The position numbers were made by a program, and so were the translations under genes. Positions 1-64,000 of a stretch of DNA of 64,000 bases are shown piece after piece; the first letter of the stretch is position 1; each line of letters opens with the position of its first letter. The notes beneath the pieces were generated by a model. It ran no database searches. It worked only from the letters and a program-made list of their open reading frames with translations, and had not been told where the DNA came from. This DNA is from Pseudovibrio sp. Ad37 (GTDB lineage: Bacteria; Pseudomonadota; Alphaproteobacteria; Rhizobiales; Stappiaceae), in assembly GCF_001623075.1 (NCBI RefSeq), contig NZ_LMCF01000106.1, forward strand, positions 1-64,000, written 5' to 3'.

Positions 1-69
1 CCCCATCAGAACTTCAACCTGCCGTAACTTCACAACAATATCTTCAGGTTTGGGGCGCTTGATAGCCAT
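1..69 (-). CDS. IS3-family transposase OrfA, 5' end only
   Basis: The reverse strand reads 23 codons from an ATG at 69 down to the window edge, beginning MAIKRPKPEDIVVKLRQVEV. This matches the N-terminus of IS3-family OrfA proteins, the helix-turn-helix subunit that binds the element's ends. Only the start is present, so I cannot tell whether the element is intact. A purine-rich GGAGG lies 5-10 bases before the ATG. The family call rests on this short stretch and on the element-like end just upstream. Confidence 0.75.
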   Translation of the reverse strand, partial: MAIKRPKPEDIVVKLRQVEVLMG

Positions 70-126
70 CTATGGTCCTCCGGTTTCCTAACTATAGGCG
101 TGGACCACTTCAAAGGGGGAGGCTCA
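70..126 (-). mobile_element. Probable terminal end of the IS3-like element
   Basis: Reading the minus strand from 126 gives TGAGCCTCCCCCTTTGAAGT and then a short leader to the orfA start. IS3-family elements begin with TG and carry such a G/C-rich terminal repeat next to orfA. The other end and the target duplication are outside the window, so the boundary at 126 is inferred. Confidence 0.55.
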
Positions 127-216
127 ATTGAGTTTATCTTCATTGGTTTGGTCCAAGATAAGTAGAAGAAATTTATGTTTGAGAATGCAGTTTACGGCAG
201 AAAATCAATTGATAAC

Positions 217-266
217 AACTAAGTGGGCTGGCTTGTCACCAATTGGAAGCACAGCCCAAGTTAGTT
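217..266 (-). terminator. Hairpin downstream of the SRPBCC gene
   Basis: AACTAA-g-TGGGCTG (217-230) pairs with CAGCCCA-ag-TTAGTT (252-266): 13 pairs with a small internal loop. It lies just past the stop of the minus-strand SRPBCC gene, and the minus-strand 3' side is T-rich. It is probably that operon's terminator. Confidence 0.5.
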
Positions 267-282
267 GCTTTACGAAAGTGCT

Positions 283-789
283 CTAAGTCTGCATTTCGCT
301 TTGAAGCTCGGCGAGCAGTTCTTCCAGTAGGCCCATACCGGCATTCCAGCCTTGGTTCATGCCGCCGATGGCTGCCTCGAAGCAGGCGATCTCGGCCTCT
401 GTGGCGTCATGGGGAACCCATGTGAGGCACATTTTGGTTTGGTCGCCGTCTTCCTCGAAGGTAACGGTGGTCAGCAATACACGAGGCCAGTCCTGCATCA
501 TCGGGCTGGCAATCACATTCCAGTCAGCGTCAGACGTTGCATGCAGCCATACCAGTTTTGAAGGTTTTGAGACCTCTGTATATTCAACGCGTTGGAAGTT
601 GGAATTGTCTCCCCACTTCATCTCATGCAGCCACAGGCCGCCTTGTTTGACATCCAGCTGGTGGACGATGCTTTCCACGTTAGGGCCGTACCAGCGCGAA
701 ATAAGATCCGGCTCGGTCCATGTACGCCAAACCAGCTCGCGCGGGGCGTTAAAGGTGCGTTCCAGTACATAGGTTGGTAGTTCACTCAT
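283..789 (-). CDS. SRPBCC (AHSA1/START-like) domain protein
   Basis: 168 aa. A single SRPBCC/AHSA1-type helix-grip domain spans nearly the whole chain: it opens with YVLERTFNAPRELVWRTWTE, then WYGP near residue 34, and ends with a long amphipathic helix (GWNAGMGLLEELLAEL). Proteins of this family bind hydrophobic ligands in a cavity; the ligand is not predictable here. It lies 13 bases downstream of an ArsR-type regulator on the same strand, a very common pairing in which regulator and SRPBCC protein are co-transcribed. No catalytic residues can be assigned. Confidence 0.85.
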   Translation of the reverse strand: MSELPTYVLERTFNAPRELVWRTWTEPDLISRWYGPNVESIVHQLDVKQGGLWLHEMKWGDNSNFQRVEYTEVSKPSKLVWLHATSDADWNVIASPMMQDWPRVLLTTVTFEEDGDQTKMCLTWVPHDATEAEIACFEAAIGGMNQGWNAGMGLLEELLAELQSEMQT

Positions 790-802
790 TCCAATTCCCT
801 CC

Positions 803-1156
803 TCAACTCTCGGATTTCTTCAATTCCTCCAGAAGATCATCCAGCTGATCGAAGCTGGACGACCAGAACTTGCTAAACTCTTCCAGCCATTTTACCGCCT
901 CACGCATGGGCTCAGCTTTGAGCCGTGCCGGGCGGCGTTGCTTGTCTATGGCGCGTTCAACCAACCCTGCCCGTTCCAGAACCTTCAGATGCTTTGAGAC
1001 GGCAGGCTGGCTCATGCAAAATGGCTCAGCCAGCTCGTTGACCGATGCGTCTCCATTGGCGAGCCGGGTCAGGATTGCACGGCGCGTAGGATCGGCCAGT
1101 GCTGCAAACACGGCATCAAGGTTTTCTGGTTGGGGTGTCTGGTTCACCTGTTGCAT
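803..1156 (-). CDS. ArsR-family winged-helix regulator
   Basis: 117 aa. The core is a winged helix: LADPTRRAILTRLANG at about residues 20-35, recognition helix MSQPAVSKHLKVLERAGLVE around 48-67. No Cys or His cluster typical of metal-sensing ArsR/SmtB proteins is visible, so this is the non-metal subtype that usually accompanies SRPBCC genes. It is the first gene of a two-gene operon. A perfect palindrome overlaps its start codon, suggesting that it represses its own transcription. There is no clear Shine-Dalgarno sequence before the ATG, and the A/T-rich -10-like stretch lies very close, so the transcript may be leaderless or nearly so. Confidence 0.9.
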   Translation of the reverse strand: MQQVNQTPQPENLDAVFAALADPTRRAILTRLANGDASVNELAEPFCMSQPAVSKHLKVLERAGLVERAIDKQRRPARLKAEPMREAVKWLEEFSKFWSSSFDQLDDLLEELKKSES

Positions 1157-1170
1157 AACCGTATGGTTAT
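1155..1170. promoter_or_regulatory. Probable ArsR operator over the arsR start
   Basis: ATAACCGTATGGTTAT is a perfect 6-4-6 palindrome whose left edge overlaps the arsR ATG. The adjoining TATATAATAATT and a TTGACC (minus strand, about 1185-1190) form a promoter-like context. Occupancy would block both transcription and translation starts. This is inferred from position and symmetry. Confidence 0.6.
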
Positions 1171-1225
1171 ATAATAATTGAAATTGGTCAAGCCCAAAGT
1201 CTTGAGAGTGTGTCAGAGCAAAAGA

Positions 1226-1257
1226 AAACCCCGCCGTCCTGATGGAAAGCGGGGTTT
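1226..1257 (-). terminator. Rho-independent terminator of proC
   Basis: AAACCCCGC (1226-1234) pairs perfectly with GCGGGGTTT (1249-1257), giving a 9-bp stem and a 14-base loop. Read on the minus strand it follows the proC stop by about 25 bases and ends in TTTTC. Confidence 0.8.
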
Positions 1258-1281
1258 CATATCTCGTGATAACGCAGGAGA

Positions 1282-2112
1282 CTAGGCCAGCTCTTCACTG
1301 CGTTTTTTGGCAGCTGCAACAGCGCGGGAAAGGAGTGGCGGCATACCGTCCTCTTCGTTCATAAGTACATCGAGCGCCGCGGCTGTGGTGCCATTTGGAG
1401 ATGTCACATTGATGCGCAGCTGGGTAGGGTCGTCGCTGGCATCTTCTGCCAGCTGTCCTGCTCCGCCAACGGTGGCTTTAGCCAGTTGCATCGCCAGTTC
1501 TTCCGGCAGCCCTTGCTCTGCGCCTGCTTTGGCGAGGCACTCGATCAGGTGGAACACATAGGCAGGTCCAGAGCCGGAGACTGCCGTCACAGCATCCATC
1601 TGACTTTCGTTTTCCAGCACAACGGTCTTCCCGACAGCGGCGAGCAGTTCCTGTGCCATAGCCAGATTGCTTTCCGAGCAATGGCTGTTTGGAATGAGTG
1701 CGGTAATGCCGCGTCCAATAGCTGCCGGTGTGTTTGGCATGGCGCGGATGATCGGACTGCCCTCACCTACCAGGGAAAGAAGTGTGGTCAGGTTTGTGCC
1801 TGCTGCAACGGAAATGAAAACGGTGCTGCCACCGCCTAGCGCGACGACCTGAGGGGTTGCATCCCCCATCATCTGTGGCTTCACAGCCAGAATGCACACT
1901 GCGGGAGCTGCTGGCAGTTGCTTGTTCAGGCTTAGGCCGTGATCTTCCAATGACCTCAGCCAGTCAGATGGATAAGGATCAATCACAGTTGTGCTGGAAG
2001 GCAGAACGCCTGCTTCCAACCAGCCCTTCAGCATGGCTGAGCCCATCTTTCCGCAGCCAAGCAAAACGAGGCCGTTTGTGTTTATCTGTTCAATCTGACT
2101 AGGCTTCGACAT
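1282..2112 (-). CDS. proC: Pyrroline-5-carboxylate reductase
   Basis: 276 aa, the usual length. It would reduce 1-pyrroline-5-carboxylate to L-proline with NAD(P)H in the cytosol. A Rossmann fold starts at LLGCGKMGSAMLKGWLEAGV (about residues 17-36); the C-terminal dimerisation domain contains GSGPAYVFHLIE near 180 and VTSPNGTTAAALDVL near 236, both hallmark ProC motifs. It follows the racemase gene by only 3 bases, so the two are co-transcribed. Its place in a catabolic island raises the possibility that it reduces a cyclic imine made from a proline-like substrate of this cluster rather than serving biosynthesis. I cannot tell whether the genome has another proC. Confidence 0.92.
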   Translation of the reverse strand: MSKPSQIEQINTNGLVLLGCGKMGSAMLKGWLEAGVLPSSTTVIDPYPSDWLRSLEDHGLSLNKQLPAAPAVCILAVKPQMMGDATPQVVALGGGSTVFISVAAGTNLTTLLSLVGEGSPIIRAMPNTPAAIGRGITALIPNSHCSESNLAMAQELLAAVGKTVVLENESQMDAVTAVSGSGPAYVFHLIECLAKAGAEQGLPEELAMQLAKATVGGAGQLAEDASDDPTQLRINVTSPNGTTAAALDVLMNEEDGMPPLLSRAVAAAKKRSEELA

Positions 2113-2115
2113 CGA

Positions 2116-2877
2116 TTAATTTCCGTAAGTCGCTAAATTCAAACGCGGGTCATCCAGTTCCAGCGGGAACTTACGCGGAACCAGACCGGATTGGAACCAG
2201 TTCACGAACGTGTAGATGGAATAGACGGGCAATCCGGTGAGTTTGCGGATGTCGTTGGCGTAGGGCACCATATTGGTGCATTCCAGAACGATGGCGCCAA
2301 TGCCTTCGTTTTTAGTTACCAATTCTGCGGCAGCGTCCAGCAGATCCAGACGGGCATCTTCAAAGTTGATGGCGTCATAGTCATCCAGCACTTCGCGGGT
2401 GAAGTTGCGCAGACCATCTGTGCCCACAATCACCGTATCTTCGGGCGCGCCTGCCGCTTTCAGGTGCTCTTTGGTCAATGTTTCTTTGGAGATGGTGATG
2501 ACGCCGACGCGCTTGTTCTTCGGCAGAAGCTGCTGCACGCCTGGGATTTGCATCAAGGAAGACGTTGCGACGGGCACGCCAAGCGCTTCCTTCACCTCGT
2601 CCTGAATGAGAGCCAGAAAACCGCAGTTGGTGGTGATGCCATCGCAGCCTGTCCGCACCAGATCGCGGCCAGCTTCAACAAACAGATCCACCAGCTCACG
2701 CGGATCATTGCGCACCACCTTGTTTGGGGTCGCACCGCGGACCACACGGTAATGCACTGGAAACGGCCATGTCTGGGCATTGCCGATGTCGCCGTAAATG
2801 CGCGGGAACTTGGTTTCCAGCATGAGAATGCCGACTGAGGCACCAAATACGGTCTTGCCTCCATACTCAACGGACAT
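2116..2877 (-). CDS. Asp/Glu/hydantoin racemase-family protein
   Basis: 253 aa. The family consists of cofactor-independent racemases and related lyases that use two cysteines as acid/base pair. Both are visible: Cys85 in TTNCGFL and Cys200 in LECTNM, each followed by a Thr/Asn-rich loop as expected. The N-terminal half has the VGILMLETKFP pattern seen in hydantoin-racemase and AroM-like members. GAGG sits about 10 bases before the ATG. It heads the proC operon and lies behind the GntR regulator, so it probably handles the D/L interconversion of an amino acid or cyclic imino acid imported by the neighbouring TRAP system. Substrate not determinable. Confidence 0.8.
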   Translation of the reverse strand: MSVEYGGKTVFGASVGILMLETKFPRIYGDIGNAQTWPFPVHYRVVRGATPNKVVRNDPRELVDLFVEAGRDLVRTGCDGITTNCGFLALIQDEVKEALGVPVATSSLMQIPGVQQLLPKNKRVGVITISKETLTKEHLKAAGAPEDTVIVGTDGLRNFTREVLDDYDAINFEDARLDLLDAAAELVTKNEGIGAIVLECTNMVPYANDIRKLTGLPVYSIYTFVNWFQSGLVPRKFPLELDDPRLNLATYGN

Positions 2878-2962
2878 AATTCAAAACCTCTTCTATAAAA
2901 TTGGAGGGCAAAGCAGGTTAAGTGTTGGGGACCTGCGACCTGCTTTGCTTTTGGTACTCGCG

Positions 2963-3661
2963 TTAATCTGCTGGAACGTAGAGCTGCGAATAGGCGATGC
3001 GCACGGCTTCGGTGGCCTCGTCGCGGCGGCGTTCAATATGGTGGCGCATGGTGGAAACGGCTTTGTCTTCATCCCGGTTGATCAGGGCGGTCAGCACCAC
3101 ACGGTGGGCCGAAAGCTGGGCTTCCTCCTGCGTAGAAACAGGTGTCTTGCCGCGCAGGTATTTCAAGTCGACAAGACGGATGTAACGCACGCGGTCATTC
3201 AGGTTTTCCAGAATGCGGACCAGCTCGTTGCTTTGAGACAAGGCAGCGATGCGCATGTGATACGCCTCATCCATGCTCAAAAGCTCCATCGGGTCTTCGC
3301 AGCTGTCGTAGTCCGGTTCAGTGGACTTCAAAAACTCCATCAGGTCCTGAAGTTCTTCATCACTGGCTCGGCGGCAAACAAGGCGGACAATCTCCGTCTC
3401 AATGGCGACACGCGCTTCATAAAGGTCGAGAATAAGCTTCGGGCTCAGGGGGCGGCAAAAGAAACCGCGGCCACTCTGGAACGTGAGGAAGCCTTCTGCC
3501 ACGAGTCGATTCAACGCCTCGCGCAGCGGTGTCCGGCTTGCGCCCAACTCTGTGGATAACGCGCTTTCGTTGATACGGGCATCCGGCTTAAGTTCGAAAT
3601 AGGCCGCCATTTTCCGTAGTTTTTCGTAGATGCGGTCCACGTTGCTATCAGCTTTTGTCAT
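2963..3661 (-). CDS. GntR-family regulator, FCD subfamily
   Basis: About 232 aa from the ATG at 3661. A GTG at 3721 in the same frame would add 20 residues that look unlike the family, so I prefer the ATG. The N-terminal winged helix contains NESALSTELGASRTPLREAL; the FCD ligand-binding domain follows, with the metal-binding set visible as D/H in MDEAYHMRIA, H in LSAHRVVL and H in MRHHIERR. It is transcribed divergently from the TPP-enzyme operon, with two small palindromes between, so it most likely represses that operon and releases it on binding a carboxylate from the imported substrate. Confidence 0.88.
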   Translation of the reverse strand: MTKADSNVDRIYEKLRKMAAYFELKPDARINESALSTELGASRTPLREALNRLVAEGFLTFQSGRGFFCRPLSPKLILDLYEARVAIETEIVRLVCRRASDEELQDLMEFLKSTEPDYDSCEDPMELLSMDEAYHMRIAALSQSNELVRILENLNDRVRYIRLVDLKYLRGKTPVSTQEEAQLSAHRVVLTALINRDEDKAVSTMRHHIERRRDEATEAVRIAYSQLYVPAD

Positions 3662-3757
3662 TCCAAAATCGCTCTCAATCCTGCCGTCGCAGGCCCCAAA
3701 AATTGGCTCAGCACTTACCACGTCATAGATGAACTGTACATTCCATTTGACCTGCGC

Positions 3758-3785
3758 TCAATATTGAATATGGTACTGTATACAA
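3758..3785. promoter_or_regulatory. Two candidate GntR operators
   Basis: TCAATATTGA (3758-3767) and CTGTATACAA (3776-3785; core TGTATACA is a perfect palindrome) lie in the 206-base divergent region between the regulator and the TPP-enzyme gene. TNGTATACNA-like sites are typical of FCD-type GntR proteins. A third small palindrome, TGTACA, is at 3735-3740. Binding is inferred. Confidence 0.5.
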
Positions 3786-3867
3786 TTTTGAGTGCAATCG
3801 ATTCTGCATTCTTCGGGTTTAGTAAATTGCCTGCTTAACAGGTGGGACGGGTCTGATAGGTGACACT

Positions 3868-5559
3868 GTGACGAATAAGATGAATGGTGCAGAAGCCATG
3901 GTAAAAATGCTGGAGGCGCAGGGCGTCCAGCACATTTTCGGTCTTTGCGGCGATACAACACTGCCGTTTTATGACGCGATGTATAAGCTTGATCACAAGA
4001 TGACCCACGTTTTGACCCGTGATGAGCGCTGCGCCACTTACATGGCCGATGCGTATTCACGAGTGACCGGACGTCCGGGTGTGTGTGAGGGGCCGTCCGG
4101 TGGTGGCGCAACCTACATTTTGCCGGGTCTGATCGAAGCCTCTGAAAGCTCTTATGCTGTGCTTGGCATTACGACAGACATTTCTGTTGGGTCCTACGGC
4201 AAGTACCCACTGACTGAAGTGGATCAGGAAGCGCTGATGCGTCCGCTGACCAAGTGGAACACCGTGATCAAGCGCGCTGACCACATTCCGCGGATGGTTC
4301 GTAAAGCCTTCCGTGCCATGACAACCGGTCGCTCCGGTGCTGCTCATCTCGGCCTGCCCTACGACATTCAGTATGATGCGGTCGATGCCTCTGACATCTG
4401 GGCAGATCAGCAGCTGACGTCATATCCAGCTTACCCTCAGGCCCCTGCACCAGGTGCTGCTGAAGCCGCGGTTGATGCAATCCTGTCCGCCAAAAAGCCG
4501 CTTATTGTGTGCGGCGGCGGTGTTGTGATTGCTGGCGCGATGGAAGAGCTGGAGCGTCTGGCGTCCCGTCTCGATATTCCGGTTGCAACGTCTATCTCCG
4601 GTCAGGGTTCACTGGCTGAAACCCATCCAAACTGTGTGGGTGTAGTCGGGTCCAATGGCGGAACAGACGAGACATGGGAAGCCATGGCCAATGCGGACCT
4701 TGTGGTGTTCATGGGGGCTCGTGCCGGCTCCACCACCACCTCCCGCTGGGAAGCGCCATCTGCCAAGACCCGTGTGGTTCACTTCGACAACGACCCGATG
4801 GTGATCGGTGCGAACTACGAAGTGGAAGTTGGCGTTGTTGGTGACCTCAAGCTTTCCCTTGCGCAGGTCAACGCTGTTCTCGATAAACGCGATCAGGGCG
4901 CTGACACTTTCGGCGGTGCAGCTGCTGTTGCAGACATCAAGAAACGTAAGTTCGAGATCTTCAACAAACTGGCTCAAAGCGGTGAAGCGCCAATCCGTCC
5001 TGAACGGGTGATCGATGCGATGATGAAGGTGTTGCCGGTTGATGCCACAGTGATCTCCGATCCGGGCACCTCCTGCCCGTACTTCTCTGCTTATTACCAG
5101 CTGCCGCAGTCTGGTCGTTACTTCATCACCAACCGCGCGCATGGCGCATTGGGTTACTCGCTCTCTGCAGCGCTGGGTGCATGGTATGGCCGTCCAACCA
5201 GCAAAGTGGTTGCCATGATGGGTGATGGCTCCTTCGGCTTCACCTGTGGTGAGCTGGAGACTGTGTGCCGCTCCCGTGCGCCAATCACGTACATTGTGTT
5301 CTCTAACTCCAGCTACGGCTGGATTAAAGCGAGCCAGTATGCAGACACAGATGCGCGCTACTACAATGTAGACTTCAACCGCACTGATCAGGCCGCTGTT
5401 GCCGCTGCTTATGGTGTGAAGAGCTGGCGTGTCGAAAATCCTGATGATCTGGAGCGTGTACTCAAAGAGGCAATCGAACATGACGGTCCAACGCTGATTG
5501 ATGTTGTGACGCAGCCTCTTGAAGAAGCAAACGCCCCTGTACGTCGCTGGATGGGATAA
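3868..5559 (+). CDS. Thiamine-diphosphate-dependent acetolactate-synthase-like enzyme
   Basis: 563 aa from a GTG start (an ATG at 3880 is possible). Three domains: N-terminal PYR domain with the cofactor-activating Glu53 in [14 protein letters not shown]; central domain with [16 protein letters not shown]-type loop around 213-230; C-terminal PP domain with the ThDP/Mg motif GDG at 452-454 and Asn480. The sequence resembles acetolactate synthase and benzoylformate-decarboxylase relatives, but the neighbourhood is catabolic and there is no small regulatory subunit, so a 2-oxo-acid decarboxylase or carboligase in breakdown of the imported compound is more likely than branched-chain synthesis. 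It is the first gene of a six-gene operon. Confidence 0.85.
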
Positions 5560-5564
5560 GAGCC

Positions 5565-6719
5565 ATGAACGCTGCACAAAAAATTATCGGCCAAAAGATC
5601 GTTGGGATGGATGTCTGGCACGTACAGCTGCCAGTGAACGCCCGCCGCGACCATGGCATTGGTTCTGTTGAACACGCCGTTGATATTGTCATCCTCCGCT
5701 TAACGGCGGAGGGGGGCGAAACCGGTTGGGGGGAAGCCTCGCCGTGGTCTGTCTTCACAGGTTCTGCAGAAGCCACCTTTGCGGCGCTCGACCGCTACAT
5801 CCGTCCGCTTGTTGTTGGCCGCACCATTGGTGAACGCGCCACGATCATGAAGGACGCCCAAAAGGCGGTTGCTCATTGTACTGAGGCGAAAGCAGCTCTG
5901 GAAACAGCACTGCTCGACCTACAGGGCCGAATCTCTGATTTGCCTGTCTGGGCGCTTCTGGGTGGCAAATGCCGCGATACGATCCCTCTTTCCTGTTCTA
6001 TTGCTGATCCTGATTTCGATCGTGATTTAGCATTGATGGAACGTTTGAAAGAGGATGGTGTGCGCATCATCAAGCTCAAAACCGGCTTCAAAGGCCATGA
6101 GTTTGATATGATGCGTATGGAGCGCCTACGCATGAGCTATCCTGAGTTTTCCATTCGCGTGGATTATAATCAGGGTCTGCACCACGATAGTGCCCTAGCG
6201 TGCGTTCGCGACATCGCAAGTTTTCAACCAGATTTTATTGAACAGCCAGTTGCGCATAACCTTCGGGAACTTATGGCTACTATCCGAAATTCCATCGATG
6301 TGCCGCTTCTTGCAGATGAAAGCATCTTTGGGCCAGAGGATATGCTGACTGCGATTAATATGGGGATAGCTGACGGTGTTTCAGTCAAAATAATGAAGAG
6401 TGGAGGCTTGACTCGGGCCCAAACTGTAGCTCGCATGGCTGCAACCGCTGGTATGAGCGCCTACGGTGGTGACATGTTTGAATCCGGCCTCGCCCACCTT
6501 GCCGGAACGCATATGATTGCTGCAACGCCAGAAATCACTTTAGCTTGTGAGTTTTATCAGGCAAAATACTTCCTAGTAGAAGACCTTATGGAAACGCCAT
6601 TTGAAACGAGTGGCGGCGATGTGATCGTTCCGCAAACGGCAGGCTTGGGAGGCCGTCCGGATCTGGAAAAAGTTGAACACTACGCGATTTCCAAAAGTGC
6701 GGTTATGGGGGCTGCATGA
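5565..6719 (+). CDS. Enolase-superfamily enzyme, muconate-cycloisomerase subgroup
   Basis: 384 aa. The capping domain occupies the first 130 residues; the barrel carries KLK (Lys170, Lys172), the metal ligands Asp200 (RVDYNQ), Glu226 (IEQP) and Asp251 (ADES), and the second base KIMK (Lys275/Lys278). This Lys/Lys arrangement is that of the MLE subgroup, which includes muconate cycloisomerases, dipeptide epimerases and proline-derivative epimerases or dehydratases. The C-terminal third (GGLTRAQ through [14 protein letters not shown]) runs parallel to CatB-type muconate cycloisomerase, but no catechol dioxygenase is nearby, so the activity may be racemisation or dehydration of an amino-acid derivative. 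Starts 5 bases after the TPP gene. Confidence 0.8.
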
Positions 6720-7957
6720 ATAAAAATAATGTCGTTGTCATCGGTGCAGGGATCGTTGGTGTATCAGCAGCTTTATGGTTGAAGCGTGAGGGTCATGATG
6801 TGACCCTCATCGACAAGGGTGAGCCCGGCATGGGCGCGTCCTTTGGCAATGCGTGTGTTCTGGCCAGCTGCTCCGTGGCGCCAGTCACTGCGCCGGGTCT
6901 GATCCTGAAAGGCCCAAAGCTTCTGCTGGATCCAAATTTCCCGCTGTTCCTGCGTTGGAGCTACCTGCCGAAGCTGGCGGGCTGGCTGGCACGTTACCTG
7001 TCACACGCAACGGATAAGGAAACCCGCCGCATCGCGCAGGGGCTGACGCCGATTGTTGGTGACAGTGTGGACCAACACCATGCATTGGTGGACGGGACCA
7101 GCGCTGCAAAGTGGCTGCAGGAAAGCACCTACAGCTTTGCCTACAACGACAGAGCCGCCTTTGAAGCAGACGCATACACCTGGGAACTGCGCCGCAAAGC
7201 CGGATTTGTGCCGGAATTGATTGAAGGTGACGCCGTTCACGAGATGGAGCCAATCCTTGCCAAAAACATCAAACTGCTGGCGTTGATGCGTGATCATGGG
7301 TTCATTCAGGACCCAGGTGCGTATGTTCAGGATCTGGTGCAGATCTTCACGGAAATGGGCGGCACGTTTGTGCAGGCTGAAGTGAAGGATTTCGATCTGT
7401 CGGGCGGCTCGATTTCAGCCGTCATGACTGACAGAGGACGTTTTGAGTGTGATCGTGCCGTTCTGGCAACTGGCGTCTGGTCCAAGCCTTTGATGAATAA
7501 GCTTGGCATCAACGTGCCGCTGGAAGCTGAGCGCGGTTACCATATTTTATTCAAGAACCCGAGCGAGCAGCCGAGCCAGCCAATCATGGTCGCCTCCGGC
7601 AAGTTTGTGGCAACACCAATGGCACAGGGATTACGCTGTGCTGGTGTTGTTGAGTTTGGCGGGCTGGAAGCTGGTGCTTCCAAAGCTCCTCTGGCTCTAC
7701 TACGGAAAAAGGTTCGCGAGAGCTTCCCGCATCTGGAAGCATCAAGCGAAGAAGAATGGTTGGGCTTCCGCCCTGCGCCATCGGACAGTCTCCCCCTCAT
7801 CGGTGAAGTGGGCAAAAGCGGTGTTTATGCAGCGTTTGGGCACCACCACATCGGCCTGACGGGCGGTCCAAAAACCGGGCGGCTGGTCTCTGATCTGATC
7901 AGCGGTAAACGCCCCAATAACGATATAAGTCCTTACGATCCGCAAAGATTTATTTGA
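6716..7957 (+). CDS. FAD-dependent amino-acid oxidase/dehydrogenase (DadA-like)
   Basis: 413 aa. N-terminal dinucleotide fold [20 protein letters not shown] at about residues 5-24, then the [11 protein letters not shown] loop that is typical of DadA and related D-amino-acid dehydrogenases; near the C-terminus [16 protein letters not shown] and the [14 protein letters not shown]-closing motif. Family members oxidise D-amino acids, sarcosine-like N-methyl amines or hydroxyproline isomers, passing electrons to the respiratory chain or to oxygen. It overlaps the previous gene by 4 bases (ATGA), so translation is coupled. Together with the racemase it points to a D- or cyclic amino acid as the pathway substrate. 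Confidence 0.85.
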
Positions 7958-7990
7958 GGGCATCACTAATTTTCTTGGAGGAGAGAACAT

Positions 7991-8971
7991 ATGAAGAAGT
8001 CTAGTCTACTGGTCACCTTGAGTGTTTCCGCTATGGCGTTGGGGGCAACTGCTGCTTCTGCGGAAAAGTGGGACCTGCCAATGGCATACTCAGGGTCCAA
8101 TTTCCATTCAGTAACGGGTGCAGAATTTGCAGCATGTATTACGTCTGGCACTGGTGGTGAAATCGAAGTAACCACTCATCCGGGGGGCTCCTTGTTTAAG
8201 GGCGGCGACATCAAGCGCGCAGTTCAGACAGGTCAGGTGCCAATCGGAGAGCGTCTGCTTTCCGGTCACCAAAACGAAAATGCCTTGTTCGGTGTGGATT
8301 CCGTTCCATTCCTCGCAACATCTTTTGATGATGCGGCAAAGCTTTGGACTGCTGCAAAGCCAGCGCTTGAAAAGGTTCTTGGCGAACAGAACCTGACCCT
8401 GCTGTATTCTGTGCCATGGCCTCCTCAGGGTCTGTACTTCAAAAATGCAGTCAACTCTGTTGCTGACATGGAAGGCATTAAATTCCGCTCTTACAACACC
8501 GCAACTGCGCGTCTTGCTGAGCTGACAGGCATGCTGCCAGTTTCCATTGAAGCAGCTGAAATCTCTCAGGCGTTTGCAACCGGTGTTGCTGACTCCATGG
8601 TCTCCTCCGGTGCAACTGGTTACGATCGTAAAGTTTGGGAAAGCCTCAACTACTTCTACGAAGTGGATGCATGGCTGCCACGCAACTACATGCTCGTCAA
8701 CTCTGATGTGTGGTCTGGTGTTTCTGAAAAGAACAAAGGCATCATTCAGGGCTGTGCGGCAACAGCAGAAGCAGCTGGCCTCAAGCGTTCTATCGACTAC
8801 ACAAACTTCACCCTTGATGGCCTGCGTGAAGGCGGCATGAAGGTTGAAAAGGGTAGTGACCAGATGAAAGCTGACCTGCAGGAAATTGGTGCAACCATGA
8901 CTGCAGAATGGCTTGAAGCTGCTGGTGACGATGGCAAGGCTGTTGTCAGCACCTTCAAAGCAATGAAATAA
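7991..8971 (+). CDS. TRAP transporter periplasmic binding protein (DctP family)
   Basis: 326 aa with a cleavable signal peptide (KKSSLLVTLSVSAMALGAT, cut after ASA at about residue 24). The mature part has the DctP fold, with the pattern GIKFRSYNTATARLAEL around 160-176, where the family Arg binds the ligand carboxylate. It delivers substrate to the DctQ/DctM membrane pair encoded just downstream. A strong GGAGGAGAG precedes the ATG. A hairpin with a T-run follows the stop, consistent with the binding protein being made in excess of the membrane parts. Substrate is probably a carboxylate or amino acid used by the upstream enzymes. Confidence 0.93.
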   Translation: MKKSSLLVTLSVSAMALGATAASAEKWDLPMAYSGSNFHSVTGAEFAACITSGTGGEIEVTTHPGGSLFKGGDIKRAVQTGQVPIGERLLSGHQNENALFGVDSVPFLATSFDDAAKLWTAAKPALEKVLGEQNLTLLYSVPWPPQGLYFKNAVNSVADMEGIKFRSYNTATARLAELTGMLPVSIEAAEISQAFATGVADSMVSSGATGYDRKVWESLNYFYEVDAWLPRNYMLVNSDVWSGVSEKNKGIIQGCAATAEAAGLKRSIDYTNFTLDGLREGGMKVEKGSDQMKADLQEIGATMTAEWLEAAGDDGKAVVSTFKAMK

Positions 8972-8977
8972 GCACGC

Positions 8978-9017
8978 AAAAGCCGGAGAACCTTTTGGAA
9001 CTCCGGCTTTTCTTTTT
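8978..9017 (+). terminator. Intra-operon terminator/attenuator after dctP
   Basis: AAAAGCCGGAG (8978-8988) and CTCCGGCTTTT (9001-9011) form a perfect 11-bp stem followed by TCTTTTTT. It has the form of a full intrinsic terminator, yet the dctQ and dctM genes follow on the same strand, so partial read-through must supply them. Confidence 0.8.
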
Positions 9018-9032
9018 TCGAGGGGGAGAACA

Positions 9033-9566
9033 ATGAAGCTGACACGCGCACTGCGCTTAGGGCTGGATGGGATCTACAAGACAGCTGGAGTTCTTTCCGC
9101 GCTTTGTCTGATTGCCATCCTCGGACTGATTGTCGTGCAGATGCTGGCACGTTGGACGGGAGAGGTCTTTCCGGGCGCCGCAGAATATGCAGGCTATGCC
9201 ATGGCCGCCGCCAGTTTCCTTGCATTTGCCAATGCCTTGAACAAGGGCATCCATATTCGCGTATCCATCCTGCACCAAATGCTGGGCAAGACCGCACAGC
9301 GCATTCTGGAAATCTGGTGTTTTGCCATTGGCTCCGCCACGATCTGGTACTTCGTGTACTACGCCTACCGTTTCGTTTACTGGTCCCACAAGTTCAATGA
9401 CATCAGTCAGGGACAGGACCGCACACCGCTTTGGATCCCACAGGGCTTTATGTTCCTTGGTGCCTTGATCCTTGCGATTGCTCTCACAGACCACCTCCTT
9501 CAACTCATATTCACTGGCAAGCACCGTATTGCGCCTGAACTTGAAGAAGCAGTTGCCGGAGAATAA
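9033..9566 (+). CDS. TRAP transporter small permease (DctQ family)
   Basis: 177 aa with four hydrophobic segments, roughly residues 17-38, 54-72, 95-120 and 135-160. The motif GAAEYAGYAMAAASFLAFANALNKG before the third helix is the usual DctQ signature region, where the acidic residue and following small residues contact DctM. Good ribosome-binding site (GAGGGGGAG) 5-8 bases before the ATG. It functions as the structural partner of the large permease 5 bases downstream. Confidence 0.9.
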   Translation: MKLTRALRLGLDGIYKTAGVLSALCLIAILGLIVVQMLARWTGEVFPGAAEYAGYAMAAASFLAFANALNKGIHIRVSILHQMLGKTAQRILEIWCFAIGSATIWYFVYYAYRFVYWSHKFNDISQGQDRTPLWIPQGFMFLGALILAIALTDHLLQLIFTGKHRIAPELEEAVAGE

Positions 9567-9571
9567 GAGCA

Positions 9572-10885
9572 ATGGAAAATATAAGCATTATCATTCTGTT
9601 CCTGTTTGTCATGTTCACCTTGCTTGGCACCGGCGTCTGGGTCGGTCTGGCACTTATGGGTGTGGCATGGGTTGGCATGGAACTGTTCACCACCCGCCCT
9701 GTTGGCGACGTGATGTTGACGACCATTTGGTCGGCCTCCTCCTCCTGGACACTGACGGCGCTGCCGCTGTTCATCTGGATGGGTGAAATCCTGTATCGAA
9801 CCCGATTATCGGAAGATATGTTCCGTGGCCTTGCCCCTTGGATGGCCCGCCTTCCTGGCGGTCTGGTTCACACCAACATTGTGGGCTGTACAGTCTTTGC
9901 AGCGGTCTCTGGTTCTTCTGCCGCGACACTGACCACCGTTGGCAAGATGTCTATCCCTGAGCTGCGTAAGCGTGATTATCCCGAAAAGATGATCATTGGC
10001 ACGTTGGCTGGTGCAGCAACGCTGGGTCTGATGATCCCGCCATCTCTGACGCTGATAGTTTATGGTGTGACCATCAACGAGAGTATCTCCAAGCTGTTCT
10101 TTGCAGGCATTATGCCGGGCATCGTGCTGGCTGGCATGTTCATGGCGTATGTGGCCATCACCTCCAAAGTCTCTTCTAAATGGAATCCGAAAGCGGAACC
10201 TAAGATGAGCTTTACTGAGAAGGTGAAGAACACCCGCTTCCTGCTGCCTGTGATCCTGCTGATCCTCATTGTGATTGGCTCCATGTATCTGGGCTACGCA
10301 ACGGCGACAGAAGCTGCAGCCTTTGGTGTGATTGGAAGTCTGATCCTTGCAGCTTCACAGGGTTCGCTGTCCTGGAAAAGTTTCACGAGCAGTTTGATGG
10401 GGGCGACCTACACCTCCTCTATGATTGCACTGATCCTTGCCGGTGCTGCGTTCCTGTCGCTTTCCATGGGCTTTACGGGTCTGCCGCGCGGTCTGGCTGA
10501 CATGATCGCAACGCTGGAGCTCAGCCGCTTTGAGCTGCTGATGGTACTGCTGGTGTTCTACGTGATCCTCGGCATGTTCCTGGATGGGATTTCGTCCGTG
10601 GTGCTGACCATGGCGGTGGTGGAACCAATGATCCGTCAGGCTGGTATTGACCTGATATGGTTTGGTATCTTCATTGTGGTGGTGGTTGAGATGGCGCAGA
10701 TCACGCCGCCGATCGGGTTTAACCTGTTCGTCCTGCAAGGCATGACCAACTATCAGATGGGGTTCATTGCGCGTGCAGCGTTCCCGATGTTCCTGATCAT
10801 GGTTGCGATGGTCTTTGTTCTGATCGCGTTCCCTGAGGTTGCCACATGGCTGCCTGAGAACATCCGCAGCAGGCCCGGAGGTTAG
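9572..10885 (+). CDS. TRAP transporter large permease (DctM family)
   Basis: 437 aa, a polytopic membrane protein with about 12 hydrophobic segments. Recognisable DctM landmarks are GCTVFAAVSGSSAATLTTVGKM near residue 110, GAATLGLMIPPSLTLIVYG near 150 and a second repeat with ITPPIGFNLFVLQG near 375; these paired re-entrant hairpins form the Na+/substrate site of the elevator-type transporter. It closes the operon that began with the TPP enzyme. Confidence 0.93.
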   Translation: MENISIIILFLFVMFTLLGTGVWVGLALMGVAWVGMELFTTRPVGDVMLTTIWSASSSWTLTALPLFIWMGEILYRTRLSEDMFRGLAPWMARLPGGLVHTNIVGCTVFAAVSGSSAATLTTVGKMSIPELRKRDYPEKMIIGTLAGAATLGLMIPPSLTLIVYGVTINESISKLFFAGIMPGIVLAGMFMAYVAITSKVSSKWNPKAEPKMSFTEKVKNTRFLLPVILLILIVIGSMYLGYATATEAAAFGVIGSLILAASQGSLSWKSFTSSLMGATYTSSMIALILAGAAFLSLSMGFTGLPRGLADMIATLELSRFELLMVLLVFYVILGMFLDGISSVVLTMAVVEPMIRQAGIDLIWFGIFIVVVVEMAQITPPIGFNLFVLQGMTNYQMGFIARAAFPMFLIMVAMVFVLIAFPEVATWLPENIRSRPGG

Positions 10886-11918
10886 CGCCTCCTGAACCAC
10901 CTGCCGTAAGTGCCGATCTCTGGATACTCTGATCTACGAAAGTAGGTCGGGGTATTTACTTAGAGTAAGCAATCTGAAGTTCATCAGCTTAGTTTGATTA
11001 AACCATTAAGTGCGCACAGACGCTGGATTCCTCATTTCTAGATTTCCGGATTTGTCCTCTTCAACTGACACTATTATCCACTTTGATTGCCCTGATTTGC
11101 CGTTGTGTGGTCACTTTTAAGGTAAATATATGACCTAAACGGCACCTTGGTGATATATTTTCACTATAAAATGAGTGTCACCCTCATATTTTTTGTGTTG
11201 ACACGCACATGAGTGTGACATGCATTACGTCACATGGGGTAACTTACTCAAACGTAAGGTGATTTTTATCGATAAATTTATATGTAAGATAAATTTAATA
11301 TATCATGAGTATAAAAATACTGATATTTCAATAATACCTAGAGTTGTATTTACACTAAACATTTGGATAACATTTATTCTAGATCTAAGAGTATAGATTT
11401 CTTCGCCACATTTATGCCCCAATTACGGCCAAATATTGAACTCAGATCAGGTCACCTCCCAAAACGGGGATGTGTAACTGGCGGATTGCATCGTATCTGC
11501 AATGTGTATTCAAAGTGGTATGATGAGATTAATGCAAGTTATGCATAGGGGATTTGATTAGGACTTCAGGTAACTGAAGTTGGTTGGGTGACACTAAACG
11601 TTACTCAAAACGTTTGTCGCTATGAGGCATGCTCATTGTGAGCATTTAGCGAAGCTGGGAGGCTAGGCTATGACATGTATTCGTAGTGTAGACTTGCATT
11701 CCGAATGCGGCATTAGCAGTATTCAGGTGCGTCCAGGGACTTCTCCGAAATAGAGATCCGACTTGGATTGGGACCCTTTGAAGCCAACACGTGACGTGTA
11801 GCCATCTGAAGGACCTCCTGCCAGCGGTATCACACCAACAATTTAACATCACTGTACCTCGGAGTGCGCTCCGGGAGCGGTGAAACTTATCTAACTTTTG
11901 TCTGAAAGGGATAAAGAC
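10886..11918 (+). promoter_or_regulatory. Long AT-rich non-coding leader upstream of the secretion cluster
   Basis: About 1 kb without a credible gene. It holds several structured elements: a TTGACA (11198-11203) with TGCATT 17 bases on as a weak promoter; TGTGAC-N9-GTCACA (11214-11234) overlapping that -10; ATGAG-N7-CTCAT (11171-11187); and perfect small hairpins at 11563-11580 (7-bp stem, GTAA loop), 11629-11645 (7-bp stem) and 11860-11873 (5-bp stem, close to the ribosome-binding site of the next gene). The base composition is clearly more A/T-rich than neighbouring genes, particularly 11100-11400. It could be an extensive regulatory leader or hide a small RNA. Confidence 0.45.
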
Positions 11919-12272
11919 ATGGGCTGGTGGAATCCATTCAAAGCAATCGCAAACGTCGTAACCAAAGCTGTTAGCGCAGTGATTGAAACCGTCTCCGATG
12001 CATTTGGTCAGCATGAGCTTGGTCAGAAGATCGCAGGCGTATTTGAAGCTGTGGTTGACACTATTGTTGACGTTGTTGTGGACATAGCCGTGGGGGTTGC
12101 CACATCAAACCCAGTTACGGCCGTTGTCAGCGTCATCACCAACATCGCTGAAGGTATTAAGGACGTTTATGACGCCCTCAACCCTGCATCTGAAACTGTG
12201 GAAGTTGCTGCAGCAGATGCACCAGTGCTGGAAGGCAATGCAGACTACGGTTCTGATGACATGTTGATGTAA
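11919..12272 (+). CDS. Small amphipathic protein, candidate type I secretion substrate
   Basis: 117 aa from the ATG at 11919 (AAAGGG 9-14 bases upstream); a TTG at 11898 is a weaker alternative. I do not recognise a family. The chain starts MGWWNPFKAIANVVTKAVSA and consists of two or three helices in which Val/Ala/Ile alternate with Asp/Lys/Glu; residues 20-95 contain no Cys, no glycine-rich RTX nonapeptides and no signal peptide. The C-terminus is acidic with a final hydrophobic group (NADYGSDDMLM), which is how C-terminal type I secretion signals often look. It lies directly upstream of an ABC exporter and HlyD adaptor. The W-rich N-terminal helix resembles membrane-active leaderless bacteriocins, but that similarity is only general. 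Confidence 0.6.
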   Translation: MGWWNPFKAIANVVTKAVSAVIETVSDAFGQHELGQKIAGVFEAVVDTIVDVVVDIAVGVATSNPVTAVVSVITNIAEGIKDVYDALNPASETVEVAAADAPVLEGNADYGSDDMLM

Positions 12273-12279
12273 TCAGAAC

Positions 12280-12317
12280 GGTTCGGGCGCCACGAGCTTG
12301 GGTGTGGCGCCCGAACC
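12280..12317 (+). terminator. 14-bp perfect stem-loop between the small protein and its exporter
   Basis: GGTTCGGGCGCCAC (12280-12293) pairs perfectly with GTGGCGCCCGAACC (12304-12317), loop of 10 bases. It is not followed by a T-run, so it is more likely an mRNA stabiliser or attenuator setting a high ratio of small protein to exporter. It also argues against a TTG start at 12298 for the ABC gene, which would lie inside the hairpin. Confidence 0.75.
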
Positions 12318-12351
12318 AACCCAGCATAAAAACAACAAGCTGGAGGGTATT

Positions 12352-14076
12352 TTGGGTAAGTCGTTACAAGAGCACACATCCTATATTTCCAACGCCTTTC
12401 GTAAACTTTATCGGGCGTTTTGGGGCATTGGTGGCATCAGCATGTTAATCAACCTGCTTATGCTGACTGGCCCTTTGTTCATGCTGCAGATCTATGATCG
12501 CGTCTTGTCCAGCAGCTCTGTGCCAACGCTTGTTGTTCTCAGCCTGTTTGTGGCTGTGCTTTATATCTTCTACGGAATTCTGGATGGTCTGCGGAACCGG
12601 CTGTTGCTGCGTGTTGGTCAACACGTGGATGAGCAGCTCACCGGTCTGGCATTTGAAACTTCGACCCGTGTCCCGCTGGTTATGGGTGCTGAGGGCGAAC
12701 GCTCCAGACCTGTCAGCGATCTGGACTCCATCCGGCAGTTCCTGTCCGGCTCCGGTCCTTCCGCGATCTTCGATATGCCATGGATGCCGCTCTACTTGGG
12801 CATCGTGTTTCTGTTTCACCCGCTTTTGGGCACCACGGCTCTCATTGGCGCCTTGTTCATCTGTGCCTTGATTGCGCTGAACGAGTTGTCCTCTCGTCGC
12901 CCGGCTGCAAACACAGCTGTTGAAGCCAACAAGCGGACTACATTGATTGAAGCGTGCCGCCGCAATGCCGAGAGCATTGAGGCCATGGGCATGATCGACC
13001 ACTTGCGTGACCGGTGGGAGGATAACAATGATGTCTTCCTTGGTCGCCAGCGGGCAGCCTCTGACCGGTCCAACATCTTCACCACCATGATCAAGACCCT
13101 GCGGTTCATGCTGCAGTCCGGTATTCTTGCCCTTGGGGCGTGGCTGGTTATTCAGCAGGAAGTCTCTGCAGGCGTTATGATCGCGTCCTCCATTATGACG
13201 GCCCGTGCACTGGCTCCGGTTGAGATGGCAATCGTCAACTGGCGTGGATTTGTGGCCGCCAGAGTTGGCATTTCGCGCCTTCAGGAAATCTTTGCCTCAC
13301 AAGCAAAGCCTAAGGAACGGGTGTCCATTCCGTTCCCGCAGGAGTCGGTTGTTGTTGAAGGCTTGTCCTGTGGACCAATCGCAGCCAAAGAAGCCTTCGT
13401 CAAAAACGTTTCTTTGGAACTGAAAGCTGGCGATGGTCTGGGCATCATCGGGCATTCGGGGTCCGGCAAGTCAACGCTGACGAGAGCGATGGTCGGCATC
13501 ACCAATCCTCTGAAGGGCTCGATCCGTTTTGATGGCGCTGAGCTGGACCAGTGGAGCGCGATGGATCGCGGTGATTTCATCGGGTATCTGCCGCAGGACA
13601 TTCAGCTCTTTGATGGCACCATCGCCGAGAACATTCAGCGTTTCAAGCCGGATGAAGACAGCGACAAGCTGATTGAAGCCGCCCGCATGGCCAACGTACA
13701 CGATCTGATTGTGAGCTTGCCGGAAGGCTACAACACCGTCATCGGCGCAACTGGCAACGGCCTTTCTGGTGGTCAGCGTCAGCGGATTGCACTGGCGCGT
13801 GCGCTTTATGGCAACCCGTTCCTGATCGTACTGGATGAGCCAAACTCCAATCTGGATGCGCAAGGTGAAGCAGCGCTGACCAACGCCATCCACGATATGC
13901 GTGAGCGTGGTTCCATCGTCATCGTGGTGGCACACCGTCCGGCAGCGACGTCAGCAGTCGATCAGATCCTTGTGATGAATGAGGGTGAAGCGGAAGCCAT
14001 TGGTGCAAAAGACAAGATCATGAAGCAGGTGATAGCTCCGCTTCGCAAGCCGCAGGAGGTCGCGTTAAATGGCTAG
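12352..14076 (+). CDS. Type I secretion ABC transporter/ATPase (HasD/PrtD type)
   Basis: About 574 aa from a TTG at 12352 preceded by GGAGGG; this start fits the family N-terminus better than upstream TTGs. Six-helix membrane domain opens with NLLMLTGPLFMLQIYDRVL, a hallmark of HasD/PrtD/RsaD exporters. There is no N-terminal C39 peptidase domain, so substrates are not cut at a double-glycine leader but are recognised by an uncleaved C-terminal signal. ATPase domain: Walker A GHSGSGKST at about 367, signature LSGGQRQR at about 471, Walker B LIVLDEP near 491, H-loop VAHRP near 527. The outer-membrane TolC partner is not in the window. Overlaps the adaptor gene by 8 bases. Confidence 0.93.
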   Translation: MGKSLQEHTSYISNAFRKLYRAFWGIGGISMLINLLMLTGPLFMLQIYDRVLSSSSVPTLVVLSLFVAVLYIFYGILDGLRNRLLLRVGQHVDEQLTGLAFETSTRVPLVMGAEGERSRPVSDLDSIRQFLSGSGPSAIFDMPWMPLYLGIVFLFHPLLGTTALIGALFICALIALNELSSRRPAANTAVEANKRTTLIEACRRNAESIEAMGMIDHLRDRWEDNNDVFLGRQRAASDRSNIFTTMIKTLRFMLQSGILALGAWLVIQQEVSAGVMIASSIMTARALAPVEMAIVNWRGFVAARVGISRLQEIFASQAKPKERVSIPFPQESVVVEGLSCGPIAAKEAFVKNVSLELKAGDGLGIIGHSGSGKSTLTRAMVGITNPLKGSIRFDGAELDQWSAMDRGDFIGYLPQDIQLFDGTIAENIQRFKPDEDSDKLIEAARMANVHDLIVSLPEGYNTVIGATGNGLSGGQRQRIALARALYGNPFLIVLDEPNSNLDAQGEAALTNAIHDMRERGSIVIVVAHRPAATSAVDQILVMNEGEAEAIGAKDKIMKQVIAPLRKPQEVALNG

Positions 14077-15385
14077 AAATACCGACAATTCCTACGATAT
14101 CGGCGCAAGCATCACCCGCCATCTCAAATGGGGCGGCGCTCTGGCAGCACTCCTCATCTTTGGTGCAGGCACCTGGACAGTTGTGACGGAAATTTCCGGC
14201 GCGGTTGTTGCTCCGGCAACCATCGTTGTTGAAACCAGCACCAAGAGCGTGCAGCACCGTGATGGCGGCATCGTCAATCAAATCCTCGTCAAGAACGGTG
14301 ATCCGGTGAAGGCCGGAGAACTTGTCCTGCGGTTGGATGATACTCTCACCCGCTCCAATCTGGCTGTGCTGACCAATCAGCTTGATGAACTTTATGCGCA
14401 GGAATCCCGGCTGACCTCTGAGATACAGGGCCGCACTGAGATTACGTTCAAGCAACGGGCAAAATCTCCCTTGCACCGTGCACATCTGATGATGATTGAA
14501 GAAACCCAGCGCAATATGATGGAAGCGCGGAAGAAAAATCATCTGAGCAAGAAAGAGCAGCTGGAAACCCAGATCGGTCAGTTTGAAAAGCAGATCGACG
14601 GCCTAGAGCTGCAACGGGATGCAAAACAGAACGAAGTGGACCTGATCAACACCGAACTGGGTGGCTTGGAATCTTTGCGCAAAAAGAAGCTGGTGACCGA
14701 GTCCCGTGTCATGGCGTTCCAGCGTGAGCGTAGCTCTCTGGAAGGCGAGCTTGGCGGCATCATTGCCCAGATCGCCCGCTCCGGAGAGGCGATCAGCGAA
14801 CGCCGGGTCATGATCATACAATCAGATGAAGAACTGCGCTCCAACAATCTGGAACAACTGCAGCAGACCCGTGCCCAGATCTCTGAGCTTGAAGAACGAC
14901 GTATTGCAGCGCAGGACGAGCTGCGCCGGACGGAAATCCGAGCACCTCAAAACGGCAAGGTGTTTGATCTGGCCATTCACACCATCGGCGGCGTCATCAT
15001 GGGCGGCGAAGTGGTGATGAAGATCGTGCCGGAAGAAGACCAGCTCATCGTGGAAGCTAAAGTGCAGCCGGTGGATGTGGATCAGATCAATCCCAATCAG
15101 GAAGCAACCATTCGCCTGCCCGCGTTTGACAAGCGCACCACACCGGAACTCAAGGCGCGGCTGAAAACCATCTCGCCCGATCTGGTGCAGGACCCGCGCA
15201 CAGGCAGCACCTATTATCTGGCCGAGCTGGCCATTCCTGAAGAGGAACTGGAGCGTTTGGACGGCAAATCCCTCATTCCGGGCATGCCGGTTGAGGCGTT
15301 TATCAAGACAGAAGACCGGTCTGTTCTGTCCTATCTGATCAAACCAATGATGGACCAGATCGCACATGCGATGAGAGAGACTTGA
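14069..15385 (+). CDS. Type I secretion membrane-fusion protein (HlyD/PrtE family)
   Basis: 438 aa. One N-terminal membrane segment (about residues 20-42), then a lipoyl half-motif GGIVNQILVKNGDPVKAGELVLRLDD near 72-97, a long coiled coil of alternating Lys/Glu/Gln heptads from about 100 to 290, the second lipoyl half (RAPQNGKVFDLAIHTIGGVI near 295) and a beta-barrel domain ending in the PGMPVEAFIKT motif near 405. It bridges the inner-membrane exporter to a TolC-type channel. The gene starts within the last codons of the ABC gene, indicating coupled translation. Confidence 0.93.
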   Translation: MARNTDNSYDIGASITRHLKWGGALAALLIFGAGTWTVVTEISGAVVAPATIVVETSTKSVQHRDGGIVNQILVKNGDPVKAGELVLRLDDTLTRSNLAVLTNQLDELYAQESRLTSEIQGRTEITFKQRAKSPLHRAHLMMIEETQRNMMEARKKNHLSKKEQLETQIGQFEKQIDGLELQRDAKQNEVDLINTELGGLESLRKKKLVTESRVMAFQRERSSLEGELGGIIAQIARSGEAISERRVMIIQSDEELRSNNLEQLQQTRAQISELEERRIAAQDELRRTEIRAPQNGKVFDLAIHTIGGVIMGGEVVMKIVPEEDQLIVEAKVQPVDVDQINPNQEATIRLPAFDKRTTPELKARLKTISPDLVQDPRTGSTYYLAELAIPEEELERLDGKSLIPGMPVEAFIKTEDRSVLSYLIKPMMDQIAHAMRET

Positions 15386-15390
15386 TGCTC

Positions 15391-15463
15391 CTGGGGCTGA
15401 TCCGGGCATATCTCTGAAAGATGGGTTTTCAGGCAAAGATATACCCAAAAGCCATAGCCCCAG
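15391..15463 (+). terminator. Long hairpin at the end of the secretion operon
   Basis: CTGGGGCT (15391-15398) pairs with AGCCCCAG (15456-15463), enclosing the palindromic repeat at 15404-15446. Together they make one long branched hairpin six bases after the adaptor stop. There is no clear T-run; a transcript-end or stabiliser role is inferred. Confidence 0.45.
15404..15446. repeat. Palindromic intergenic repeat, copy 1
   Basis: Nested inverted repeat: GGGcATATCT (15404-15413) pairs with AGATATaCCC (15437-15446), and inside it CTGAAA (15414-15419) pairs with TTTCAG (15427-15432). The pattern and several shared bases match copy 2 at 51222-51266. Similar palindromes with a central CCGAAA...TTTCGG are widely dispersed in Rhizobiales genomes. 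Confidence 0.65.
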
Positions 15464-15524
15464 TGTGTTGTGAGAAGTTGAAGCAATGGCCGCTCCTGTT
15501 GCTTCAGCAACCTCCTCCCGAGAG

Positions 15525-15599
15525 CCCGGAACCCTAATTCCGGGTATGTGAAGGCCCGTGTGGTGCTATGCCGCCGCCCTGTGCGAGTACTGCACGGGC
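15525..15599 (+). terminator. Two further stem-loops before the aminotransferase
   Basis: CCCGGAA (15525-15531) pairs with TTCCGGG (15538-15544). GCCC-t-GTGC (15576-15584) pairs with GCACGGGC (15592-15599) and is followed by TCTTTCCCT, the better terminator of the two. They isolate the secretion operon from the aminotransferase. Confidence 0.55.
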
Positions 15600-15658
15600 T
15601 CTTTCCCTCGCAAACTCTTGACGAAATCTCTATCCTGGAAATTTCTATTTGCTGATAT

Positions 15659-16939
15659 ATGAATAGACTTCAGGACGGTGGTGCTTTGGGTCTTATTTCG
15701 ATCCCAAGGCTCACTGAGGTTGATCATTGTTTGAAATCCGGGCGGACGGGCAACATATTGACGAGTATAGCAAAACAAGGGCTGGTAAGCCGCGCAATTC
15801 AGGTTCCTCCATCCATCACGCGAGAGCTGGCAAATACTGCCATGAGCGTGGAGGGTCTTATTCCTTTGTGGTTTGGGGAGCCAAACATCCCTACCCCCAA
15901 ATTCATTTGTGATGAGGCGGCACGGTCTTTGTCCGCGGGAGAAACGTTTTACGCAGAAGGCCTCGGACGGCCTTATTTGCGAGAGGCGATCTCAGGCTAT
16001 ATGAGTGAGCTTTACAACAAGCCTATCGGCGTGGATCGTGTTGCGGTCACAGTCTCCGGCGGCAACGCGCTCAATCTGGCCTTTCAGTGTGTGCTGGAAG
16101 AAGGCGATACCGTTGTCACGCTGACGCCCGCCTTCCCAAATCTGCTCTCCATTCCCAAGCTGCAAGGTGCCCGCACAGTCACCCACTCTCTTGAAGTGAA
16201 GGACGGCAAGTGGTCATTGGATGTGGAGGGTTTTTTAGAAACCGCCAGGGGCGCAAAGGTGGTGTTGCTCAACTCACCGTCCAACCCGACGGGCTTTATG
16301 CTGACCAAACATGAGATTGCGCGAATTATGGAAGTTCTGCGCGAACGTGGTACATGGCTGATCTCTGATGAGGTTTATGCCCGAACAGTTTACTCCGGCA
16401 AGGCAGCTCCGTCGTTTCTTGAGGTGTCCGAGCCGGAAGATCGCCTGATCGTGGTGAACTCCTTTTCCAAATCATGGGCCATGACTGGCTGGCGTTTAGG
16501 CTGGCTCACCTTGCCACCAAGCCTGACGCCTGTTGTCGAAAAGATCGCCGAGTTCTCCATCGCCAGTGCCCCGCCGTTCTCTCAGCGCGCAGCGGTGGTT
16601 GCACTTCAGCAGGGTGAGGAGTTTGTTGCGCAAATGGCAAAGAACTACCAGCACGCACGAGATCTGGTATGCTCGCGCCTGCTCACCCATGAGGGCGTGA
16701 CCTGCCCTGTGCCAGAAAGTGCTTTTTATGCTTATTTCAAGGTGGAGGGCGTGACGGATTCCGTCGCTTATGCCCGCATGCTGATTGAAAAAGCCAAGGT
16801 GGGGCTCGCGCCGGGAGATGCGTTTCTTGTTGGAGAGCCGGGTTGGTTCCGTCTGTGCTTTGCGCAAACGGATGAGCAGCTCAACGAAGCCATGGCGCGG
16901 CTGTCACCATTCCTTGCCAATGCGCGGGAAACGGTGTGA
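15659..16939 (+). CDS. PLP-dependent class I/II aminotransferase
   Basis: 426 aa from the ATG at 15659. The family normally begins near residue 34 of this frame, and a TTG at 15758 with GGACGGG upstream is a good alternative start (393 aa). Motifs: GLGRPYLREAI near 100, the cofactor-contacting NSPSNPTG near 205, DEVYA near 235, the PLP lysine in NSFSKSWAMTGWRLGW near 268-283, and substrate-carboxylate Arg in WFRLCFAQ near the C-terminus. Fold type I, subgroup of aspartate/alanine/aromatic aminotransferases; amino-donor preference cannot be read. It converges on the serine hydrolase gene with only 9 bases between stops. Confidence 0.88.
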   Translation: MNRLQDGGALGLISIPRLTEVDHCLKSGRTGNILTSIAKQGLVSRAIQVPPSITRELANTAMSVEGLIPLWFGEPNIPTPKFICDEAARSLSAGETFYAEGLGRPYLREAISGYMSELYNKPIGVDRVAVTVSGGNALNLAFQCVLEEGDTVVTLTPAFPNLLSIPKLQGARTVTHSLEVKDGKWSLDVEGFLETARGAKVVLLNSPSNPTGFMLTKHEIARIMEVLRERGTWLISDEVYARTVYSGKAAPSFLEVSEPEDRLIVVNSFSKSWAMTGWRLGWLTLPPSLTPVVEKIAEFSIASAPPFSQRAAVVALQQGEEFVAQMAKNYQHARDLVCSRLLTHEGVTCPVPESAFYAYFKVEGVTDSVAYARMLIEKAKVGLAPGDAFLVGEPGWFRLCFAQTDEQLNEAMARLSPFLANARETV

Positions 16940-16948
16940 CTCTGTAAG

Positions 16949-18004
16949 TTAGAACCAATGATAGGAGGGCAGCGTCCCTCCTATTGTATGGAGAATAAGC
17001 GGTTCGATCTTCTCAAAGAGCTTCTCATTGTTGGAAAGTACCACAATCCCCATATCCTCCTGCGGATAACCAACTGTGTAAGAGCGATAACCCGGATTGC
17101 TGCCCCAGTGCCAGATGGAGCTGTTTGGCTTGGTGGCCTGAAGCCCCCATCCCATAGACCAGCCGATCTTGCCGGTCACAGTCTTGTGGGTTTGCAGCAT
17201 GCGCTCTTTCAGCTCGGGCTCTGCGGCCTCATCCATCATAGCAACCAGAAAGCGGGCGTAGTCTCCAGCCGTAGTGTGCAGGCTCCATGCCGCATTGCCG
17301 ATGGCGGGTTTCCGCTTGTCTTTTATCCGGTCTCCCTCTGCATCATACCCAAAGCGGATGCGATAATCGTAGGCTCGCTGCCAGAGATAGCTGGTGGATG
17401 ACATGCCAAGCGGCTCAAACACATGGATGCGCGCCAGCGTCTCAAGGTTTAGTCCCGTTCGCCGTTCCAGCACCTGCTGCAACAAGGCATAGCCGGAACC
17501 GGAATAGGTAAACTCCGTCCCCGGATCAAACCGCAGTTTCAGCGGATCTTTCTCGTCAAAGTTGGCGAGGCCGGAGGTATGAGAGAGCAGCATACGAGCG
17601 GTGATGCGCTTCAATCGTGGGTCAGAGCCTTCAAACAGATCCGGAGCGTACTGGTAGAGCGGGCGTTCCAGCGAGAGGATATCCAAATCCACCAGTTTCA
17701 GCGTCAGATAGGCGAAGACGGGCTTGCCGAGGGAGGCAACTTCAAAAATAGGTTCTTGCGCCCCAACCACAGTTTTACCGCTGCTCGATTTGTCGTAGAG
17801 ACGGATAAATTCGACCCTCCCCTGACGAACCACCGCCACGCTCAGGCTTGCATCCGGATTGCTGCGTTGGATACCTTTTGCGTGCTCGTCCAGCTTTGCA
17901 ATCATATCTGCTTGTGGGGCTGATTTTTGCAGAGGCGTGGAGTCATTGCAGCCACTGAGCGCCAGAAGTCCTGCCAAAACTGTTAGTGTTCGTAGATGCA
18001 TCAA
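16949..18004 (-). CDS. Lipoprotein serine hydrolase, beta-lactamase/DD-peptidase family
   Basis: 351 aa. Lipoprotein signal peptide with lipobox LSGC (Cys about residue 19), so it is probably membrane-anchored in the periplasm. The class C/esterase-type active site is visible: SLGK (SxxK, near residue 92), YSGSGYALL (YxN-like, near 167-175; the third position is Gly instead of Asn), and HWG near 293 in place of the KTG motif. HxG in that position is common in esterase-like members (for example EstB or the Pab87 group) rather than true beta-lactamases. Stands alone; no linked gene of related function. Confidence 0.82.
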   Translation of the reverse strand: MMHLRTLTVLAGLLALSGCNDSTPLQKSAPQADMIAKLDEHAKGIQRSNPDASLSVAVVRQGRVEFIRLYDKSSSGKTVVGAQEPIFEVASLGKPVFAYLTLKLVDLDILSLERPLYQYAPDLFEGSDPRLKRITARMLLSHTSGLANFDEKDPLKLRFDPGTEFTYSGSGYALLQQVLERRTGLNLETLARIHVFEPLGMSSTSYLWQRAYDYRIRFGYDAEGDRIKDKRKPAIGNAAWSLHTTAGDYARFLVAMMDEAAEPELKERMLQTHKTVTGKIGWSMGWGLQATKPNSSIWHWGSNPGYRSYTVGYPQEDMGIVVLSNNEKLFEKIEPLILHTIGGTLPSYHWF

Positions 18005-18226
18005 GAAGCCGTTTTAAAATCAGGTGGTGCCAAGGTGTCTATGCAAATCGCCGGGGCATCGCACCGGTTTCCCTTGGAGCATACGCCTAAGAAGATGAAT
18101 GAGAGATTGGTCTGGGCGGTTAATTTTGGCCAAACCTCTAAGCAAACAAAATGGCACCAATGCGTCAGGTTGTAATTTGCTACGAAAGATACAACCTCGG
18201 ACCCATCAGAAAAGTCGAAATAGCTG

Positions 18227-18256
18227 TTGACCTCAACTTAGCTTGAGGACTTAAAA
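18227..18256 (+). promoter_or_regulatory. SoxR-type box in an overlong promoter
   Basis: CCTCAACTTAGCTTGAGG (18231-18248) is a palindrome of the SoxR type (the well-known box is CCTCAAGTTAACTTGAGG, two central differences). It sits between a -35 TTGACC (18227-18232) and a -10 TTAAAA/TAAAAG (18251-18257), a spacing of 18-19 bases, the overlong spacing MerR-family activators need. It reads toward the RidA-like gene 60 bases on. No soxR gene is in the window. Confidence 0.7.
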
Positions 18257-18314
18257 GCCCTGTTGTGAAACCGGAACCTTACATGTTTCGGTCAAAGAAC
18301 AGAATGAGCTGATC

Positions 18315-18788
18315 ATGAAAACAATTGCTAGTTTACCCCTTGGAACCTTGATGATTGCCGCTGCCGGCATGGCACATGCAGAAGGTTTGGAGCGCATCAA
18401 CCCATCCACCATTTTCGATACCAGCCCTTGGGGCTTTACGCAGGTTGTTGTGGCTCCCTCAAACGCAAAAACGGTTTATATTTCAGGTCAATTCAGCGGC
18501 GACATAGACGGGAACGTTTTGGGTAAAACGGTTGGCAAACAAGCCGAGATTGCCTTCTCTAATCTGCGTAAGGCGATTGCAGCCTCTGGAGGAAAACCAG
18601 AGCATGTGGTCAAGATAAAAGTGCTTGTTACCGGTCATGGTGAAGATAAACTGCATGCGATTAAGGAACAGGCGGATAAACTTTTCGGGCAGCACCTTCC
18701 TGCCAGCACACTCATCCCCGTTGACCGTTTGGCATTGGACGGCATGTTGTTTGAGATAGATGCAACACTGGCAATCCCACAGAGCTAA
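18315..18788 (+). CDS. Exported RidA/YjgF-family protein
   Basis: 157 aa with a signal peptide (about residues 1-22, ending AHA), so it probably acts in the periplasm; typical RidA proteins are cytosolic deaminases of reactive enamines. The RidA fold is clear: VVVAPSNAKTVYISGQFSGD, QAEIAFSNLRKAIAASGG and the closing MLFEIDATLAI strand. The catalytic Arg of RidA (Arg105 in the E. coli protein, next to the final strand pair) aligns with Ser in LPASTLIPVDRL, so 2-aminoacrylate deaminase activity is unlikely. It is driven by a SoxR-type promoter, which suggests a role under redox-active compound stress. A strong terminator follows. Confidence 0.85.
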   Translation: MKTIASLPLGTLMIAAAGMAHAEGLERINPSTIFDTSPWGFTQVVVAPSNAKTVYISGQFSGDIDGNVLGKTVGKQAEIAFSNLRKAIAASGGKPEHVVKIKVLVTGHGEDKLHAIKEQADKLFGQHLPASTLIPVDRLALDGMLFEIDATLAIPQS

Positions 18789-18798
18789 CCTGCATATG

Positions 18799-18829
18799 CT
18801 CCCGCCCGATTGTAAGGCGGGAGTTTTTT
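18799..18829 (+). terminator. Terminator of the RidA-like gene
   Basis: CTCCCGCC (18799-18806) pairs perfectly with GGCGGGAG (18816-18823), followed by six T (18824-18829). It converges on the end of the MFS gene and may serve both strands. Confidence 0.88.
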
Positions 18830-20393
18830 ACTCACTTGCAGGTGTCTTTGGCGCGGGATTGTCCGGGGCTGGTGGCCTTCGCCGTGGTGTATGGCCCTTG
18901 AAGGCCCAAAGGGACATGACAGCGGCGCCTGCCAACACCAAAGCGCTGAAGAAAAAACCATCTGCAAGTGCACGGCTGCTGATTGCTTTGAGGATGTAAA
19001 GCGATTGCGGCCAGCGCTCGTGCAGCAAGGCGGCTGCAGCAGGTTGATCCCCCATGAACTTGTAGAGCAACAACTGCAACAGTTCCCGGTCTTTATCGTT
19101 GGGCTCCATCAGCTCAGCTGCGGCGGAAAACATGGTTTTTTCCCGCCAGTTGATGAGCGCCCCCACACAGGCAATGCCAAACACACCGCCCACTTGCCGG
19201 CAGGTTTGCAGCAAGGCCGTGGCGCGAGCACGGGCGAGCAGAGAAACGTGGGAGAGAGCTTCAGCTGAAACGGAACTGACGAGAAACCCCAGTCCGGCCC
19301 CCATCAACATCATTCCGGGAAAGAGCATCCAGAGGTTGTTGTAGTAGATCACAAGGGCCTGTATGAAGAAGCCTGTGCCCATGGCCAGACTGCCGCAAAC
19401 TGCAAGATTGCGGAAACTAATTTTGCCCACCAGACGTCCCCCGAACTGAGCGCAAATGATGATTGTCAGCACCACTGGCAACATGGATAGGCCCGCTTGA
19501 AAGGGCGTCAGACCCAAGACGTTTTGCAGGAAAACGGCGCCGAACACCACCTGTGCTAACAAGCCAAACGGAATGCAGAAGAGCAGCAGGCAGCAGCCCA
19601 GATAGACCTTGTTTTCAAGTAATGAGAACTGGATGAATGGTTGCGCGACGCGGTGCCTGCGGGCAAATAGCAGGTAACAGATCAGGGCTACGAACCCGAG
19701 CGAGACAAGCCCTTCCCCCAATGTTAGGCGATAATCGCCAAACCGTTGAACCGCAACGGTGAACACCAGCAATGCCATGACAAAAAGAGCTGCGCCCAGA
19801 AAGTCAAAACTGCCGGTTTCTCGGGAAGTTTTACCCTTACCGATTGCAAAGGCCATGATCAAAACAGCGGCTCCAATGGGCACGTTGAGCAAAAACACCA
19901 GCCGCCACGAGAACAGCTGTACCAGCGTACCGCCCACCAGTGGCCCTGCTGCCATAAAGACCAGGCCAGCACCGACATAATGTGCCAGTGCCTTGCCCCT
20001 TTCATCTGCCGGATAAGCGGAAAACACGAGAGCCGTTGCCGCAGGCTGCATCAATGCGGCGCCGAGCCCCTGAAACACACGAGATGTGATGAAGATGTCC
20101 CCCGTTGGGGCATAGGCACAGGCGAGCGAAGCGGCTGTGAACAGGGCTACACCGATGCGAAGAGAGGTGAAGTAGCCGAACTTATCGCCCAGCCAGCCAC
20201 CACACATCAACATGGAGGCAAGCGCGATCAAGTAGGCATTGACCGCCCATTGCAGGTGTACCGGACCAAAGGCATAGGTGCGCTGAAGAGACGGCAGAAT
20301 AATGCCCAATACAGTCTGATCGATCATGACCAGAGCGAGTGCTCCGATCATATTCAACAAAACCAGATGTTTGCGGGCCATGCTTGTCTCCAC
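18828..20393 (-). CDS. MFS drug/metabolite exporter, DHA2 (EmrB/QacA) family
   Basis: 521 aa with about 14 hydrophobic segments, the size of the 14-helix DHA2 group. Motif A-like loop GGWLGDKFGYFTSLRIGVAL follows the second helix (about 64-83), and motif C-like GAGLVFMAAGPLVGGTLVQ lies near 140. The first helix carries MIDQTVLGIILPSLQ, with the acidic residue used in proton coupling by this family. A second ATG at residue 5 is an equally good start. It is the third gene of an operon with a patatin and a hydrolase, 11 bases after the latter, so its cargo may be a lipid-derived product. No periplasmic EmrA partner adjoins. Confidence 0.87.
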   Translation of the reverse strand: METSMARKHLVLLNMIGALALVMIDQTVLGIILPSLQRTYAFGPVHLQWAVNAYLIALASMLMCGGWLGDKFGYFTSLRIGVALFTAASLACAYAPTGDIFITSRVFQGLGAALMQPAATALVFSAYPADERGKALAHYVGAGLVFMAAGPLVGGTLVQLFSWRLVFLLNVPIGAAVLIMAFAIGKGKTSRETGSFDFLGAALFVMALLVFTVAVQRFGDYRLTLGEGLVSLGFVALICYLLFARRHRVAQPFIQFSLLENKVYLGCCLLLFCIPFGLLAQVVFGAVFLQNVLGLTPFQAGLSMLPVVLTIIICAQFGGRLVGKISFRNLAVCGSLAMGTGFFIQALVIYYNNLWMLFPGMMLMGAGLGFLVSSVSAEALSHVSLLARARATALLQTCRQVGGVFGIACVGALINWREKTMFSAAAELMEPNDKDRELLQLLLYKFMGDQPAAAALLHERWPQSLYILKAISSRALADGFFFSALVLAGAAVMSLWAFKGHTPRRRPPAPDNPAPKTPASE

Positions 20394-20404
20394 TCGTTTA
20401 CGGT

Positions 20405-21304
20405 TCAGGCACGGTTTTCAATTTGAGCCATGAAGCCCATCAGCGCTTCTATGCATTGCGGTTCATCCAACAAGGGACAGTGCCCGCGATTGGGAATATC
20501 CACCGATTGCATGTGAGGAGCCATGTTCTTCATGGAGCGGATGGTAACGGCAGTGGTGACATCCGACAGCTCACCGCGAATAGACAGGACAGGAAGCTCA
20601 AGGTCGGCGGCGCGTTGGTGCGCCTGCCACAGGTCACGGAAGTTCTCTTTGTTCTCGGAGAGTGCAACGCCGAGATTGTCGTCGTAGCGATGGTGCCATT
20701 TGCCGTTTTTGCGACCATACATGGACAGCGCCATGCGCTCCCACTGGTCCTCCGGTAAGTTTATAAATTGGTTGCCTACGTGCTCTTTGATGGTGTTGAC
20801 CACCGCACTCAGCTCCTCTTCGTCCTCTAGCTGTCCGGCATACCCAAAGATGCGCGACATGCCAGCAAACTCTATTGTGGCACCAAGGTCATTAAGCACT
20901 GTGCCAGCCAGCATATCCGGGTGATCCTCCACCATCAGCATAGCAAGCAAAGCGCCGAGGGAGGACCCAAGCAGCACCACGGGCGGTTCTCCGGTGGACT
21001 TCCAGAACTCGTAGATATCGCGGAGGTAAACGGTGGTGTTGTAGTTGCTGTAATCCGGGTCATACTCCGATAAATCCCGCCCACGCAGGCTCAATGCGTA
21101 GATCTTGGAGGTTTCGCTCAGCTGGACGGCCATAGGGTCCAGATCGCGAGCACAGCGGGTCAGGCCCGGCAAAGCGATGATAGCGGGTTTTCGGGTGGTG
21201 CCGTTGCCATACACACGATAATTGAGCTTGATACCGTCGGACGCCTTGAACCATTTGTTCTCATAGGCGCCGCTGTCATATTTGCTTTCGTCAATCTCAC
21301 TCAT
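20405..21304 (-). CDS. Alpha/beta-hydrolase
   Basis: 299 aa from the ATG at 21304, which overlaps the patatin stop as ATGA; a GTG two codons earlier is less likely. Fold landmarks: LPGLTRCARDLDPMA (oxyanion-hole region near 46-60), nucleophile elbow GSSLGAL near 115, catalytic acid region ELSDVTTA near 245 and His in NRGHCPLL near 275. Probably an esterase or lipase of small acyl substrates in the cytosol. Coupled translation with the patatin gene suggests that they handle successive steps on the same lipid or ester. Confidence 0.85.
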   Translation of the reverse strand: MSEIDESKYDSGAYENKWFKASDGIKLNYRVYGNGTTRKPAIIALPGLTRCARDLDPMAVQLSETSKIYALSLRGRDLSEYDPDYSNYNTTVYLRDIYEFWKSTGEPPVVLLGSSLGALLAMLMVEDHPDMLAGTVLNDLGATIEFAGMSRIFGYAGQLEDEEELSAVVNTIKEHVGNQFINLPEDQWERMALSMYGRKNGKWHHRYDDNLGVALSENKENFRDLWQAHQRAADLELPVLSIRGELSDVTTAVTIRSMKNMAPHMQSVDIPNRGHCPLLDEPQCIEALMGFMAQIENRA

Positions 21305-22392
21305 TGGCACCTCTTTTCGTCCGGGTGCGGTTTGTGCTCTGAGTGGGTGTTGTCGGTCATATGGCCTTCGTACGTCGCCGATATGATGGCCTCAATATGG
21401 TCGGCGTAATTGATCAACGCCTGATCCGCAGCCAAATATCCGGTCTTGATGCGCTCGTTGATGCTCTTGGGTTCAAAATCCACCACACCGGTCAGTGCAT
21501 TGTGCTCAGCCTTTACGGTGATGATGTGGGAGATCGCACGCATTTTCATGAGCGAACGGTAGTGATCACAGTCTCTGATGGGAGAATCCTGAGGCACCAG
21601 TTTGTCCAGGGCGTAGAGCATATGCGAGTAATGCTGAGCGCACTTGTCGCCGTCTAGCATGAGCCAGAACTTGTCCTCAAACATGAGCTCCGTCATGCGG
21701 TAGACCGCTTCTTCTACTGTGGTGGGAATGATGCCTTCCGGACAGAACAGCTCGATCAGGAAGATTGGCATATGAGAGACTTGGTAGTCATCCAGAATGC
21801 GCAGAAGTGAACGGATCGGTGTATTGTCGTAAAGTCCGCCGTCCCAGTAATAATGACCGTCCAGCTCAATCGGTGGGAAACCCGGAGGCAGAGATCCACT
21901 GGCCATGATGTGCTTGGAGGTGAGGTAGTGATCCCGGTTGGAGAACCGCTCAATCTGCCCCGTTGCCACGTTGGTTGCTGTGATCACCAGCCGTGGTGCA
22001 TCCTCGCTGTTGAGGCGCTCAAAGTCGATGAACTTTTCCATGGTCTCAAGCGCAGGGGTGATGTCGTAGATGCTGGGGCGATTTTCACTCATGAAAGACG
22101 GCGGATGCAGCTTGAAAAAGCGAGGGTGACCCATGCTGGCACGCAGCAGCTTCTGGCTGGAATGCCATATGAAGCCGGGCGCGTGGCTCAGATGCTCCCA
22201 TAGGGCGTGGAGGGTCTCGATAGGGTCGCCGAGTTTTGGGGCCGCAATGACAGCCGCATTCAGCGCACCAATGGAGGTGCCAGTGATGATTTCCGGCTCG
22301 AAGCCTGCCTGATAAATGCGGGTGAGCGCACCAACCTCATAGGCTCCAAGAGCTCCACCGCCTTGCATGACAAGGCCAACTCCTTGTGTCAT
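21301..22392 (-). CDS. Patatin-like phospholipase
   Basis: 363 aa. All three patatin blocks are present: oxyanion-hole GGGALGAYEVGAL (about 11-23), the serine elbow GTSIGALNAA (Ser about 40) and the catalytic Asp in WDGGLYDNTPI (about 190-198), forming a Ser-Asp dyad. Members hydrolyse acyl ester bonds of phospholipids, or act on polyhydroxybutyrate-type esters. There is no signal peptide, so it acts inside the cell or is exported by another route. First gene of the patatin/hydrolase/MFS operon. Confidence 0.9.
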   Translation of the reverse strand: MTQGVGLVMQGGGALGAYEVGALTRIYQAGFEPEIITGTSIGALNAAVIAAPKLGDPIETLHALWEHLSHAPGFIWHSSQKLLRASMGHPRFFKLHPPSFMSENRPSIYDITPALETMEKFIDFERLNSEDAPRLVITATNVATGQIERFSNRDHYLTSKHIMASGSLPPGFPPIELDGHYYWDGGLYDNTPIRSLLRILDDYQVSHMPIFLIELFCPEGIIPTTVEEAVYRMTELMFEDKFWLMLDGDKCAQHYSHMLYALDKLVPQDSPIRDCDHYRSLMKMRAISHIITVKAEHNALTGVVDFEPKSINERIKTGYLAADQALINYADHIEAIISATYEGHMTDNTHSEHKPHPDEKRCQ

Positions 22393-22705
22393 CTACCGTC
22401 CTTCCGACAGGGTTTCCTGCATTCCCCCGGCGCACTCCGGCTGTCAGAGAAAGACCTCTTTCTCACCCAACCCAGAGAACAGACGTGATGATGAGCGGCC
22501 CGAAAAAGCCCACCTCACGGTTGAAGCTTAGGCGCGAACCTCCAAAGAAAACATAAAGCCTTTCAGAAAATCGTGCTTTTGAAAGGCGAGAGAAATCACT
22601 CAGGCGTAAGCCTTTGCTGACACTATGGCTCATTACAATTTCGGCCTCGATGCAATGAAGTCATAACTCAATGAAAACAAACTATTATACAGCTTCGCAC
22701 AGAAG
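22393..22705. other. Intergenic stretch, divergent promoters presumed
   Basis: 313 bases between the divergent patatin and lipoprotein genes. One small inverted repeat, CCTTTCA-N14-TGAAAGG (about 22557-22584), is visible. I see no other structure and no credible gene. Confidence 0.4.
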
Positions 22706-23179
22706 CTGAAGAACCTGCGGAACGTAGCGGTGCTCGCTCTGGTTGGGCTTTCACTGGCAGCGTGCCAAACAACCATTACGGCTAAAGACATTGAAGCAGC
22801 GCGCGTAAATGTTGCAAAGCTGACTGTGACTGGCGATTGGAAATACCAAGGGCTCCACAACGTCTTGGGCAAAGACTACGATAAAGACATCATCGTTAAA
22901 GCCACAAAGAGGGCCTTAAAGACCAAGTTGAAAGACTTGCATGGCTCGACACGCGTCAACGTTGATGTCACGGTGCGGAGCTTCTTCATTTCCAACATGG
23001 GATATGATGTTCTCTTCGGTACTGGTGCATCCTCTATGGCTGGCACAGTAACGGTTATCGACGCAAGGACAGGTAAGATCATTATTAAAGACGAGTGGGT
23101 AGGCACTGCGGTGGCAAACCCCGAAGTATTTGCCGAACAGGTCATGGCTGAGATTTTGCGATCGACAAAGAAGCCCTAG
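22706..23179 (+). CDS. Small lipoprotein of unknown function, unusual start
   Basis: About 157 aa if translation begins at the CTG at 22706, giving MKNLRNVAVLALVGLSLAAC, a complete lipoprotein signal with Lys/Arg head, hydrophobic core and lipobox. The first conventional start is the GTG at 22730, which would leave a signal of only 11 residues with no positive charge. No ATG exists in frame after the stop at 22664; the ATG at 22671 is in another frame and hits a stop. The mature part has no motif I recognise; it is Lys/Thr/Val rich with alternating strands (VNVDVTVRSFFI, AGTVTVIDARTGKIIIKDEW). Start codon or a sequencing frameshift both remain possible. Confidence 0.6.
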   Translation: MKNLRNVAVLALVGLSLAACQTTITAKDIEAARVNVAKLTVTGDWKYQGLHNVLGKDYDKDIIVKATKRALKTKLKDLHGSTRVNVDVTVRSFFISNMGYDVLFGTGASSMAGTVTVIDARTGKIIIKDEWVGTAVANPEVFAEQVMAEILRSTKKP

Positions 23180-23367
23180 TGACTTCAAATAGCAGCCGTT
23201 GCTCTATGCAGCGGCATGCTGCTGTTTGTTAGCCCGCTCTGGCTCAAACCAGTTGACGAAGCGGACCTATAACATCTTACGAGACGCTTACAATTCGTTG
23301 AGCCTGACCTGATAAAGCAACTATGGTGGGGGCACCGTTTGGCCCCTTCCTTTCTTAGGAGCTTCAG

Positions 23368-24144
23368 ATGCCAAACAGCTCTTTACCTCCAGTCCTGCTT
23401 TTGACCGGCACCAACGCTGCGGCCTGGACGATGGATAATGTCCGCATGTCCTTCGAGGCTTCCGGGTATGTCTGTCACAGCCTTACCTATCGGCATCATG
23501 ACCTGCCACCCGGATCGGAACGCGATGCCAAGCTTGTTGGAGTGAGCATCGCGGATTATGTGGAGGATGCCCGGCAAGCCATAGAAGAGATTGGCGAGGC
23601 GCCGGTTGTTGTAGGGCACTCGATCGGCGGGGTTATCGCGCAGCTTCTGGCAGCCGAGAGTGCCATAAAAGCAGGGGTTCTTCTCAACAGCAGCATTGTG
23701 AACGGCATTTTGCCGACGACGGACGGGGAGCGCGATCTTGGCAAGCTGCTCATTTCGGCTGGCGCATTTTGGGAACAGGCTCTGGAACAGGATTTCGAGC
23801 TTCTGACGAAGTATGGGTTCAACACACTGCCGCCCAATTTACAACGTGACATCCATGCGCGTCTCGGCTCCGAATCCGGGCGGGTGCTTTTCGAGTTTGT
23901 CTTCTGGATGTATGACGTTCGCCAAACCACGTTTGTTGACCCGAACAAGGTCTCTTGCCCCTTGCTCTTTGTTTCAGGAACCGAGGACAAGGCTGTGACG
24001 CCAAGCACCGCGCGATTGATGGCCGTGCGCTACGAAAACTCGGATTTCCTCGCGGTCAACGGGGCCTGCCACTACATCCAGTTTGAGGACCAGTGGCCAG
24101 AGACAGCTGCCAAGGCGCTCGACTGGTTGAGACAGAAACTCTGA
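23368..24144 (+). CDS. Alpha/beta-hydrolase
   Basis: 258 aa. Good ribosome-binding site AGGAGC seven bases before the ATG. Landmarks: LLLTGTNAAAWTMDNV in the oxyanion-hole position near 10-25, nucleophile elbow VVGHSIGGVIAQLL near 80-93, VSGTEDKAVTPSTAR carrying the acid residue near 205-219, and His in NGACHYIQFED near 235. It resembles small esterases and lactonases; specificity unclear. Single gene; the amidohydrolase gene ends 58 bases beyond on the other strand. Confidence 0.82.
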   Translation: MPNSSLPPVLLLTGTNAAAWTMDNVRMSFEASGYVCHSLTYRHHDLPPGSERDAKLVGVSIADYVEDARQAIEEIGEAPVVVGHSIGGVIAQLLAAESAIKAGVLLNSSIVNGILPTTDGERDLGKLLISAGAFWEQALEQDFELLTKYGFNTLPPNLQRDIHARLGSESGRVLFEFVFWMYDVRQTTFVDPNKVSCPLLFVSGTEDKAVTPSTARLMAVRYENSDFLAVNGACHYIQFEDQWPETAAKALDWLRQKL

Positions 24145-24202
24145 GTGGACTGCTCGTTTCGGCTGAGCCAGATACCAGAGGATGGCTAAACCGGCGAGCT
24201 TC

Positions 24203-25924
24203 CTATGTGCTGGTTGGCTCGCTGTCGTCGCCCATCAGCATTTTCCAGATGGCTTTGATAGCCAGTTCCGGATCAAACCAGCTCACAAAGCGGGTATCCA
24301 CCGGTTGGCCGTTGCGGATCGTCATGGCGGGGCGGATCAGGCGCAAGCCCTGCGGCATCATAACCTGAGGGTTGCCATTGAGCAGAGTAAAGTCGGCCTT
24401 CATGCCAACAGCAATCATTCCGAGCGTATCTTCCTGCCCCAGCTGGCGAGCAGCGTTGACTGTCATGGCCTGCAACGCTTCTTCAAGCGTAACAGCCTGA
24501 TCTGCGCCAACCACCGTGTTGCCACTGGTAGATGTGCGGGACATGGCAGTCTCAACAGTTCCCATCGGGTTCATGGGCGTTGCAGGGTGGTCCCCATGGA
24601 AGGTTACCACAGCACCAGCACCCTTTGCATCACGCACAGGCATATAGCGATCCAGCCGCTCTTTGCCAAACAGACTTTCCAGCTGATCACCGTAATGGCT
24701 GATGTGATCGACAAAGAAACCAAGAGACACGCCCAGATCAGCTGCTCTAAGGATTTGTTCGTGGGTAATGAGCGCGTTGTGCTCCAGCCGGTGCTCAATG
24801 TCATCGCGTGGGTCTTCTGCCTGAATGGCTGCAATCGCCATCAATGCCTGATCGATGGCCCGTTCTCCCTGCGCGTGCATTGCCACTTGCCCGCTGCGTT
24901 TGTGCACGTCGCGGAATTTCTCCAACAGTTCAGCATCACTCATGCTGAGGTCACTCTGGTGACCCGTAGACAGGCCTAGACGTTCCAACACCAACTCAGA
25001 ATCTTCATAGGGCTCATGGGTTGCGGCCCCGCCCGTAAACGGAGACCCATCCAGCCAGAACTTGGCACCCAAGATGGTGAACCGGTCATCCCCGCCAAAG
25101 CGCCAGTTGGGAAGCTGATCCTCTGTCAGATAAAGATAGGTTCGCACTGGTGGATTATCTTCCAGCCCAATACGCTGCAACAAACCGACAGGATTGGGAT
25201 GGCGGCCCACAGCTCCCGTCACGCCAATGGTGGTGTAACCGGCCTTAGCATAGTCTGTGTAGGTCTTGCGCACCAGCAACTCGACCGCCTCATCCGAAGG
25301 GGCGGGAATGGCAGAGACAACATGGTTAATCTCTTCCAGCTCTCTCAGCATTGGTCCGCGGCGTGGGTCAACACCGGCTTCTTTCAGCGCAGCTGTATTG
25401 GCGTAGGCCTCGTGCATCATCTGGGTCAGAATGAGCATAGGTTTATCAGGAGAGATGGCGTCCAGCTCTGCGAGTGTCGGCGGAGACAGGTCTCTTATCG
25501 CAATCGGATCCCAACCGTAGGCGAGCACCCACGGGGTTACGCTGAAATCATCGGCAGAGTCCTGCAAGGCCTGCATGATCTGCATGCGGCTGTCGTATTT
25601 AAAAGCGCTGATGTCCGTAGCTGAGCCCAGCAGCGCTGCTGCAATCGGGTGGGTATGGGGTTCAATCAAGCCCGGGATCAATGTGCCTTTGAGGCGTATG
25701 ATCTCAACATCGGCAAGGTCCTCCAACACCCGCACATCACCAACGGCCATGATCTCGTTGTCATGAACCAGCACGGCCTGCACCTGCGGCAGTTCCGGGT
25801 CCATGGTCAATACGTGGTCTGCGGTGACGATGTATTTGCCGGGATAGGTCGGTGGCAGAGAGTACCAATAGTAGCCCGCAGCAGCTCCGATGATGACAAC
25901 AACCAACCCAGCAATCCAGCGCAT
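24203..25924 (-). CDS. Membrane-anchored amidohydrolase (YtcJ-like)
   Basis: 573 aa. An uncleaved N-terminal helix (about residues 3-20, with no cleavage site in the Tyr-rich stretch that follows) probably anchors it with the enzyme in the periplasm. The metal-dependent amidohydrolase barrel starts with the HxH pair in LIEPHTHPIAAAL near 92-95; further motifs are HAQGERAIDQALMAIAA near 345, DIEHRLEHNALIT near 370 (His ligands), and the Asp region TFHGDHPATPMNP near 455. Family members hydrolyse amide bonds of varied substrates; YtcJ-type enzymes include N-substituted formamide deformylase. No operon partner. Confidence 0.85.
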   Translation of the reverse strand: MRWIAGLVVVIIGAAAGYYWYSLPPTYPGKYIVTADHVLTMDPELPQVQAVLVHDNEIMAVGDVRVLEDLADVEIIRLKGTLIPGLIEPHTHPIAAALLGSATDISAFKYDSRMQIMQALQDSADDFSVTPWVLAYGWDPIAIRDLSPPTLAELDAISPDKPMLILTQMMHEAYANTAALKEAGVDPRRGPMLRELEEINHVVSAIPAPSDEAVELLVRKTYTDYAKAGYTTIGVTGAVGRHPNPVGLLQRIGLEDNPPVRTYLYLTEDQLPNWRFGGDDRFTILGAKFWLDGSPFTGGAATHEPYEDSELVLERLGLSTGHQSDLSMSDAELLEKFRDVHKRSGQVAMHAQGERAIDQALMAIAAIQAEDPRDDIEHRLEHNALITHEQILRAADLGVSLGFFVDHISHYGDQLESLFGKERLDRYMPVRDAKGAGAVVTFHGDHPATPMNPMGTVETAMSRTSTSGNTVVGADQAVTLEEALQAMTVNAARQLGQEDTLGMIAVGMKADFTLLNGNPQVMMPQGLRLIRPAMTIRNGQPVDTRFVSWFDPELAIKAIWKMLMGDDSEPTST

Positions 25925-26017
25925 ACCAACCTCCCAGTTCTTACCCTAACGGAATGATGCATATAATTGGCAGCGATGCCACCCGATAGATTCGGGCTAT
26001 TCGCAGGTTTTGACCTG

Positions 26018-27406
26018 CTATTGAGCCATATGATGGCGTTTGATGAGTTTACATCTGAGTTCTGAACGCGCCCGCAAGGCGATACCGGACTCCGGAAAGA
26101 CCTCGTCAGGCTTCATAACTTTAAAACTGTAAAAGCGTGTCAGGCGGGCTAGCAAGACGATTGCTTGTACCGTTGCAAAACTGGCGCCTGCACACACGCG
26201 CGGGCCAACACCAAATGGTATGAAAGCGCTGGTCATGGGGTCGTCAGCGCGTTCAAACCGGTCCGGATCAAAGTGGTCCGGATTGTTCCAATAGGATCTG
26301 TGCCGATGCACGATCCACGGTGATATAATGATAAGAGCCCCGCGCGGAATTTTGTGACCGCCTATGGTGCTGTCCTCTTCTGCCATACGGGTCATGAACG
26401 CGATTGGTGGATACAATCGCATGGTCTCGCGGAAGACATCCCGTGTGAACGTCAGTTTGGAGATATGCCGGTATTCGATGTTCTCGCCATTGGTGACATT
26501 GTCGGTCTCTCTTCTGATGCGCTCCGAATAATCAGGCCGCTGGGAAAGAATGAAAAATGCCCAGTTGAGGATTGCCGATGTGGTCTCGTGTCCGGCAAGG
26601 AAAAAAGTTGCGATATGATCTACCAGCTGCTCCTTGCTCAGGGGCTGGCCCGTTTGGGGGTGCCGTACATCAAGCAGTCTCTGGCACATATCATTGTGCT
26701 GGCCAAATCGATTGGCGGTATGTTCCTCCACCAGCTCACGCAGCAAGAGACGCAACTCATTGCGAAGAAGCCCCGCTTCCTTTGGCATGGGAGTTTTGGG
26801 GGCGTCTGGCGTTCCGCGCAAGATCATCTTGCGCGCCCATGTTGTCGTGATGGATTGGTAACGTGAAGACAGCGAAAACACCATGCGTGCCCGATCATTG
26901 TCAACCGGATGCGAAAAGATAGTGCGGAAGATGATATCGGCTGTCAATCGGTTCATTTCATCGCGCAAGCTGATGGTCTTACCGAGCTGTGACATTTGAT
27001 CCAGAAAAGAGAGAAACTGCGTGCAGGCACTCTGAACGTGCTTGCACGCACCACGAATGCTGACATGGGAAAACACGGGGGCAATCATTTCCCGCTGCTC
27101 TTCCCATTTAGGACCACTGACGAGGATGGTGCTCTCACCAATCACTGGCTTGAGCGTATCCACCATCACATCGGATTTGGGAAAGGAAAGGCGTTTCTCG
27201 ACCAGAACCTCATTGACCAGATCAGGCGCGTTCACAAGGAAACAGGGGCGCCGGGTAAAATAGATCCTCTCCATCGGGCTGTTGAAGAATTCTCCGGGGA
27301 TCAGCGTTAAAACGTTGCGCGCCCAGAACACGCGAAACAGACGCAGACCACGAAGTGGCTTGCAAGGCGTAGGAGCCGGTGGCTTATAGAGGATGGAGTC
27401 GGGCAT
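26018..27406 (-). CDS. Cytochrome P450
   Basis: 462 aa. Heme-thiolate motif FIPFGVGPRVCAGASFA with Cys near residue 404; I-helix oxygen-activation motif FFLAGHETTSAIL near 255-267; K-helix ExxR in RETMRLYPPIAF near 318; PERF-type stretch DPDRFERAD near 382. No fused reductase and no membrane anchor, so a separate ferredoxin or flavodoxin system is needed; none is encoded nearby. The layout is closer to the CYP4/102-like fatty-acid or terpenoid hydroxylase clans than to CYP101-type, but the substrate cannot be read. Transcribed alone. Confidence 0.92.
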   Translation of the reverse strand: MPDSILYKPPAPTPCKPLRGLRLFRVFWARNVLTLIPGEFFNSPMERIYFTRRPCFLVNAPDLVNEVLVEKRLSFPKSDVMVDTLKPVIGESTILVSGPKWEEQREMIAPVFSHVSIRGACKHVQSACTQFLSFLDQMSQLGKTISLRDEMNRLTADIIFRTIFSHPVDNDRARMVFSLSSRYQSITTTWARKMILRGTPDAPKTPMPKEAGLLRNELRLLLRELVEEHTANRFGQHNDMCQRLLDVRHPQTGQPLSKEQLVDHIATFFLAGHETTSAILNWAFFILSQRPDYSERIRRETDNVTNGENIEYRHISKLTFTRDVFRETMRLYPPIAFMTRMAEEDSTIGGHKIPRGALIIISPWIVHRHRSYWNNPDHFDPDRFERADDPMTSAFIPFGVGPRVCAGASFATVQAIVLLARLTRFYSFKVMKPDEVFPESGIALRARSELRCKLIKRHHMAQ

Positions 27407-27764
27407 GTGTTGCTGCTTCTCCGCGGTACATATCGATCGCGTGACAACTGTGTTTGCTCATTTTCTGCTCTGGAACGTGAAAAACAAAAAAACGCCAGAT
27501 AACGCAAAAAACGCATAAACCTTTCAAAATCCACGCAACTAAAACTTCCTGTTATATTTCTAACACTTAGCTAGCTAATGCTGCCCTAAGGAAACCACGC
27601 AAAAATCTGCGTTTCTCTTCATAAATCCTCAAACAAGCGTGCACTTGTTCCCGTCTCCTCTGGTTAGGTTGACCATTACGTCAATATGGGTTTGACTGGG
27701 AAGGCTCTGACTCTCCTGCCTGTGTTTTAGGAGAACAAAAAGAGACACCGGGGAGGATAAGACG
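27407..27764. other. Intergenic stretch with one palindrome
   Basis: 358 bases between divergent genes. It contains TTGAC-N6-GTCAA at 27669-27684, a candidate operator for either gene, and a strong GGGGAGGA ribosome-binding site before 27765. The rest is A/T-rich without evident structure. Confidence 0.4.
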
Positions 27765-28190
27765 ATGTCGACACCATATTCTGAGAAGTTGCAAAAGTGG
27801 CTGGATATGCTGGAGGGGGGCAAAGATCTGGCGAAGTTGTCCGCTTTGATTGCCAAGGACTGCGTGTTTTACAGCCCCGTGGTGCACACGCCGCAACGCG
27901 GACAGCAGATGACAGTCATGTACCTTTACGGTGCAGCGCAAGTGCTGGGCGTCAACAACACCTTCAAATACGTGCGTATTCTGGATTGTGGCGACAACGC
28001 TGTGCTGGAGTTCGAAACAGAGGTCGATGGCATCTACATCAACGGCGTTGATATGATCCATTGGAACGAGGACGGCCTGATTGACGATTTCAAGGTCATG
28101 CTGCGCCCGTTGAAGGCGTTGACCATGGTGCAGGCGAAAATGGCAGAAATGCTGGAAGGCCTTAAAGCTCCTGCAAATGCGGGGGGATAA
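27765..28190 (+). CDS. NTF2-like/SnoaL-fold protein
   Basis: 141 aa. The cone-shaped NTF2-like fold is suggested by a helix-rich start (YSEKLQKWLDMLEGGKDLAK), the strand CVFYSPVVHTPQRGQQ and two final strands (NAVLEFETEVDGIYINGVDMIHWNEDGLIDDFKVML). The last stretch is characteristic of SnoaL-type polyketide cyclase-like proteins found in many uncharacterised single-domain members. Enzymatic role unknown; Asp and His candidates exist but none is diagnostic. It stands 169 bases before the oxidase operon and is not obviously part of it. Confidence 0.75.
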   Translation: MSTPYSEKLQKWLDMLEGGKDLAKLSALIAKDCVFYSPVVHTPQRGQQMTVMYLYGAAQVLGVNNTFKYVRILDCGDNAVLEFETEVDGIYINGVDMIHWNEDGLIDDFKVMLRPLKALTMVQAKMAEMLEGLKAPANAGG

Positions 28191-28359
28191 ATTGAAAGAG
28201 ACGGGGGAGTAATTGATAACCATCTCTGTGCTCCCCTCAAAGAATTGGTTCCTGAAATCTCATGGGTATCAGGCCCTCGGGCAGAGACCTTAAATATTCT
28301 GTAATCCTCACCCCCTTGAAATATCCCCGTTAGGTCACCCACTCCTGCGCGGGATTACG

Positions 28360-29286
28360 ATGAAACATTTCATTTCAAAACCTTTCATAACGGGAATAAC
28401 TCTGCTGGGCCTCCTGCTTGTATTAGTTGGATGTGGCTTGCAGACCTCTCCTGTTGCCGACCCCAAAGGCCCCATCGCCATACTCGAACGGGATCTGCTT
28501 TACACCGCTTTCTTCATTATGCTGATCGTGGTTATTCCCGTTTATTTTATGGTGTTCTGGTTTATTTGGCGCTACCGGGCCAAAGGCGGGACGGGTGAAT
28601 ACAAGCCGGACTGGCACAAATCCAGCATTATCGAGGTGGTTGTCTGGTCCATTCCCGCGGCCATCATCATCACGCTTGGCTATCTGGTCTGGACGTATTC
28701 CTACAAGCTCGATCCCTACAAAAAGATCGCGACGCCGGAAAACACCATCAATGTGCAAGTGGTGGCGCAGGATTGGAAGTGGCTCTTCATCTATCCGGAG
28801 CTTGGCATTGCCTCGGTCAATGAGCTTGCCTTCCCCGTGGATAAGGCCATCAGCCTGCAACTGACCTCTGACACCGTCATGAACTCCTTTCTCATCCCCG
28901 CATTAGGGGGACAAATCTATGCCATGGCGGGGATGACCAGTCAGCTGAATCTGCAGGCCAATGAGACCGGACGCTTTCGTGGTCGCAACACGCAGTATAG
29001 CGGTGACGGGTTTTCCATGCAGTTTTTTGATGCGGTTGCCATGACGCAGGAAGAGTTTGATGAGTGGGTTGCCAACGCAAAATCTCAACCCAAACCACTT
29101 TCCACGGTCACCTACGGTCAATTGGCGCAGCCGACCATTGGGCACGATGTGGAGTACTTCTCATGGGTCAAACTCGGTCTATATGAGGAGATTTTGAAGA
29201 AGTATGCCCGACGGCCAGAGACCACCTTGCGCAGACATCCACCAGCGACAACCCAGCCAGCTTGTGAGGGGGATACACCATGTTAG
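28360..29286 (+). CDS. cyoA: Cytochrome bo3 ubiquinol oxidase subunit II
   Basis: 308 aa, close to E. coli CyoA. A lipoprotein signal ends in LVGCG (Cys about 26); two membrane helices follow (about 45-68 and 88-110). The periplasmic cupredoxin domain has the CyoA sequence pattern [16 protein letters not shown] but lacks the Cys/His ligands of a CuA centre, which identifies the complex as a quinol oxidase rather than a cytochrome c oxidase. First gene of cyoABCD. Overlaps cyoB by 7 bases. Confidence 0.95.
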
Positions 29287-31277
29287 GAAGATTAGGATTT
29301 GATTCCCTCCCCTTTTACAGCGCCGTCGCATTTAGTGGTGCATCCGTAACCGTGTTGGGCGGACTGGTTGTCTTTCTGCTGGTCACTTATTTCGGTAAGT
29401 GGCGGTATTTCTGGAATGAATGGCTGACGAGCCTCGATCACAAACGCATCGGCATCATGTATATCGCCCTTGCCTTAGTGATGCTGGTGCGCGGCTTTGT
29501 GGATGCGCTGATGATGCGCTCACAGCAAGCCATTGCGTTGAATAACGATGGTTATCTTGCGCCGGAGCACTTCGATCAGGTGTTCAGTTCACATGGCACG
29601 ATCATGATCTTCTTCATGGCCATGCCGTTCCTGACCGGCCTGATCAATATCGTGGTGCCTCAGCAGCTCGGTGCCCGTGATGTGGCCTTCCCGTTTATGA
29701 ATTCCATCAGTTTGTGGCTGACAGCATCCGGTGCTGCGCTGGTGATGGTTTCCCTTGTCATCGGCAAATTTTCGACGGCTGGGTGGACCGGCTACCCGCC
29801 GTATTCCGGCGCTGAGTATAGTCCGGGTGTGGGCGTTGATTACTGGATCTGGGCGCTGCTGGTCAGCGGTGTGGGCAGCACCATGACGGGGATTAATTTT
29901 GTTGTCACGATCATAAAGTGCCGTGCGCCCAAAATGCGCCTGATGCAGATGCCCCTGTTCACCTGGACCACTTTATGCACCAGCCTCCTCATGTCTTTCG
30001 CTTTTCCGGCACTGACAGTTGTTGCTGCGATGCTCGGATTGGACCGGATTCTTGGGTTTCACTTCTTCACCAATGACGCTGGCGGTAACATGATGAATTA
30101 CGCCAATCTGATTTGGATCTGGGGACACCCGGAAGTTTATATCCTCATACTACCCGCATTCGGAGTTTTCTCCGAAGTGACTGCAACCTTCTCTCAAAAA
30201 AGGCTTTTTGGATATCGGTCACTGGTTTACGCAACAGCGGTAATTACCATTCTATCCTTCACCGTTTGGCTGCATCACTTCTTCACCATGGGTTCCAGTC
30301 CCAATGTGAACGCTGTTTTTGGTATTGCGACCATGATTATCGCTGTGCCGACGGGTGTGAAGATTTTTGACTGGGTGTTCACCATGTACAAGGGCCGAAT
30401 CATCTTCCACCCTGCCATGTTATTCACCATCGGTTTTCTGATTACCTTCGTGCTCGGCGGTGTTTCCGGCGTGTTACTGGCAATCCCACCTGCAGACTTT
30501 TTGATGCATAACTCCACCTTCCTTGTGGCGCACTTCCACAACGTGCTGATCCCCGGCGCGGTCTTTGGGTACTTTGCTGGCTTCCAATACTGGTTCCCCA
30601 AAGCAACAGGCTTCACGCTCGACAGAGCGTGGGGTGTTCGTACTTTCTGGTTCTGGATTATCGGCTTCTACCTCGCCTTCATGCCTCTCTATGCGCTTGG
30701 TTTCATGGGTATGTCTCGCCGAATGGAACGCTATGAAATGGCTGAGTGGCAGCCGTTTCTGATCCTTGCAGCGGTTGGAGCACTGAGTGTGTTGATTGGT
30801 ATTTTCTGTCAGGGAATGCAGCTTTATGTGAGCATTCGCGACCGTGAGAAGAACAAGGACATCACGGGTGACCCATACAATGCCCGGACTTTGGAATGGC
30901 AAACCTCTTCACCACCTGCCGAGTATAACTTTGCCAAGGTCCCGGACGTGCAGGACATTGATGCCTTCTGGGACATGAAGCAGCGCGGCGTGGCTTATGC
31001 CCCTGCGCAAGACTACGAGGACATTCACTTGCCGCGAAACACAGGCATTGGTGTCTTCCTCGGTGGCCTCGGGTTCCTCATCGGCTTTGCTGTCACATGG
31101 TACATCTGGTGGCTGGTGGCACTTGGCTTCCTTGGGGTGCTGGCGTGTTTGATAACTCGGAGTTCGCAAGATCACACCTACGAGATTATCCCCGCTGCCG
31201 AGATTGAGGCTCATGAAAAGGCCCGCATCAAAGCTTTGGAAGCGCACAAACCAACACCGGGGGATTTCTGGTCATGA
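29280..31277 (+). CDS. cyoB: Cytochrome bo3 ubiquinol oxidase subunit I
   Basis: 665 aa, the normal size with about 15 membrane helices. It carries all redox centres: low-spin heme His in [12 protein letters not shown] near 105, the CuB His and cross-linked Tyr in [12 protein letters not shown] near 283, the two CuB His in HHFFTMG near 332, and the heme HxH pair in [12 protein letters not shown] near 420. It pumps protons while reducing oxygen to water with quinol electrons. The 7-base overlap with cyoA and 4-base overlap with cyoC fit a tight operon. Confidence 0.97.
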
Positions 31278-31882
31278 GCACATACAGCCCCAAAACCACC
31301 GGTTCTCCCGGACCGACAGAAGAGACGTTAGATATCAGGGACTTGGGTTTCTGGCTCTACCTGATGACAGACGCGATCATCTTCTCGCTTTTGTTTGCAA
31401 CTTACGTTGTGATGTTCCAAAACACCGCGACCGGGCCTCTGCCGATTGATGTGTTCGATATCAAACACGTCTTTGCCGAAACCATGTTCCTGTTGTTTTC
31501 AAGCGTAACGTTTGGCTTTGCCTCCCTCGCCTCCGTCAGAGAGCATAAAAGTCAGGCAGTGTTCTGGTTGATTGTCACCATCGTGCTTGGCTTAGGTTTT
31601 ATATCGCTGGAAGTGATTGAATTTGTTGGCATGATTGAATCCGGTGCCGGACCGCAAACCAGCGGGTTTCTCACCGCGTTCTTCACGCTGGTGGGAACTC
31701 ATGGCGCCCATGTGAGCCTTGGGATGATCGGGATCATGGTGATGATCTTCCAGATTCTCATCAAAGGGCTGACCTCTCCTGTCAAATCCCGCCTCCACCG
31801 CCTCGGTATGTTCTGGCATTTCCTTGACATCGTTTGGATCGGCATTTTCTCAATCGTCTACATGCCCGGCTGGCTTATTTAG
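31274..31882 (+). CDS. cyoC: Cytochrome bo3 ubiquinol oxidase subunit III
   Basis: 202 aa with five hydrophobic helices, as in CyoC. Motifs [22 protein letters not shown] (first helix with the conserved Asp) and [15 protein letters not shown] near 150 are characteristic of heme-copper oxidase subunit III. No cofactor is bound; it stabilises the complex. ATGA overlap with cyoB. Confidence 0.95.
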
Positions 31883-31891
31883 GAGAGTAAG

Positions 31892-32191
31892 ATGCACCCG
31901 CAATCTCACAGTGCAAAGAGGCTGATCACCGGGTTTATCCTCGCGTTGGCGCTCACACTCATTCCGTTTGCCATTGTCTGGACCATGGCGTTTCCGGTTG
32001 AACTGACCTTCGGTATCATCGCTTTATGCGCGCTTGTTCAGGTCGGTGTACACCTACACTACTTCCTCGGCATAGATAGCAGAACACCGATTGAGAACGT
32101 ACTTGCCATATGTTTTGCTGGCGTTCTTATCTTCCTGATGGTCGGTGGCACGCTCTGGATCATGTTTGATCTGTATGAGCGGATGATGTGA
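31892..32191 (+). CDS. cyoD: Cytochrome bo3 ubiquinol oxidase subunit IV
   Basis: 99 aa, three hydrophobic helices (about 16-34, 40-62, 72-94), the layout of CyoD. The end overlaps the tail of the convergent glycosyltransferase gene by 32 bases. A cyoE (heme O synthase) gene, usually next in this operon, is absent here and must be elsewhere or the enzyme uses another heme. Confidence 0.92.
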   Translation: MHPQSHSAKRLITGFILALALTLIPFAIVWTMAFPVELTFGIIALCALVQVGVHLHYFLGIDSRTPIENVLAICFAGVLIFLMVGGTLWIMFDLYERMM

Positions 32192-33221
32192 GGATATCCT
32201 TGGTTTTCTGAGATTGCTCTGCAGAGAAGCTGACGAGGTTATTCAGAAAGTCCTGCGTTGCCCGCTCCCAGGAGAATGTCTTGGCATGGGCGATGCAATC
32301 CTCTGGTTTCATTGGTAAAGCACGTTGGATTGCAACTGCGAGATCCTCATCCATTGCCCCAACCGGCGCATCGCCAATGATGTCTTTGGGGCCTGTCACC
32401 GGATAGGCTGCGACGGGGATACCACAGGCCATCGCTTCCAGATTAACGAGGCCGAATGTATCGGTTTTAGATGGAAACACCATCACATCCGCCCCGCAAT
32501 AAGCCTTGATCAGATCATCTCCGGTTTTTGCCCCAGTAAAGACGGCATCTGGGTACCGCTTTGTAAGGGATGCCAGATCCGGCCCATCCCCCACCAGAAT
32601 CTTTGTTCCCGGCACGTTCAGGCCTAAAAACGCCTCCAGATTCTTCTCGGGTGCAATCCTCCCCACATAGAGCATTATTGGTTTGGGAAGGTCTGCAAAC
32701 AGATCAGAAGGAACAGGCCGGAACTTCTTCAGCTCAACTCCCCGCCGCCAACGCACCGCACGCTTAATTCCGATACGATTGGCCGTTTCCAACATGGTCT
32801 GTGTAGTGACCATGGTGTGGGTGGCTTGATTGTGAAAGGTAATCAACCACTTGTAAAACCAAGCCTTAGGCAGTCCCGTACGCATGGAGGCATACTCCGG
32901 GAACTTGGAGAGCCATGAACTGGTGAAGTGATGCGCATTGCGGCGGCAGTATTTGCGAGCGGCCCAACCTAACGGCCCTTCGGTCACCACATGCAATGCA
33001 TCGGGTTTCAGCTCGCGCAGCATGCAGGAAAGCTTGTAATAGGGGAACAATGCCAGTTTGATATCCGGATAAGTTGGCAGTGGCATTTGGTGAAACTGGT
33101 CGGGCGTGATGAGGATAACCTCATGTCCCAGGGCGGATAACTCGCGGCGTGTGATCTCTAAAACACGAACCACCCCGTTGATCTGCGGGTGCCAGGCATC
33201 GGAGACAATGACAATTTTCAT
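32160..33221 (-). CDS. GT4 glycosyltransferase, probable sulfolipid (SqdX-like) transferase
   Basis: 353 aa. GT-B fold: N-terminal domain opens IVIVSDAWHPQINGVVRVL, the Gly-rich acceptor loop of GT4 enzymes; the C-terminal domain has YVGRIAPEKNLEAFL near 205 and the E-x7-E motif region SKTDTFGLVNLEAMACG near 272-288. Located 18 bases after sqdB, so it most likely moves sulfoquinovose from its UDP-donor onto diacylglycerol, the role of SqdX in cyanobacteria. The alternative is a mannosyl or glucuronosyl diacylglycerol synthase. Its 3' end overlaps cyoD. Confidence 0.8.
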   Translation of the reverse strand: MKIVIVSDAWHPQINGVVRVLEITRRELSALGHEVILITPDQFHQMPLPTYPDIKLALFPYYKLSCMLRELKPDALHVVTEGPLGWAARKYCRRNAHHFTSSWLSKFPEYASMRTGLPKAWFYKWLITFHNQATHTMVTTQTMLETANRIGIKRAVRWRRGVELKKFRPVPSDLFADLPKPIMLYVGRIAPEKNLEAFLGLNVPGTKILVGDGPDLASLTKRYPDAVFTGAKTGDDLIKAYCGADVMVFPSKTDTFGLVNLEAMACGIPVAAYPVTGPKDIIGDAPVGAMDEDLAVAIQRALPMKPEDCIAHAKTFSWERATQDFLNNLVSFSAEQSQKTKDILTSSAHTDQT

Positions 33222-33239
33222 CGGCCTATCCCCGTAACG

Positions 33240-34397
33240 TTACCAGAGGGACAAGCAAGGGATTTTAGTCGTATCGCAGCGATCAGAGTATTTTCTCGCA
33301 ATATCAGTCACTTCCTCAAGCAACCGATCACTCAGCGTGATTGGCTCCAGTCCCATCTCCAAAAATTTATGATTGGCCACCATCAGATCGTTTTCTGCAG
33401 CTTCCTTGCGCGGATTTTCCAGATAAGCAATTTCAACATTCGCCATTTTGGCGAGCATCTCGGCCAGATCACGAACCCGGTGAACCTCTGTCATCTGGTT
33501 GAGGATCTTCACGCGATCTCCACGCTCTGGTGGATTTTCGACGGCGAGCTGAACGCAGCGCACAGTGTCCTGAATATGGATGAAAGCCCGCTTCTGGCCG
33601 CCTGTGCCGTGCACGGTCAGCGGATACCCAATTGCGCCTTGCATGAGGAAGCGGTTGAGTACGGTGCCGTAGTCGCCGTCATAATCAAAACGATTGATGA
33701 GCCGCTCGTCCAGTGAGGTCTGCTCGGTCTGTGTGCCCCAGACGATACCCTGATGCAGATCGGTTATCCGCAATCCATAATTCTTGGCGTAGAACTGGAA
33801 GAACAGCTGATCCTGCGACTTGGTCATGTGGTAGATGGAACCGGGGTTTGTGGGATAAAGGATCTCCTGCTCGCGCATATCTCCGTTCACATCCAGATGA
33901 ACCCGCAAGTATCCCTCGGGAATTTCGCAGCCCACCGTGCTGTATCCATAAACCCCCATGGTGCCAAGATGAACGAGGTGCGTATCCAGTTCCGCTTCAA
34001 CAATTGCAGAGAGCACATCGTTAGTCGCGTTGAGATTGTTTGAAACCGTATAGCGTCGGTGCCACGAAGATTTCATGGAGTAAGGCGCTGCCCGCTGTTC
34101 TGCAAAGTGAATGATTGCATCCGGCTTCTCGTGCTTGAGTAAGTGCAGGAGGCGGTCGTAGTCTGTGCCAAGCGTGATATTGGCGAAGCGAATGGTTTTG
34201 CCCGTCAACTCCTCCCAGATTGCCAGACGCTCGCTGATCGGCTCAATGGGAGTGAGAGAGGAAACCTCAAGCTCAATGTCGATCTTGCGGTGAGATAGAT
34301 TATCGACAATGACAACATCATGACCAAGACTGGAGAACAACAGGCTTGTAGGCCAACCACAAAAACCGTCGCCGCCCAGTACCATAACTTTACCCAC
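33240..34397 (-). CDS. sqdB: UDP-sulfoquinovose synthase
   Basis: 385 aa, an extended short-chain dehydrogenase of the SqdB/SQD1 family that makes UDP-sulfoquinovose from UDP-glucose and sulfite. NAD motif GGDGFCGW at 8-15; the stretch SLTPIEPISERLAIWEELTGKTI parallels SQD1 closely; the catalytic set is visible as Thr146 (LGTMGVYG), Tyr189 and Lys193 (YHMTK). Further family matches: GEQRSAPYSM-like EQRAAPYSM near 100 and HGTGGQKRAFIHIQDTVRCV near 280. First gene of the sulfolipid pair. Start at 34397 gives the NAD motif at the usual distance from the N-terminus. Confidence 0.92.
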   Translation of the reverse strand: MGKVMVLGGDGFCGWPTSLLFSSLGHDVVIVDNLSHRKIDIELEVSSLTPIEPISERLAIWEELTGKTIRFANITLGTDYDRLLHLLKHEKPDAIIHFAEQRAAPYSMKSSWHRRYTVSNNLNATNDVLSAIVEAELDTHLVHLGTMGVYGYSTVGCEIPEGYLRVHLDVNGDMREQEILYPTNPGSIYHMTKSQDQLFFQFYAKNYGLRITDLHQGIVWGTQTEQTSLDERLINRFDYDGDYGTVLNRFLMQGAIGYPLTVHGTGGQKRAFIHIQDTVRCVQLAVENPPERGDRVKILNQMTEVHRVRDLAEMLAKMANVEIAYLENPRKEAAENDLMVANHKFLEMGLEPITLSDRLLEEVTDIARKYSDRCDTTKIPCLSLW

Positions 34398-34951
34398 GAA
34401 ATCGCCCTTCCCGCCGGCTCACTCATGTCTGAATGAGGTAGCTTCCGATTGGTACAGATTGATGCCCTCGCCTTTTGCCATGACGAAAGTCCTGCATGAT
34501 TAGCCCACACTCTTTCCGGTGGTTACAATGCGCAGTGCAAACACACGCTAGATAAGCACGTGCGCAGGCTGGCTTCATCTCCATAAAATCAAGGGCAAAG
34601 ACCGCTGAATATGCAGGGAGCAACGCTGTCGTGCGAGCTGTGCCGTGCACGTCATGTTTATAACTCGGGCTCCTTTCGTTTGAATTTGCCGAAATGTTTT
34701 GCGGCAGTCGAAACGTGATTTTCAGAGGAATTGGTCAGATGTGATCCCTGTTAGAGGTCACAGGAACGTAACGGTCACTGGGAGTTCGCCGCAAGGTCTC
34801 GCAGACAAGAGATGCCTTTCTAGCCAGCTGGAATTGAGAGATCTGGACAATATAATTACATTTTCTCAGCAATAACGGCCTGTACTTCCGCAAAAAACAC
34901 TCTCTAATATACCACATATTTCAAAAGATTTGTTTTGGGAGAGGGACACCA
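34398..34951. other. Divergent intergenic region, sqdB / second TRAP operon
   Basis: 554 bases without a credible gene. Near the TRAP side it turns A/T-rich, and GGGAGAGGG lies 8-13 bases before the dctP start. I looked for a Pho-box pair upstream of sqdB and found no properly spaced one. No other clear structure. Confidence 0.4.
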
Positions 34952-35941
34952 ATGAGAGTTAAACTAATTTCAATGCTGGGCGCAGCCGCGCTTTCCTTGT
35001 CATGCGCGACCGCAATGGCTGCGGAAACAATTCGCGTTACTTTACAGCTGCCTGAAAGCCATAGTCTTGGCCAGAACTGGAATGCCTTCAAGGAAATTAT
35101 TGAGGAAAAATCGGGTGGTGAGCTGAGTCTTCAGCTGTTCCCGTCTGCGCAGCTGTTTAAGGACAAAGAAGTTCCGGAAGCGGTTGGTTCTGGCGCGATT
35201 GAAGCAGGTTCAGCGTTTCTTGGCCGTTTTGCAGGCTCCGTTCCTGCCGTTGAAATCGTCAACCTGCCGTTCTTCTTCCGTGATGAAGACCACCTGAGAG
35301 CAGCTGCTGCCAACGGCTCGCCGATGCGTGAGATTCTCGATAAAGCCGTACTGGAAGAAACCGGCGCCCGCGTTTTGTGGTGGCAGGCTTATGGCCGTAA
35401 CATTTATCTCAACAACGGTGATCCGATCAGAACCCCTGAAGACATCAAAGGTGAAAAAGTTCGTACCTACGGCAAAGTTTTGGGCTGGACTGTTGAAGCA
35501 CTCGGCGGTGCACCTACTATGATGTCCGGGTCGAAACAGTTCCTCGCTTATCAGCAAGGTGCAGTTGATGTGGGGATGACTGGCACCTCTGGCGTAACCA
35601 GCCGCAAACTTTATGAAGTGATGGAGAACATGACCCTCTCCTATGACTTTGCGATTGAGTTTGTTGCAGTGATCAACAACGAGTTGTTCGAGAGCCTTTC
35701 TGCTGAAAACCAGCAAATCATTCTGGATGCGGCAGCCGTGGTCGAAAAACAGCTGCGTGATCAGGTGTACTCTGGTGAGGATGCTTTGGTTGAAAGCGTC
35801 AAGGACAAGATCAACGTGATCCGCCTCAGCGATGAAGAACGCGCCAAATGGGTGGAAGCAACTGCGTCTGTTCAGGACCGCTTTGTTGAAGCTGCTGGCC
35901 CTGTTGGTCAGCAAGCCATTGATGCTGCAAAAGGCATGTAA
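34952..35941 (+). CDS. TRAP binding protein (DctP family), second system
   Basis: 329 aa with signal peptide (about 1-23, ending AMA). DctP features: LQLPESHSLGQNWNAFKEIIEEKSGGEL at the start of the mature chain, RTYGKVLGWTVEALGGAPTMM near 170 with the ligand-binding Arg, and FLAYQQGAVDVGMTGTSG near 197. First gene of an operon that ends in an isocitrate-lyase-superfamily enzyme, which suggests that the ligand is a di- or tricarboxylate. A hairpin follows before the membrane genes. Confidence 0.92.
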   Translation: MRVKLISMLGAAALSLSCATAMAAETIRVTLQLPESHSLGQNWNAFKEIIEEKSGGELSLQLFPSAQLFKDKEVPEAVGSGAIEAGSAFLGRFAGSVPAVEIVNLPFFFRDEDHLRAAAANGSPMREILDKAVLEETGARVLWWQAYGRNIYLNNGDPIRTPEDIKGEKVRTYGKVLGWTVEALGGAPTMMSGSKQFLAYQQGAVDVGMTGTSGVTSRKLYEVMENMTLSYDFAIEFVAVINNELFESLSAENQQIILDAAAVVEKQLRDQVYSGEDALVESVKDKINVIRLSDEERAKWVEATASVQDRFVEAAGPVGQQAIDAAKGM

Positions 35942-35984
35942 GATCTACTGGTAGGTTCACCTGCTCAGATCTTCAACTTGATTT

Positions 35985-36011
35985 GGAAAGGGAGCCATTG
36001 GGCTCCTTTCC
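35985..36011 (+). promoter_or_regulatory. Stem-loop between dctP and dctQ
   Basis: GGAAA-g-GGAGCC (35985-35996) and GGCTCC-TTTCC (36001-36011) form an 11-bp stem with one bulged G and a 4-base loop. There is no long T-run, so transcript stabilisation of the dctP part is likelier than termination. Confidence 0.6.
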
Positions 36012-36062
36012 TGCCCATCCTGTTCTGGGTCCCCTTTATTTTGAGGGAGCCGACTGCACAAA

Positions 36063-36626
36063 ATGATCATTCCAAACAGTGTGTGTCTGCTCTCCGGCAA
36101 GTCCATTTGGTGTTCAGCCGTGATTAAGCTCATCGATCATATTTCCGAATTCACCGGCAAATTGGCTGCCTGGGTGTTTTTCGCAATTGGTTTTTTCATC
36201 TGTTATGAGGTCGTCTCCCGGTACGTCTTCAACAGCCCGACTGTATGGGTGGATGAAATCTCTCGGATCGGTCAGATCTGGGGGGCTTATCTTGCCGCAG
36301 CCTTTGCACTGAAGCACCGCGAGATGATCGTCATTGATGTTGCCTTCCGACGTCCTGATACAGTGCTGCGTAAGGTGGTTGAGACCTTCTCTATTCTGGT
36401 GATCCTGCTCTTTTGCATCACTGCGGTTTGGTATGGTTACGGTCTCTGGCTCAAGTCCACATTGCGTGGCCACACCACAGATACTTATCTGGCTTTGCCG
36501 AAGTGGTTCACTCATGCCTCCGTATGGGTTGGCTTTGCCTTGTTGGGCCTTCAGTCCATTGCTGAGGCCGTGAAAATCTGGCGCGACGGTGTGCCAGCTG
36601 ACGATACCTTGCAACATGAGATCTAG
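36063..36626 (+). CDS. TRAP small permease (DctQ family), second system
   Basis: 187 aa from the ATG at 36063, with GAGGGAG 13 bases upstream (rather far). An internal GTG at 36120 would give a more typical N-terminus (IKLIDHISEFTGKLAAWVFF). Four hydrophobic helices; the signature segment TVWVDEISRIGQIWGAYLAAAFALKHRE near 60-87 contains the conserved Asp/Glu and Arg. Partner of the DctM gene 9 bases downstream. Confidence 0.88.
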   Translation: MIIPNSVCLLSGKSIWCSAVIKLIDHISEFTGKLAAWVFFAIGFFICYEVVSRYVFNSPTVWVDEISRIGQIWGAYLAAAFALKHREMIVIDVAFRRPDTVLRKVVETFSILVILLFCITAVWYGYGLWLKSTLRGHTTDTYLALPKWFTHASVWVGFALLGLQSIAEAVKIWRDGVPADDTLQHEI

Positions 36627-36635
36627 GGGCTAAGC

Positions 36636-37907
36636 ATGACTGCGTTTCTCATTCTCGCGGCCTTGCTGCTGCTTCTTATTCTCCGTGTGCCGGTTGCGTT
36701 TGCGCTAGGTTCGCTGGGTGTCTTCTTGCTCTGGTATTTTCCGCTGCCACTGAATGCCGTCCCCCAGCGCCTTTATGGCTCAATGGACAGTTTTGAACTT
36801 CTGGCCGTGCCTATGTTTCTGCTCATGTCAAACGTGCTGCTGAAAGGTGGTGTGGGCAAGGATCTGTTTGCGGCTGTTCAAAGCTGGGTTGGCCATTGGC
36901 CGGGCGGACTTGGCGTGGCGACCATTCTGTCTTGCGGTTTGTTTTCTGCCGTTTCGGGCTCTTCTGTGGCGACCGCGGCCACCATTGCAACAGTTGCGAT
37001 CCCCGAGATGACCTCTCGCGGTTACGAGCGCCCGTTTGTGCTGGGTATGTTGGCCGCTGGTGGCACATTGGGAATTCTCATTCCCCCTTCAATCCCATTG
37101 ATCCTGTATGGCATCGTCACTGAGAGTTCGATCCCGAAACTGTTTCTGGCGGGTATTGGTCCCGGCTTGTTCCTGGCCAGCGTGTTCATCATCTACGGCA
37201 TGCTCTATTCGCGCTTTAACAGCAAGTATGAGCGCATTGAGAAAGCGAGCTGGGCGGAACGCAGGCGCGCGACTTTCATGGCGCTGCCGACAATGCTATT
37301 GGCTGGATCAATCATCGGGTCCATCTACATGGGCATCGCCACACCTTCGGAGAGTGCTGGCATTGGCTTTGTCATGGCGCTTCTCATCACATTCGTCATG
37401 GGACGGATGAACTGGGAGAAGATGAAGGAAGCCAACCATAAATCCATGAAGACCACCACCATGGTGTTCCTCATCATTGCGGGGGCAAAGGTCTTCTCCT
37501 ACGCCATCACTCTTTATCGGTTGCCGCAGGATATCTCCACACTGCTCACCACCAACATCTCTGAGCCGGGCCTGTTTATACTCGCCGTTGGTCTGGTGTT
37601 GCTGATCGTTGGCTTCTTTCTGGAATCTCTCAGCATGTTGCTGATCATGGTGCCAGTCCTGTTTCCTGCGCTAGTGGGAATGTCCATTGATCCGATCTGG
37701 TTTGGCATCTTTTTCGTGGTGCTCATCGAGACTGCGCTGATTACACCACCCGTGGGAATGAACCTCTTTATTATTCAAGCTGTTGGCGGGGCGAAATTGT
37801 CAGAGGTCGCCAAAGGTGCGTGGCCGTTTGCACTCATGATGCTGGCAACTGCCGCCCTGCTTTACTTTTGGCAAGGGCTTGCCCTGTATATCCCTTATAA
37901 CACATAG
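36636..37907 (+). CDS. TRAP large permease (DctM family), second system
   Basis: 423 aa, about 12 hydrophobic segments. DctM hallmarks: LSCGLFSAVSGSSVATAATIATVAIPEM near 103-130, GTLGILIPPSIPLILYGI near 143, and the second-repeat motif ITPPVGMNLFIIQAVGG near 368. Followed after 17 bases by the lyase-family gene, so all four genes share a transcript. Confidence 0.93.
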   Translation: MTAFLILAALLLLLILRVPVAFALGSLGVFLLWYFPLPLNAVPQRLYGSMDSFELLAVPMFLLMSNVLLKGGVGKDLFAAVQSWVGHWPGGLGVATILSCGLFSAVSGSSVATAATIATVAIPEMTSRGYERPFVLGMLAAGGTLGILIPPSIPLILYGIVTESSIPKLFLAGIGPGLFLASVFIIYGMLYSRFNSKYERIEKASWAERRRATFMALPTMLLAGSIIGSIYMGIATPSESAGIGFVMALLITFVMGRMNWEKMKEANHKSMKTTTMVFLIIAGAKVFSYAITLYRLPQDISTLLTTNISEPGLFILAVGLVLLIVGFFLESLSMLLIMVPVLFPALVGMSIDPIWFGIFFVVLIETALITPPVGMNLFIIQAVGGAKLSEVAKGAWPFALMMLATAALLYFWQGLALYIPYNT

Positions 37908-37924
37908 AAGATGGGCCCATAAAA

Positions 37925-38779
37925 ATGTCAAAAGCTCAGGTGCTTAAAGATCTGTTCGAGAGCGGCAAACTGAATGTAACGCCTTGTTGCTGGGATGCCC
38001 TCTCCGCTCGCCTGATTGAGCAAGCCGGTTTCCCCCTCGCCTTCATGAGTGGGTTTGGTGTTTCCGCGGCTCGTCTCGGGCAACCGGATGCGGGCCTTAT
38101 CTCCTATGCTGAAATGGTTGATCAGGCCTGTAACATTGCCGGTGCGACCGACATTCCCGTGATTGGGGATGGTGATACAGGTTATGGAAACGCTCTCAAC
38201 GTCAAACGCACAGTCAAGGGCTATGCCAATGCCGGTATGGCCTGTGTGATGATTGAAGATCAGTTGGCGCCCAAACGCTGCGGTCACACGAAAGGCAAAC
38301 ACGTGGTGGATCGTGAGGAAGCCTTCATGCGCGTTCGTGCGGCTGTAGATGCGAAGAACGAAGGTGCAGATATTCTGGTGCTTGCCCGCACAGATGCCCG
38401 CGCCGAGCATGGCCTGGATGAAGCCATAGAGCGCGCCAAAAACTTCCGCGAAATTGGTGCTGACATGACCTTTGTGGAAGCGCCGCGGACCGTTGAAGAA
38501 ATGAAACGCTACTGTGATGAAGTTGAAGGTCCTAAAATGGCAAACATGCTGGAGGGCGGACTAACACCATTCCTTCAACCAGCTGAGCTTCAGGAGCTTG
38601 GTTTCGCCATCTCAACCTACCCGTTCACTGGCCTGATGGGCATGATCAAAGCGCAGCAGGAAGCCTTGGATAAGATGAAACAAGGCATCTTCCCTGACCC
38701 TGCCATGACCTTTGAAGACCTGCAAAAGGCTGTCGGCTTTGATGTGTATTATGAGGCTGAAGAGCGATATCGGCATTGA
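37925..38779 (+). CDS. Isocitrate lyase/PEP mutase superfamily enzyme
   Basis: 284 aa. A TIM-barrel enzyme with the superfamily's metal site: DGDTGYGN near 80-87 (Asp ligands), IEDQ near 113 (Glu) and the flexible active-site loop KRCGHTKGK near 118-126 containing the catalytic Cys. KRCGH is the sequence found in methylisocitrate lyase and 2,3-dimethylmalate lyase relatives; PEP mutases lack it. It would split a hydroxy-di/tricarboxylate to pyruvate-type and dicarboxylate products. The gene ends the TRAP operon, so the transporter most likely imports its substrate or a precursor. Confidence 0.85.
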   Translation: MSKAQVLKDLFESGKLNVTPCCWDALSARLIEQAGFPLAFMSGFGVSAARLGQPDAGLISYAEMVDQACNIAGATDIPVIGDGDTGYGNALNVKRTVKGYANAGMACVMIEDQLAPKRCGHTKGKHVVDREEAFMRVRAAVDAKNEGADILVLARTDARAEHGLDEAIERAKNFREIGADMTFVEAPRTVEEMKRYCDEVEGPKMANMLEGGLTPFLQPAELQELGFAISTYPFTGLMGMIKAQQEALDKMKQGIFPDPAMTFEDLQKAVGFDVYYEAEERYRH

Positions 38780-39062
38780 ATATTTATTTGGAACGGTATG
38801 CGTCAGTGACAGCAACCTAACTTTGCAATGCACTGCGAATAATTAACTAAACTAATGAATTGAGCAAAGATGGAAATATGAGTGATTGCTTTGCAGTTAT
38901 GCATGATCTTAGTATTATTAAAATATATCAATAACCTACGGAATATGACAACGCATTAAAACACAGCAAGAACTCGCGGATTTATTAGTCTGACATTTTC
39001 CATTCAAATTGCACCATCAAGTTTGTGAAATTTATTTTCTCAACAAAGTGGTGGTGCTTAAA

Positions 39063-39770
39063 ATGTCAGAGAGTGTTCGGATATTCATTGGTTATGATTC
39101 CAATGAAACGATTGCCTATCATGTGCTTGTTCAAAGCATTATCGAGAACTCATCCCTTCCACTTTCCATTACACCCATCGCTCTGAATAACGTGCGCAGT
39201 ATCTTCAAACGCGACAAACATCCGCTTCAGTCCACCGAGTTCTCATTCAGTCGCTTTCTGGCGCCGTATTTGTCCAATTATGAAGGCTGGTCGATCTTTA
39301 TGGATTGCGACATGATCGTGCGAAAAGATATTGCAGAGCTTTGGAATATGCGCGATGACGACTATGCGGCGATGTGTTGCAAGCACGATTACACGCCAGT
39401 CAGTGACACGAAGTTCCTCAATAACGTCCAGTCCAAATATGAAAAGAAGAACTGGTCGAGTGTAATGATGTTCAATAACGCTAGGTGTAAAGCGCTGACA
39501 CCAGAGTATGTGAACACTCGGTCAGGCCTCGAACTGCACCAATTTAAGTGGTTAGGAGATGACAACCTGATCGGCTCTTTGCCGCTTGTCTGGAACCATC
39601 TGGTTGAAGATTATCCATACAATCCAGAGGCCGCGCTCGTTCACTACACCTATGGTGGCCCTTATTTTGAAGAGTATCTGGATTGTGATTATGCCGAGGA
39701 CTGGCAGCAATACAAACGCAGCACATTGCATGCCACTCAGCGCGCCAAAGCGGAACCAGAACTGGCATAG
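39063..39770 (+). CDS. Small GT-A-type glycosyltransferase-like protein
   Basis: 235 aa from the ATG at 39063 (an upstream start at 39009 lacks support). The pattern RIFIGYDSNETIAYHVLVQSI at the N-terminus and FMDCDMIVRKDIAELW near 85-100, with an Asp-Cys-Asp motif where GT8-type enzymes bind the metal and nucleotide sugar, suggest a glycosyltransferase. The end (LVEDYPYNPEAALVHYTYGGPYFEEY) contains the His that often completes the metal site. The acceptor is unknown. It stands alone after a strongly A/T-rich 280-base intergenic region, so it may have been acquired separately. Confidence 0.75.
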   Translation: MSESVRIFIGYDSNETIAYHVLVQSIIENSSLPLSITPIALNNVRSIFKRDKHPLQSTEFSFSRFLAPYLSNYEGWSIFMDCDMIVRKDIAELWNMRDDDYAAMCCKHDYTPVSDTKFLNNVQSKYEKKNWSSVMMFNNARCKALTPEYVNTRSGLELHQFKWLGDDNLIGSLPLVWNHLVEDYPYNPEAALVHYTYGGPYFEEYLDCDYAEDWQQYKRSTLHATQRAKAEPELA

Positions 39771-39789
39771 GCTGGTAACTCACTGACAC

Positions 39790-39834
39790 ATTCACACACC
39801 CCGCATGCGAATAACGCTTCCGGGATGTGTGAAT
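39790..39834. terminator. Hairpin between convergent genes
   Basis: ATTCACACA-c-CCCG at 39790-39803 pairs with CGGG-a-TGTGTGAAT at 39821-39834: 13 pairs and one mismatch. It lies between the stops of the glycosyltransferase and map genes and probably ends transcripts from both sides, although no T-run follows. Confidence 0.6.
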
Positions 39835-39880
39835 CTAACTTGAAAATTGCCCAGAAGGGAGAAGATAAAGCCTCATTCTC

Positions 39881-40660
39881 CTACCCCGGTACCCTTTCCC
39901 CTTCCCGTAGTGTCAGCACTTCAAAGCCGGTGCTTGTCACCAGTACGGTGTGTTCCCATTGGGCGGAGGGTTTGCGGTCGAGGGTTTCGACGGTCCAGCC
40001 ATCTTCTTTGGTGACGGTGAGCTCTGTGCCTGCGTTGACCATAGGCTCGATGGTAAAGGTCATGCCTTCTTTCAGCACAACACCAGTGCCACGTTTGCCG
40101 AAGTGCATCACGGATGGGCCTTCATGCATGTCCCGCCCAATGCCGTGGCCGCAATAGTCACGCACAATGGAATAACCTGAACTTTCGGCAACCTGCTGGA
40201 TGGCAGCACCTACATCACCCAGTCTTGCACCGGGGTGCACTTCTTTGATGCCGGCCCACATGGCTTTGTAAGTGGTCTTGACCAATTTTTGTGTTTTGCG
40301 AGAGGCACCCGGCATCACAAAGGTGGTGCTGGAATCTGCGATGAAGCCATCCTTCTCCAATGTAATGTCTACATTGATGATATCTGAGGCTGTCAGCTTG
40401 CGTGCTTTGTCGGGGATGCCGTGGCAAACGACTTCGTTGATGGAAGAGTTGAGCGCAAACATATAGCCGTACTGGCCTTTGCTGGCTGGGCGGGCGTGCA
40501 ACTCGTTGACGATATAATCTTCTACCCGGTCATTGATCTCAAGCGTCGAAACCCCGGGCTTCACAACGTCTTCCAGCATTTTGAAGACTTGAGCGAGAAG
40601 TTTGCCCGACTGGCGCATCAGTGCGACTTCATCGGTGTTTTTGATGATAATTGCACTCAT
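39881..40660 (-). CDS. map: Type I methionine aminopeptidase
   Basis: 259 aa from the ATG at 40660. Removes N-terminal Met from nascent proteins using two metal ions. The five ligands are visible: Asp in NVDITLEKDGFIADSS (two Asp), His in CGHGIGRDMHEG, Glu in TIEPMVN and Glu in QWEHTVLV. It follows the ParD-like gene with a 4-base ATGA overlap. In many proteobacteria a second map copy sits in exactly this pair, so this may be the accessory one; the genome's other copies are not visible. Confidence 0.95.
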   Translation of the reverse strand: MSAIIIKNTDEVALMRQSGKLLAQVFKMLEDVVKPGVSTLEINDRVEDYIVNELHARPASKGQYGYMFALNSSINEVVCHGIPDKARKLTASDIINVDITLEKDGFIADSSTTFVMPGASRKTQKLVKTTYKAMWAGIKEVHPGARLGDVGAAIQQVAESSGYSIVRDYCGHGIGRDMHEGPSVMHFGKRGTGVVLKEGMTFTIEPMVNAGTELTVTKEDGWTVETLDRKPSAQWEHTVLVTSTGFEVLTLREGERVPG

Positions 40661-40863
40661 GTCTCGATCACCTCTGGGGGAGCGACCTTGCAAGCTTTGA
40701 GCTGTTGTTGAACCAGTTCTGTGTAACTCAGCGTTGGGTTCAACTCTGCAAGCATGCCCATTTTGATCCAGAACTCTGCTTGCGCGTTGATGGAGCGAGA
40801 CATGACCGTGCTCGCTTTTCTGATTTCCTCATGCAGGTCATCAGAGATTTTTACAATGCCCAT
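40657..40863 (-). CDS. ParD-like antitoxin-family protein
   Basis: 68 aa. It begins MGIVKISDDLHEEIRKAST and continues MSRSINAQAEFWIKMGMLAE, the pattern of the ParD-like family (ribbon-helix-helix type) that is commonly found just before map genes. No ParE-type toxin gene is adjacent; the partner is the aminopeptidase gene, which starts inside its stop codon. It probably binds DNA as a dimer and regulates the pair. Confidence 0.85.
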   Translation of the reverse strand: MGIVKISDDLHEEIRKASTVMSRSINAQAEFWIKMGMLAELNPTLSYTELVQQQLKACKVAPPEVIET

Positions 40864-40885
40864 GGAAACGGCCCTTTATATGATT

Positions 40886-40904
40886 GATATACATATCGTA
40901 TACG
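40886..40904. promoter_or_regulatory. Palindromic sites upstream of the parD-like gene
   Basis: GATAT-ac-ATATC (40886-40897) followed at once by CGTATACG (40897-40904), 25-40 bases before the start codon, where the promoter must be. They are candidate autoregulatory operators for the ribbon-helix-helix protein. Confidence 0.45.
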
Positions 40905-40967
40905 AATCGCATAAAGGCAAGAGGCGAATGGCAATGATCGTAGTAAGTCAGAGCAATCTCATCTTCT

Positions 40968-42218
40968 CTATTCCTTCAGATCGTAGGTGAAGGGATGAAG
41001 ACGGTAGTTTTGTTGGTACTGGCGTTTATGATCGTTGAGCGTATTTAAAAAGGTCCTCCAGTCCAGGTCAGGCTCTCCGGTCATATCGCTCAGTCTGGTG
41101 AAGCTCTCGAACACGCTGTTGTGGTACTCTTCCAGATTGGCTGGATTCTTTTGCAGGACACAACCACCATTGGCGATTTCCCGTTTGATCTCATCGGAAG
41201 GTGGTAGATCCAACTCACCATTTAAGATCTTTGCGCAGTAAATGCTTTGCAGATGAATGTTGGCGAAGTGGACGGTGAACCGCGGCAGACCAAGGAAAAT
41301 AAGGGTCGGGTCTGGTGGGTAAAACATGTTCAGATACAGCGGCCCCATGGAGCACCCGCTCAGTTCTATGTCATCCAGAGAACCTTTCAGGAAGGGGAAA
41401 TTGTAGATATATCCCGTACACAGGATGATATCATCCACGTCGTGCAGGACTTCCCCGTTTTGCAGGTAGACCTTACGACCTTCAATACGCTCTGGCCGTG
41501 CATGCTGGCTGATATTGAGCCCCTGCCCGTAAAGTCCGTCGCGGACATAGCATTTGTGTCCATTTGGGGGGAACGTACCGCAGATGTACACCTGCTCAGC
41601 ATGCGGACTCAGATCCAGCGAGATATCCTCTGAAGAGACACAGGCTCCAATCAAGACAACACGTTTGCCGTCATAAAGATTAGGCAGGCGGTACGACTGG
41701 GAATGGGTGACAGGTCCTTCAAAACGATCCAATCCATCGATCTCTGGAAAGTTGGGGTAACTGTCCTTACCGGTTGCAACAATCACGTGGGTGAAGATCT
41801 TTTCTGTGCCTTCAGTGCTCACACGCCAACCATCGCCAGCTTTGGCAATGTGCTTGACCGGCGTGTTGAACTCGATGAGCGGTTGGATGCCGGCTTCTCT
41901 GGCGGTGGCGTCGATGTAATCCAAAACATCAACACGGCCCGGAAACAGCTGCAGATCCTCTGGCAGTTTGTAGTCGCTGATTTGCATGGCACGTTTGGGC
42001 AGGTTGGCCCAAAGCTTGGGGTACATAGCAGAATAGACGCTCTGGCTTTGCGGGTCGCGCACATCAACAGGCTCGTCGGTAAGTACCTCATAAGCCCACT
42101 GTCCACCCAGACAGTTGCGTGCTTCAAATATAGTTGGAATGATGCCGCGACGCTTGAGCTCAATCGCAGCAGTGAGCCCGGTTGGGCCAGCCCCGATAAT
42201 GGCGATGTTAGGAGCCAT
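40968..42218 (-). CDS. Flavin-containing monooxygenase
   Basis: 416 aa. FAD site IAIIGAGPTGLTAAIELKRR at 5-24; the FMO identifying sequence appears as FEGPVTHSQSY (FxGxxxHxxxY) near 160; a second nucleotide motif for NADPH lies at VLIGACVSSEDISLDL near 180, where the third Gly is replaced. A further TGYIYNFPFL near 262 (ATG/TGY-type). Bacterial FMOs of this size oxidise amines such as trimethylamine or sulfides. It is alone on its transcript and separated from the downstream TRAP genes by a terminator. Substrate uncertain. Confidence 0.88.
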   Translation of the reverse strand: MAPNIAIIGAGPTGLTAAIELKRRGIIPTIFEARNCLGGQWAYEVLTDEPVDVRDPQSQSVYSAMYPKLWANLPKRAMQISDYKLPEDLQLFPGRVDVLDYIDATAREAGIQPLIEFNTPVKHIAKAGDGWRVSTEGTEKIFTHVIVATGKDSYPNFPEIDGLDRFEGPVTHSQSYRLPNLYDGKRVVLIGACVSSEDISLDLSPHAEQVYICGTFPPNGHKCYVRDGLYGQGLNISQHARPERIEGRKVYLQNGEVLHDVDDIILCTGYIYNFPFLKGSLDDIELSGCSMGPLYLNMFYPPDPTLIFLGLPRFTVHFANIHLQSIYCAKILNGELDLPPSDEIKREIANGGCVLQKNPANLEEYHNSVFESFTRLSDMTGEPDLDWRTFLNTLNDHKRQYQQNYRLHPFTYDLKE

Positions 42219-42324
42219 GAAACCCTCAGCCTTATTTTTGTTGCGGCTACTATGGGCCTTGCGGGTTAATTGCCGGTTCGTGCGTTTGTTAGGATGCGAG
42301 ATGAGTACGCGGCCCTAAAATGCC

Positions 42325-42352
42325 AAAAGGGAGAGCTGGTGCCCTCCCTTTT
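42325..42352. terminator. Terminator after the third TRAP operon
   Basis: AAAAGGGAG (42325-42333) pairs perfectly with CTCCCTTTT (42344-42352). It follows the stop of the minus-strand dctM by 26 bases; the T-rich arm on either strand makes it likely bidirectional. Confidence 0.8.
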
Positions 42353-42377
42353 TTCGTTGATCTCAGATCCGGTGTGG

Positions 42378-43694
42378 TTACATGGCTCCGACGAGCCACA
42401 AAGAGAACCACGGGAAGGCGATCAGCAGCGCGAGGCGTACAAGGTCGGATACCCAGAATGGGAATACGCCCTTGAAGATCGTGGAGAGTTTCACATCCTG
42501 CAGCACGTTACGCAGCACGAAAACATTGAGCCCGACAGGAGGCGAGATCAAACTTATCTCTGTGACGACCACTACAATCACTGCAAACCAAATGAGCACG
42601 GCTTCTGGATCGTTCAGCACTTCGGTGCCAAAGTCCAGTTCCAGAATGAGCGGATAGAAAACCGGCACGGTCAACAGGATCATGGAGAGGCTTTCCAGCA
42701 CACAGCCCAGCACGATGTAAATGAGCACGATGCCGAGGATTACCATGTAGGCGTTGACTTCAAGATCCAGCACCCATTCCGCCAGTGTGTCTGGCAAACC
42801 TGCAAAGTTCACGAAGTTGGAGAACACTTCTGCGCCAATGATGATCATGAAGATCATAGCTGTGGTGCGGGCGCTCTCCAGCATGGCGTGGTAGAGGTTT
42901 TTAATGGTCATACCGCCCATGAGCAGTGCGATCAGAAAGGACGTGCCTGCCCCGATACCAGCAGCTTCAGTCGGCGTGAAGAACCCGCCATAGATACCAA
43001 CCATGATCACAGCGAACAGGCCGAGCACAGCAAAGACGCCGAGCTTTTCCTTGCGAGTGAATGGTTCAACACCTTCTGCCTTGGGAGCGAGAGAGGGGTT
43101 GATCAACGTGGCGACGTAGATGGCTCCAATGTAAAGCAGGAGCCCCAGAATGCCTGGAATAACACCAGCAACAAACAGTTTACCGATGTCGGATTCTGTC
43201 AACAGGCCGTAGATGATCATTACCACGGATGGCGGAATGAGGATGCCAAGCGTGCCGCCAGCGGCAATTGAACCAGAGGCCAGACTGTCTGCATAACCGT
43301 ACTTGCGCATGGACGGCATTGCCACTTTGGACATGGTTGCCGCAGTTGCCAGAGATGATCCGCAAACAGCCGAAAAACCACCACACGCCACAACTGATGC
43401 CATGGCAAGGCCTCCGCGCGCGCCGCCCAAAAGGCGGTTTGCAGCAGCATAAAGGCCGTGGCTGACACCAGAGATGGTGAGTAGGTTGCCCATGAGGATG
43501 AACAGCGGAACAACAGAGAGCGAATAAGACAGGCTGGTTTCAAAACCCACGCTGCTGACAACAGACCATGTGGCAGACCAGCCGCGCAGCCACGCAAAAC
43601 CAGCCGCTCCGATAAAGATCATAGCGAAGGCGATTGGCACGCGCAGGAAAATGAGGACGAGCAGAGCTGCAAAGCCGATAAGGGATTCGAACAT
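42378..43694 (-). CDS. TRAP large permease (DctM family), third system
   Basis: 438 aa, about 12-13 hydrophobic helices. Landmarks: VACGGFSAVCGSSLATAATMSKVAMPSM near 102-129, GTLGILIPPSVVMIIYGL near 148-165, and ISPPVGLNVFVLRNVLQD near 390. Last gene of the long minus-strand aromatic-catabolism operon, suggesting that the transporter imports an aromatic acid. Confidence 0.93.
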   Translation of the reverse strand: MFESLIGFAALLVLIFLRVPIAFAMIFIGAAGFAWLRGWSATWSVVSSVGFETSLSYSLSVVPLFILMGNLLTISGVSHGLYAAANRLLGGARGGLAMASVVACGGFSAVCGSSLATAATMSKVAMPSMRKYGYADSLASGSIAAGGTLGILIPPSVVMIIYGLLTESDIGKLFVAGVIPGILGLLLYIGAIYVATLINPSLAPKAEGVEPFTRKEKLGVFAVLGLFAVIMVGIYGGFFTPTEAAGIGAGTSFLIALLMGGMTIKNLYHAMLESARTTAMIFMIIIGAEVFSNFVNFAGLPDTLAEWVLDLEVNAYMVILGIVLIYIVLGCVLESLSMILLTVPVFYPLILELDFGTEVLNDPEAVLIWFAVIVVVVTEISLISPPVGLNVFVLRNVLQDVKLSTIFKGVFPFWVSDLVRLALLIAFPWFSLWLVGAM

Positions 43695-43698
43695 GACT

Positions 43699-44211
43699 TT
43701 AAAAACCTCTGCGGAATGCTTTTTTGAAGAATACGAATGTGTAACAGGCGCTCAGCAGCGCACAGACAGCAGCGATCCAGGCAAGGGGTGCCAATGGGAT
43801 GTCTAAAGCATTGGTGACGGCTCCATCTTCCATGAGGCGTTCTGCGTGTGCAGCCAGCCGCCAGGAGAGGATCAGGAGCGTGACAGTGGAAACAGACCAG
43901 GCAATGCCCTTCATCAGAGATTGCATGACTGGAGGAACCATGCCGTAGATCATGTCCACTTCAACATGTTCTTTACGAGAGGTTGTTAGCGGCAAAGCTG
44001 TAAAAACCAGAGCGCCAAGCATCAGCTGGGTGATTTCGAAAGCACCGCGAACAGGTGCGTTGAACCAATAACGGCCAACCACATCAACGACTGTAAGGCC
44101 AGTCAGACCCGCGAGGAGTAACGCGCAACATATTCCAAGGCCAAGCTCAATGAGGTTGGCGAGGGAGCGCACCCGCGATGCGCCCCCTGAAGAGTTGTTC
44201 GACCCGATCAC
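43699..44211 (-). CDS. TRAP small permease (DctQ family), third system
   Basis: 170 aa with four hydrophobic helices (about 20-42, 55-75, 92-113, 132-155). The segment NAPVRGAFEITQLMLGALVFTALPLTTSRKEH near 53-84 matches the DctQ signature region. Its start overlaps the dctP stop by 4 bases and dctM begins 4 bases after it. Confidence 0.9.
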   Translation of the reverse strand: MIGSNNSSGGASRVRSLANLIELGLGICCALLLAGLTGLTVVDVVGRYWFNAPVRGAFEITQLMLGALVFTALPLTTSRKEHVEVDMIYGMVPPVMQSLMKGIAWSVSTVTLLILSWRLAAHAERLMEDGAVTNALDIPLAPLAWIAAVCALLSACYTFVFFKKAFRRGF

Positions 44212-45257
44212 TTTTCTACGCCTGTAGATTTGCGGAACTTTGTCAGAGCAGCAGTGCCGTCAAAGCCATCTTCTGCAACAGCCTTTGCCCATTCGGTCTC
44301 GTAGCCAGCAGCTTTTTCCTTGATGGCCGCAACCATTTCAGGAGATGCATCATAAATTTCGATGCCAGCTTTGTTGATGCGCTCGATTGCCTTCTCGTCA
44401 GCACCGTTCCAGGCTTTACCAACACGCTCAGCAAAAGCATCACCGGAAATTGCCATGATAGCGGCCTGATCTTCAGCGGAGATGCCCTTCCACTTGTCTT
44501 CGTTCATCACGAGGAACCATGTGGTGTTGTAAATGCCGCCAGGAACGCGCATGGAGTATTTGACGTGGTCCAGCAGTTTGAATGCGGTCAGAGCTTCATA
44601 GGTGAAGGTAACACCGTCGATGATGCCGCGAGACAGGGTCTCGTACACTTCACCGGATGGCATGAACAGCGGAGACGCGCCAAGATCACTTGCCAGATCA
44701 GCAATGTAACCGCCCGGCACACGGACCTTCAGGCCTTCGATGTCCGCTGGTGTGTTCAGCTTGCGCACGTTGTTGTGGAACACGCCTGGGCCATGAACGA
44801 AGAGACCAAGAACCTTGGTGCCTTTGTGCTCGGCTTGCGCATCCAGATCGTTTGCGTAAACATCCCAAAATGCTTTGGAACCGGAAACAGCGTCATCTCC
44901 GAGGAAGGAAAACTGGCCGATACGGGAGCGCTGGAAGCGGTTGTCTTTGGTGAAGGAGTGCAGACCATATGTGATGTCGACAACGCCGTCAGCAGCCATG
45001 TCAAAGTGCGCAGGTGGAGCGCCAGCAGGTTTTGCCAGAACGCGCACAGAAACGCGGCCATCAGTAACCTTCTTAACTTCCTTTGCCCACGGCTTGATTG
45101 CGTTGACCACAATCGGGTGGCGTGGTGGCAGCCAGCTGGATAGAACCAGTTTGGTTTCTGCGTAAGCAGCGGTTGCAAATGCAGTTGGCGCCAACATGGC
45201 AGCTGTTGCCATGCCAAGCAGCGTGCGGCGGGCAACTTTCGTCTTCAAGAATTCCAT
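44208..45257 (-). CDS. TRAP binding protein (DctP family), third system
   Basis: About 349 aa from the ATG at 45257, which has GGGAGGGAG in front; a longer frame to 45326 lacks a ribosome-binding site. The signal peptide (residues 1-34, ending AYA) carries ARRTLLGMATAAML, a twin-arginine-like head, so Tat export is possible. Mature chain has DctP motifs: LEGLKVRVPGGYIADLASDLGASPLFMPSGEVYETLSRG near 150-190 with the binding Arg. Expected ligand: an aromatic or other monocarboxylate used by the upstream enzymes. Confidence 0.92.
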   Translation of the reverse strand: MEFLKTKVARRTLLGMATAAMLAPTAFATAAYAETKLVLSSWLPPRHPIVVNAIKPWAKEVKKVTDGRVSVRVLAKPAGAPPAHFDMAADGVVDITYGLHSFTKDNRFQRSRIGQFSFLGDDAVSGSKAFWDVYANDLDAQAEHKGTKVLGLFVHGPGVFHNNVRKLNTPADIEGLKVRVPGGYIADLASDLGASPLFMPSGEVYETLSRGIIDGVTFTYEALTAFKLLDHVKYSMRVPGGIYNTTWFLVMNEDKWKGISAEDQAAIMAISGDAFAERVGKAWNGADEKAIERINKAGIEIYDASPEMVAAIKEKAAGYETEWAKAVAEDGFDGTAALTKFRKSTGVEK

Positions 45258-45345
45258 GGCTCCCTCCCTAAAGATACCAATAAAATTATTTTGTTGGATG
45301 AAGAACGGGAACCTCCCAGTCCCCATTCTTCAGGCGGTCCTAGTC

Positions 45346-45888
45346 CTAGGCTTTGCCGAGTTCTTTCGCGTGCAGCCAGTCAGCATGGTGCGGTGCTTTC
45401 TTGGTGCGGCTCCACTCTTCCAGCATGTCCCACTTCACAGCGTCGAGACGCTTCAGTTTTTCTTCTTCTGCTGGATCCGGACAAGCCAGCTCGACGCGGT
45501 GTCCGTTTGGATCGAAGAAGTAGATGGAATGGAAGATGGAGTGATCTGTCACGCCCAGCACATCAATGCCGTTGCCTTCAAGATGCTCTTTAAACTCAAT
45601 CAGAGTTTCACGGTCTTTCACTTTGAAGGCAATGTGCTGCACCCAGATTGGTGTGTTCTCGTCACGGCCCATTTCCGGCTTGGTTGGCAGTTCAAAGAAC
45701 GCCAGCACGTTGCCGTTGCCTGCATCAAGGAACAGATGCATGTACGGATCAGGCTCGTGTGTGGAAGGAACCTTGTCCTCTGCAATGGCCAGTACGAAGT
45801 CCATGTTGAGGTTTTTGGTGTACCACTCAACGGTCTCTTTTGCGTCTTTACAACGGTAGGCAACGTGGTGAATTTGCTCAATTTTCAT
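45346..45888 (-). CDS. VOC-superfamily protein, possible dioxygenase-like enzyme
   Basis: 180 aa. Two beta-alpha-beta-beta-beta modules: the first starts IEQIHHVAYRCKDAKETVEW, the second WVQHIAFKVKDRETLIEF near 82. Candidate metal ligands: His7/His8, His in WVQHIAF and Glu in NGHRVELACPDP, the standard VOC His-His-Glu set. The family includes glyoxalases, epimerases and type I extradiol dioxygenases. Here it lies between a DUF2783 gene and a TRAP transporter in an operon with an aromatic hydroxylase and fumarylacetoacetase, so a ring-cleavage or isomerase role is plausible. 19 bases after the DUF2783 stop. Confidence 0.82.
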   Translation of the reverse strand: MKIEQIHHVAYRCKDAKETVEWYTKNLNMDFVLAIAEDKVPSTHEPDPYMHLFLDAGNGNVLAFFELPTKPEMGRDENTPIWVQHIAFKVKDRETLIEFKEHLEGNGIDVLGVTDHSIFHSIYFFDPNGHRVELACPDPAEEEKLKRLDAVKWDMLEEWSRTKKAPHHADWLHAKELGKA

Positions 45889-45907
45889 AAGACTCTAACC
45901 GAGGCGA

Positions 45908-46129
45908 CTAAGCCTCGCCTCCTCCCTGTATTCTGGCCTGTGTTTTGGCAGCCAGGTCCATTGCTTCACGAAGAACACTTGCATCCCCGATGTGGTTGGC
46001 AAGAATGAGAACCAGCTTGGCGTTGAGCGCTTCGCTTTCCTCTTCAGATCGTCCTTCATGCAGAACCAGAAGATCGTGATAAAACTCGTCCGGTTTGGCG
46101 ATGTTTGCTTTTGTATTCAGATGGCTCAT
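45908..46129 (-). CDS. DUF2783-family small protein
   Basis: 73 aa, mostly helical: FYHDLLVLHEGRSEEESEALNAKLVLILANHIGD followed by an Ala/Lys helix. It matches DUF2783, short proteins that nearly always follow FAD-dependent aromatic hydroxylase genes; function unknown. It overlaps the hydroxylase stop by 4 bases (ATGA), so its level is tied to that of the hydroxylase, which it may bind. Confidence 0.75.
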   Translation of the reverse strand: MSHLNTKANIAKPDEFYHDLLVLHEGRSEEESEALNAKLVLILANHIGDASVLREAMDLAAKTQARIQGGGEA

Positions 46130-47748
46130 TGTGCGGCCTCCTGCTCAAAAATGCCGATAGCGCGGTTCAGGGCCTGTGCGACGTTGGCACCGTCATAGAT
46201 TTCCCAACGGGCAGCAACGTGCTGGTCCGGGCGCATCAGATAAACAGCGGAAGACTTGTCTCCCAGATAACGATCCTTGATCTCATCGGTCGCATTTACA
46301 CGCAGTGCAGAGATGGTCACGCCGCCAACATCGACAGTGTCCGGCACATCTGTGTTGATTGCCAGCAACTGAAATTTGTTGCCCAGCTGGTCCAGCAACC
46401 AACCATTCGCGGTTGGTGCATCTGCTGCCGGAGAGCCCGGACGAGAGCGCACTGGCATGCCAGCACAATCATCACTGTTCAGAGAAGACCCGTCATAAGT
46501 GGCCGGAACGGACAGACGACCGGAGTTGACCAGTGGGCGGGCAAACTCGGCAGCCTCGGAAAGGTCCAGCACAGCATTGCGGAACACACGGCTGATCGCA
46601 GATTTCGGCGTGATGAAGTCAGTGGAGCGGGAAGAGTTCAAAATATTCTCTTCAGCAGCAAACACACGCTCTTCATCATAGGTGTCCAGCAGGCTCATCG
46701 GAGCCGTACCGTCCATCACCAGCTTCAGCTTCCAGATCAGGTTGTCTGTGTCCTGCAAGCCGGAGTTCGCACCACGGGCACCAAATGGAGACACCTGATG
46801 GGCACTGTCACCAGCAAAGATCACACGGCCTTTGCGGAACTGTTCCATACGGCGGCATTGGAAGGTGTAGATGGAAACCCACTCAAGCTCGAAGTTTACA
46901 TCCTCGCCCAGCATGGCTTTCAGGCGTGGAATGACATTTTCGGGCTTCTTCTCTTCTTCTTTGTCGACATCCCAGCCAAGCTGCAGGTCGATGCGCCACA
47001 CATTGTCTGGCTGCTTATGAAGAAGAGCGGATTGACCACGGTTGAATGGCGGATCGAACCAGAACCAGCGCTCCGTCGGGAAGTTCGCTTCCATAACCAC
47101 GTCAGCAATCAGGAAGTTGTCTTCAAAGATGCGGCCTACAAAATCCATACCCATCATGGCACGGATTGGAGAGGCTGCGCCATCACACGCGATCACCCAG
47201 TCGGCTTCAACGGAGTAGTTGCCATCTGGTGTTTCCAGCTCAACAGTTGCAAAGTCATTGCCCTGATCAACGGAGACAACCTTGTTGTTGCCCCGGATCT
47301 CGATAGGCTTGCCCTGTGCTTGCAGCTCTTTGACCCGGTCAACCAGATACTCTTCAAAGTAATACTGTTGCAGGTTGATGAAAGCCGGACGCTTGTGGCC
47401 GTCTTCTGGCAACAGGTCAAACTGATAAACCTGACGCTCGTCAAAGAAGACCTTGCCCACGTTCCACTGAACGCCTTTGTCGACAAACTGATCACCACAG
47501 CCAATGCGGTCGAGGATTTCCAGCGGACGCTTTGCATAGCAAACCGCACGGGAACCCCAGCTCACCTTGTCGTTGTCATCTACAACAACAACTTCAACGT
47601 CCTGCATGGCCAGCTCAATTGCTGCGGCCAGACCAATCGGGCCTGCTCCCACCACAACAACCTTATGGCGCACTGCCTTTTCCGCATCCTGATCCGGCGA
47701 CCGGACATATGGATAAAGCGGAACTTCGAAAATCTTTTTTTTCGTCAT
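46126..47748 (-). CDS. FAD-dependent aromatic hydroxylase (PheA/TfdB/MhpA family)
   Basis: 540 aa, class A flavoprotein monooxygenase. FAD site VVVVGAGPIGLAAAIELAMQ near 31-50; the NADPH/FAD DG motif VIACDGAASPIRAMMG near 195-210; the GD motif GRVIFAGDSAHQVSPFGARGANSGLQD near 313-339. Members hydroxylate phenols, 3-hydroxyphenylpropionate or hydroxyphenylacetates. The C-terminal thioredoxin-like domain of PheA-type enzymes appears to be present (LLAINTDVPDTVDVGG). GGGAGG precedes the ATG. The genes around it encode the last enzymes of the homogentisate route, so 3- or 4-hydroxyphenylacetate-type substrates are the best guess. Confidence 0.88.
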   Translation of the reverse strand: MTKKKIFEVPLYPYVRSPDQDAEKAVRHKVVVVGAGPIGLAAAIELAMQDVEVVVVDDNDKVSWGSRAVCYAKRPLEILDRIGCGDQFVDKGVQWNVGKVFFDERQVYQFDLLPEDGHKRPAFINLQQYYFEEYLVDRVKELQAQGKPIEIRGNNKVVSVDQGNDFATVELETPDGNYSVEADWVIACDGAASPIRAMMGMDFVGRIFEDNFLIADVVMEANFPTERWFWFDPPFNRGQSALLHKQPDNVWRIDLQLGWDVDKEEEKKPENVIPRLKAMLGEDVNFELEWVSIYTFQCRRMEQFRKGRVIFAGDSAHQVSPFGARGANSGLQDTDNLIWKLKLVMDGTAPMSLLDTYDEERVFAAEENILNSSRSTDFITPKSAISRVFRNAVLDLSEAAEFARPLVNSGRLSVPATYDGSSLNSDDCAGMPVRSRPGSPAADAPTANGWLLDQLGNKFQLLAINTDVPDTVDVGGVTISALRVNATDEIKDRYLGDKSSAVYLMRPDQHVAARWEIYDGANVAQALNRAIGIFEQEAAQ

Positions 47749-48174
47749 ACGCTGCCTCCCAGCAAGTGTGATGCCTCAGCCAGCATCCGGCAAAACATCA
47801 ATCAACTTTGGAGAGCCGGTTGGAACTTGGGGTCCATCCGGCGCCCTGACGCATATGGGGTGGCTTTCGCCTGCGGTATTGAAGGTGGAAGGGACCAGCA
47901 AAATTGGTGTTCAGGATAAACACTGCCAAAATGCTGAGAGAGACAAGAACTCAAGCTGTTGCCGTGAGCCAGTATTTTCTATTTCTTGGATGCATTCGCT
48001 CTGATGCGAGTGACCCAAATTCTGTAGTTTCCTGTCATCTCTCTTTAGGTCTTCCACCTCGATTTGGTTTGAGCGTTGCGACCTTTATCTCTTCACTGGA
48101 GAAAGGTGGTGAGGAGGATTTTGTGCAGCTTGCAAGCCGCCAACAAAGGACACCCTCACCTCAGCTCATTCATA
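47749..48174. other. Intergenic gap within the aromatic gene cluster
   Basis: 426 bases between the MBL-fold gene and the hydroxylase gene, both minus-strand. No credible gene, palindrome or terminator is evident. A separate promoter for the hydroxylase unit is likely, but I cannot point to it. Confidence 0.4.
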
Positions 48175-49125
48175 TTAGCCCTGCAATGCTGCCCACATTT
48201 CCTGATCGCGTTCAGCGGTCCAGATACGTGGTGTTTCGATGCCGCGCGCTTCGTCAAAAGCGCGTGCGACGTTGAACGGCAGACAATGCTCGTAGATTGC
48301 GTAGTCAGCGAATTTTGGATCGCATTCTGCGCGCACAGCATCCCATGCTTCTTTCAAAGAGCCACCACGAACGGCAACGCGGGCTGCTGGCTTGTAGGTG
48401 CTTTCAACAAAGTCGCGGGTGTTCTCAATCGCTTTATTGACCATTTCCTTGCCTACAAGCGCATCACCGCGACCCGGTGCAATTGCGTCTGGATTGTAGG
48501 CTTTGATTGCGTCGAGCGTGTTGCCCCAATCTTTGAAGTGACCGTCGCCGCAGTAACAAGCGGAGTGGTACTCAACAATGTCACCGGTGAACATCACGCC
48601 TTCATCCGGAACCCATGCAACGATGTCGCCAGCGGTGTGGGCACGGCCCAGATGCATCAGCTCAACCTTGCGGCTGCCCATGTTGATGGTCATCCGGTCT
48701 TTGAAGGTCATAGTTGGCCACGTAAGACCCGGAATGGAGTCCGCTGCATCAAACAGGCGTGGGAAGCGACCGAACTCGGAGTCCCAGTCTTCCTGACCGC
48801 GCTCATAGATCATGCCCTCACACTTTTCAGAGGCAATGATTTCTGAAGCGCCGTAACCGGAAGCACCCAGCACGCGCACTGCGTGGTAGTGAGACAGGGT
48901 TACGTATTTGATCGGCTTGTCAGTGACTTCGCGGATTTTATCTACCACGAGCTGAGCCATGACAGGGGTTGCCTGCGCATCAACCACCATGACGCTGTCA
49001 TCACCAATGATAACGCCGGTGTTTGGATCACCTTCAGCGGTGAACGCATACAGATCGCGTCCAACTTCGGTGAAGGAGATCTTTTTGGCTTCCATGTCGC
49101 CACTGGATGCAAATGCTTTAGCCAT
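48175..49125 (-). CDS. Metallo-beta-lactamase-fold protein with altered metal motif
   Basis: 316 aa from the ATG at 49125 (AGGATAG upstream). MBL fold: strand VMVVDAQATPVMAQLV, then LSHYHAVRVLGASGY near 99-113 where the HxHxDH motif should be, reading H-Y-H-A-V-R: both His of the first site remain, Asp and His of the second are replaced. Later His in HLGRAHTAGDIVAW near 176 and Asp in MFTGDIVEYHS near 196 are kept. Only one metal may bind, or the protein is not a hydrolase. It lies between fahA and the hydroxylase and probably acts on an intermediate of this pathway. Confidence 0.82.
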   Translation of the reverse strand: MAKAFASSGDMEAKKISFTEVGRDLYAFTAEGDPNTGVIIGDDSVMVVDAQATPVMAQLVVDKIREVTDKPIKYVTLSHYHAVRVLGASGYGASEIIASEKCEGMIYERGQEDWDSEFGRFPRLFDAADSIPGLTWPTMTFKDRMTINMGSRKVELMHLGRAHTAGDIVAWVPDEGVMFTGDIVEYHSACYCGDGHFKDWGNTLDAIKAYNPDAIAPGRGDALVGKEMVNKAIENTRDFVESTYKPAARVAVRGGSLKEAWDAVRAECDPKFADYAIYEHCLPFNVARAFDEARGIETPRIWTAERDQEMWAALQG

Positions 49126-49140
49126 CGTCACTATCCTAAA

Positions 49141-50409
49141 TTATGCTTTGAAATCTGGAGCTGGCAGAATTTTGCCGGTACATTCGCCGAAGCCGATGCG
49201 GAAGCCATCGCCCTGTGCCCAGCCTGTCAGCGTCAGGGTGTCACCATCCTCGATGAACGTGCGGCTTTCACCGCTGTCCAGAGTGATCGGCTCTTTGCCA
49301 CCCCATGTGAGTTCCATCAGGGAACCAAACTCAGCCTTGTCCGCACCGGAAATGGTGCCGGAGCCGAGCAGGTCGCCCGTGTTCATTTTACAGCCGCCAA
49401 TGGCGTGGTGGGTCAGCTGCTGTGCCGCAGAGTAGTACATGCGGTTGTAATTGGTGTGGCAGAGCAAAGTCGCTTTGTCAGCGCCTTCTGGCTGCATGTA
49501 GGCCTGCAGCTCAATGTCGTAGATCATCGGACCCGGCTCATTGAGATAAGGCAGAAGTTCTTTCTCACGCTCTGGTGTGCTGGTGCGGAAGGATTCCAGT
49601 GCTGCCTTCGTCACAACCCACGGGCTGATGGAGGTCGCAAATGCTTTCGCCTGAAACGGACCAAGCGGCTGATATTCCCAGCCTTGAATGTCGCGTGCGG
49701 ACCAGTCGTTGAGCAGCACATAACCGAAGATCATATCATCGGCTTCCTGCACGGTGATCGGCTGACCCATAGTGCTTGGCGTACCAACAACCGCACCCAT
49801 TTCCAGCTCGATATCGAGGCGTGCACAAGCCTTAAAGGATGGCACCTGAGCGGTTGGGGCTTTGGTCTGACCCAGAGGGCGCTTAATATCTGTACCGGAT
49901 ACAACGACCGTTGAGGCGCGGCCATTGTATCCGATTGGGATATGCAACCAGTTTGGTGGTAGTGCATTCTCAGCACCGCGAAGAATAGTGCCAATGTTCA
50001 TGGCATGCTGCTTGCCGGCGTAAAAGTCGGTGTATTCAGAAACCGCGAAAGGCAGGTACATCTGCGCTGCACTCATTGGCACCAGCGCTTTTGCTTTCAG
50101 GATATCATTGCCGGAAAGGGCTTCATTGCCGCCTTTCGCAAACAGCGATGTCAGCTGCTTGCGAACGCTGTCCCAGGATGTTTTGCCAAGGCCCATGAAG
50201 GCATTCAGAGTTGGCTTATCGAAAACTGTAGTGGCGGCGCCCGCTTTGAGAAGGCCGGCAGATTCCAGCACAGCCATGTCAACAACCATGTCACCGATCG
50301 CAACACAACACCGTGGCTCTTCACCGTTTTTGGCAAACACGCCGTAGGGAAGATTTTGGATTGGGAAATGGCAGTGCGGTGCGTTCGCACTCTCGATCCA
50401 ACTCGTCAT
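49141..50409 (-). CDS. fahA: Fumarylacetoacetase
   Basis: 422 aa from the ATG at 50409 (AAGGA nine bases before). It cleaves fumarylacetoacetate to fumarate and acetoacetate, the last step of tyrosine/homogentisate breakdown. N-terminal SH3-like domain (FPIQNLPYGVFAKNGEEPRC), then the FAH catalytic fold: SEYTDFYAGKQHAMNIGT near 120-138 (Asp and His), DIELEMGAVVG near 195-205 (Glu ligands), NDWSARDIQGWEYQPLGPF near 230-248 (Asp ligand, Lys/Glu loop) and NTGDLLGSGTISG near 350-362. First gene of the minus-strand operon. Confidence 0.95.
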   Translation of the reverse strand: MTSWIESANAPHCHFPIQNLPYGVFAKNGEEPRCCVAIGDMVVDMAVLESAGLLKAGAATTVFDKPTLNAFMGLGKTSWDSVRKQLTSLFAKGGNEALSGNDILKAKALVPMSAAQMYLPFAVSEYTDFYAGKQHAMNIGTILRGAENALPPNWLHIPIGYNGRASTVVVSGTDIKRPLGQTKAPTAQVPSFKACARLDIELEMGAVVGTPSTMGQPITVQEADDMIFGYVLLNDWSARDIQGWEYQPLGPFQAKAFATSISPWVVTKAALESFRTSTPEREKELLPYLNEPGPMIYDIELQAYMQPEGADKATLLCHTNYNRMYYSAAQQLTHHAIGGCKMNTGDLLGSGTISGADKAEFGSLMELTWGGKEPITLDSGESRTFIEDGDTLTLTGWAQGDGFRIGFGECTGKILPAPDFKA

Positions 50410-50716
50410 AACACATCCTTGGCAATTGAAGATCACCTGCTGGTCCTCCCAGACTCAGGCAATCTGTAATTTATCTAATCTCAGAATAGTTTCACTTGTA
50501 ACTTTGTCAATAACATTTTCCGCCAAAACAAATTCCCTAAGCGTAAGAAAGCAGGCTAAAATGCTGCAAAATGGCTAAAAATAGCTGATTATTCTACTTT
50601 TGGATATATATCAGAGGCGCTGATCATGCTCTTGACATATAGTTGCAGTTGATACTATCAGGATGATTGTGCAAGTATGAGTGCGCAATAGTTTCATTTT
50701 AAACCAACGAGACGTG
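50410..50716. promoter_or_regulatory. Divergent fahA/marR regulatory region
   Basis: 307 bases, A/T-rich. Features: ATCAG-N5-CTGAT (50610-50624) inside GATATATATCAGAGGCGCTG; TTGACA (50632-50637) facing marR; and the perfect palindrome TGATA-C-TATCA (50650-50660) just after it, well placed for a MarR repressor site. The 11-mer ATATATCAGAG (50606-50616) recurs upstream of the peptide ABC operon. Confidence 0.6.
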
Positions 50717-51220
50717 ATGATGGTGACTGCGAATAACACGATGGACAAGGAAGACTTCCAGCTTGGGTCGTTCTTTCCCTACAAGGTCCGTGTTTTTGGC
50801 ACTGCCGTTAGTACTGCTGTCTCAAGTGTTTACCGGGAACGGTACGGCCTCAGCGTCTCTGAATGGCGCACCATGGCAATTCTGGGTCGCAATCAGGCGC
50901 TGTCCGCCTCTGAGATTGTTGAACGCTCCAGTATGGACAAGGTGAATGTCAGCCGCGCTGTGCAGGCTCTCCGCAAAAAGGAGTTCCTGCGCCGCGATAT
51001 TGACGGAGAGGACCGCCGTAAATCCGTCCTGCGTCTGACCGAAAGAGGTCTTGCCGTGTTCAACGATGTCATTCCGCTGGTGCGGGATGTAGAAGCGGCA
51101 CTGACTGAGAACCTTTCCGCAGAAGAACAGGCGGTTCTTCTGACATTGATGGAAAAGGTTCAAAAAAATGCAGAGGGACTTATTGGGGAAATGAGTGCCG
51201 AGGCTGCCAACGGGGCCTGA
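50717..51220 (+). CDS. MarR-family transcriptional regulator
   Basis: 167 aa from the ATG at 50717 (or 50720); an upstream GTG at 50681 adds residues foreign to the family. Winged helix: SVSEWRTMAILGRNQALSAS, recognition helix VNVSRAVQALRKKEFLRR near 75-92, wing DGEDRRKSVLRLTERG near 94-109; dimerisation helices at both ends. Divergent from fahA and upstream of maiA, so it most likely represses the aromatic pathway and is released by an aromatic acid. The palindromic repeat copy 2 begins two bases after its stop codon. Confidence 0.9.
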   Translation: MMVTANNTMDKEDFQLGSFFPYKVRVFGTAVSTAVSSVYRERYGLSVSEWRTMAILGRNQALSASEIVERSSMDKVNVSRAVQALRKKEFLRRDIDGEDRRKSVLRLTERGLAVFNDVIPLVRDVEAALTENLSAEEQAVLLTLMEKVQKNAEGLIGEMSAEAANGA

Positions 51221-51221
51221 A

Positions 51222-51266
51222 GCGTATCTCCGAAAGATCAGAACCGATTTTCGGACAAGGATACGC
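51222..51266. repeat. Palindromic intergenic repeat, copy 2
   Basis: Nested inverted repeat: GCGTATC (51222-51228) pairs with GATACGC (51260-51266), and CCGAAA (51230-51235) with TTTCGG (51249-51254). It matches copy 1 at 15404-15446 in arm layout and most arm bases, and looks like the dispersed CCGAAAAGTGG...TTTTCGG palindromes of Rhizobiales. It sits between marR and maiA. Confidence 0.7.
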
Positions 51267-51307
51267 GTAAGATCATGAATTGAGCTCTGGGAGGGGGCGC
51301 CAATACG

Positions 51308-51943
51308 ATGAGCAACATTAGATTATATGATTACTGGCGTTCTTCCGCGAGCTACCGGGTCCGCATCGCATTGAACCTGAAAGGGCTCTCCTACGATATG
51401 GTTACGGTCAATCTGCTCAAAGGCGAGCAGAAGGCTGATGAAAACCTGAGCCGCAACCCACAGGGTTTTGTGCCGTCGCTGGACTTGGACGGCGATATGC
51501 TGATCCAGTCACTCGCCATCATCGAATATCTGGATGAGTTGCACCCAGCCCCTGCCCTGATGCCATCCTCAGCTCGCGAGCGTGCCCGTGTGCGAGCACT
51601 GTCTCATGCCATCGCCATGGATATTCACCCGGTTTGTAATCTGGGTGTGGTTCAGCGCATTGTAGAGCTGGCTGGCGGAGATGATCAGGTCAAAGTTGAC
51701 TGGATGTGCGAGTTCATCGCCAAGGGCCTTGATGCTTTTGAGCAGATGCTGGCAGATGGGCAGAGCGGCAGGTTCTGTCATGGGAACCAGGTGACACTGG
51801 CGGATATCTGCCTTGTCCCGCAAGTTTACAATGCGGATCGCTGGGGTGTGGACCGGTCTCACCTCTCCCTCATCAATGCCATTATCGAGCAAACTGAGCA
51901 GATTGAGGCCTTTCAGAAGGCAGCACCAAAACAGGATGCGTGA
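51308..51943 (+). CDS. maiA: Maleylacetoacetate isomerase (zeta-class GST)
   Basis: 211 aa. Isomerises maleylacetoacetate to fumarylacetoacetate with glutathione, feeding fahA. The N-terminal thioredoxin domain carries the zeta-class motif SSASYRVRIALNLKGL near 12-27 and NPQGFVPSLDLDGDMLIQSLAIIEYLDE near 50-77 (cis-Pro and glutathione contacts); the helical C-terminal domain includes VTLADICLVPQVYNADRWGVD near 161. Follows marR by 87 bases holding the palindromic repeat; GGGAGGGGG ahead of the ATG. Confidence 0.93.
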   Translation: MSNIRLYDYWRSSASYRVRIALNLKGLSYDMVTVNLLKGEQKADENLSRNPQGFVPSLDLDGDMLIQSLAIIEYLDELHPAPALMPSSARERARVRALSHAIAMDIHPVCNLGVVQRIVELAGGDDQVKVDWMCEFIAKGLDAFEQMLADGQSGRFCHGNQVTLADICLVPQVYNADRWGVDRSHLSLINAIIEQTEQIEAFQKAAPKQDA

Positions 51944-52018
51944 GGGAAAATATCCCTCAGTTCAATGAATGGTGTTCATTTTTAACGCGGTGTTGGAAAA
52001 ATATTCCTGCGCCGCGTT
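51941..52018 (+). terminator. Three stem-loops after maiA
   Basis: TGAGGGA-aaata-TCCCTCA (51941-51959); a small TGAA/TTCA hairpin followed by five T (about 51966-51983); and AACGCGG (51984-51990) with CCGCGTT (52012-52018) followed by TCTTTG. Together they make an efficient end to the maiA transcript. Confidence 0.7.
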
Positions 52019-52226
52019 TCTTTGTCTGGAAAGCCGTATTCCAGAATAAATCAATTGTTTGGCTCCGAGATTGTTAGAAACACGCCAAGTTTCCTAGGAA
52101 TAACGTGCGCAAGTTTCTCTCAGTGAAACTGTAATTTTAGCAATATTTCACTCCTAAACTATCTCCCTGTCTCGCTTTGTTGTCGTGAAAATTCTTCTTT
52201 ACTGAGTTTTGCCTCTTGCAAACAGA

Positions 52227-52254
52227 GATATATCAGAGATAATACTGATATATC
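52227..52254. promoter_or_regulatory. Perfect 10-bp inverted repeat upstream of the peptide ABC operon
   Basis: GATATATCAG (52227-52236) and CTGATATATC (52245-52254), eight bases apart, about 100 bases before the binding-protein start. The arm shares ATATATCAGAG with the marR/fahA intergenic region, suggesting the same regulator. The rest of 51944-52356 is A/T-rich with no gene. Confidence 0.6.
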
Positions 52255-52356
52255 ACCGGTGGCTAATGGAATTATTGGGAGAAGCCACCACCTGCGCGCC
52301 GCCATGCATCATAAAATAATAAGCAGGCCAGGCGTGTATCAATTGAGGGGACTATC

Positions 52357-53934
52357 ATGAAGACTTTGTTGATTGCCGCGCTTGCAGGCGTGTCGATGCT
52401 CGCCATCAATTCGGCTCAGGCCGTAGAACGCGGTGGCACACTCACCTTCGCCCGCTATGATGATTCCAATCTGGTTGATCCAGTTTATGCAGATCGGAAT
52501 CCAGATATCTGGATGGTCACAAACCTCTACGATACTCTGCTTCGCACCAAGGCAGATGGCAAGACCATCGTACCGGGTCTGGCGTCCGGTTATGAGGTTT
52601 CCGCAGATGGTAAAACCATTTCCATCACTCTGCGCGACGGCATTAAGTTTTCCGATGGTTCTGCAATTACACCGGCAGATGTAAAGTTCTCGCTGGAGCG
52701 CGCTACCAACCCTGATTTCGGTCCGTGGTCCGGCCTTCTTGGGTCAGTTGAGAGCATCACAGCGACCGACAATGGCGTTACGCTCGCCATGAAAAACCCT
52801 GACCCGACTATCATCTCCATTCTGGCAACTTTCAACACTGCGATCGTGTCCAAGGCCGCGTTTGAGGCGGCACCAGGAGCCAATGATCAAGAAAAAGCAA
52901 CGGCTCTTTTCGCTTCGGGCACGCCGGTTTCCGGTCCATTCACGCTGAAGGACCGCACACGCGGCAGTACCATGACCTTCTCCGCCAACCCGCATTACTG
53001 GCGTCAGGGCGAAGATGGTAAGCCATTGCCGTATCTGGATGAAGTAAGCTTCGTCGTGATTCCGGATGATGCCACACGTATTCTGAAGTTGCAGGCAGGT
53101 GAAGTGAACGGTGCTGAATTTGTGCCATTCTCTCGCGTAGCAGAGCTGAAGGCAGATCCTGCAATCAACATGGAGCTGTATCCATCCACCCGTATCATCT
53201 ACAGCCCGATCAACTCTCGTGAAACCCGGGCAGATGGCTCTCCAAACCCAATGGCGACCAAAGAGGCGCGTCAGGCGCTGAACTATGCCATCAACAAAGA
53301 CGCGCTGGTTCAGCTGATCACGCACGGCACTGGCAAGTCCATGACATCCCCATTGATGGCATCGACAACCCAGCTGGCACATGATGGTGGCCCGCTTTAC
53401 CCTTATGACGTTGCCAAAGCGAAAGAACTGGCAGCTGCATCAGGTCTTGAAGGTGCGGAAATCACACTGACCACACTTGCAGGCTCTTCTGATGATGCAA
53501 CTCTGTTTGCTGCCATCCAGCAAATGTGGGGTGCAATCGGCGTCAATGTGAAAGTGGAGCAGGTTGATAACCCGACCCGCGGCGCGAAGAACCGTTCCGG
53601 CGAGTTTGACATTCACACCTACGGCTGGGTGAATGATGTGAACGATCCGGCACAGGTGGCAGGTTGGCTGGGCTATTACCCAACCCGTAAAGCTGTTGGC
53701 ACTGGTTGGAACAACGCAGAATTCAACTCCCTGTTTGAAGCCTCCAATACCGAGATCGATCCGGAAAAGCGCAGCGAGCAATACAAGCGCATGCAGGAAA
53801 TCTATGCAGATGCGGCCCCGCTTCTGTTCCTCTATGAAACGCCATTTGCTGTTGCTCTGTCTGCCAACGTGAACGGTTATCTCCAGACACCGTTGGGGAA
53901 CAACGAGTTCTCCTCGGCGTGGATTGCAAAATAA
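52357..53934 (+). CDS. Peptide-type ABC transporter binding protein (family 5)
   Basis: 525 aa with a signal peptide (about 1-22, ending AQA). Family 5 binding protein (DppA/OppA-like): LTFARYDDSNLVDPVYADRNPDIW near the N-terminus, the family motif region LASGYEVSADGKTISITLRDGIKFSDGSAITPADVKFSLERA near 72-113, and ALNYAINKDALVQLITHGTG near 307. It brings di- or oligopeptides, or possibly other compounds such as opines or nickel, to the permease. It is separated from the permease genes by 187 bases with three hairpins, presumably keeping its transcript abundant. Confidence 0.92.
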   Translation: MKTLLIAALAGVSMLAINSAQAVERGGTLTFARYDDSNLVDPVYADRNPDIWMVTNLYDTLLRTKADGKTIVPGLASGYEVSADGKTISITLRDGIKFSDGSAITPADVKFSLERATNPDFGPWSGLLGSVESITATDNGVTLAMKNPDPTIISILATFNTAIVSKAAFEAAPGANDQEKATALFASGTPVSGPFTLKDRTRGSTMTFSANPHYWRQGEDGKPLPYLDEVSFVVIPDDATRILKLQAGEVNGAEFVPFSRVAELKADPAINMELYPSTRIIYSPINSRETRADGSPNPMATKEARQALNYAINKDALVQLITHGTGKSMTSPLMASTTQLAHDGGPLYPYDVAKAKELAAASGLEGAEITLTTLAGSSDDATLFAAIQQMWGAIGVNVKVEQVDNPTRGAKNRSGEFDIHTYGWVNDVNDPAQVAGWLGYYPTRKAVGTGWNNAEFNSLFEASNTEIDPEKRSEQYKRMQEIYADAAPLLFLYETPFAVALSANVNGYLQTPLGNNEFSSAWIAK

Positions 53935-53949
53935 CTCCTCCACTGAGTG

Positions 53950-54090
53950 CGCCCGGTCTGCATCAACAGGCAAGCCGGGCGTGAAGTAAACAGAGCAGGT
54001 GGTCTGATCAGAAAACGGCAGGACCAGACCACCTGCCCCATGCAATCCGGAAAGCCGAAGCGTCAATCCCATAATTCTGTCGCTTCGGCT
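53950..54090 (+). promoter_or_regulatory. Three tandem stem-loops between binding protein and permease
   Basis: Hairpin 1: CGCCCGG (53950-53956) with CCGGGCG (53975-53981). Hairpin 2: GCAGGTGGTCTG (53995-54006) with CAGACCACCTGC (54025-54036), 12 perfect pairs. Hairpin 3: AGCCGAAGCG (54053-54062) with CGCTTCGGCT (54081-54090). None is followed by a T-run, so mRNA protection or partial attenuation is the likely role. Confidence 0.8.
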
Positions 54091-54121
54091 CTCAATACTC
54101 TCGCCCTATTAGGACTCAGGA

Positions 54122-55063
54122 ATGTCGTCACTTTCCTATCTGGTGTCACGGCTGCTGCAGATCATTCCGACCTTTCTTCTTGTGATGGTCGTTATCTTTC
54201 TGCTGGTACGTATGCTGCCAGGGGATCCGGCCATCGCCATGGCCGATGCCAAAGCCACCGAAGCTCAGCTGGAACTCATCCGCCAAAAACTCGGGTTAAA
54301 TGAACCGCTGGTCATGCAGTTCTTCTATTTTGTAAAGAACACTTTGAGTGGAGATATGGGCACATCCATTCTTCTCAAAGCGCCAGTCCTGGACGTTATT
54401 ATAGAACGCATTCCAGTCACCGCGTTCCTCACCCTCTATGCCGTTTGTCTTTCCATTCTAATTGCAGGCCCATTGGCCTTTGTCGCCGCGCTGAACAAAA
54501 ACCGTGGGCTCGACATTGCCATTCGCAGTGGTTTTCAGGTTGGCTTGTCGACCCCTGTGTTTTACATCGGCCTGCTGCTGCTCACCTTCCTTGCAGCGTC
54601 CCTGCGATTGTTTCCGGTTGGTGGTTACGGCACAACGTTTTTGCAGCATCTGCACCACTTGATGTTGCCCGCGCTGACGGTTGCTCTTTACACCTCTGCC
54701 ATCATCATGCGGAACTTGCGATCTGCCGTGATTGAGGTGCTGGATGCAGACTATGTTCAGTTCGCCCGCTCCAAAGGGTTATCCCGAAGCGTTATTCTGG
54801 GTCGCCATGTCCTGCGCAATGCGCTCATTTCCACCGTTACATTGCTCGGCCTTTCCATCGGCAATCTGATGAGCGGAACGCTGGTGACGGAGACGGTGTT
54901 CGCGGTTCCCGGTCTTGGCCGGTTGATGCTGGAAGCGATCTTTGCCCGTGACTACCCGCTGATACAGGGCCTCACCCTCACCTTCGCTGTTATGGTTTCT
55001 CTCGTGTTTCTGTTCACCGATATGGTGCAGGCATGGCTTGATCCGAGGTTACGCCTGTCATGA
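54122..55063 (+). CDS. Peptide ABC transporter permease (DppB type)
   Basis: 313 aa with six hydrophobic helices. The N-terminal stretch LPGDPAIAMADAKATEAQLELIRQKLGL near 37-64 is the conserved periplasmic loop of DppB/OppB-type permeases; the cytoplasmic coupling motif is DYVQFARSKGLSRSVILGRHVLRNAL near 210-235 (EAA loop). Pairs with the following permease, whose start overlaps its stop by 4 bases. Confidence 0.93.
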   Translation: MSSLSYLVSRLLQIIPTFLLVMVVIFLLVRMLPGDPAIAMADAKATEAQLELIRQKLGLNEPLVMQFFYFVKNTLSGDMGTSILLKAPVLDVIIERIPVTAFLTLYAVCLSILIAGPLAFVAALNKNRGLDIAIRSGFQVGLSTPVFYIGLLLLTFLAASLRLFPVGGYGTTFLQHLHHLMLPALTVALYTSAIIMRNLRSAVIEVLDADYVQFARSKGLSRSVILGRHVLRNALISTVTLLGLSIGNLMSGTLVTETVFAVPGLGRLMLEAIFARDYPLIQGLTLTFAVMVSLVFLFTDMVQAWLDPRLRLS

Positions 55064-55935
55064 CCCAGCTCGATACTCTTCAAGCCACTACGCCGCAGAA
55101 GAAAAAGCTCCACCCACGGGTCAAAGCTCTGCTCCGCCCAGGGTTCTTGCTGGGCTTCTTCATCCTGTCCTCTTCCATCCTGCTGGCCGTGTTCCCATGG
55201 GCGTTTGCACCGTATGATCCCAACGCTTTTGACTTCAATGCGATCCAGAAGTCACCAAGCTGGGCGCATCCGTTTGGCACGGACAATCTGGGGCGCGACA
55301 CGCTTTCCCGCGTGATCTGGGCGTATCAGGTTGATATGCAAATCGCGTTTTTTGCCACCTTCTTTGCCATGGTGATTGGCGTTGTGGTTGGCTCGCTGGT
55401 TGCTTATCACGGCGGCATTGCAGATGTGCTCTTTGGCCGCTTGGTGGATGTCACCATCACCTTCCCGTTTCTGGTGCTGGTCATTGCAGTTGTTGCAGTT
55501 TTAGGACCGGGGCTGACCAACATGTATGTGGCGGTGACGCTGGTGCAGTGGGTCTATTATGCCCGCCTCACCCGTGCAGAAATCATGACGCAGATGACCA
55601 GCGATTATGCCTCTGCCGGACGGGTGATGGGATACTCCTCCACTCGCATCATCTTCCGCCATTTGTTGCCCAACGCCACAACACCGCTGATCACCTATTG
55701 GATGACCGACATGGCGCTCGCCATCCTGCTTGGGTCTTCTCTTGGTTATCTCGGCCTTGGCGCACAGCCACCGCAGGCAGAATGGGGCGTGCTGATCGCA
55801 GAAGGGCGTAACTTCATCACCACCGCCTGGTGGATGAGCCTGATGCCGGGCATTGCGATTGTTGTGACTGGGCTTGGTTTCTCTCTTGTTGGAGACAGCC
55901 TTGCTGATGTTCTCAGACCACGGGGGGCATCATAA
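55060..55935 (+). CDS. Peptide ABC transporter permease (DppC type)
   Basis: 291 aa. A soluble N-terminal tail and first helix (about 28-50), then AHPFGTDNLGRDTLSRVIWAYQVDM near 68-92, the DppC/OppC hallmark; five more helices; EAA loop SDYASAGRVMGYSSTRIIFRHLLPNATT near 180-207. Overlaps the first permease by 4 bases and the next ATPase gene by one (TAATG). Confidence 0.93.
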   Translation: MTQLDTLQATTPQKKKLHPRVKALLRPGFLLGFFILSSSILLAVFPWAFAPYDPNAFDFNAIQKSPSWAHPFGTDNLGRDTLSRVIWAYQVDMQIAFFATFFAMVIGVVVGSLVAYHGGIADVLFGRLVDVTITFPFLVLVIAVVAVLGPGLTNMYVAVTLVQWVYYARLTRAEIMTQMTSDYASAGRVMGYSSTRIIFRHLLPNATTPLITYWMTDMALAILLGSSLGYLGLGAQPPQAEWGVLIAEGRNFITTAWWMSLMPGIAIVVTGLGFSLVGDSLADVLRPRGAS

Positions 55936-56930
55936 TGACCAACCAAAACGAGAGCCTGCTACAGGTTCGAGACCTCACAACCACGTTTCACAGCAAAGGC
56001 CGCGCGTTGCGCGCTGTTGATGGCATCTCCTTTGACGTGCGCGCTGGCGAAGTGCTTGGTCTGGTGGGCGAAAGTGGCTCCGGTAAATCCATCAGTCTGC
56101 GCTCCATCATCGGCCTTGCCCGCGACTATGGCACAGTAGAAGGCAATGTTTACTGGAAGGGAGAGGACCTGCTCACTCGCACAGACAAGCAATTGCAGTG
56201 CGTTCGTGGCAGTCAGATCTCCATGATCTTTCAGGAGCCGATGACCTCGCTCAACCCGCTGCTCACCGTGGGCTTACAGATTGAGGAGAACCTGAAAGCC
56301 CACACGGATTTGGATCGCCGTGCCCGCAAGGCCCGCGCCATCGAGCTGCTGGACACTGTTGGTATTCCCAGCGCCTCGTCCCGCCTCAAGGATTTCCCGC
56401 ACCAGTTCTCCGGCGGCATGCGCCAACGGGTGATGATCGCCATCGCACTGGCGTCCAACCCGGAGCTGTTGCTGGCGGATGAACCCACCACGGCACTGGA
56501 CGTGACTATTCAGGATCAGATTCTGCAGCTGCTGTTGTCGCTGGCCAAAAACCTCAATATAGCGATTGTGCTGGTGACACATGATCTGGGAGTGGTCGCG
56601 CAAACCTGTGATCGCGTGGCGGTGATGTATGCTGGTCGCCTGGTAGAAACCGGTTCCGTTCGCGATGTGCTGAAACGACCTCAGCATCCTTACACGCTCG
56701 GTCTGCTGAAGTCGGTACCGGAGAACATTCCACCCCGCACACCACTCTACTCTGTTCCCGGTACACCACCGGCGCTGGATGCCCTGCCGAAAGGATGCGC
56801 CTTTGCACCGCGCTGCTACAAAGCGGAGGATGTGTGCCTTGGTAGTAAACCACTACTCTCCCAGTTGGGAGATGGAATTTCATCTGCCTGCCATTTCACA
56901 GCAGATATTCGTGAGGAGGTACTGGCATGA
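55935..56930 (+). CDS. Peptide ABC transporter ATPase (DppD type)
   Basis: 331 aa. Walker A GESGSGKSI near 40-48 (Ile after Ser in place of the usual Thr), Q-loop FQEPMTSLNPLL near 94, signature FSGGMRQRVMIAIAL near 158, Walker B LLLADEPTTALD near 176-187, H-loop VTHDLGVVAQ near 214. The C-terminal Cys cluster found in oligopeptide ATPases, CAFAPRCYKAEDVC near 290-303, fits the Fe-S-binding extension of this family. Confidence 0.93.
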   Translation: MTNQNESLLQVRDLTTTFHSKGRALRAVDGISFDVRAGEVLGLVGESGSGKSISLRSIIGLARDYGTVEGNVYWKGEDLLTRTDKQLQCVRGSQISMIFQEPMTSLNPLLTVGLQIEENLKAHTDLDRRARKARAIELLDTVGIPSASSRLKDFPHQFSGGMRQRVMIAIALASNPELLLADEPTTALDVTIQDQILQLLLSLAKNLNIAIVLVTHDLGVVAQTCDRVAVMYAGRLVETGSVRDVLKRPQHPYTLGLLKSVPENIPPRTPLYSVPGTPPALDALPKGCAFAPRCYKAEDVCLGSKPLLSQLGDGISSACHFTADIREEVLA

Positions 56931-57928
56931 CCTATGAAGCTCCTGTTCTGGAAGTTGAGGGCCTGCATTTACACTTTCCACTCAAAAGAACCCTCTTCGA
57001 CGCAATTCAACGCAAAGAAAAACGCATCGTCAAAGCCCTCAATGGGGTGAGCCTTGAGGTAAAAAGGGGTGAAACCCTTGGCATTGTTGGCGAATCCGGC
57101 TGCGGAAAGTCCACTTTAGCCCGTTGTCTTGCCCGTCTTTATGAGGTGGACAAAGGCACCATTCGTTATGACGGGCAAGAGGTTGCGGCCAAAGATGCGG
57201 GTGCATTGCGAGAGTATAACCGCAAGGTCCAGATGATGTTTCAGGACCCTTACTCCTCCCTCAATCCCCGCATGACAGTCCGGCAAGTGCTCGCGGAAGC
57301 TCTGCGTGTTCATAATATGCGGCCTCTTGAACAGATCAATGACCGCATTGCCGAGCTGCTTGATCTGGTGCGCCTGCCGCAAGATGCTGCGGATAAGTTG
57401 CCCCATGAGTTTTCTGGCGGGCAACGCCAACGCATTGCTATTGCACGGGCTTTGTCGGTTGAGCCGGAGGTGCTAGTTGCGGACGAACTGGTGTCGGCGC
57501 TGGATGTTTCGGTACAGGCACAGGTGGTGAACTTGCTGCTGGAACTGCAGGACAAACTGGATCTGACCATTCTGTTTGTAGCGCATGACCTCAGACTTGT
57601 CCGTCATGTCTCCCACAGAGTCGCGGTGATTTATTTGGGCACAATTGTTGAGATCGGCGATTCAGAACAGCTCTTCAACGCCCCAAAACACCCCTACTCA
57701 AAGGCTCTTCTGGCAGCAGCCCCTTCTCTTGATCCAGACAAACGCCATACTCGCCCTTCAATCTCTGGCGAACTGCCCAGCCCGCTCAACGTGCCAAAGG
57801 GCTGCGCGTTCCATGCAAGATGTCCCCATGCATCAACACAATGCCAAAGTGAAACTCCCCGATTGAGGGCATTAGACGAGCTCGGTAATGTGGCTTGTCA
57901 TCATGCCGAAGCTCTTTTATCAGCATAA
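56927..57928 (+). CDS. Peptide ABC transporter ATPase (DppF type)
   Basis: 333 aa. Walker A GESGCGKSTLARCL near 52, Q-loop FQDPYSSLNPRMTV near 105, signature FSGGQRQRIAIARAL near 163, Walker B VLVADELVSALDVS near 182, where Glu-Leu replaces the usual Glu-Pro; H-loop VAHDLRLVRH near 220. C-terminal oligopeptide-ABC extension with CAFHARCPHASTQC near 297-310. ATGA overlap with the previous ATPase. Confidence 0.93.
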   Translation: MTYEAPVLEVEGLHLHFPLKRTLFDAIQRKEKRIVKALNGVSLEVKRGETLGIVGESGCGKSTLARCLARLYEVDKGTIRYDGQEVAAKDAGALREYNRKVQMMFQDPYSSLNPRMTVRQVLAEALRVHNMRPLEQINDRIAELLDLVRLPQDAADKLPHEFSGGQRQRIAIARALSVEPEVLVADELVSALDVSVQAQVVNLLLELQDKLDLTILFVAHDLRLVRHVSHRVAVIYLGTIVEIGDSEQLFNAPKHPYSKALLAAAPSLDPDKRHTRPSISGELPSPLNVPKGCAFHARCPHASTQCQSETPRLRALDELGNVACHHAEALLSA

Positions 57929-57954
57929 AACCCCATCACACGATCGAGCAAAAA

Positions 57955-59760
57955 ATGTTGGAAAATCAGAAATTTGAAAGAACCACAGACCGCTTGAACC
58001 TCATACGAGACGAGCTGAAGCGCAACGGACTGGATGCGGTTATCATCCCGCGTTTTGACGAGCATCAGGGGGAATATTGCGCCCCGCATGATGAGCGTTT
58101 GGCATGGGCAACCGGCTTCACAGGATCCGCTGGCCTGGCAATTGTCACGGTAGATCAAGCGGTTATGTTTGTTGATGGCCGCTACACGGTTCAGGTGCGT
58201 AACCAATGCAGCAGTGAGTTCTTCTCCTACCAGCATATCTTTGATGAACCACTGGAAAACTGGATTTCTGCCAATATGAAGGCAGGCCAGCAAATTGGCG
58301 TCGATCCGATGCTTATCCCCTCCGCATGGTGGGATCGCTTCGCTGGTGGCGCAGACGAAGCAGGCGCTACACTGATCGCTACTCCTAGCAACATCATCGA
58401 TGCAGTCTGGGCTGATCAACCAGACAAACCACTCTCACCCATTACACCGTACTCCCTTGAAAACGCTGGGAAAACCAGTTTGGAGAAACGCGCTGAGATT
58501 GCAGCGCAACTGAAGCACAAAGGTGCAAAGGTGCTGGTTGAAACCCAGCCCGACAACATCGCCTGGCTTCTCAATGTTCGCGGTGATGACGTCGAGTTCA
58601 ACCCCATCCCACACTCTTTCCTGCTCCTGAAAGATGACGGCTCCGCCAGCTGGTTCGTAGATTCTCGTAAGCTTTCCAATAGCTTAGATGAGTATGAGCT
58701 TGAAAATGTAGAGACCGCAGACCCTATGAACTTCATCGGCTCATTGGAAAAAATGACCGGAAAAGGAACGCGGGTTCTGATCGACCCGATGTTCTCCCCC
58801 GTCGCAACCCGTCTTGCTGTTCAGGCTGCTAGTGGCGTTCCAGTCATGGAACAGGGTGCAATCACGCTCACTAAATCTAAGAAGAACGGGAGTGAACTCA
58901 AAGGGTTACGCGACTGTCATGTGCGTGACGGCATTGCGTGGACCGAGTTTTCTGCGTGGTTGAAGCGGGAGGTTCCGCAAAGAGCCAAGGCAGGCGATCC
59001 GGTGTACGAACTGGAAGCGGAAGAGCGCATTCTGACAGAGCGCAAACGCCAGAAAGACTTTGTTTATCCGAGCTTTAGAAGCATTTCTGCCGCCGCTGGT
59101 AATGCCGCAATGTGCCATTATGCAGCGACGGATACCTCAAATACTGCGATCCTTCCTGAACACACATATCTGCTGGATTCCGGCGGCCAGTATCAGGATG
59201 GCACCACCGACGCGACGCGCACCTTTGCGTTCTCAGAAACATCGGATGAGTTTAAAGCCGCCTACACCGCTGTTTTCAAAGGCTTTGTAGCGTTGGCCTC
59301 GCTGCGTTTTCCAAAAGGAACGCAAGGCCATCACATCGACGGGTTTGCCCGCAGACCGCTTTGGGATCTGGGGCTCGATTATGATCACGGTACCGGCCAC
59401 GGTATCGGGCACTTCCTCTCTGTTCATGAACAACCGCAACGCATCGGCAAGCCGTACAATCCGGTGGACCTTGTCGCTGGTATGGTGATGTCCATTGAAC
59501 CGGGATATTACGTTGCAGATCAATACGGTATCCGGATTGAGAACCTTTTCGAGATCGTAGAGGAAGACGATGGTTTCCTTTCTTTCAAGAACCTTTCTTA
59601 CATCCCTATTGAACCGCAGATGCTCAACATGGTTGATCTGACCCGCGCGGAAATCAAATGGCTTGGTGATTACAACGCTGATCTGAAACGAGTTCTTGGG
59701 CCGGAGCTGAGCCCTGATGCCTATGACTACCTGATAAGTTGCTGTGAGTTGCCGGAGTAA
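57955..59760 (+). CDS. Aminopeptidase P-family metallopeptidase (M24)
   Basis: 601 aa from the ATG at 57955; an in-frame TTG at 57895 would sit inside the ATPase gene. Layout of the long aminopeptidase P form: two creatinase-like N-terminal domains (about 10-150 and 160-310), then the pita-bread M24 domain with both metal ions bound by Asp in LLDSGGQYQDGTTDATRTF (two Asp), His in GTGHGIGHFLSVHEQP, Glu in SIEPGYYV and Glu in GIRIENLFEI, and a short M24 C-terminal region. It removes the residue before proline from peptides. Placed 26 bases after the importer, so it most likely digests the imported proline-containing peptides. Confidence 0.9.
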   Translation: MLENQKFERTTDRLNLIRDELKRNGLDAVIIPRFDEHQGEYCAPHDERLAWATGFTGSAGLAIVTVDQAVMFVDGRYTVQVRNQCSSEFFSYQHIFDEPLENWISANMKAGQQIGVDPMLIPSAWWDRFAGGADEAGATLIATPSNIIDAVWADQPDKPLSPITPYSLENAGKTSLEKRAEIAAQLKHKGAKVLVETQPDNIAWLLNVRGDDVEFNPIPHSFLLLKDDGSASWFVDSRKLSNSLDEYELENVETADPMNFIGSLEKMTGKGTRVLIDPMFSPVATRLAVQAASGVPVMEQGAITLTKSKKNGSELKGLRDCHVRDGIAWTEFSAWLKREVPQRAKAGDPVYELEAEERILTERKRQKDFVYPSFRSISAAAGNAAMCHYAATDTSNTAILPEHTYLLDSGGQYQDGTTDATRTFAFSETSDEFKAAYTAVFKGFVALASLRFPKGTQGHHIDGFARRPLWDLGLDYDHGTGHGIGHFLSVHEQPQRIGKPYNPVDLVAGMVMSIEPGYYVADQYGIRIENLFEIVEEDDGFLSFKNLSYIPIEPQMLNMVDLTRAEIKWLGDYNADLKRVLGPELSPDAYDYLISCCELPE

Positions 59761-59783
59761 TCACAGTTGATGCGATAAGAAAA

Positions 59784-59814
59784 AGCCCCGCAAAGCCAGA
59801 AGCTCTGCGGGGCT
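59784..59814. terminator. Bidirectional terminator, peptidase / alcohol dehydrogenase
   Basis: AGCCCCGCA (59784-59792) pairs perfectly with TGCGGGGCT (59806-59814). It lies 23 bases after the peptidase stop and 24 bases after the stop of the convergent dehydrogenase, with A/T-rich flanks on both sides. Confidence 0.8.
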
Positions 59815-59838
59815 AATTATTTGTAGTTTAATGAGAAA

Positions 59839-61002
59839 TCAGGCCGATACCTGCTCTCCAATAGCCTCAATGAGTAAAGCTTTTGCAGCTTCCAGCGTAA
59901 ACTCAACCGGGTTGCCGCCAGCACTTGGATCCTTCACTGCTTCTTCTGCAAGCACGTCAATCTTGTCAGTACCCACGCCAAGCTCGGCAAGGGTATTTGG
60001 CACGCCCATATCCGAGCGCATCTTCATAACGAAATCGAAGAAGCCGTCGAAACCGCCGGGAATATCAAGGTAAGCCGCTAGTTTCTCAATGCGCTCTTCA
60101 ATCGCTGCACGGTTGAACTTCAGCACAGTTGGCATGATCACAGCATTGGTCAGACCGTGATGGGTGTTGTAAACCGCACCTACCGGATGTGCCAGCGCGT
60201 GAATACCACCAAGGCCCTTCTGGAAGGCCACTGCACCCATAGCTGCTGCACTCATCATGTGGCCGCGAGCTTCGATATCATTTGGATTTTCAAAGACTTT
60301 CGGCAGGTTCTCCTTAACAAGGCGCATGCCTTCCAGCGCGATGCCCTGAGACATCGGGTGGTAATGAGGAGAGCTGTAAGCTTCAAGACAGTGCACGAAT
60401 GCATCAATGCCGGTACCAACTGTGATCATCGTTGGCATACCAACAGTCAGCTCAGGATCACAGATCACAACGCTTGGAAGAATCTTCGGATGGAAGATGA
60501 TCTTCTTCACGTGGCTTTCAGAATTGGTGATAACGCTTGCACGGCCAACTTCCGATCCGGTGCCAGCAGTCGTTGGAACCGCGATATTCGGATAAATCGC
60601 ATCCGCATCAGCTCGTGTCCACCAATCGCCAATGTCTTCAAAGTCCCAGACTGGGCGGGTTTGACCTGCCATGAACGCAATCAGCTTGCCAAGGTCGAGG
60701 CCTGAGCCCCCGCCAAACGCGATAACACCGTCATGACCACCAGCGTTGAAGGCTGCAACACCTGCTTCCAGATTGATCTCGGTTGGGTTTGGATCAACCT
60801 CAAAGAACATAGCACGGCCAAGACCAGCCTCTTCCATCACATCCAAAGTGCTGGCAGTGACAGACAGATTTGCAAGGCCTTTGTCAGTGACAAGCAGCGG
60901 CTTTTTTATACCAGCAGCAGCACAAGCATCGGCCAGTTCCTTAATGCGCCCGGCACCAAAGCGGATGGCGGTCGGGTAGCTCCAGTTTGCTGTCAGAGTC
61001 AT
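59839..61002 (-). CDS. Iron-containing alcohol dehydrogenase
   Basis: 387 aa, Fe-ADH fold. NAD-binding GGGSGLDLGKLIAFMAG near 96-112, AVPTTAGTGSEVGRASVIT near 140-158, and the iron site: Asp in GTGIDAFVHCLEAYSSPHYHP near 196-216 (Asp, His), then His residues in GIHALAHPVGAVYNTHHGLTNAVIMP near 261-286. Oxidises primary alcohols or reduces aldehydes. Last gene of the operon, 5 bases after the aldehyde dehydrogenase; together they would take an alcohol to a carboxylic acid, or the reverse. Confidence 0.9.
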   Translation of the reverse strand: MTLTANWSYPTAIRFGAGRIKELADACAAAGIKKPLLVTDKGLANLSVTASTLDVMEEAGLGRAMFFEVDPNPTEINLEAGVAAFNAGGHDGVIAFGGGSGLDLGKLIAFMAGQTRPVWDFEDIGDWWTRADADAIYPNIAVPTTAGTGSEVGRASVITNSESHVKKIIFHPKILPSVVICDPELTVGMPTMITVGTGIDAFVHCLEAYSSPHYHPMSQGIALEGMRLVKENLPKVFENPNDIEARGHMMSAAAMGAVAFQKGLGGIHALAHPVGAVYNTHHGLTNAVIMPTVLKFNRAAIEERIEKLAAYLDIPGGFDGFFDFVMKMRSDMGVPNTLAELGVGTDKIDVLAEEAVKDPSAGGNPVEFTLEAAKALLIEAIGEQVSA

Positions 61003-61007
61003 TTTTC

Positions 61008-62390
61008 TTATGCCTTTTTAAGATGATACGATTTTGGACGGGTCAGGTTCTGGTAGCCGATCTCAGACAGAGCACCGCCGCGGCCCGTGTCTTTGCAGCC
61101 TGTCCAGCATAGGGCGGGGTCCAGATAATCCGCGCGGTTCATGAACACGGTACCGGTCTCGATCTGAGCGGCGAGCTTTGCTGCTCGTGCTGGATCCTGT
61201 GTCCACAGCGACGCCGTCAGTCCGTAGTGGCTGTCGTTCATAAGTCGGACTGCTTCTTCGTCGCTCTCCACTTTCATGATGCCGACCACAGGGCCGAAGC
61301 TTTCTTCGCGCATAACTTCCATATCGTGGTTTACATCCACGAGGATTTGAGGTGCGAGGTAAGCGCCACCATCATCTTCCGGGAAAATGCTTGCGTCGAT
61401 CATAGGCTTTGCGCCTTGCTCAACAGCGTCTGCGACTTGCTTACGTACCAGCTCTGCAAATCGCACGTTCGCCATAGGTCCGATGGTGGTTTTCTCATCC
61501 AGCGGGTTGCCGAGCTTATAACCGGAAACGATCTCAACAGCCTTCTTAACAAAGGCATCGTATTTGGAAGAATGCACGTAGATGCGCTCGATACCACAGC
61601 AACACTGGCCGGAGTTGAACATCGCGCCATCAATGAGTGTTTCAGCCGCAGCCTCAACATCCGCATCATCCATCACGTAGCCCGGATCTTTGCCACCCAG
61701 CTCAAGTCCAAGACCTGTGAAGGTGCCAGCTGCAGCGATTTCCATCGCACGACCACCACCAACAGAACCTGTAAAATTGACGAAGCCGAAATTGCGGCCT
61801 GCGATCAGGTGCGATGTGGTGTCATGATCCAGGAAGAGGTTCTGGAATACCTCTGCCGGAACACCTGCTTCTGCAAAGGCACTGGCCATACGCTCACCAA
61901 CCAAAAGGGTCTGGGTCGCGTGCTTCAGGATCACCGCGTTACCTGCGATCAAAGCAGGGGCAACGGTGTTGATCGCAGTCATGTATGGATAGTTCCAAGG
62001 CGCGATCACGAGGATGACGCCGTGCGGCTCCTTTTCGATGCGGCGCTCGAAGTTGTCGCTCTCTTCGGCAATGATCGGCTTAAGGCTATCCTCCGCGATC
62101 TTTGCCATGTGAGAGGCACGTTCGTTAAAGCCGCCAAACTCACCGCCATAACGGACCGGGCGGCCCATCATCTTAGCAAGTTCAGGAACGATTTCGTCGT
62201 TCTGTTCACCAATCTTTGCGACGCCAGCCATCACCAGTTTGATGCGCTCTTCGAGTGGACGAGCAGCCCACTCTTTCTGCGCAGTCTTGGCACTGGCAAT
62301 GACGGCTTCTGCTTCTTTCTGGCTTGCCACCGTACGTTCTGCAAAGACAGAACCATCAACCGGCGAAATACATTTTAGTGTTTTTGTCAT
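61008..62390 (-). CDS. NAD(P)-dependent aldehyde dehydrogenase
   Basis: About 460 aa from the ATG at 62390; a GTG at 62408 is possible. ALDH motifs: VIAPWNYPYMTAINTVAPALIAGNAVILKHA near 130-160 (cofactor site and catalytic Asn), FTGSVGGGRAMEIAA near 210, catalytic Glu in GLELGGKDPGYV near 235, and catalytic Cys in FNSGQCCCGIERIYVH near 265-280. Two extra Cys flank the catalytic one. Similar to succinate-semialdehyde/betaine-aldehyde-type enzymes. Upstream neighbour is the glutamine-synthetase-family gene, so the substrate could be a gamma-glutamylated aminoaldehyde. Confidence 0.9.
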   Translation of the reverse strand: MTKTLKCISPVDGSVFAERTVASQKEAEAVIASAKTAQKEWAARPLEERIKLVMAGVAKIGEQNDEIVPELAKMMGRPVRYGGEFGGFNERASHMAKIAEDSLKPIIAEESDNFERRIEKEPHGVILVIAPWNYPYMTAINTVAPALIAGNAVILKHATQTLLVGERMASAFAEAGVPAEVFQNLFLDHDTTSHLIAGRNFGFVNFTGSVGGGRAMEIAAAGTFTGLGLELGGKDPGYVMDDADVEAAAETLIDGAMFNSGQCCCGIERIYVHSSKYDAFVKKAVEIVSGYKLGNPLDEKTTIGPMANVRFAELVRKQVADAVEQGAKPMIDASIFPEDDGGAYLAPQILVDVNHDMEVMREESFGPVVGIMKVESDEEAVRLMNDSHYGLTASLWTQDPARAAKLAAQIETGTVFMNRADYLDPALCWTGCKDTGRGGALSEIGYQNLTRPKSYHLKKA

Positions 62391-62425
62391 GGTCAACTCA
62401 TCATTCACAGCGTGGGCTGGTTTTA

Positions 62426-63823
62426 TCAGGCCCGTTCAAACCCGCGTGCAACTTCCCAGTCGGTTACACGGCGGTCATATTCATCCTGCTCGATCTTGGC
62501 GGCATGTGCGTAGTGATCAATCACATCGCCCCCAAATGCAGCACGAAGCATTTCAGAAGACTTCATTTCGGTAACAGCATCGCGCAAGGTCGTCGGAATT
62601 TCGCGAGCGCCCTCACCTCCATATGCATCGCCTCTGAATTCCGGCTCCAGCTCAAGTTCGTTTTCGATGCCATCAATGCCAGCAGCAAGCAGAGCTGCCA
62701 TTGCCAGATATGGGTTCAGGTCTGCGCCGCCAACGCGGCATTCAACACGCACAGCCTTGGTGCCATCGCCGCATACACGGTAGCCAGCAGTGCGGTTGTC
62801 CATGCTCCAGATGGCCTTGGTTGGCGCAAAGGTGCCAGCGGCAAAGCGCTTGTAAGAATTGATGTTTGGCGCGAGGAAATAGGTGATCGCACTCGCATGC
62901 TTCAGCAAACCAGCGAGGTAATGGCGCATCATCTTAGACATGCCATAGTCGCCGGATGGATCGTAAAACAGAGACTCGCCATCCTTACCCCAGAGAGACT
63001 GGTGCACGTGGGAGGAGCTGCCGGAAGCATCATAGTGCCACTTGGCCATAAAGCTGATGCTCTGGCCGTTCTGCCATGCGATCTCTTTACAGCCGTTTTT
63101 GATGATGGAATGGCGATCTGCCATGTTCAACGCATCGGAATAACGAACGTTGATCTCTTCCTGACCCGCGTCGGCCTCACCTTTGGAACACTCGACCGGA
63201 ATGTCGGCGCCGTTAAGGCCGTTACGGATGGCACGCATCACGTTCTCTTCCTTGGTGGTCTGGAAGATGTGATAGTCCTCGTTGTACGCAGAAACAGGCG
63301 AAATATCGCGATAACCCTTAGCGTGGGCTTCTTCAAAACTCTCTTTGAACAGGAAGAACTCCAGCTCAGTTGCCATGTTAGCGGTCATGCCCATGCCTTC
63401 GAGGCGGTCGACCTGGCTTTTCAAAATGGCGCGCGGAGAATGTGGAACTTCTTTATGGGTGTGGTGGTCCAGCACATCGCACAGTACCAGTGCGGTGCCT
63501 TCCAGCCATGGAATAACGCGCAAGGTGGCAAGGTCTGGCTTCATGACGTAGTCGCCATAGCCCGCTTCCCAGCTTGTGGCCTTGTAGCCATCCGGAGTGG
63601 CCATTTCCATATCGGTTGCAAGTAGATAATTACAGCTGTGGGTCTCTTCCCAGGCGCTGTTCACGAAGAACTCGCCCTGAAAACGCTTGCCCATCAAGCG
63701 GCCCTGCATGTCCACTTGCGCTGCGATAACGGTGTCTATCTCACCGGTGTCGACCAGCTCGCGTAATTCGTCGAGGGTCAGCTTTCCGGTTCTACGTGTC
63801 TTTTTGGTTTCTTCTCGCAACAT
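62426..63823 (-). CDS. Glutamine synthetase-family enzyme (gamma-glutamylamide synthetase-like)
   Basis: 465 aa. N-terminal beta-grasp domain (LDELRELVDTGEIDTVIAAQVDMQGRLMGKRF) and the GS catalytic barrel: Glu ligands in NMATELEFFLFKESFEEA near 134, GEADAGQEEINVRYSDAL near 205-222, SSSHVHQSLW near 271 (His), NSYKRFAAGTFAPTKAIWSMDNRTAGYRVCG near 325-355 (Arg). It lacks the central loop and adenylylation-type C-terminus of housekeeping GlnA. Paralogues with this length glutamylate amines such as putrescine, ethanolamine or isopropylamine, consistent with the two dehydrogenases that follow. Confidence 0.88.
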   Translation of the reverse strand: MLREETKKTRRTGKLTLDELRELVDTGEIDTVIAAQVDMQGRLMGKRFQGEFFVNSAWEETHSCNYLLATDMEMATPDGYKATSWEAGYGDYVMKPDLATLRVIPWLEGTALVLCDVLDHHTHKEVPHSPRAILKSQVDRLEGMGMTANMATELEFFLFKESFEEAHAKGYRDISPVSAYNEDYHIFQTTKEENVMRAIRNGLNGADIPVECSKGEADAGQEEINVRYSDALNMADRHSIIKNGCKEIAWQNGQSISFMAKWHYDASGSSSHVHQSLWGKDGESLFYDPSGDYGMSKMMRHYLAGLLKHASAITYFLAPNINSYKRFAAGTFAPTKAIWSMDNRTAGYRVCGDGTKAVRVECRVGGADLNPYLAMAALLAAGIDGIENELELEPEFRGDAYGGEGAREIPTTLRDAVTEMKSSEMLRAAFGGDVIDHYAHAAKIEQDEYDRRVTDWEVARGFERA

Positions 63824-63912
63824 ACCTGTTCCCCGAGGACCCTGTTAAAGCGGCGGATGCCCGTGCCTCTCCTGCATGGCATCACCGACACTGCTTCGTT
63901 ACTGTGTGGTGT

Positions 63913-63937
63913 GGCCAGCCCAAAAAGCGGGCTGACC
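63913..63937. other. Imperfect hairpin upstream of the GS-like gene
   Basis: GGCCAGCCC (63913-63921) and GGGCTGACC (63929-63937), one mismatch. It lies 90 bases before the GS-family gene and just after the cut gene at the right edge. There is no T-run. Confidence 0.4.
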
Positions 63938-63954
63938 AATCTTGGAAAAATAGC

Positions 63955-64000
63955 TTAGCCGTAACGGTAAGGACGACCGGCTTTTGCCATCGCTGCGTTG
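63955..64000 (-). CDS. C-terminal end of an unidentified gene
   Basis: The minus strand enters at the window edge and reads NAAMAKAGRPYRYG before a TAA at 63955-63957. The other two frames do not give a sensible tail. The fragment is too short to name. The gene runs the same way as the GS operon and ends 131 bases before it. Confidence 0.4.
   Translation of the reverse strand, partial: NAAMAKAGRPYRYG

What the first reader, a model, noticed from the sequence alone, without database searches (positions are those of the whole stretch)
1282..10885. Uncharacterised catabolic island: racemase, proC, TPP enzyme, MLE-type enzyme, amino-acid oxidase and TRAP importer
Eight metabolic and transport genes in two divergent units around one GntR regulator form an import-to-central-metabolism route I cannot match to a described pathway. 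Asp/Glu racemase, DadA-like oxidase, MLE-subgroup enzyme and P5C reductase together suggest a D- or cyclic amino acid (hydroxyproline, proline-betaine or similar); the TPP enzyme would then decarboxylate or ligate a 2-oxo acid product. ProC in such a catabolic setting is unusual.
Basis: partly seen in the sequence, partly recalled or inferred. Interest (0 to 1): 0.55.

Follow-up and report, generated by a model that had tools for sequence, protein, structure and literature searches.

The report
Pyroglutamate uptake and breakdown gene island
A marine bacterium carries a conserved block of importer and enzyme genes that most likely takes up pyroglutamate (5-oxoproline, the ring form of glutamate) and feeds it into metabolism, which gives several enzymes of unknown role, some with solved structures, a testable candidate substrate.

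Summary
The window is from a Pseudovibrio genome. The set is real and conserved: in the 80 best homologous loci (capped list) the enolase-family (MLE-type) gene is beside the FAD oxidase in 80 and a DctP in 78. proC is a Pseudovibrio-only addition.

The substrate is most likely 5-oxoproline (pyroglutamate), not hydroxyproline or a betaine. (1) The importer's binding protein is closest to three solved pyroglutamate binders (Z 41-42; next 34). (2) In 15 of 80 loci 5-oxoprolinase genes (pxpBCA) lie in the same block. (3) A MarR-type regulator found inside 19 of 80 loci has relatives across Alphaproteobacteria that sit next to 5-oxoprolinase or this importer type in 24 of 30 loci, including this genome's own 5-oxoprolinase. 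(4) 49 of 50 block genomes have a 5-oxoprolinase (no block-free control for PxpA). Hydroxyproline-type genes lie elsewhere in this genome.

Mechanism beyond uptake is inferred. The MLE-type enzyme keeps both catalytic lysines and is my candidate 5-oxoproline racemase. The FAD oxidase and TPP enzyme would make and decarboxylate a 2-oxo acid. No activity was tested. My searches of the held library found no paper describing this gene set or a 5-oxoproline racemase.

The parts
1282..2112 (-). Second proC paralogue (pyrroline-5-carboxylate reductase family); Pseudovibrio-specific addition, role in the pathway unknown
   Evidence: TIGR00112 240 bits, cut-off 196.75; second copy in genome at C219, 43% identical; beside the island only in Pseudovibrio among the loci seen
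2116..2877 (-). AGrac: Asp/Glu/hydantoin racemase family protein, two invariant cysteines
   Evidence: NF005679 316 bits, cut-off 231; C85 and C200 invariant in 20 sequences; predicted fold closest to allantoin racemase Z 19.4 and hydantoin racemase Z 17.7; orthologue in 50 of 50 block genomes examined
2963..3721 (-). GntR-family (FCD) regulator, divergent from the TPP operon
   Evidence: PF00392 and PF07729; conserved between AGrac and TPP
3776..3787 (.). Putative GntR operator CTGTATACAATT in the GntR-TPP intergenic region
   Evidence: GTATAC core in 39 of 48 homologous intergenic regions (36 of 45 without three duplicate fetches); the nine without it are all 52 bp or shorter
3868..5559 (+). 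ThDP (TPP) enzyme of the acetolactate-synthase class; candidate 2-oxo-acid decarboxylase
   Evidence: PF02775, PF00205, PF02776; below the curated cut-offs of all 25 families shown of 58 hit; orthologues at 57% or more in 43 of 80 loci
5565..6719 (+). MLE-subgroup enolase; candidate 5-oxoproline racemase
   Evidence: top PDB hits 3i6e, 3i6t, 3my9; K170, K172, D200, E226, D251, K275 invariant in 20 sequences; 105 of 500 bits for cis-3-hydroxyproline dehydratase and 211 of 335 for muconate cycloisomerase
6716..7957 (+). DadA/glycine-oxidase-like FAD oxidoreductase, in every homologous locus with the MLE gene
   Evidence: PF01266 188 bits; 80 of 80 loci; best PDB relatives glycine oxidases and L-amino acid deaminases, weak
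7991..8971 (+). DctP: TRAP solute-binding protein of the pyroglutamate-binding subfamily
   Evidence: 52% identical to 6wgm (pyroglutamate-specific by its title), Z 41.9; 2pfy and 2pfz (DctP7, DctP6) Z 41.2; next rows Z 34.3 or less; only one of this type in the genome
9033..9566 (+). DctQ small TRAP permease
   Evidence: PF04290
9572..10885 (+). DctM large TRAP permease
   Evidence: TIGR00786 367 bits, cut-off 268

Best explanation
It is a 5-oxoproline (pyroglutamate) uptake and catabolism island. DctPQM imports 5-oxoproline (homology, strong). The MLE-type enzyme interconverts D- and L-5-oxoproline by proton abstraction and return at C2 (inferred: 5-oxoproline is an internal N-acyl amino acid, the substrate type of the related N-acylamino acid racemases). 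The L-form is opened to L-glutamate by a 5-oxoprolinase, here encoded elsewhere in the genome and in some other bacteria inside the block. The D-branch would use AGrac and the DadA-like oxidase to reach a 2-oxo acid, which the TPP enzyme decarboxylates (inferred, weakest part). In Pseudovibrio the GntR regulator probably controls the TPP-MLE-DadA-DctPQM operon through a CTGTATACA site (inferred from the conserved motif). My confidence by part: substrate is 5-oxoproline or a very close lactam 0.77 (lowered from 0.8 on checking the DctP tree); MLE is a 5-oxoproline racemase 0.5; oxidase-decarboxylase branch as drawn 0.3.
For: DctP: 360 bits to 6wgm, then DctP6/DctP7 at 267 and 231, then 67; title of 6wgm reads specific for pyroglutamate, Z 41.9, against 34.3 for the next rows; 6wgm is nearer to island DctPs (49-59%) than to a second TRAP type (39-42%). 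pxpB, pxpC and pxpA are in the same block in 15 of 80 loci. Those 15 genomes have a single PxpA in 14, and no OPLAH orthologue in 14. 49 of 50 block genomes examined have PxpA or OPLAH. MarR/HTH_27 regulator: between MLE and DadA in 19 of 80 loci; in a survey of 289 alphaproteobacterial genomes its relatives are next to OPLAH in 14, the TRAP type in 8 and pxp in 2 of 30 loci, including divergent from this genome's OPLAH. Among 35 examined genomes without pxp in the block, OPLAH is present in 5 of 5 with that MarR in the block and 4 of 30 without (Fisher p 0.0004, not corrected for relatedness). MLE catalytic residues invariant. AGrac orthologue in 50 of 50; in 14 of 14 genomes with pxp in the block and AGrac outside it, AGrac-GntR sits on another contig with the TPP gene (10) or a second TPP type (4).
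Against: No activity or ligand binding was measured. OPLAH also occurs in 70 of 84 relatives without a close MLE, and PxpA was not searched in block-free marine genomes, so the presence of a 5-oxoprolinase is not shown to be specific. In the unrooted DctP tree the MLE-block sequences lie together on one side and the three known binders on the other, with L156 and the second TRAP type among them: binding is inferred from the nearest relative, not bracketed. DadA is in every block, also where pxp is present, and a plain L/D-5-oxoproline to glutamate route does not need it; flavin oxidation next to an amide nitrogen would be unusual. Twelve loci hold AGrac without a TPP gene beside it and eight hold neither AGrac nor pxp, some cut by contig ends; one locus (L156) holds AGrac, TPP, DadA and TRAP without MLE. 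A separate pxpABC array with the second TRAP type and MarR exists in one Leisingera genome (L281), so the island TRAP may serve a related compound there. One block genome (L116) shows neither PxpA nor an OPLAH orthologue. PxpB and PxpC of the one block scored fall below the curated 5-oxoprolinase cut-offs.
Confidence: 0.58

Rival explanations
1. The block degrades a close relative of 5-oxoproline (a hydroxylated or otherwise substituted five-ring lactam acid, or cyclised 2-oxoglutaramate), and the MLE-type enzyme is a dehydratase or cycloisomerase rather than a racemase. 5-Oxoprolinase-type enzymes and the MarR regulator would be present because 5-oxoproline or an analogue arises as an intermediate.
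For: DadA is present in 80 of 80 loci and TPP or a second TPP type in 49, which plain 5-oxoproline does not require; MLE also conserves the glutamate found in muconate cycloisomerases (E329); one genome has a separate pxpABC-TRAP-MarR array (L281); more distant MLE relatives sit with amino-acid ABC importers, FAD oxidases and TPP or aminotransferase genes.
Against: Three solved relatives bind pyroglutamate itself (titles); apart from LysR, a membrane protein, MarR and pxp, I recognised no recurring gene within the block that would remove a substituent (mostly judged by eye).
Confidence: 0.23
2. Two neighbouring but unrelated modules: TRAP-MLE-DadA for one compound and AGrac-GntR-TPP for another.
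For: AGrac-GntR with a TPP gene is found away from the MLE block in 14 of 14 such genomes examined; GntR-TPP also occurs without MLE nearby in two genomes of another class (L154, L155).
Against: AGrac is present in 50 of 50 block genomes examined and within the same locus as MLE-DadA-TRAP in 58 of 80; in Pseudovibrio TPP and MLE are 5 bp apart in one apparent operon.
Confidence: 0.12
3. One reading: hydroxyproline isomers, D-proline or betaines.
For: Generic cyclic amino acid logic; DadA-like oxidases also act in hydroxyproline pathways (recalled); a proC paralogue is in the Pseudovibrio operon.
Against: Proline-racemase-family genes lie elsewhere, at C222 beside a DapA-like and an FAD-oxidase frame (by eye) and at C133; MLE far below the cis-3-hydroxyproline dehydratase cut-off; DctP with pyroglutamate binders; proC absent from the conserved block.
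Confidence: 0.05

Closest known systems
Bordetella pertussis DctP6 and DctP7 (2pfz, 2pfy) and the marine pyroglutamate TRAP receptor 6wgm
   Same: Same subfamily by sequence and fold (36-53% identity to the window's DctP; Z 41-42); TRAP-type import.
   Different: In Bordetella the genes are reported near a eukaryotic-type 5-oxoprolinase (passage in PMC13274462); I saw no mention there of an MLE-DadA-AGrac-TPP set, but I read passages only and did not examine the Bordetella locus.
pxpTABC-pxpR of Corynebacterium glutamicum (PMC13274462)
   Same: Importer, 5-oxoprolinase and a divergent GntR-type regulator for 5-oxoproline; PxpR binds 5-oxoproline (abstract and passages).
   Different: Importer is an APC-type secondary transporter; no MLE, FAD oxidase, racemase or TPP gene is mentioned in the passages read; operator agattgttcaacaatct differs from the CTGTATACA site here.
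Structural-genomics 'muconate cycloisomerases' 3i6e, 3i6t, 3my9
   Same: Closest solved relatives of the island MLE (589, 583 and 312 bits). A Ruegeria pomeroyi block with pxpBCA (L088) encodes an MLE identical to the 3i6e chain at 350 of 369 positions.
   Different: Named muconate cycloisomerase in the entries; I recognised no catechol gene among recurring neighbours (mostly judged by eye).
Allantoin and hydantoin racemases (5lg5, 3qvk, 2eq5)
   Same: Best predicted-fold matches of AGrac, racemases of five-ring N-heterocycles (Z 17.7-19.4).
   Different: Only 16-20% sequence identity; no allantoin or hydantoin gene among the profile-searched genes of the island.

Membership tests
Pyroglutamate-binding TRAP solute receptor subfamily | Sequence and fold closest to solved pyroglutamate binders, clearly separated from other solved TRAP receptors | tested here: met
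   6wgm, 2pfy, 2pfz Z 41-42; other rows 34.3 or less; 454, 348, 303 bits against 78 for the next
Pyroglutamate-binding TRAP solute receptor subfamily | Binds 5-oxoproline | not testable with these tools
   needs binding assay
Enolase superfamily, MLE subgroup | KxK on strand 2, D/E/D metal ligands, lysine on strand 6 | tested here: met
   K170, K172, D200, E226, D251, K275 invariant in 20 sequences; the role of each residue is recalled from family knowledge
Muconate cycloisomerase | Curated TIGR02534 cut-off 334.95 bits | tested here: not met
   210.8 bits
cis-3-hydroxy-L-proline dehydratase | Curated NF043002 cut-off 500 bits | tested here: not met
   105.2 bits
N-acetyl-D-glutamate racemase DgcA | Curated NF042940 cut-off 400 bits | tested here: not met
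   92.3 bits
Two-cysteine Asp/Glu/hydantoin racemase family | Two conserved cysteines in the Asp/Glu racemase fold | tested here: met
   C85 and C200 invariant; fold matches; racemase activity untested
D-amino acid dehydrogenase DadA (NF001933) | Curated cut-off 383 bits | tested here: not met
   193.2 bits; the wider DAO family PF01266 is met
Acetolactate synthase large subunit (TIGR00118) | Curated cut-off 538 bits | tested here: not met
   381.3 bits
Pyrroline-5-carboxylate reductase | Curated TIGR00112 cut-off 196.75 bits | tested here: met
   240.1 bits
5-oxoproline catabolic system | A 5-oxoprolinase encoded in the genome, with or apart from the importer | tested here: met
   no PxpA in own genome; OPLAH-type 5-oxoprolinase at C218 with divergent MarR; pxpBCA inside the block in 15 of 80 loci
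Hydroxyproline catabolic cluster | Proline-racemase-family epimerase or dehydratase (PF05544) in the cluster | tested here: not met
   the two PF05544 genes of the genome are on other contigs

The most novel reading that the evidence does not exclude
The block encodes the first dedicated route for D-5-oxoproline: a new racemase in the enolase superfamily and an oxidase-decarboxylase branch that can carry the lactam into central metabolism without a 5-oxoprolinase. [quoted passage not shown]
Probability: 0.33. Interest if true: 0.75.

Novelty: new variant of a known kind. Interest (0 to 1): 0.52.

Why it matters
[quoted passage not shown] The block recurs across marine Alphaproteobacteria (Pseudovibrio, Ruegeria, Leisingera, Roseibium, Nisaea and others), so it may matter for marine organic nitrogen. 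It also gives a concrete substrate to test for three enolase structures whose deposited names look doubtful (3i6e, 3i6t, 3my9), for a racemase subfamily that NCBI's model names only 'hypothetical protein' (NF005679) and for a TPP enzyme below the cut-offs of the 25 best-matching curated families.

Tried and rejected
Hydroxyproline and betaine reading: rejected on DctP relatives, MLE scores and separate PF05544 loci. The genes beside PF05544 were named by eye from translated starts; the profile search I tried there failed.

Arylmalonate decarboxylase neighbourhoods (MR/MLE plus TRAP, PMC4996985, passages) looked similar at first. AGrac here has two invariant cysteines where, as I recall, arylmalonate decarboxylase has one, and its fold is nearer allantoin racemase; I set it aside, though the family itself was not excluded.

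AGrac and PxpABC looked mutually exclusive in the blocks (only L131 has both), which suggested that one replaces the other. The genome-wide search showed AGrac in 50 of 50 genomes, so I dropped that idea.

OPLAH presence as a marker for the block: not discriminating (17 of 17 genomes with an MLE of 47% or more, of which G089 has only the TPP gene beside it, and 70 of 84 without). Operator comparison with PxpR: different sequence. phmmer of AGrac against the PDB gave nothing.

Literature searches that gave no description of this set in what was listed: TRAP transporter/pyroglutamate/muconate cycloisomerase (8 of 8 listed); DctP6/DctP7/pyroglutamic (10 of 3,780); D-5-oxoproline and 5-oxoproline racemase terms (40 of 73; the two racemase terms occur in none of the 40); Ruegeria with 5-oxoproline terms (0); Pseudovibrio with pyroglutamic (0); enolase/racemase/thiamine/TRAP (15 of 18); oxoprolinase/TRAP/racemase/Roseobacter (5 of 5); OpaE/racemase/oxoprolin (15 of 31); oxoglutaramate/5-oxoproline (12 of 117). 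The library lacks most subscription papers. The original DctP6/DctP7 structure paper was not read.

Choices. In the tree of DctP I used 13 island sequences of the 88 full-length ones held plus the window, three of the second TRAP type and three PDB chains. For some searches I used 50 of the 80 loci: all 15 with pxp and 35 of the 65 without, picked by hand, mostly isolates with sequence held beyond DctM. 'OPLAH orthologue' means 55% identity or more; weaker HyuA/HyuB hits (30-36%) were not counted; L065's OPLAH is split over two contigs and was counted. Block membership uses identity thresholds that I set. The name SBF for the membrane protein after DctM was given by eye; it had no family hit.


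Full report
What is there. proC and AGrac (Asp/Glu/hydantoin racemase family) are on the minus strand behind a GntR/FCD regulator. On the plus strand follow a TPP enzyme, an MLE-subgroup enolase, a DadA-like FAD oxidase and a TRAP importer DctPQM. TPP to MLE is 5 bp and MLE overlaps DadA, so TPP to DctM looks like one operon. The genome is a Pseudovibrio: the window's MLE is 99% identical to that of P. ascidiaceicola.

The set is conserved. A profile of 11 MLE sequences found 486 relatives in species genomes, of which the best 80 (66-99% identity) were returned. In those 80 loci the FAD oxidase is present in 80, DctP in 78, DctQ and DctM in 76, AGrac in 58, GntR in 48, TPP (57% identity or more) in 43 and a second TPP type in 6. 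A divergent LysR gene is present in 67 and a membrane protein after DctM in 59; neither is in the four Pseudovibrio loci among them. A MarR-type gene is present in 19, pxpB, pxpC and pxpA in 15, and proC in 4. Several loci lie on short contigs, so the true absences are fewer; in the 58 loci of 20.6 kb or more, MLE, DadA and DctPQM are present in all 58. proC is beside the block only in Pseudovibrio. It is a second copy, 43% identical to the other ProC gene of the genome. More divergent blocks (MLE 47-49%) in genomes of the same order keep AGrac, GntR, TPP, DadA and DctPQM in four of five loci (L041, L042, L044, L045); the fifth, L043, has only TPP beside MLE.

The substrate: importer. The DctP sequence hits 6wgm (360 bits), 2pfz (267) and 2pfy (231) far ahead of any other solved TRAP receptor (67). 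With a profile of 21 sequences the gap is 454, 348 and 303 bits against 78. The predicted structure (mean pLDDT 83.6) gives Z 41.9, 41.2 and 41.2 for these three and at most 34.3 for the other rows. The entry titles name pyroglutamate as the ligand of all three; 6wgm is called specific for it. 6wgm is nearer to island DctPs (49-59% identity) than to a second TRAP type found beside the MarR regulator (39-42%), while 2pfy is nearer to that second type (45-50% against 33-42%). In the unrooted tree of 20 sequences, however, the MLE-block sequences lie together, and the three binders, the second type and L156 (a block without MLE) lie beyond them. Pyroglutamate binding is thus read from the nearest solved relative, not bracketed. 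The window's DctP is the only one of this type in the genome; the next best match is 24% identical.

The substrate: 5-oxoprolinase. In 15 of 80 loci the genes after the importer include PxpB, PxpC and PxpA homologues, the bacterial 5-oxoprolinase (families checked on one locus, L079). There PxpA passes a curated cut-off, while PxpB and PxpC fall below theirs. In those 15 genomes there is just one PxpA in 14 and no OPLAH orthologue in 14, so in 13 of them the block holds the only recognised 5-oxoprolinase. Among all 50 block genomes examined, 46 have PxpA, 10 have an OPLAH orthologue, and 49 have one or the other. No block-free marine genomes were searched for PxpA, so this is not shown to be specific. 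The own genome has no PxpA but an OPLAH-type enzyme of 1215 residues at C218.

The substrate: regulator. The MarR/HTH_27 protein that lies between MLE and DadA in 19 of 80 loci has a 56% identical relative divergent from the own OPLAH gene. Searching 289 alphaproteobacterial genomes with that relative gave 30 genomes, 32 matches and 30 fetched loci. OPLAH is adjacent in 14 (one being the query's own), TRAP genes of this family in 8, pxp genes in 2 and none of these in 6. Of the 35 examined genomes without pxp in the block, OPLAH is present in 5 of 5 that have the MarR in the block and in 4 of 30 that do not (Fisher p 0.0004). The genomes are related, so the p value is only a guide. The regulator thus follows 5-oxoproline enzymes and importers.

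Against hydroxyproline. Two proline-racemase-family genes lie on other contigs. One has, by eye, a DapA-like and an FAD-oxidase frame beside it, the usual hydroxyproline layout as I recall it. The MLE scores 105 bits against a cut-off of 500 for cis-3-hydroxyproline dehydratase.

The enzymes. The MLE protein is closest to 3i6e, 3i6t and 3my9, all named muconate cycloisomerase in their entries. A Ruegeria pomeroyi block that includes pxpBCA (L088) has an MLE identical to the 3i6e chain at 350 of 369 positions. In 20 sequences K170, K172, D200, E226, D251 and K275 are invariant. Both lysines needed for two-base racemisation in this subgroup are therefore present (the assignment of roles is recalled). 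5-Oxoproline has no leaving group next to C2, so the chemistry open to such an enzyme on it is racemisation; this is inference. AGrac keeps two cysteines (C85, C200), and its model (pLDDT 88.7) is nearest to allantoin and hydantoin racemases (Z 19.4 and 17.7), ahead of Asp/Glu racemases at 16.7 or less. An orthologue is present in 50 of 50 block genomes examined. In the 14 genomes with pxp in the block and AGrac outside it, AGrac-GntR sits on another contig with TPP (10) or the second TPP type (4), 14 of 14. In these genomes the working set is therefore TRAP, MLE, FAD oxidase, AGrac, GntR, a TPP enzyme and a 5-oxoprolinase. For the 12 loci with AGrac and no TPP beside it I did not look for TPP elsewhere.

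What is not explained. Simple L- or D-5-oxoproline to glutamate needs only the importer, a racemase and a 5-oxoprolinase. The FAD oxidase is nevertheless in all 80 loci and a TPP gene in 49. Distant MLE relatives on plasmids of Tistrella, Thioclava and Shinella sit with an amino-acid ABC importer, an FAD oxidase and either a TPP gene (Tistrella, Shinella), or a 2-hydroxyacid dehydrogenase and an aminotransferase (Thioclava), with a succinate-semialdehyde dehydrogenase nearby in Shinella. That pattern suggests that the FAD enzyme makes a 2-oxo acid. If it acts on the D-branch here, the 2-oxo acid could be 2-oxoglutarate from D-glutamate or 2-oxoglutaramate from D-5-oxoproline; I cannot choose. 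The P5C reductase paralogue may turn glutamate-derived P5C into proline, or reduce an imine; this is a guess.

Regulation. The GntR-TPP intergenic region of the window holds CTGTATACAATT (3776-3787). The GTATAC core is in 39 of 48 homologous regions, 38 of them as TGTATACA; three of the 48 (L039, L150, L151) are second fetches of genomes already counted, which leaves 36 of 45. The nine without it are all 52 bp or shorter. A rough estimate for a given 6-mer in about 90 bp is 0.02 (arithmetic, no shuffled control was run), so this is unlikely to be chance. In C. glutamicum a divergent GntR regulator, PxpR, binds 5-oxoproline with a KD of 726 nM (abstract of PMC13274462), which makes a 5-oxoproline-sensing GntR here plausible; its operator is different.

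Novelty. Import of pyroglutamate by TRAP systems and the two 5-oxoprolinases are known. The MLE-FAD-AGrac-TPP set tied to them is not described in what the searches listed, within a library that lacks most subscription papers and with long result lists seen only in part. I rate it a new variant of a known kind, with a plausible new enzyme activity inside it.

Noticed in passing
window 11898-15385: A 124-residue frame is followed by an ABC exporter-like protein (12298-14076) and an HlyD-like protein (14069-15385); the small protein may be its secreted cargo. Named by eye; the small frame and exporter also follow the island in four other Pseudovibrio loci (L033-L036).
   Followed up: no
window 34952-38779: A second TRAP system next to a PEP-mutase/isocitrate-lyase-like gene (by eye).
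   Followed up: no
window 42378-50436: A third TRAP system with an FAD monooxygenase, a metallo-beta-lactamase-fold protein and a fumarylacetoacetase-like protein, suggesting aromatic-acid catabolism (by eye).
   Followed up: no
L281 7532-13661: Leisingera sp. ANG59: pxpA, pxpC, pxpB, DctM, DctQ, DctP and a divergent MarR in one operon-like array, a second, simpler 5-oxoproline system in a genome that also has the MLE block.
   Followed up: partly
L147, L148, L149: MLE relatives (42-45%) on plasmids with an amino-acid ABC importer instead of TRAP, plus FAD oxidase and TPP or aminotransferase genes: possibly the same logic for another amino acid.
   Followed up: partly
L153 7947-12868: M20-family amidohydrolase, TPP enzyme, MLE and an RraA-like aldolase together; no DadA or TRAP match in the stretch.
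   Followed up: no
L156 8074-15557: AGrac, GntR, TPP, DadA and DctPQM without MLE in the block; whether MLE lies elsewhere in that genome was not checked.
   Followed up: no
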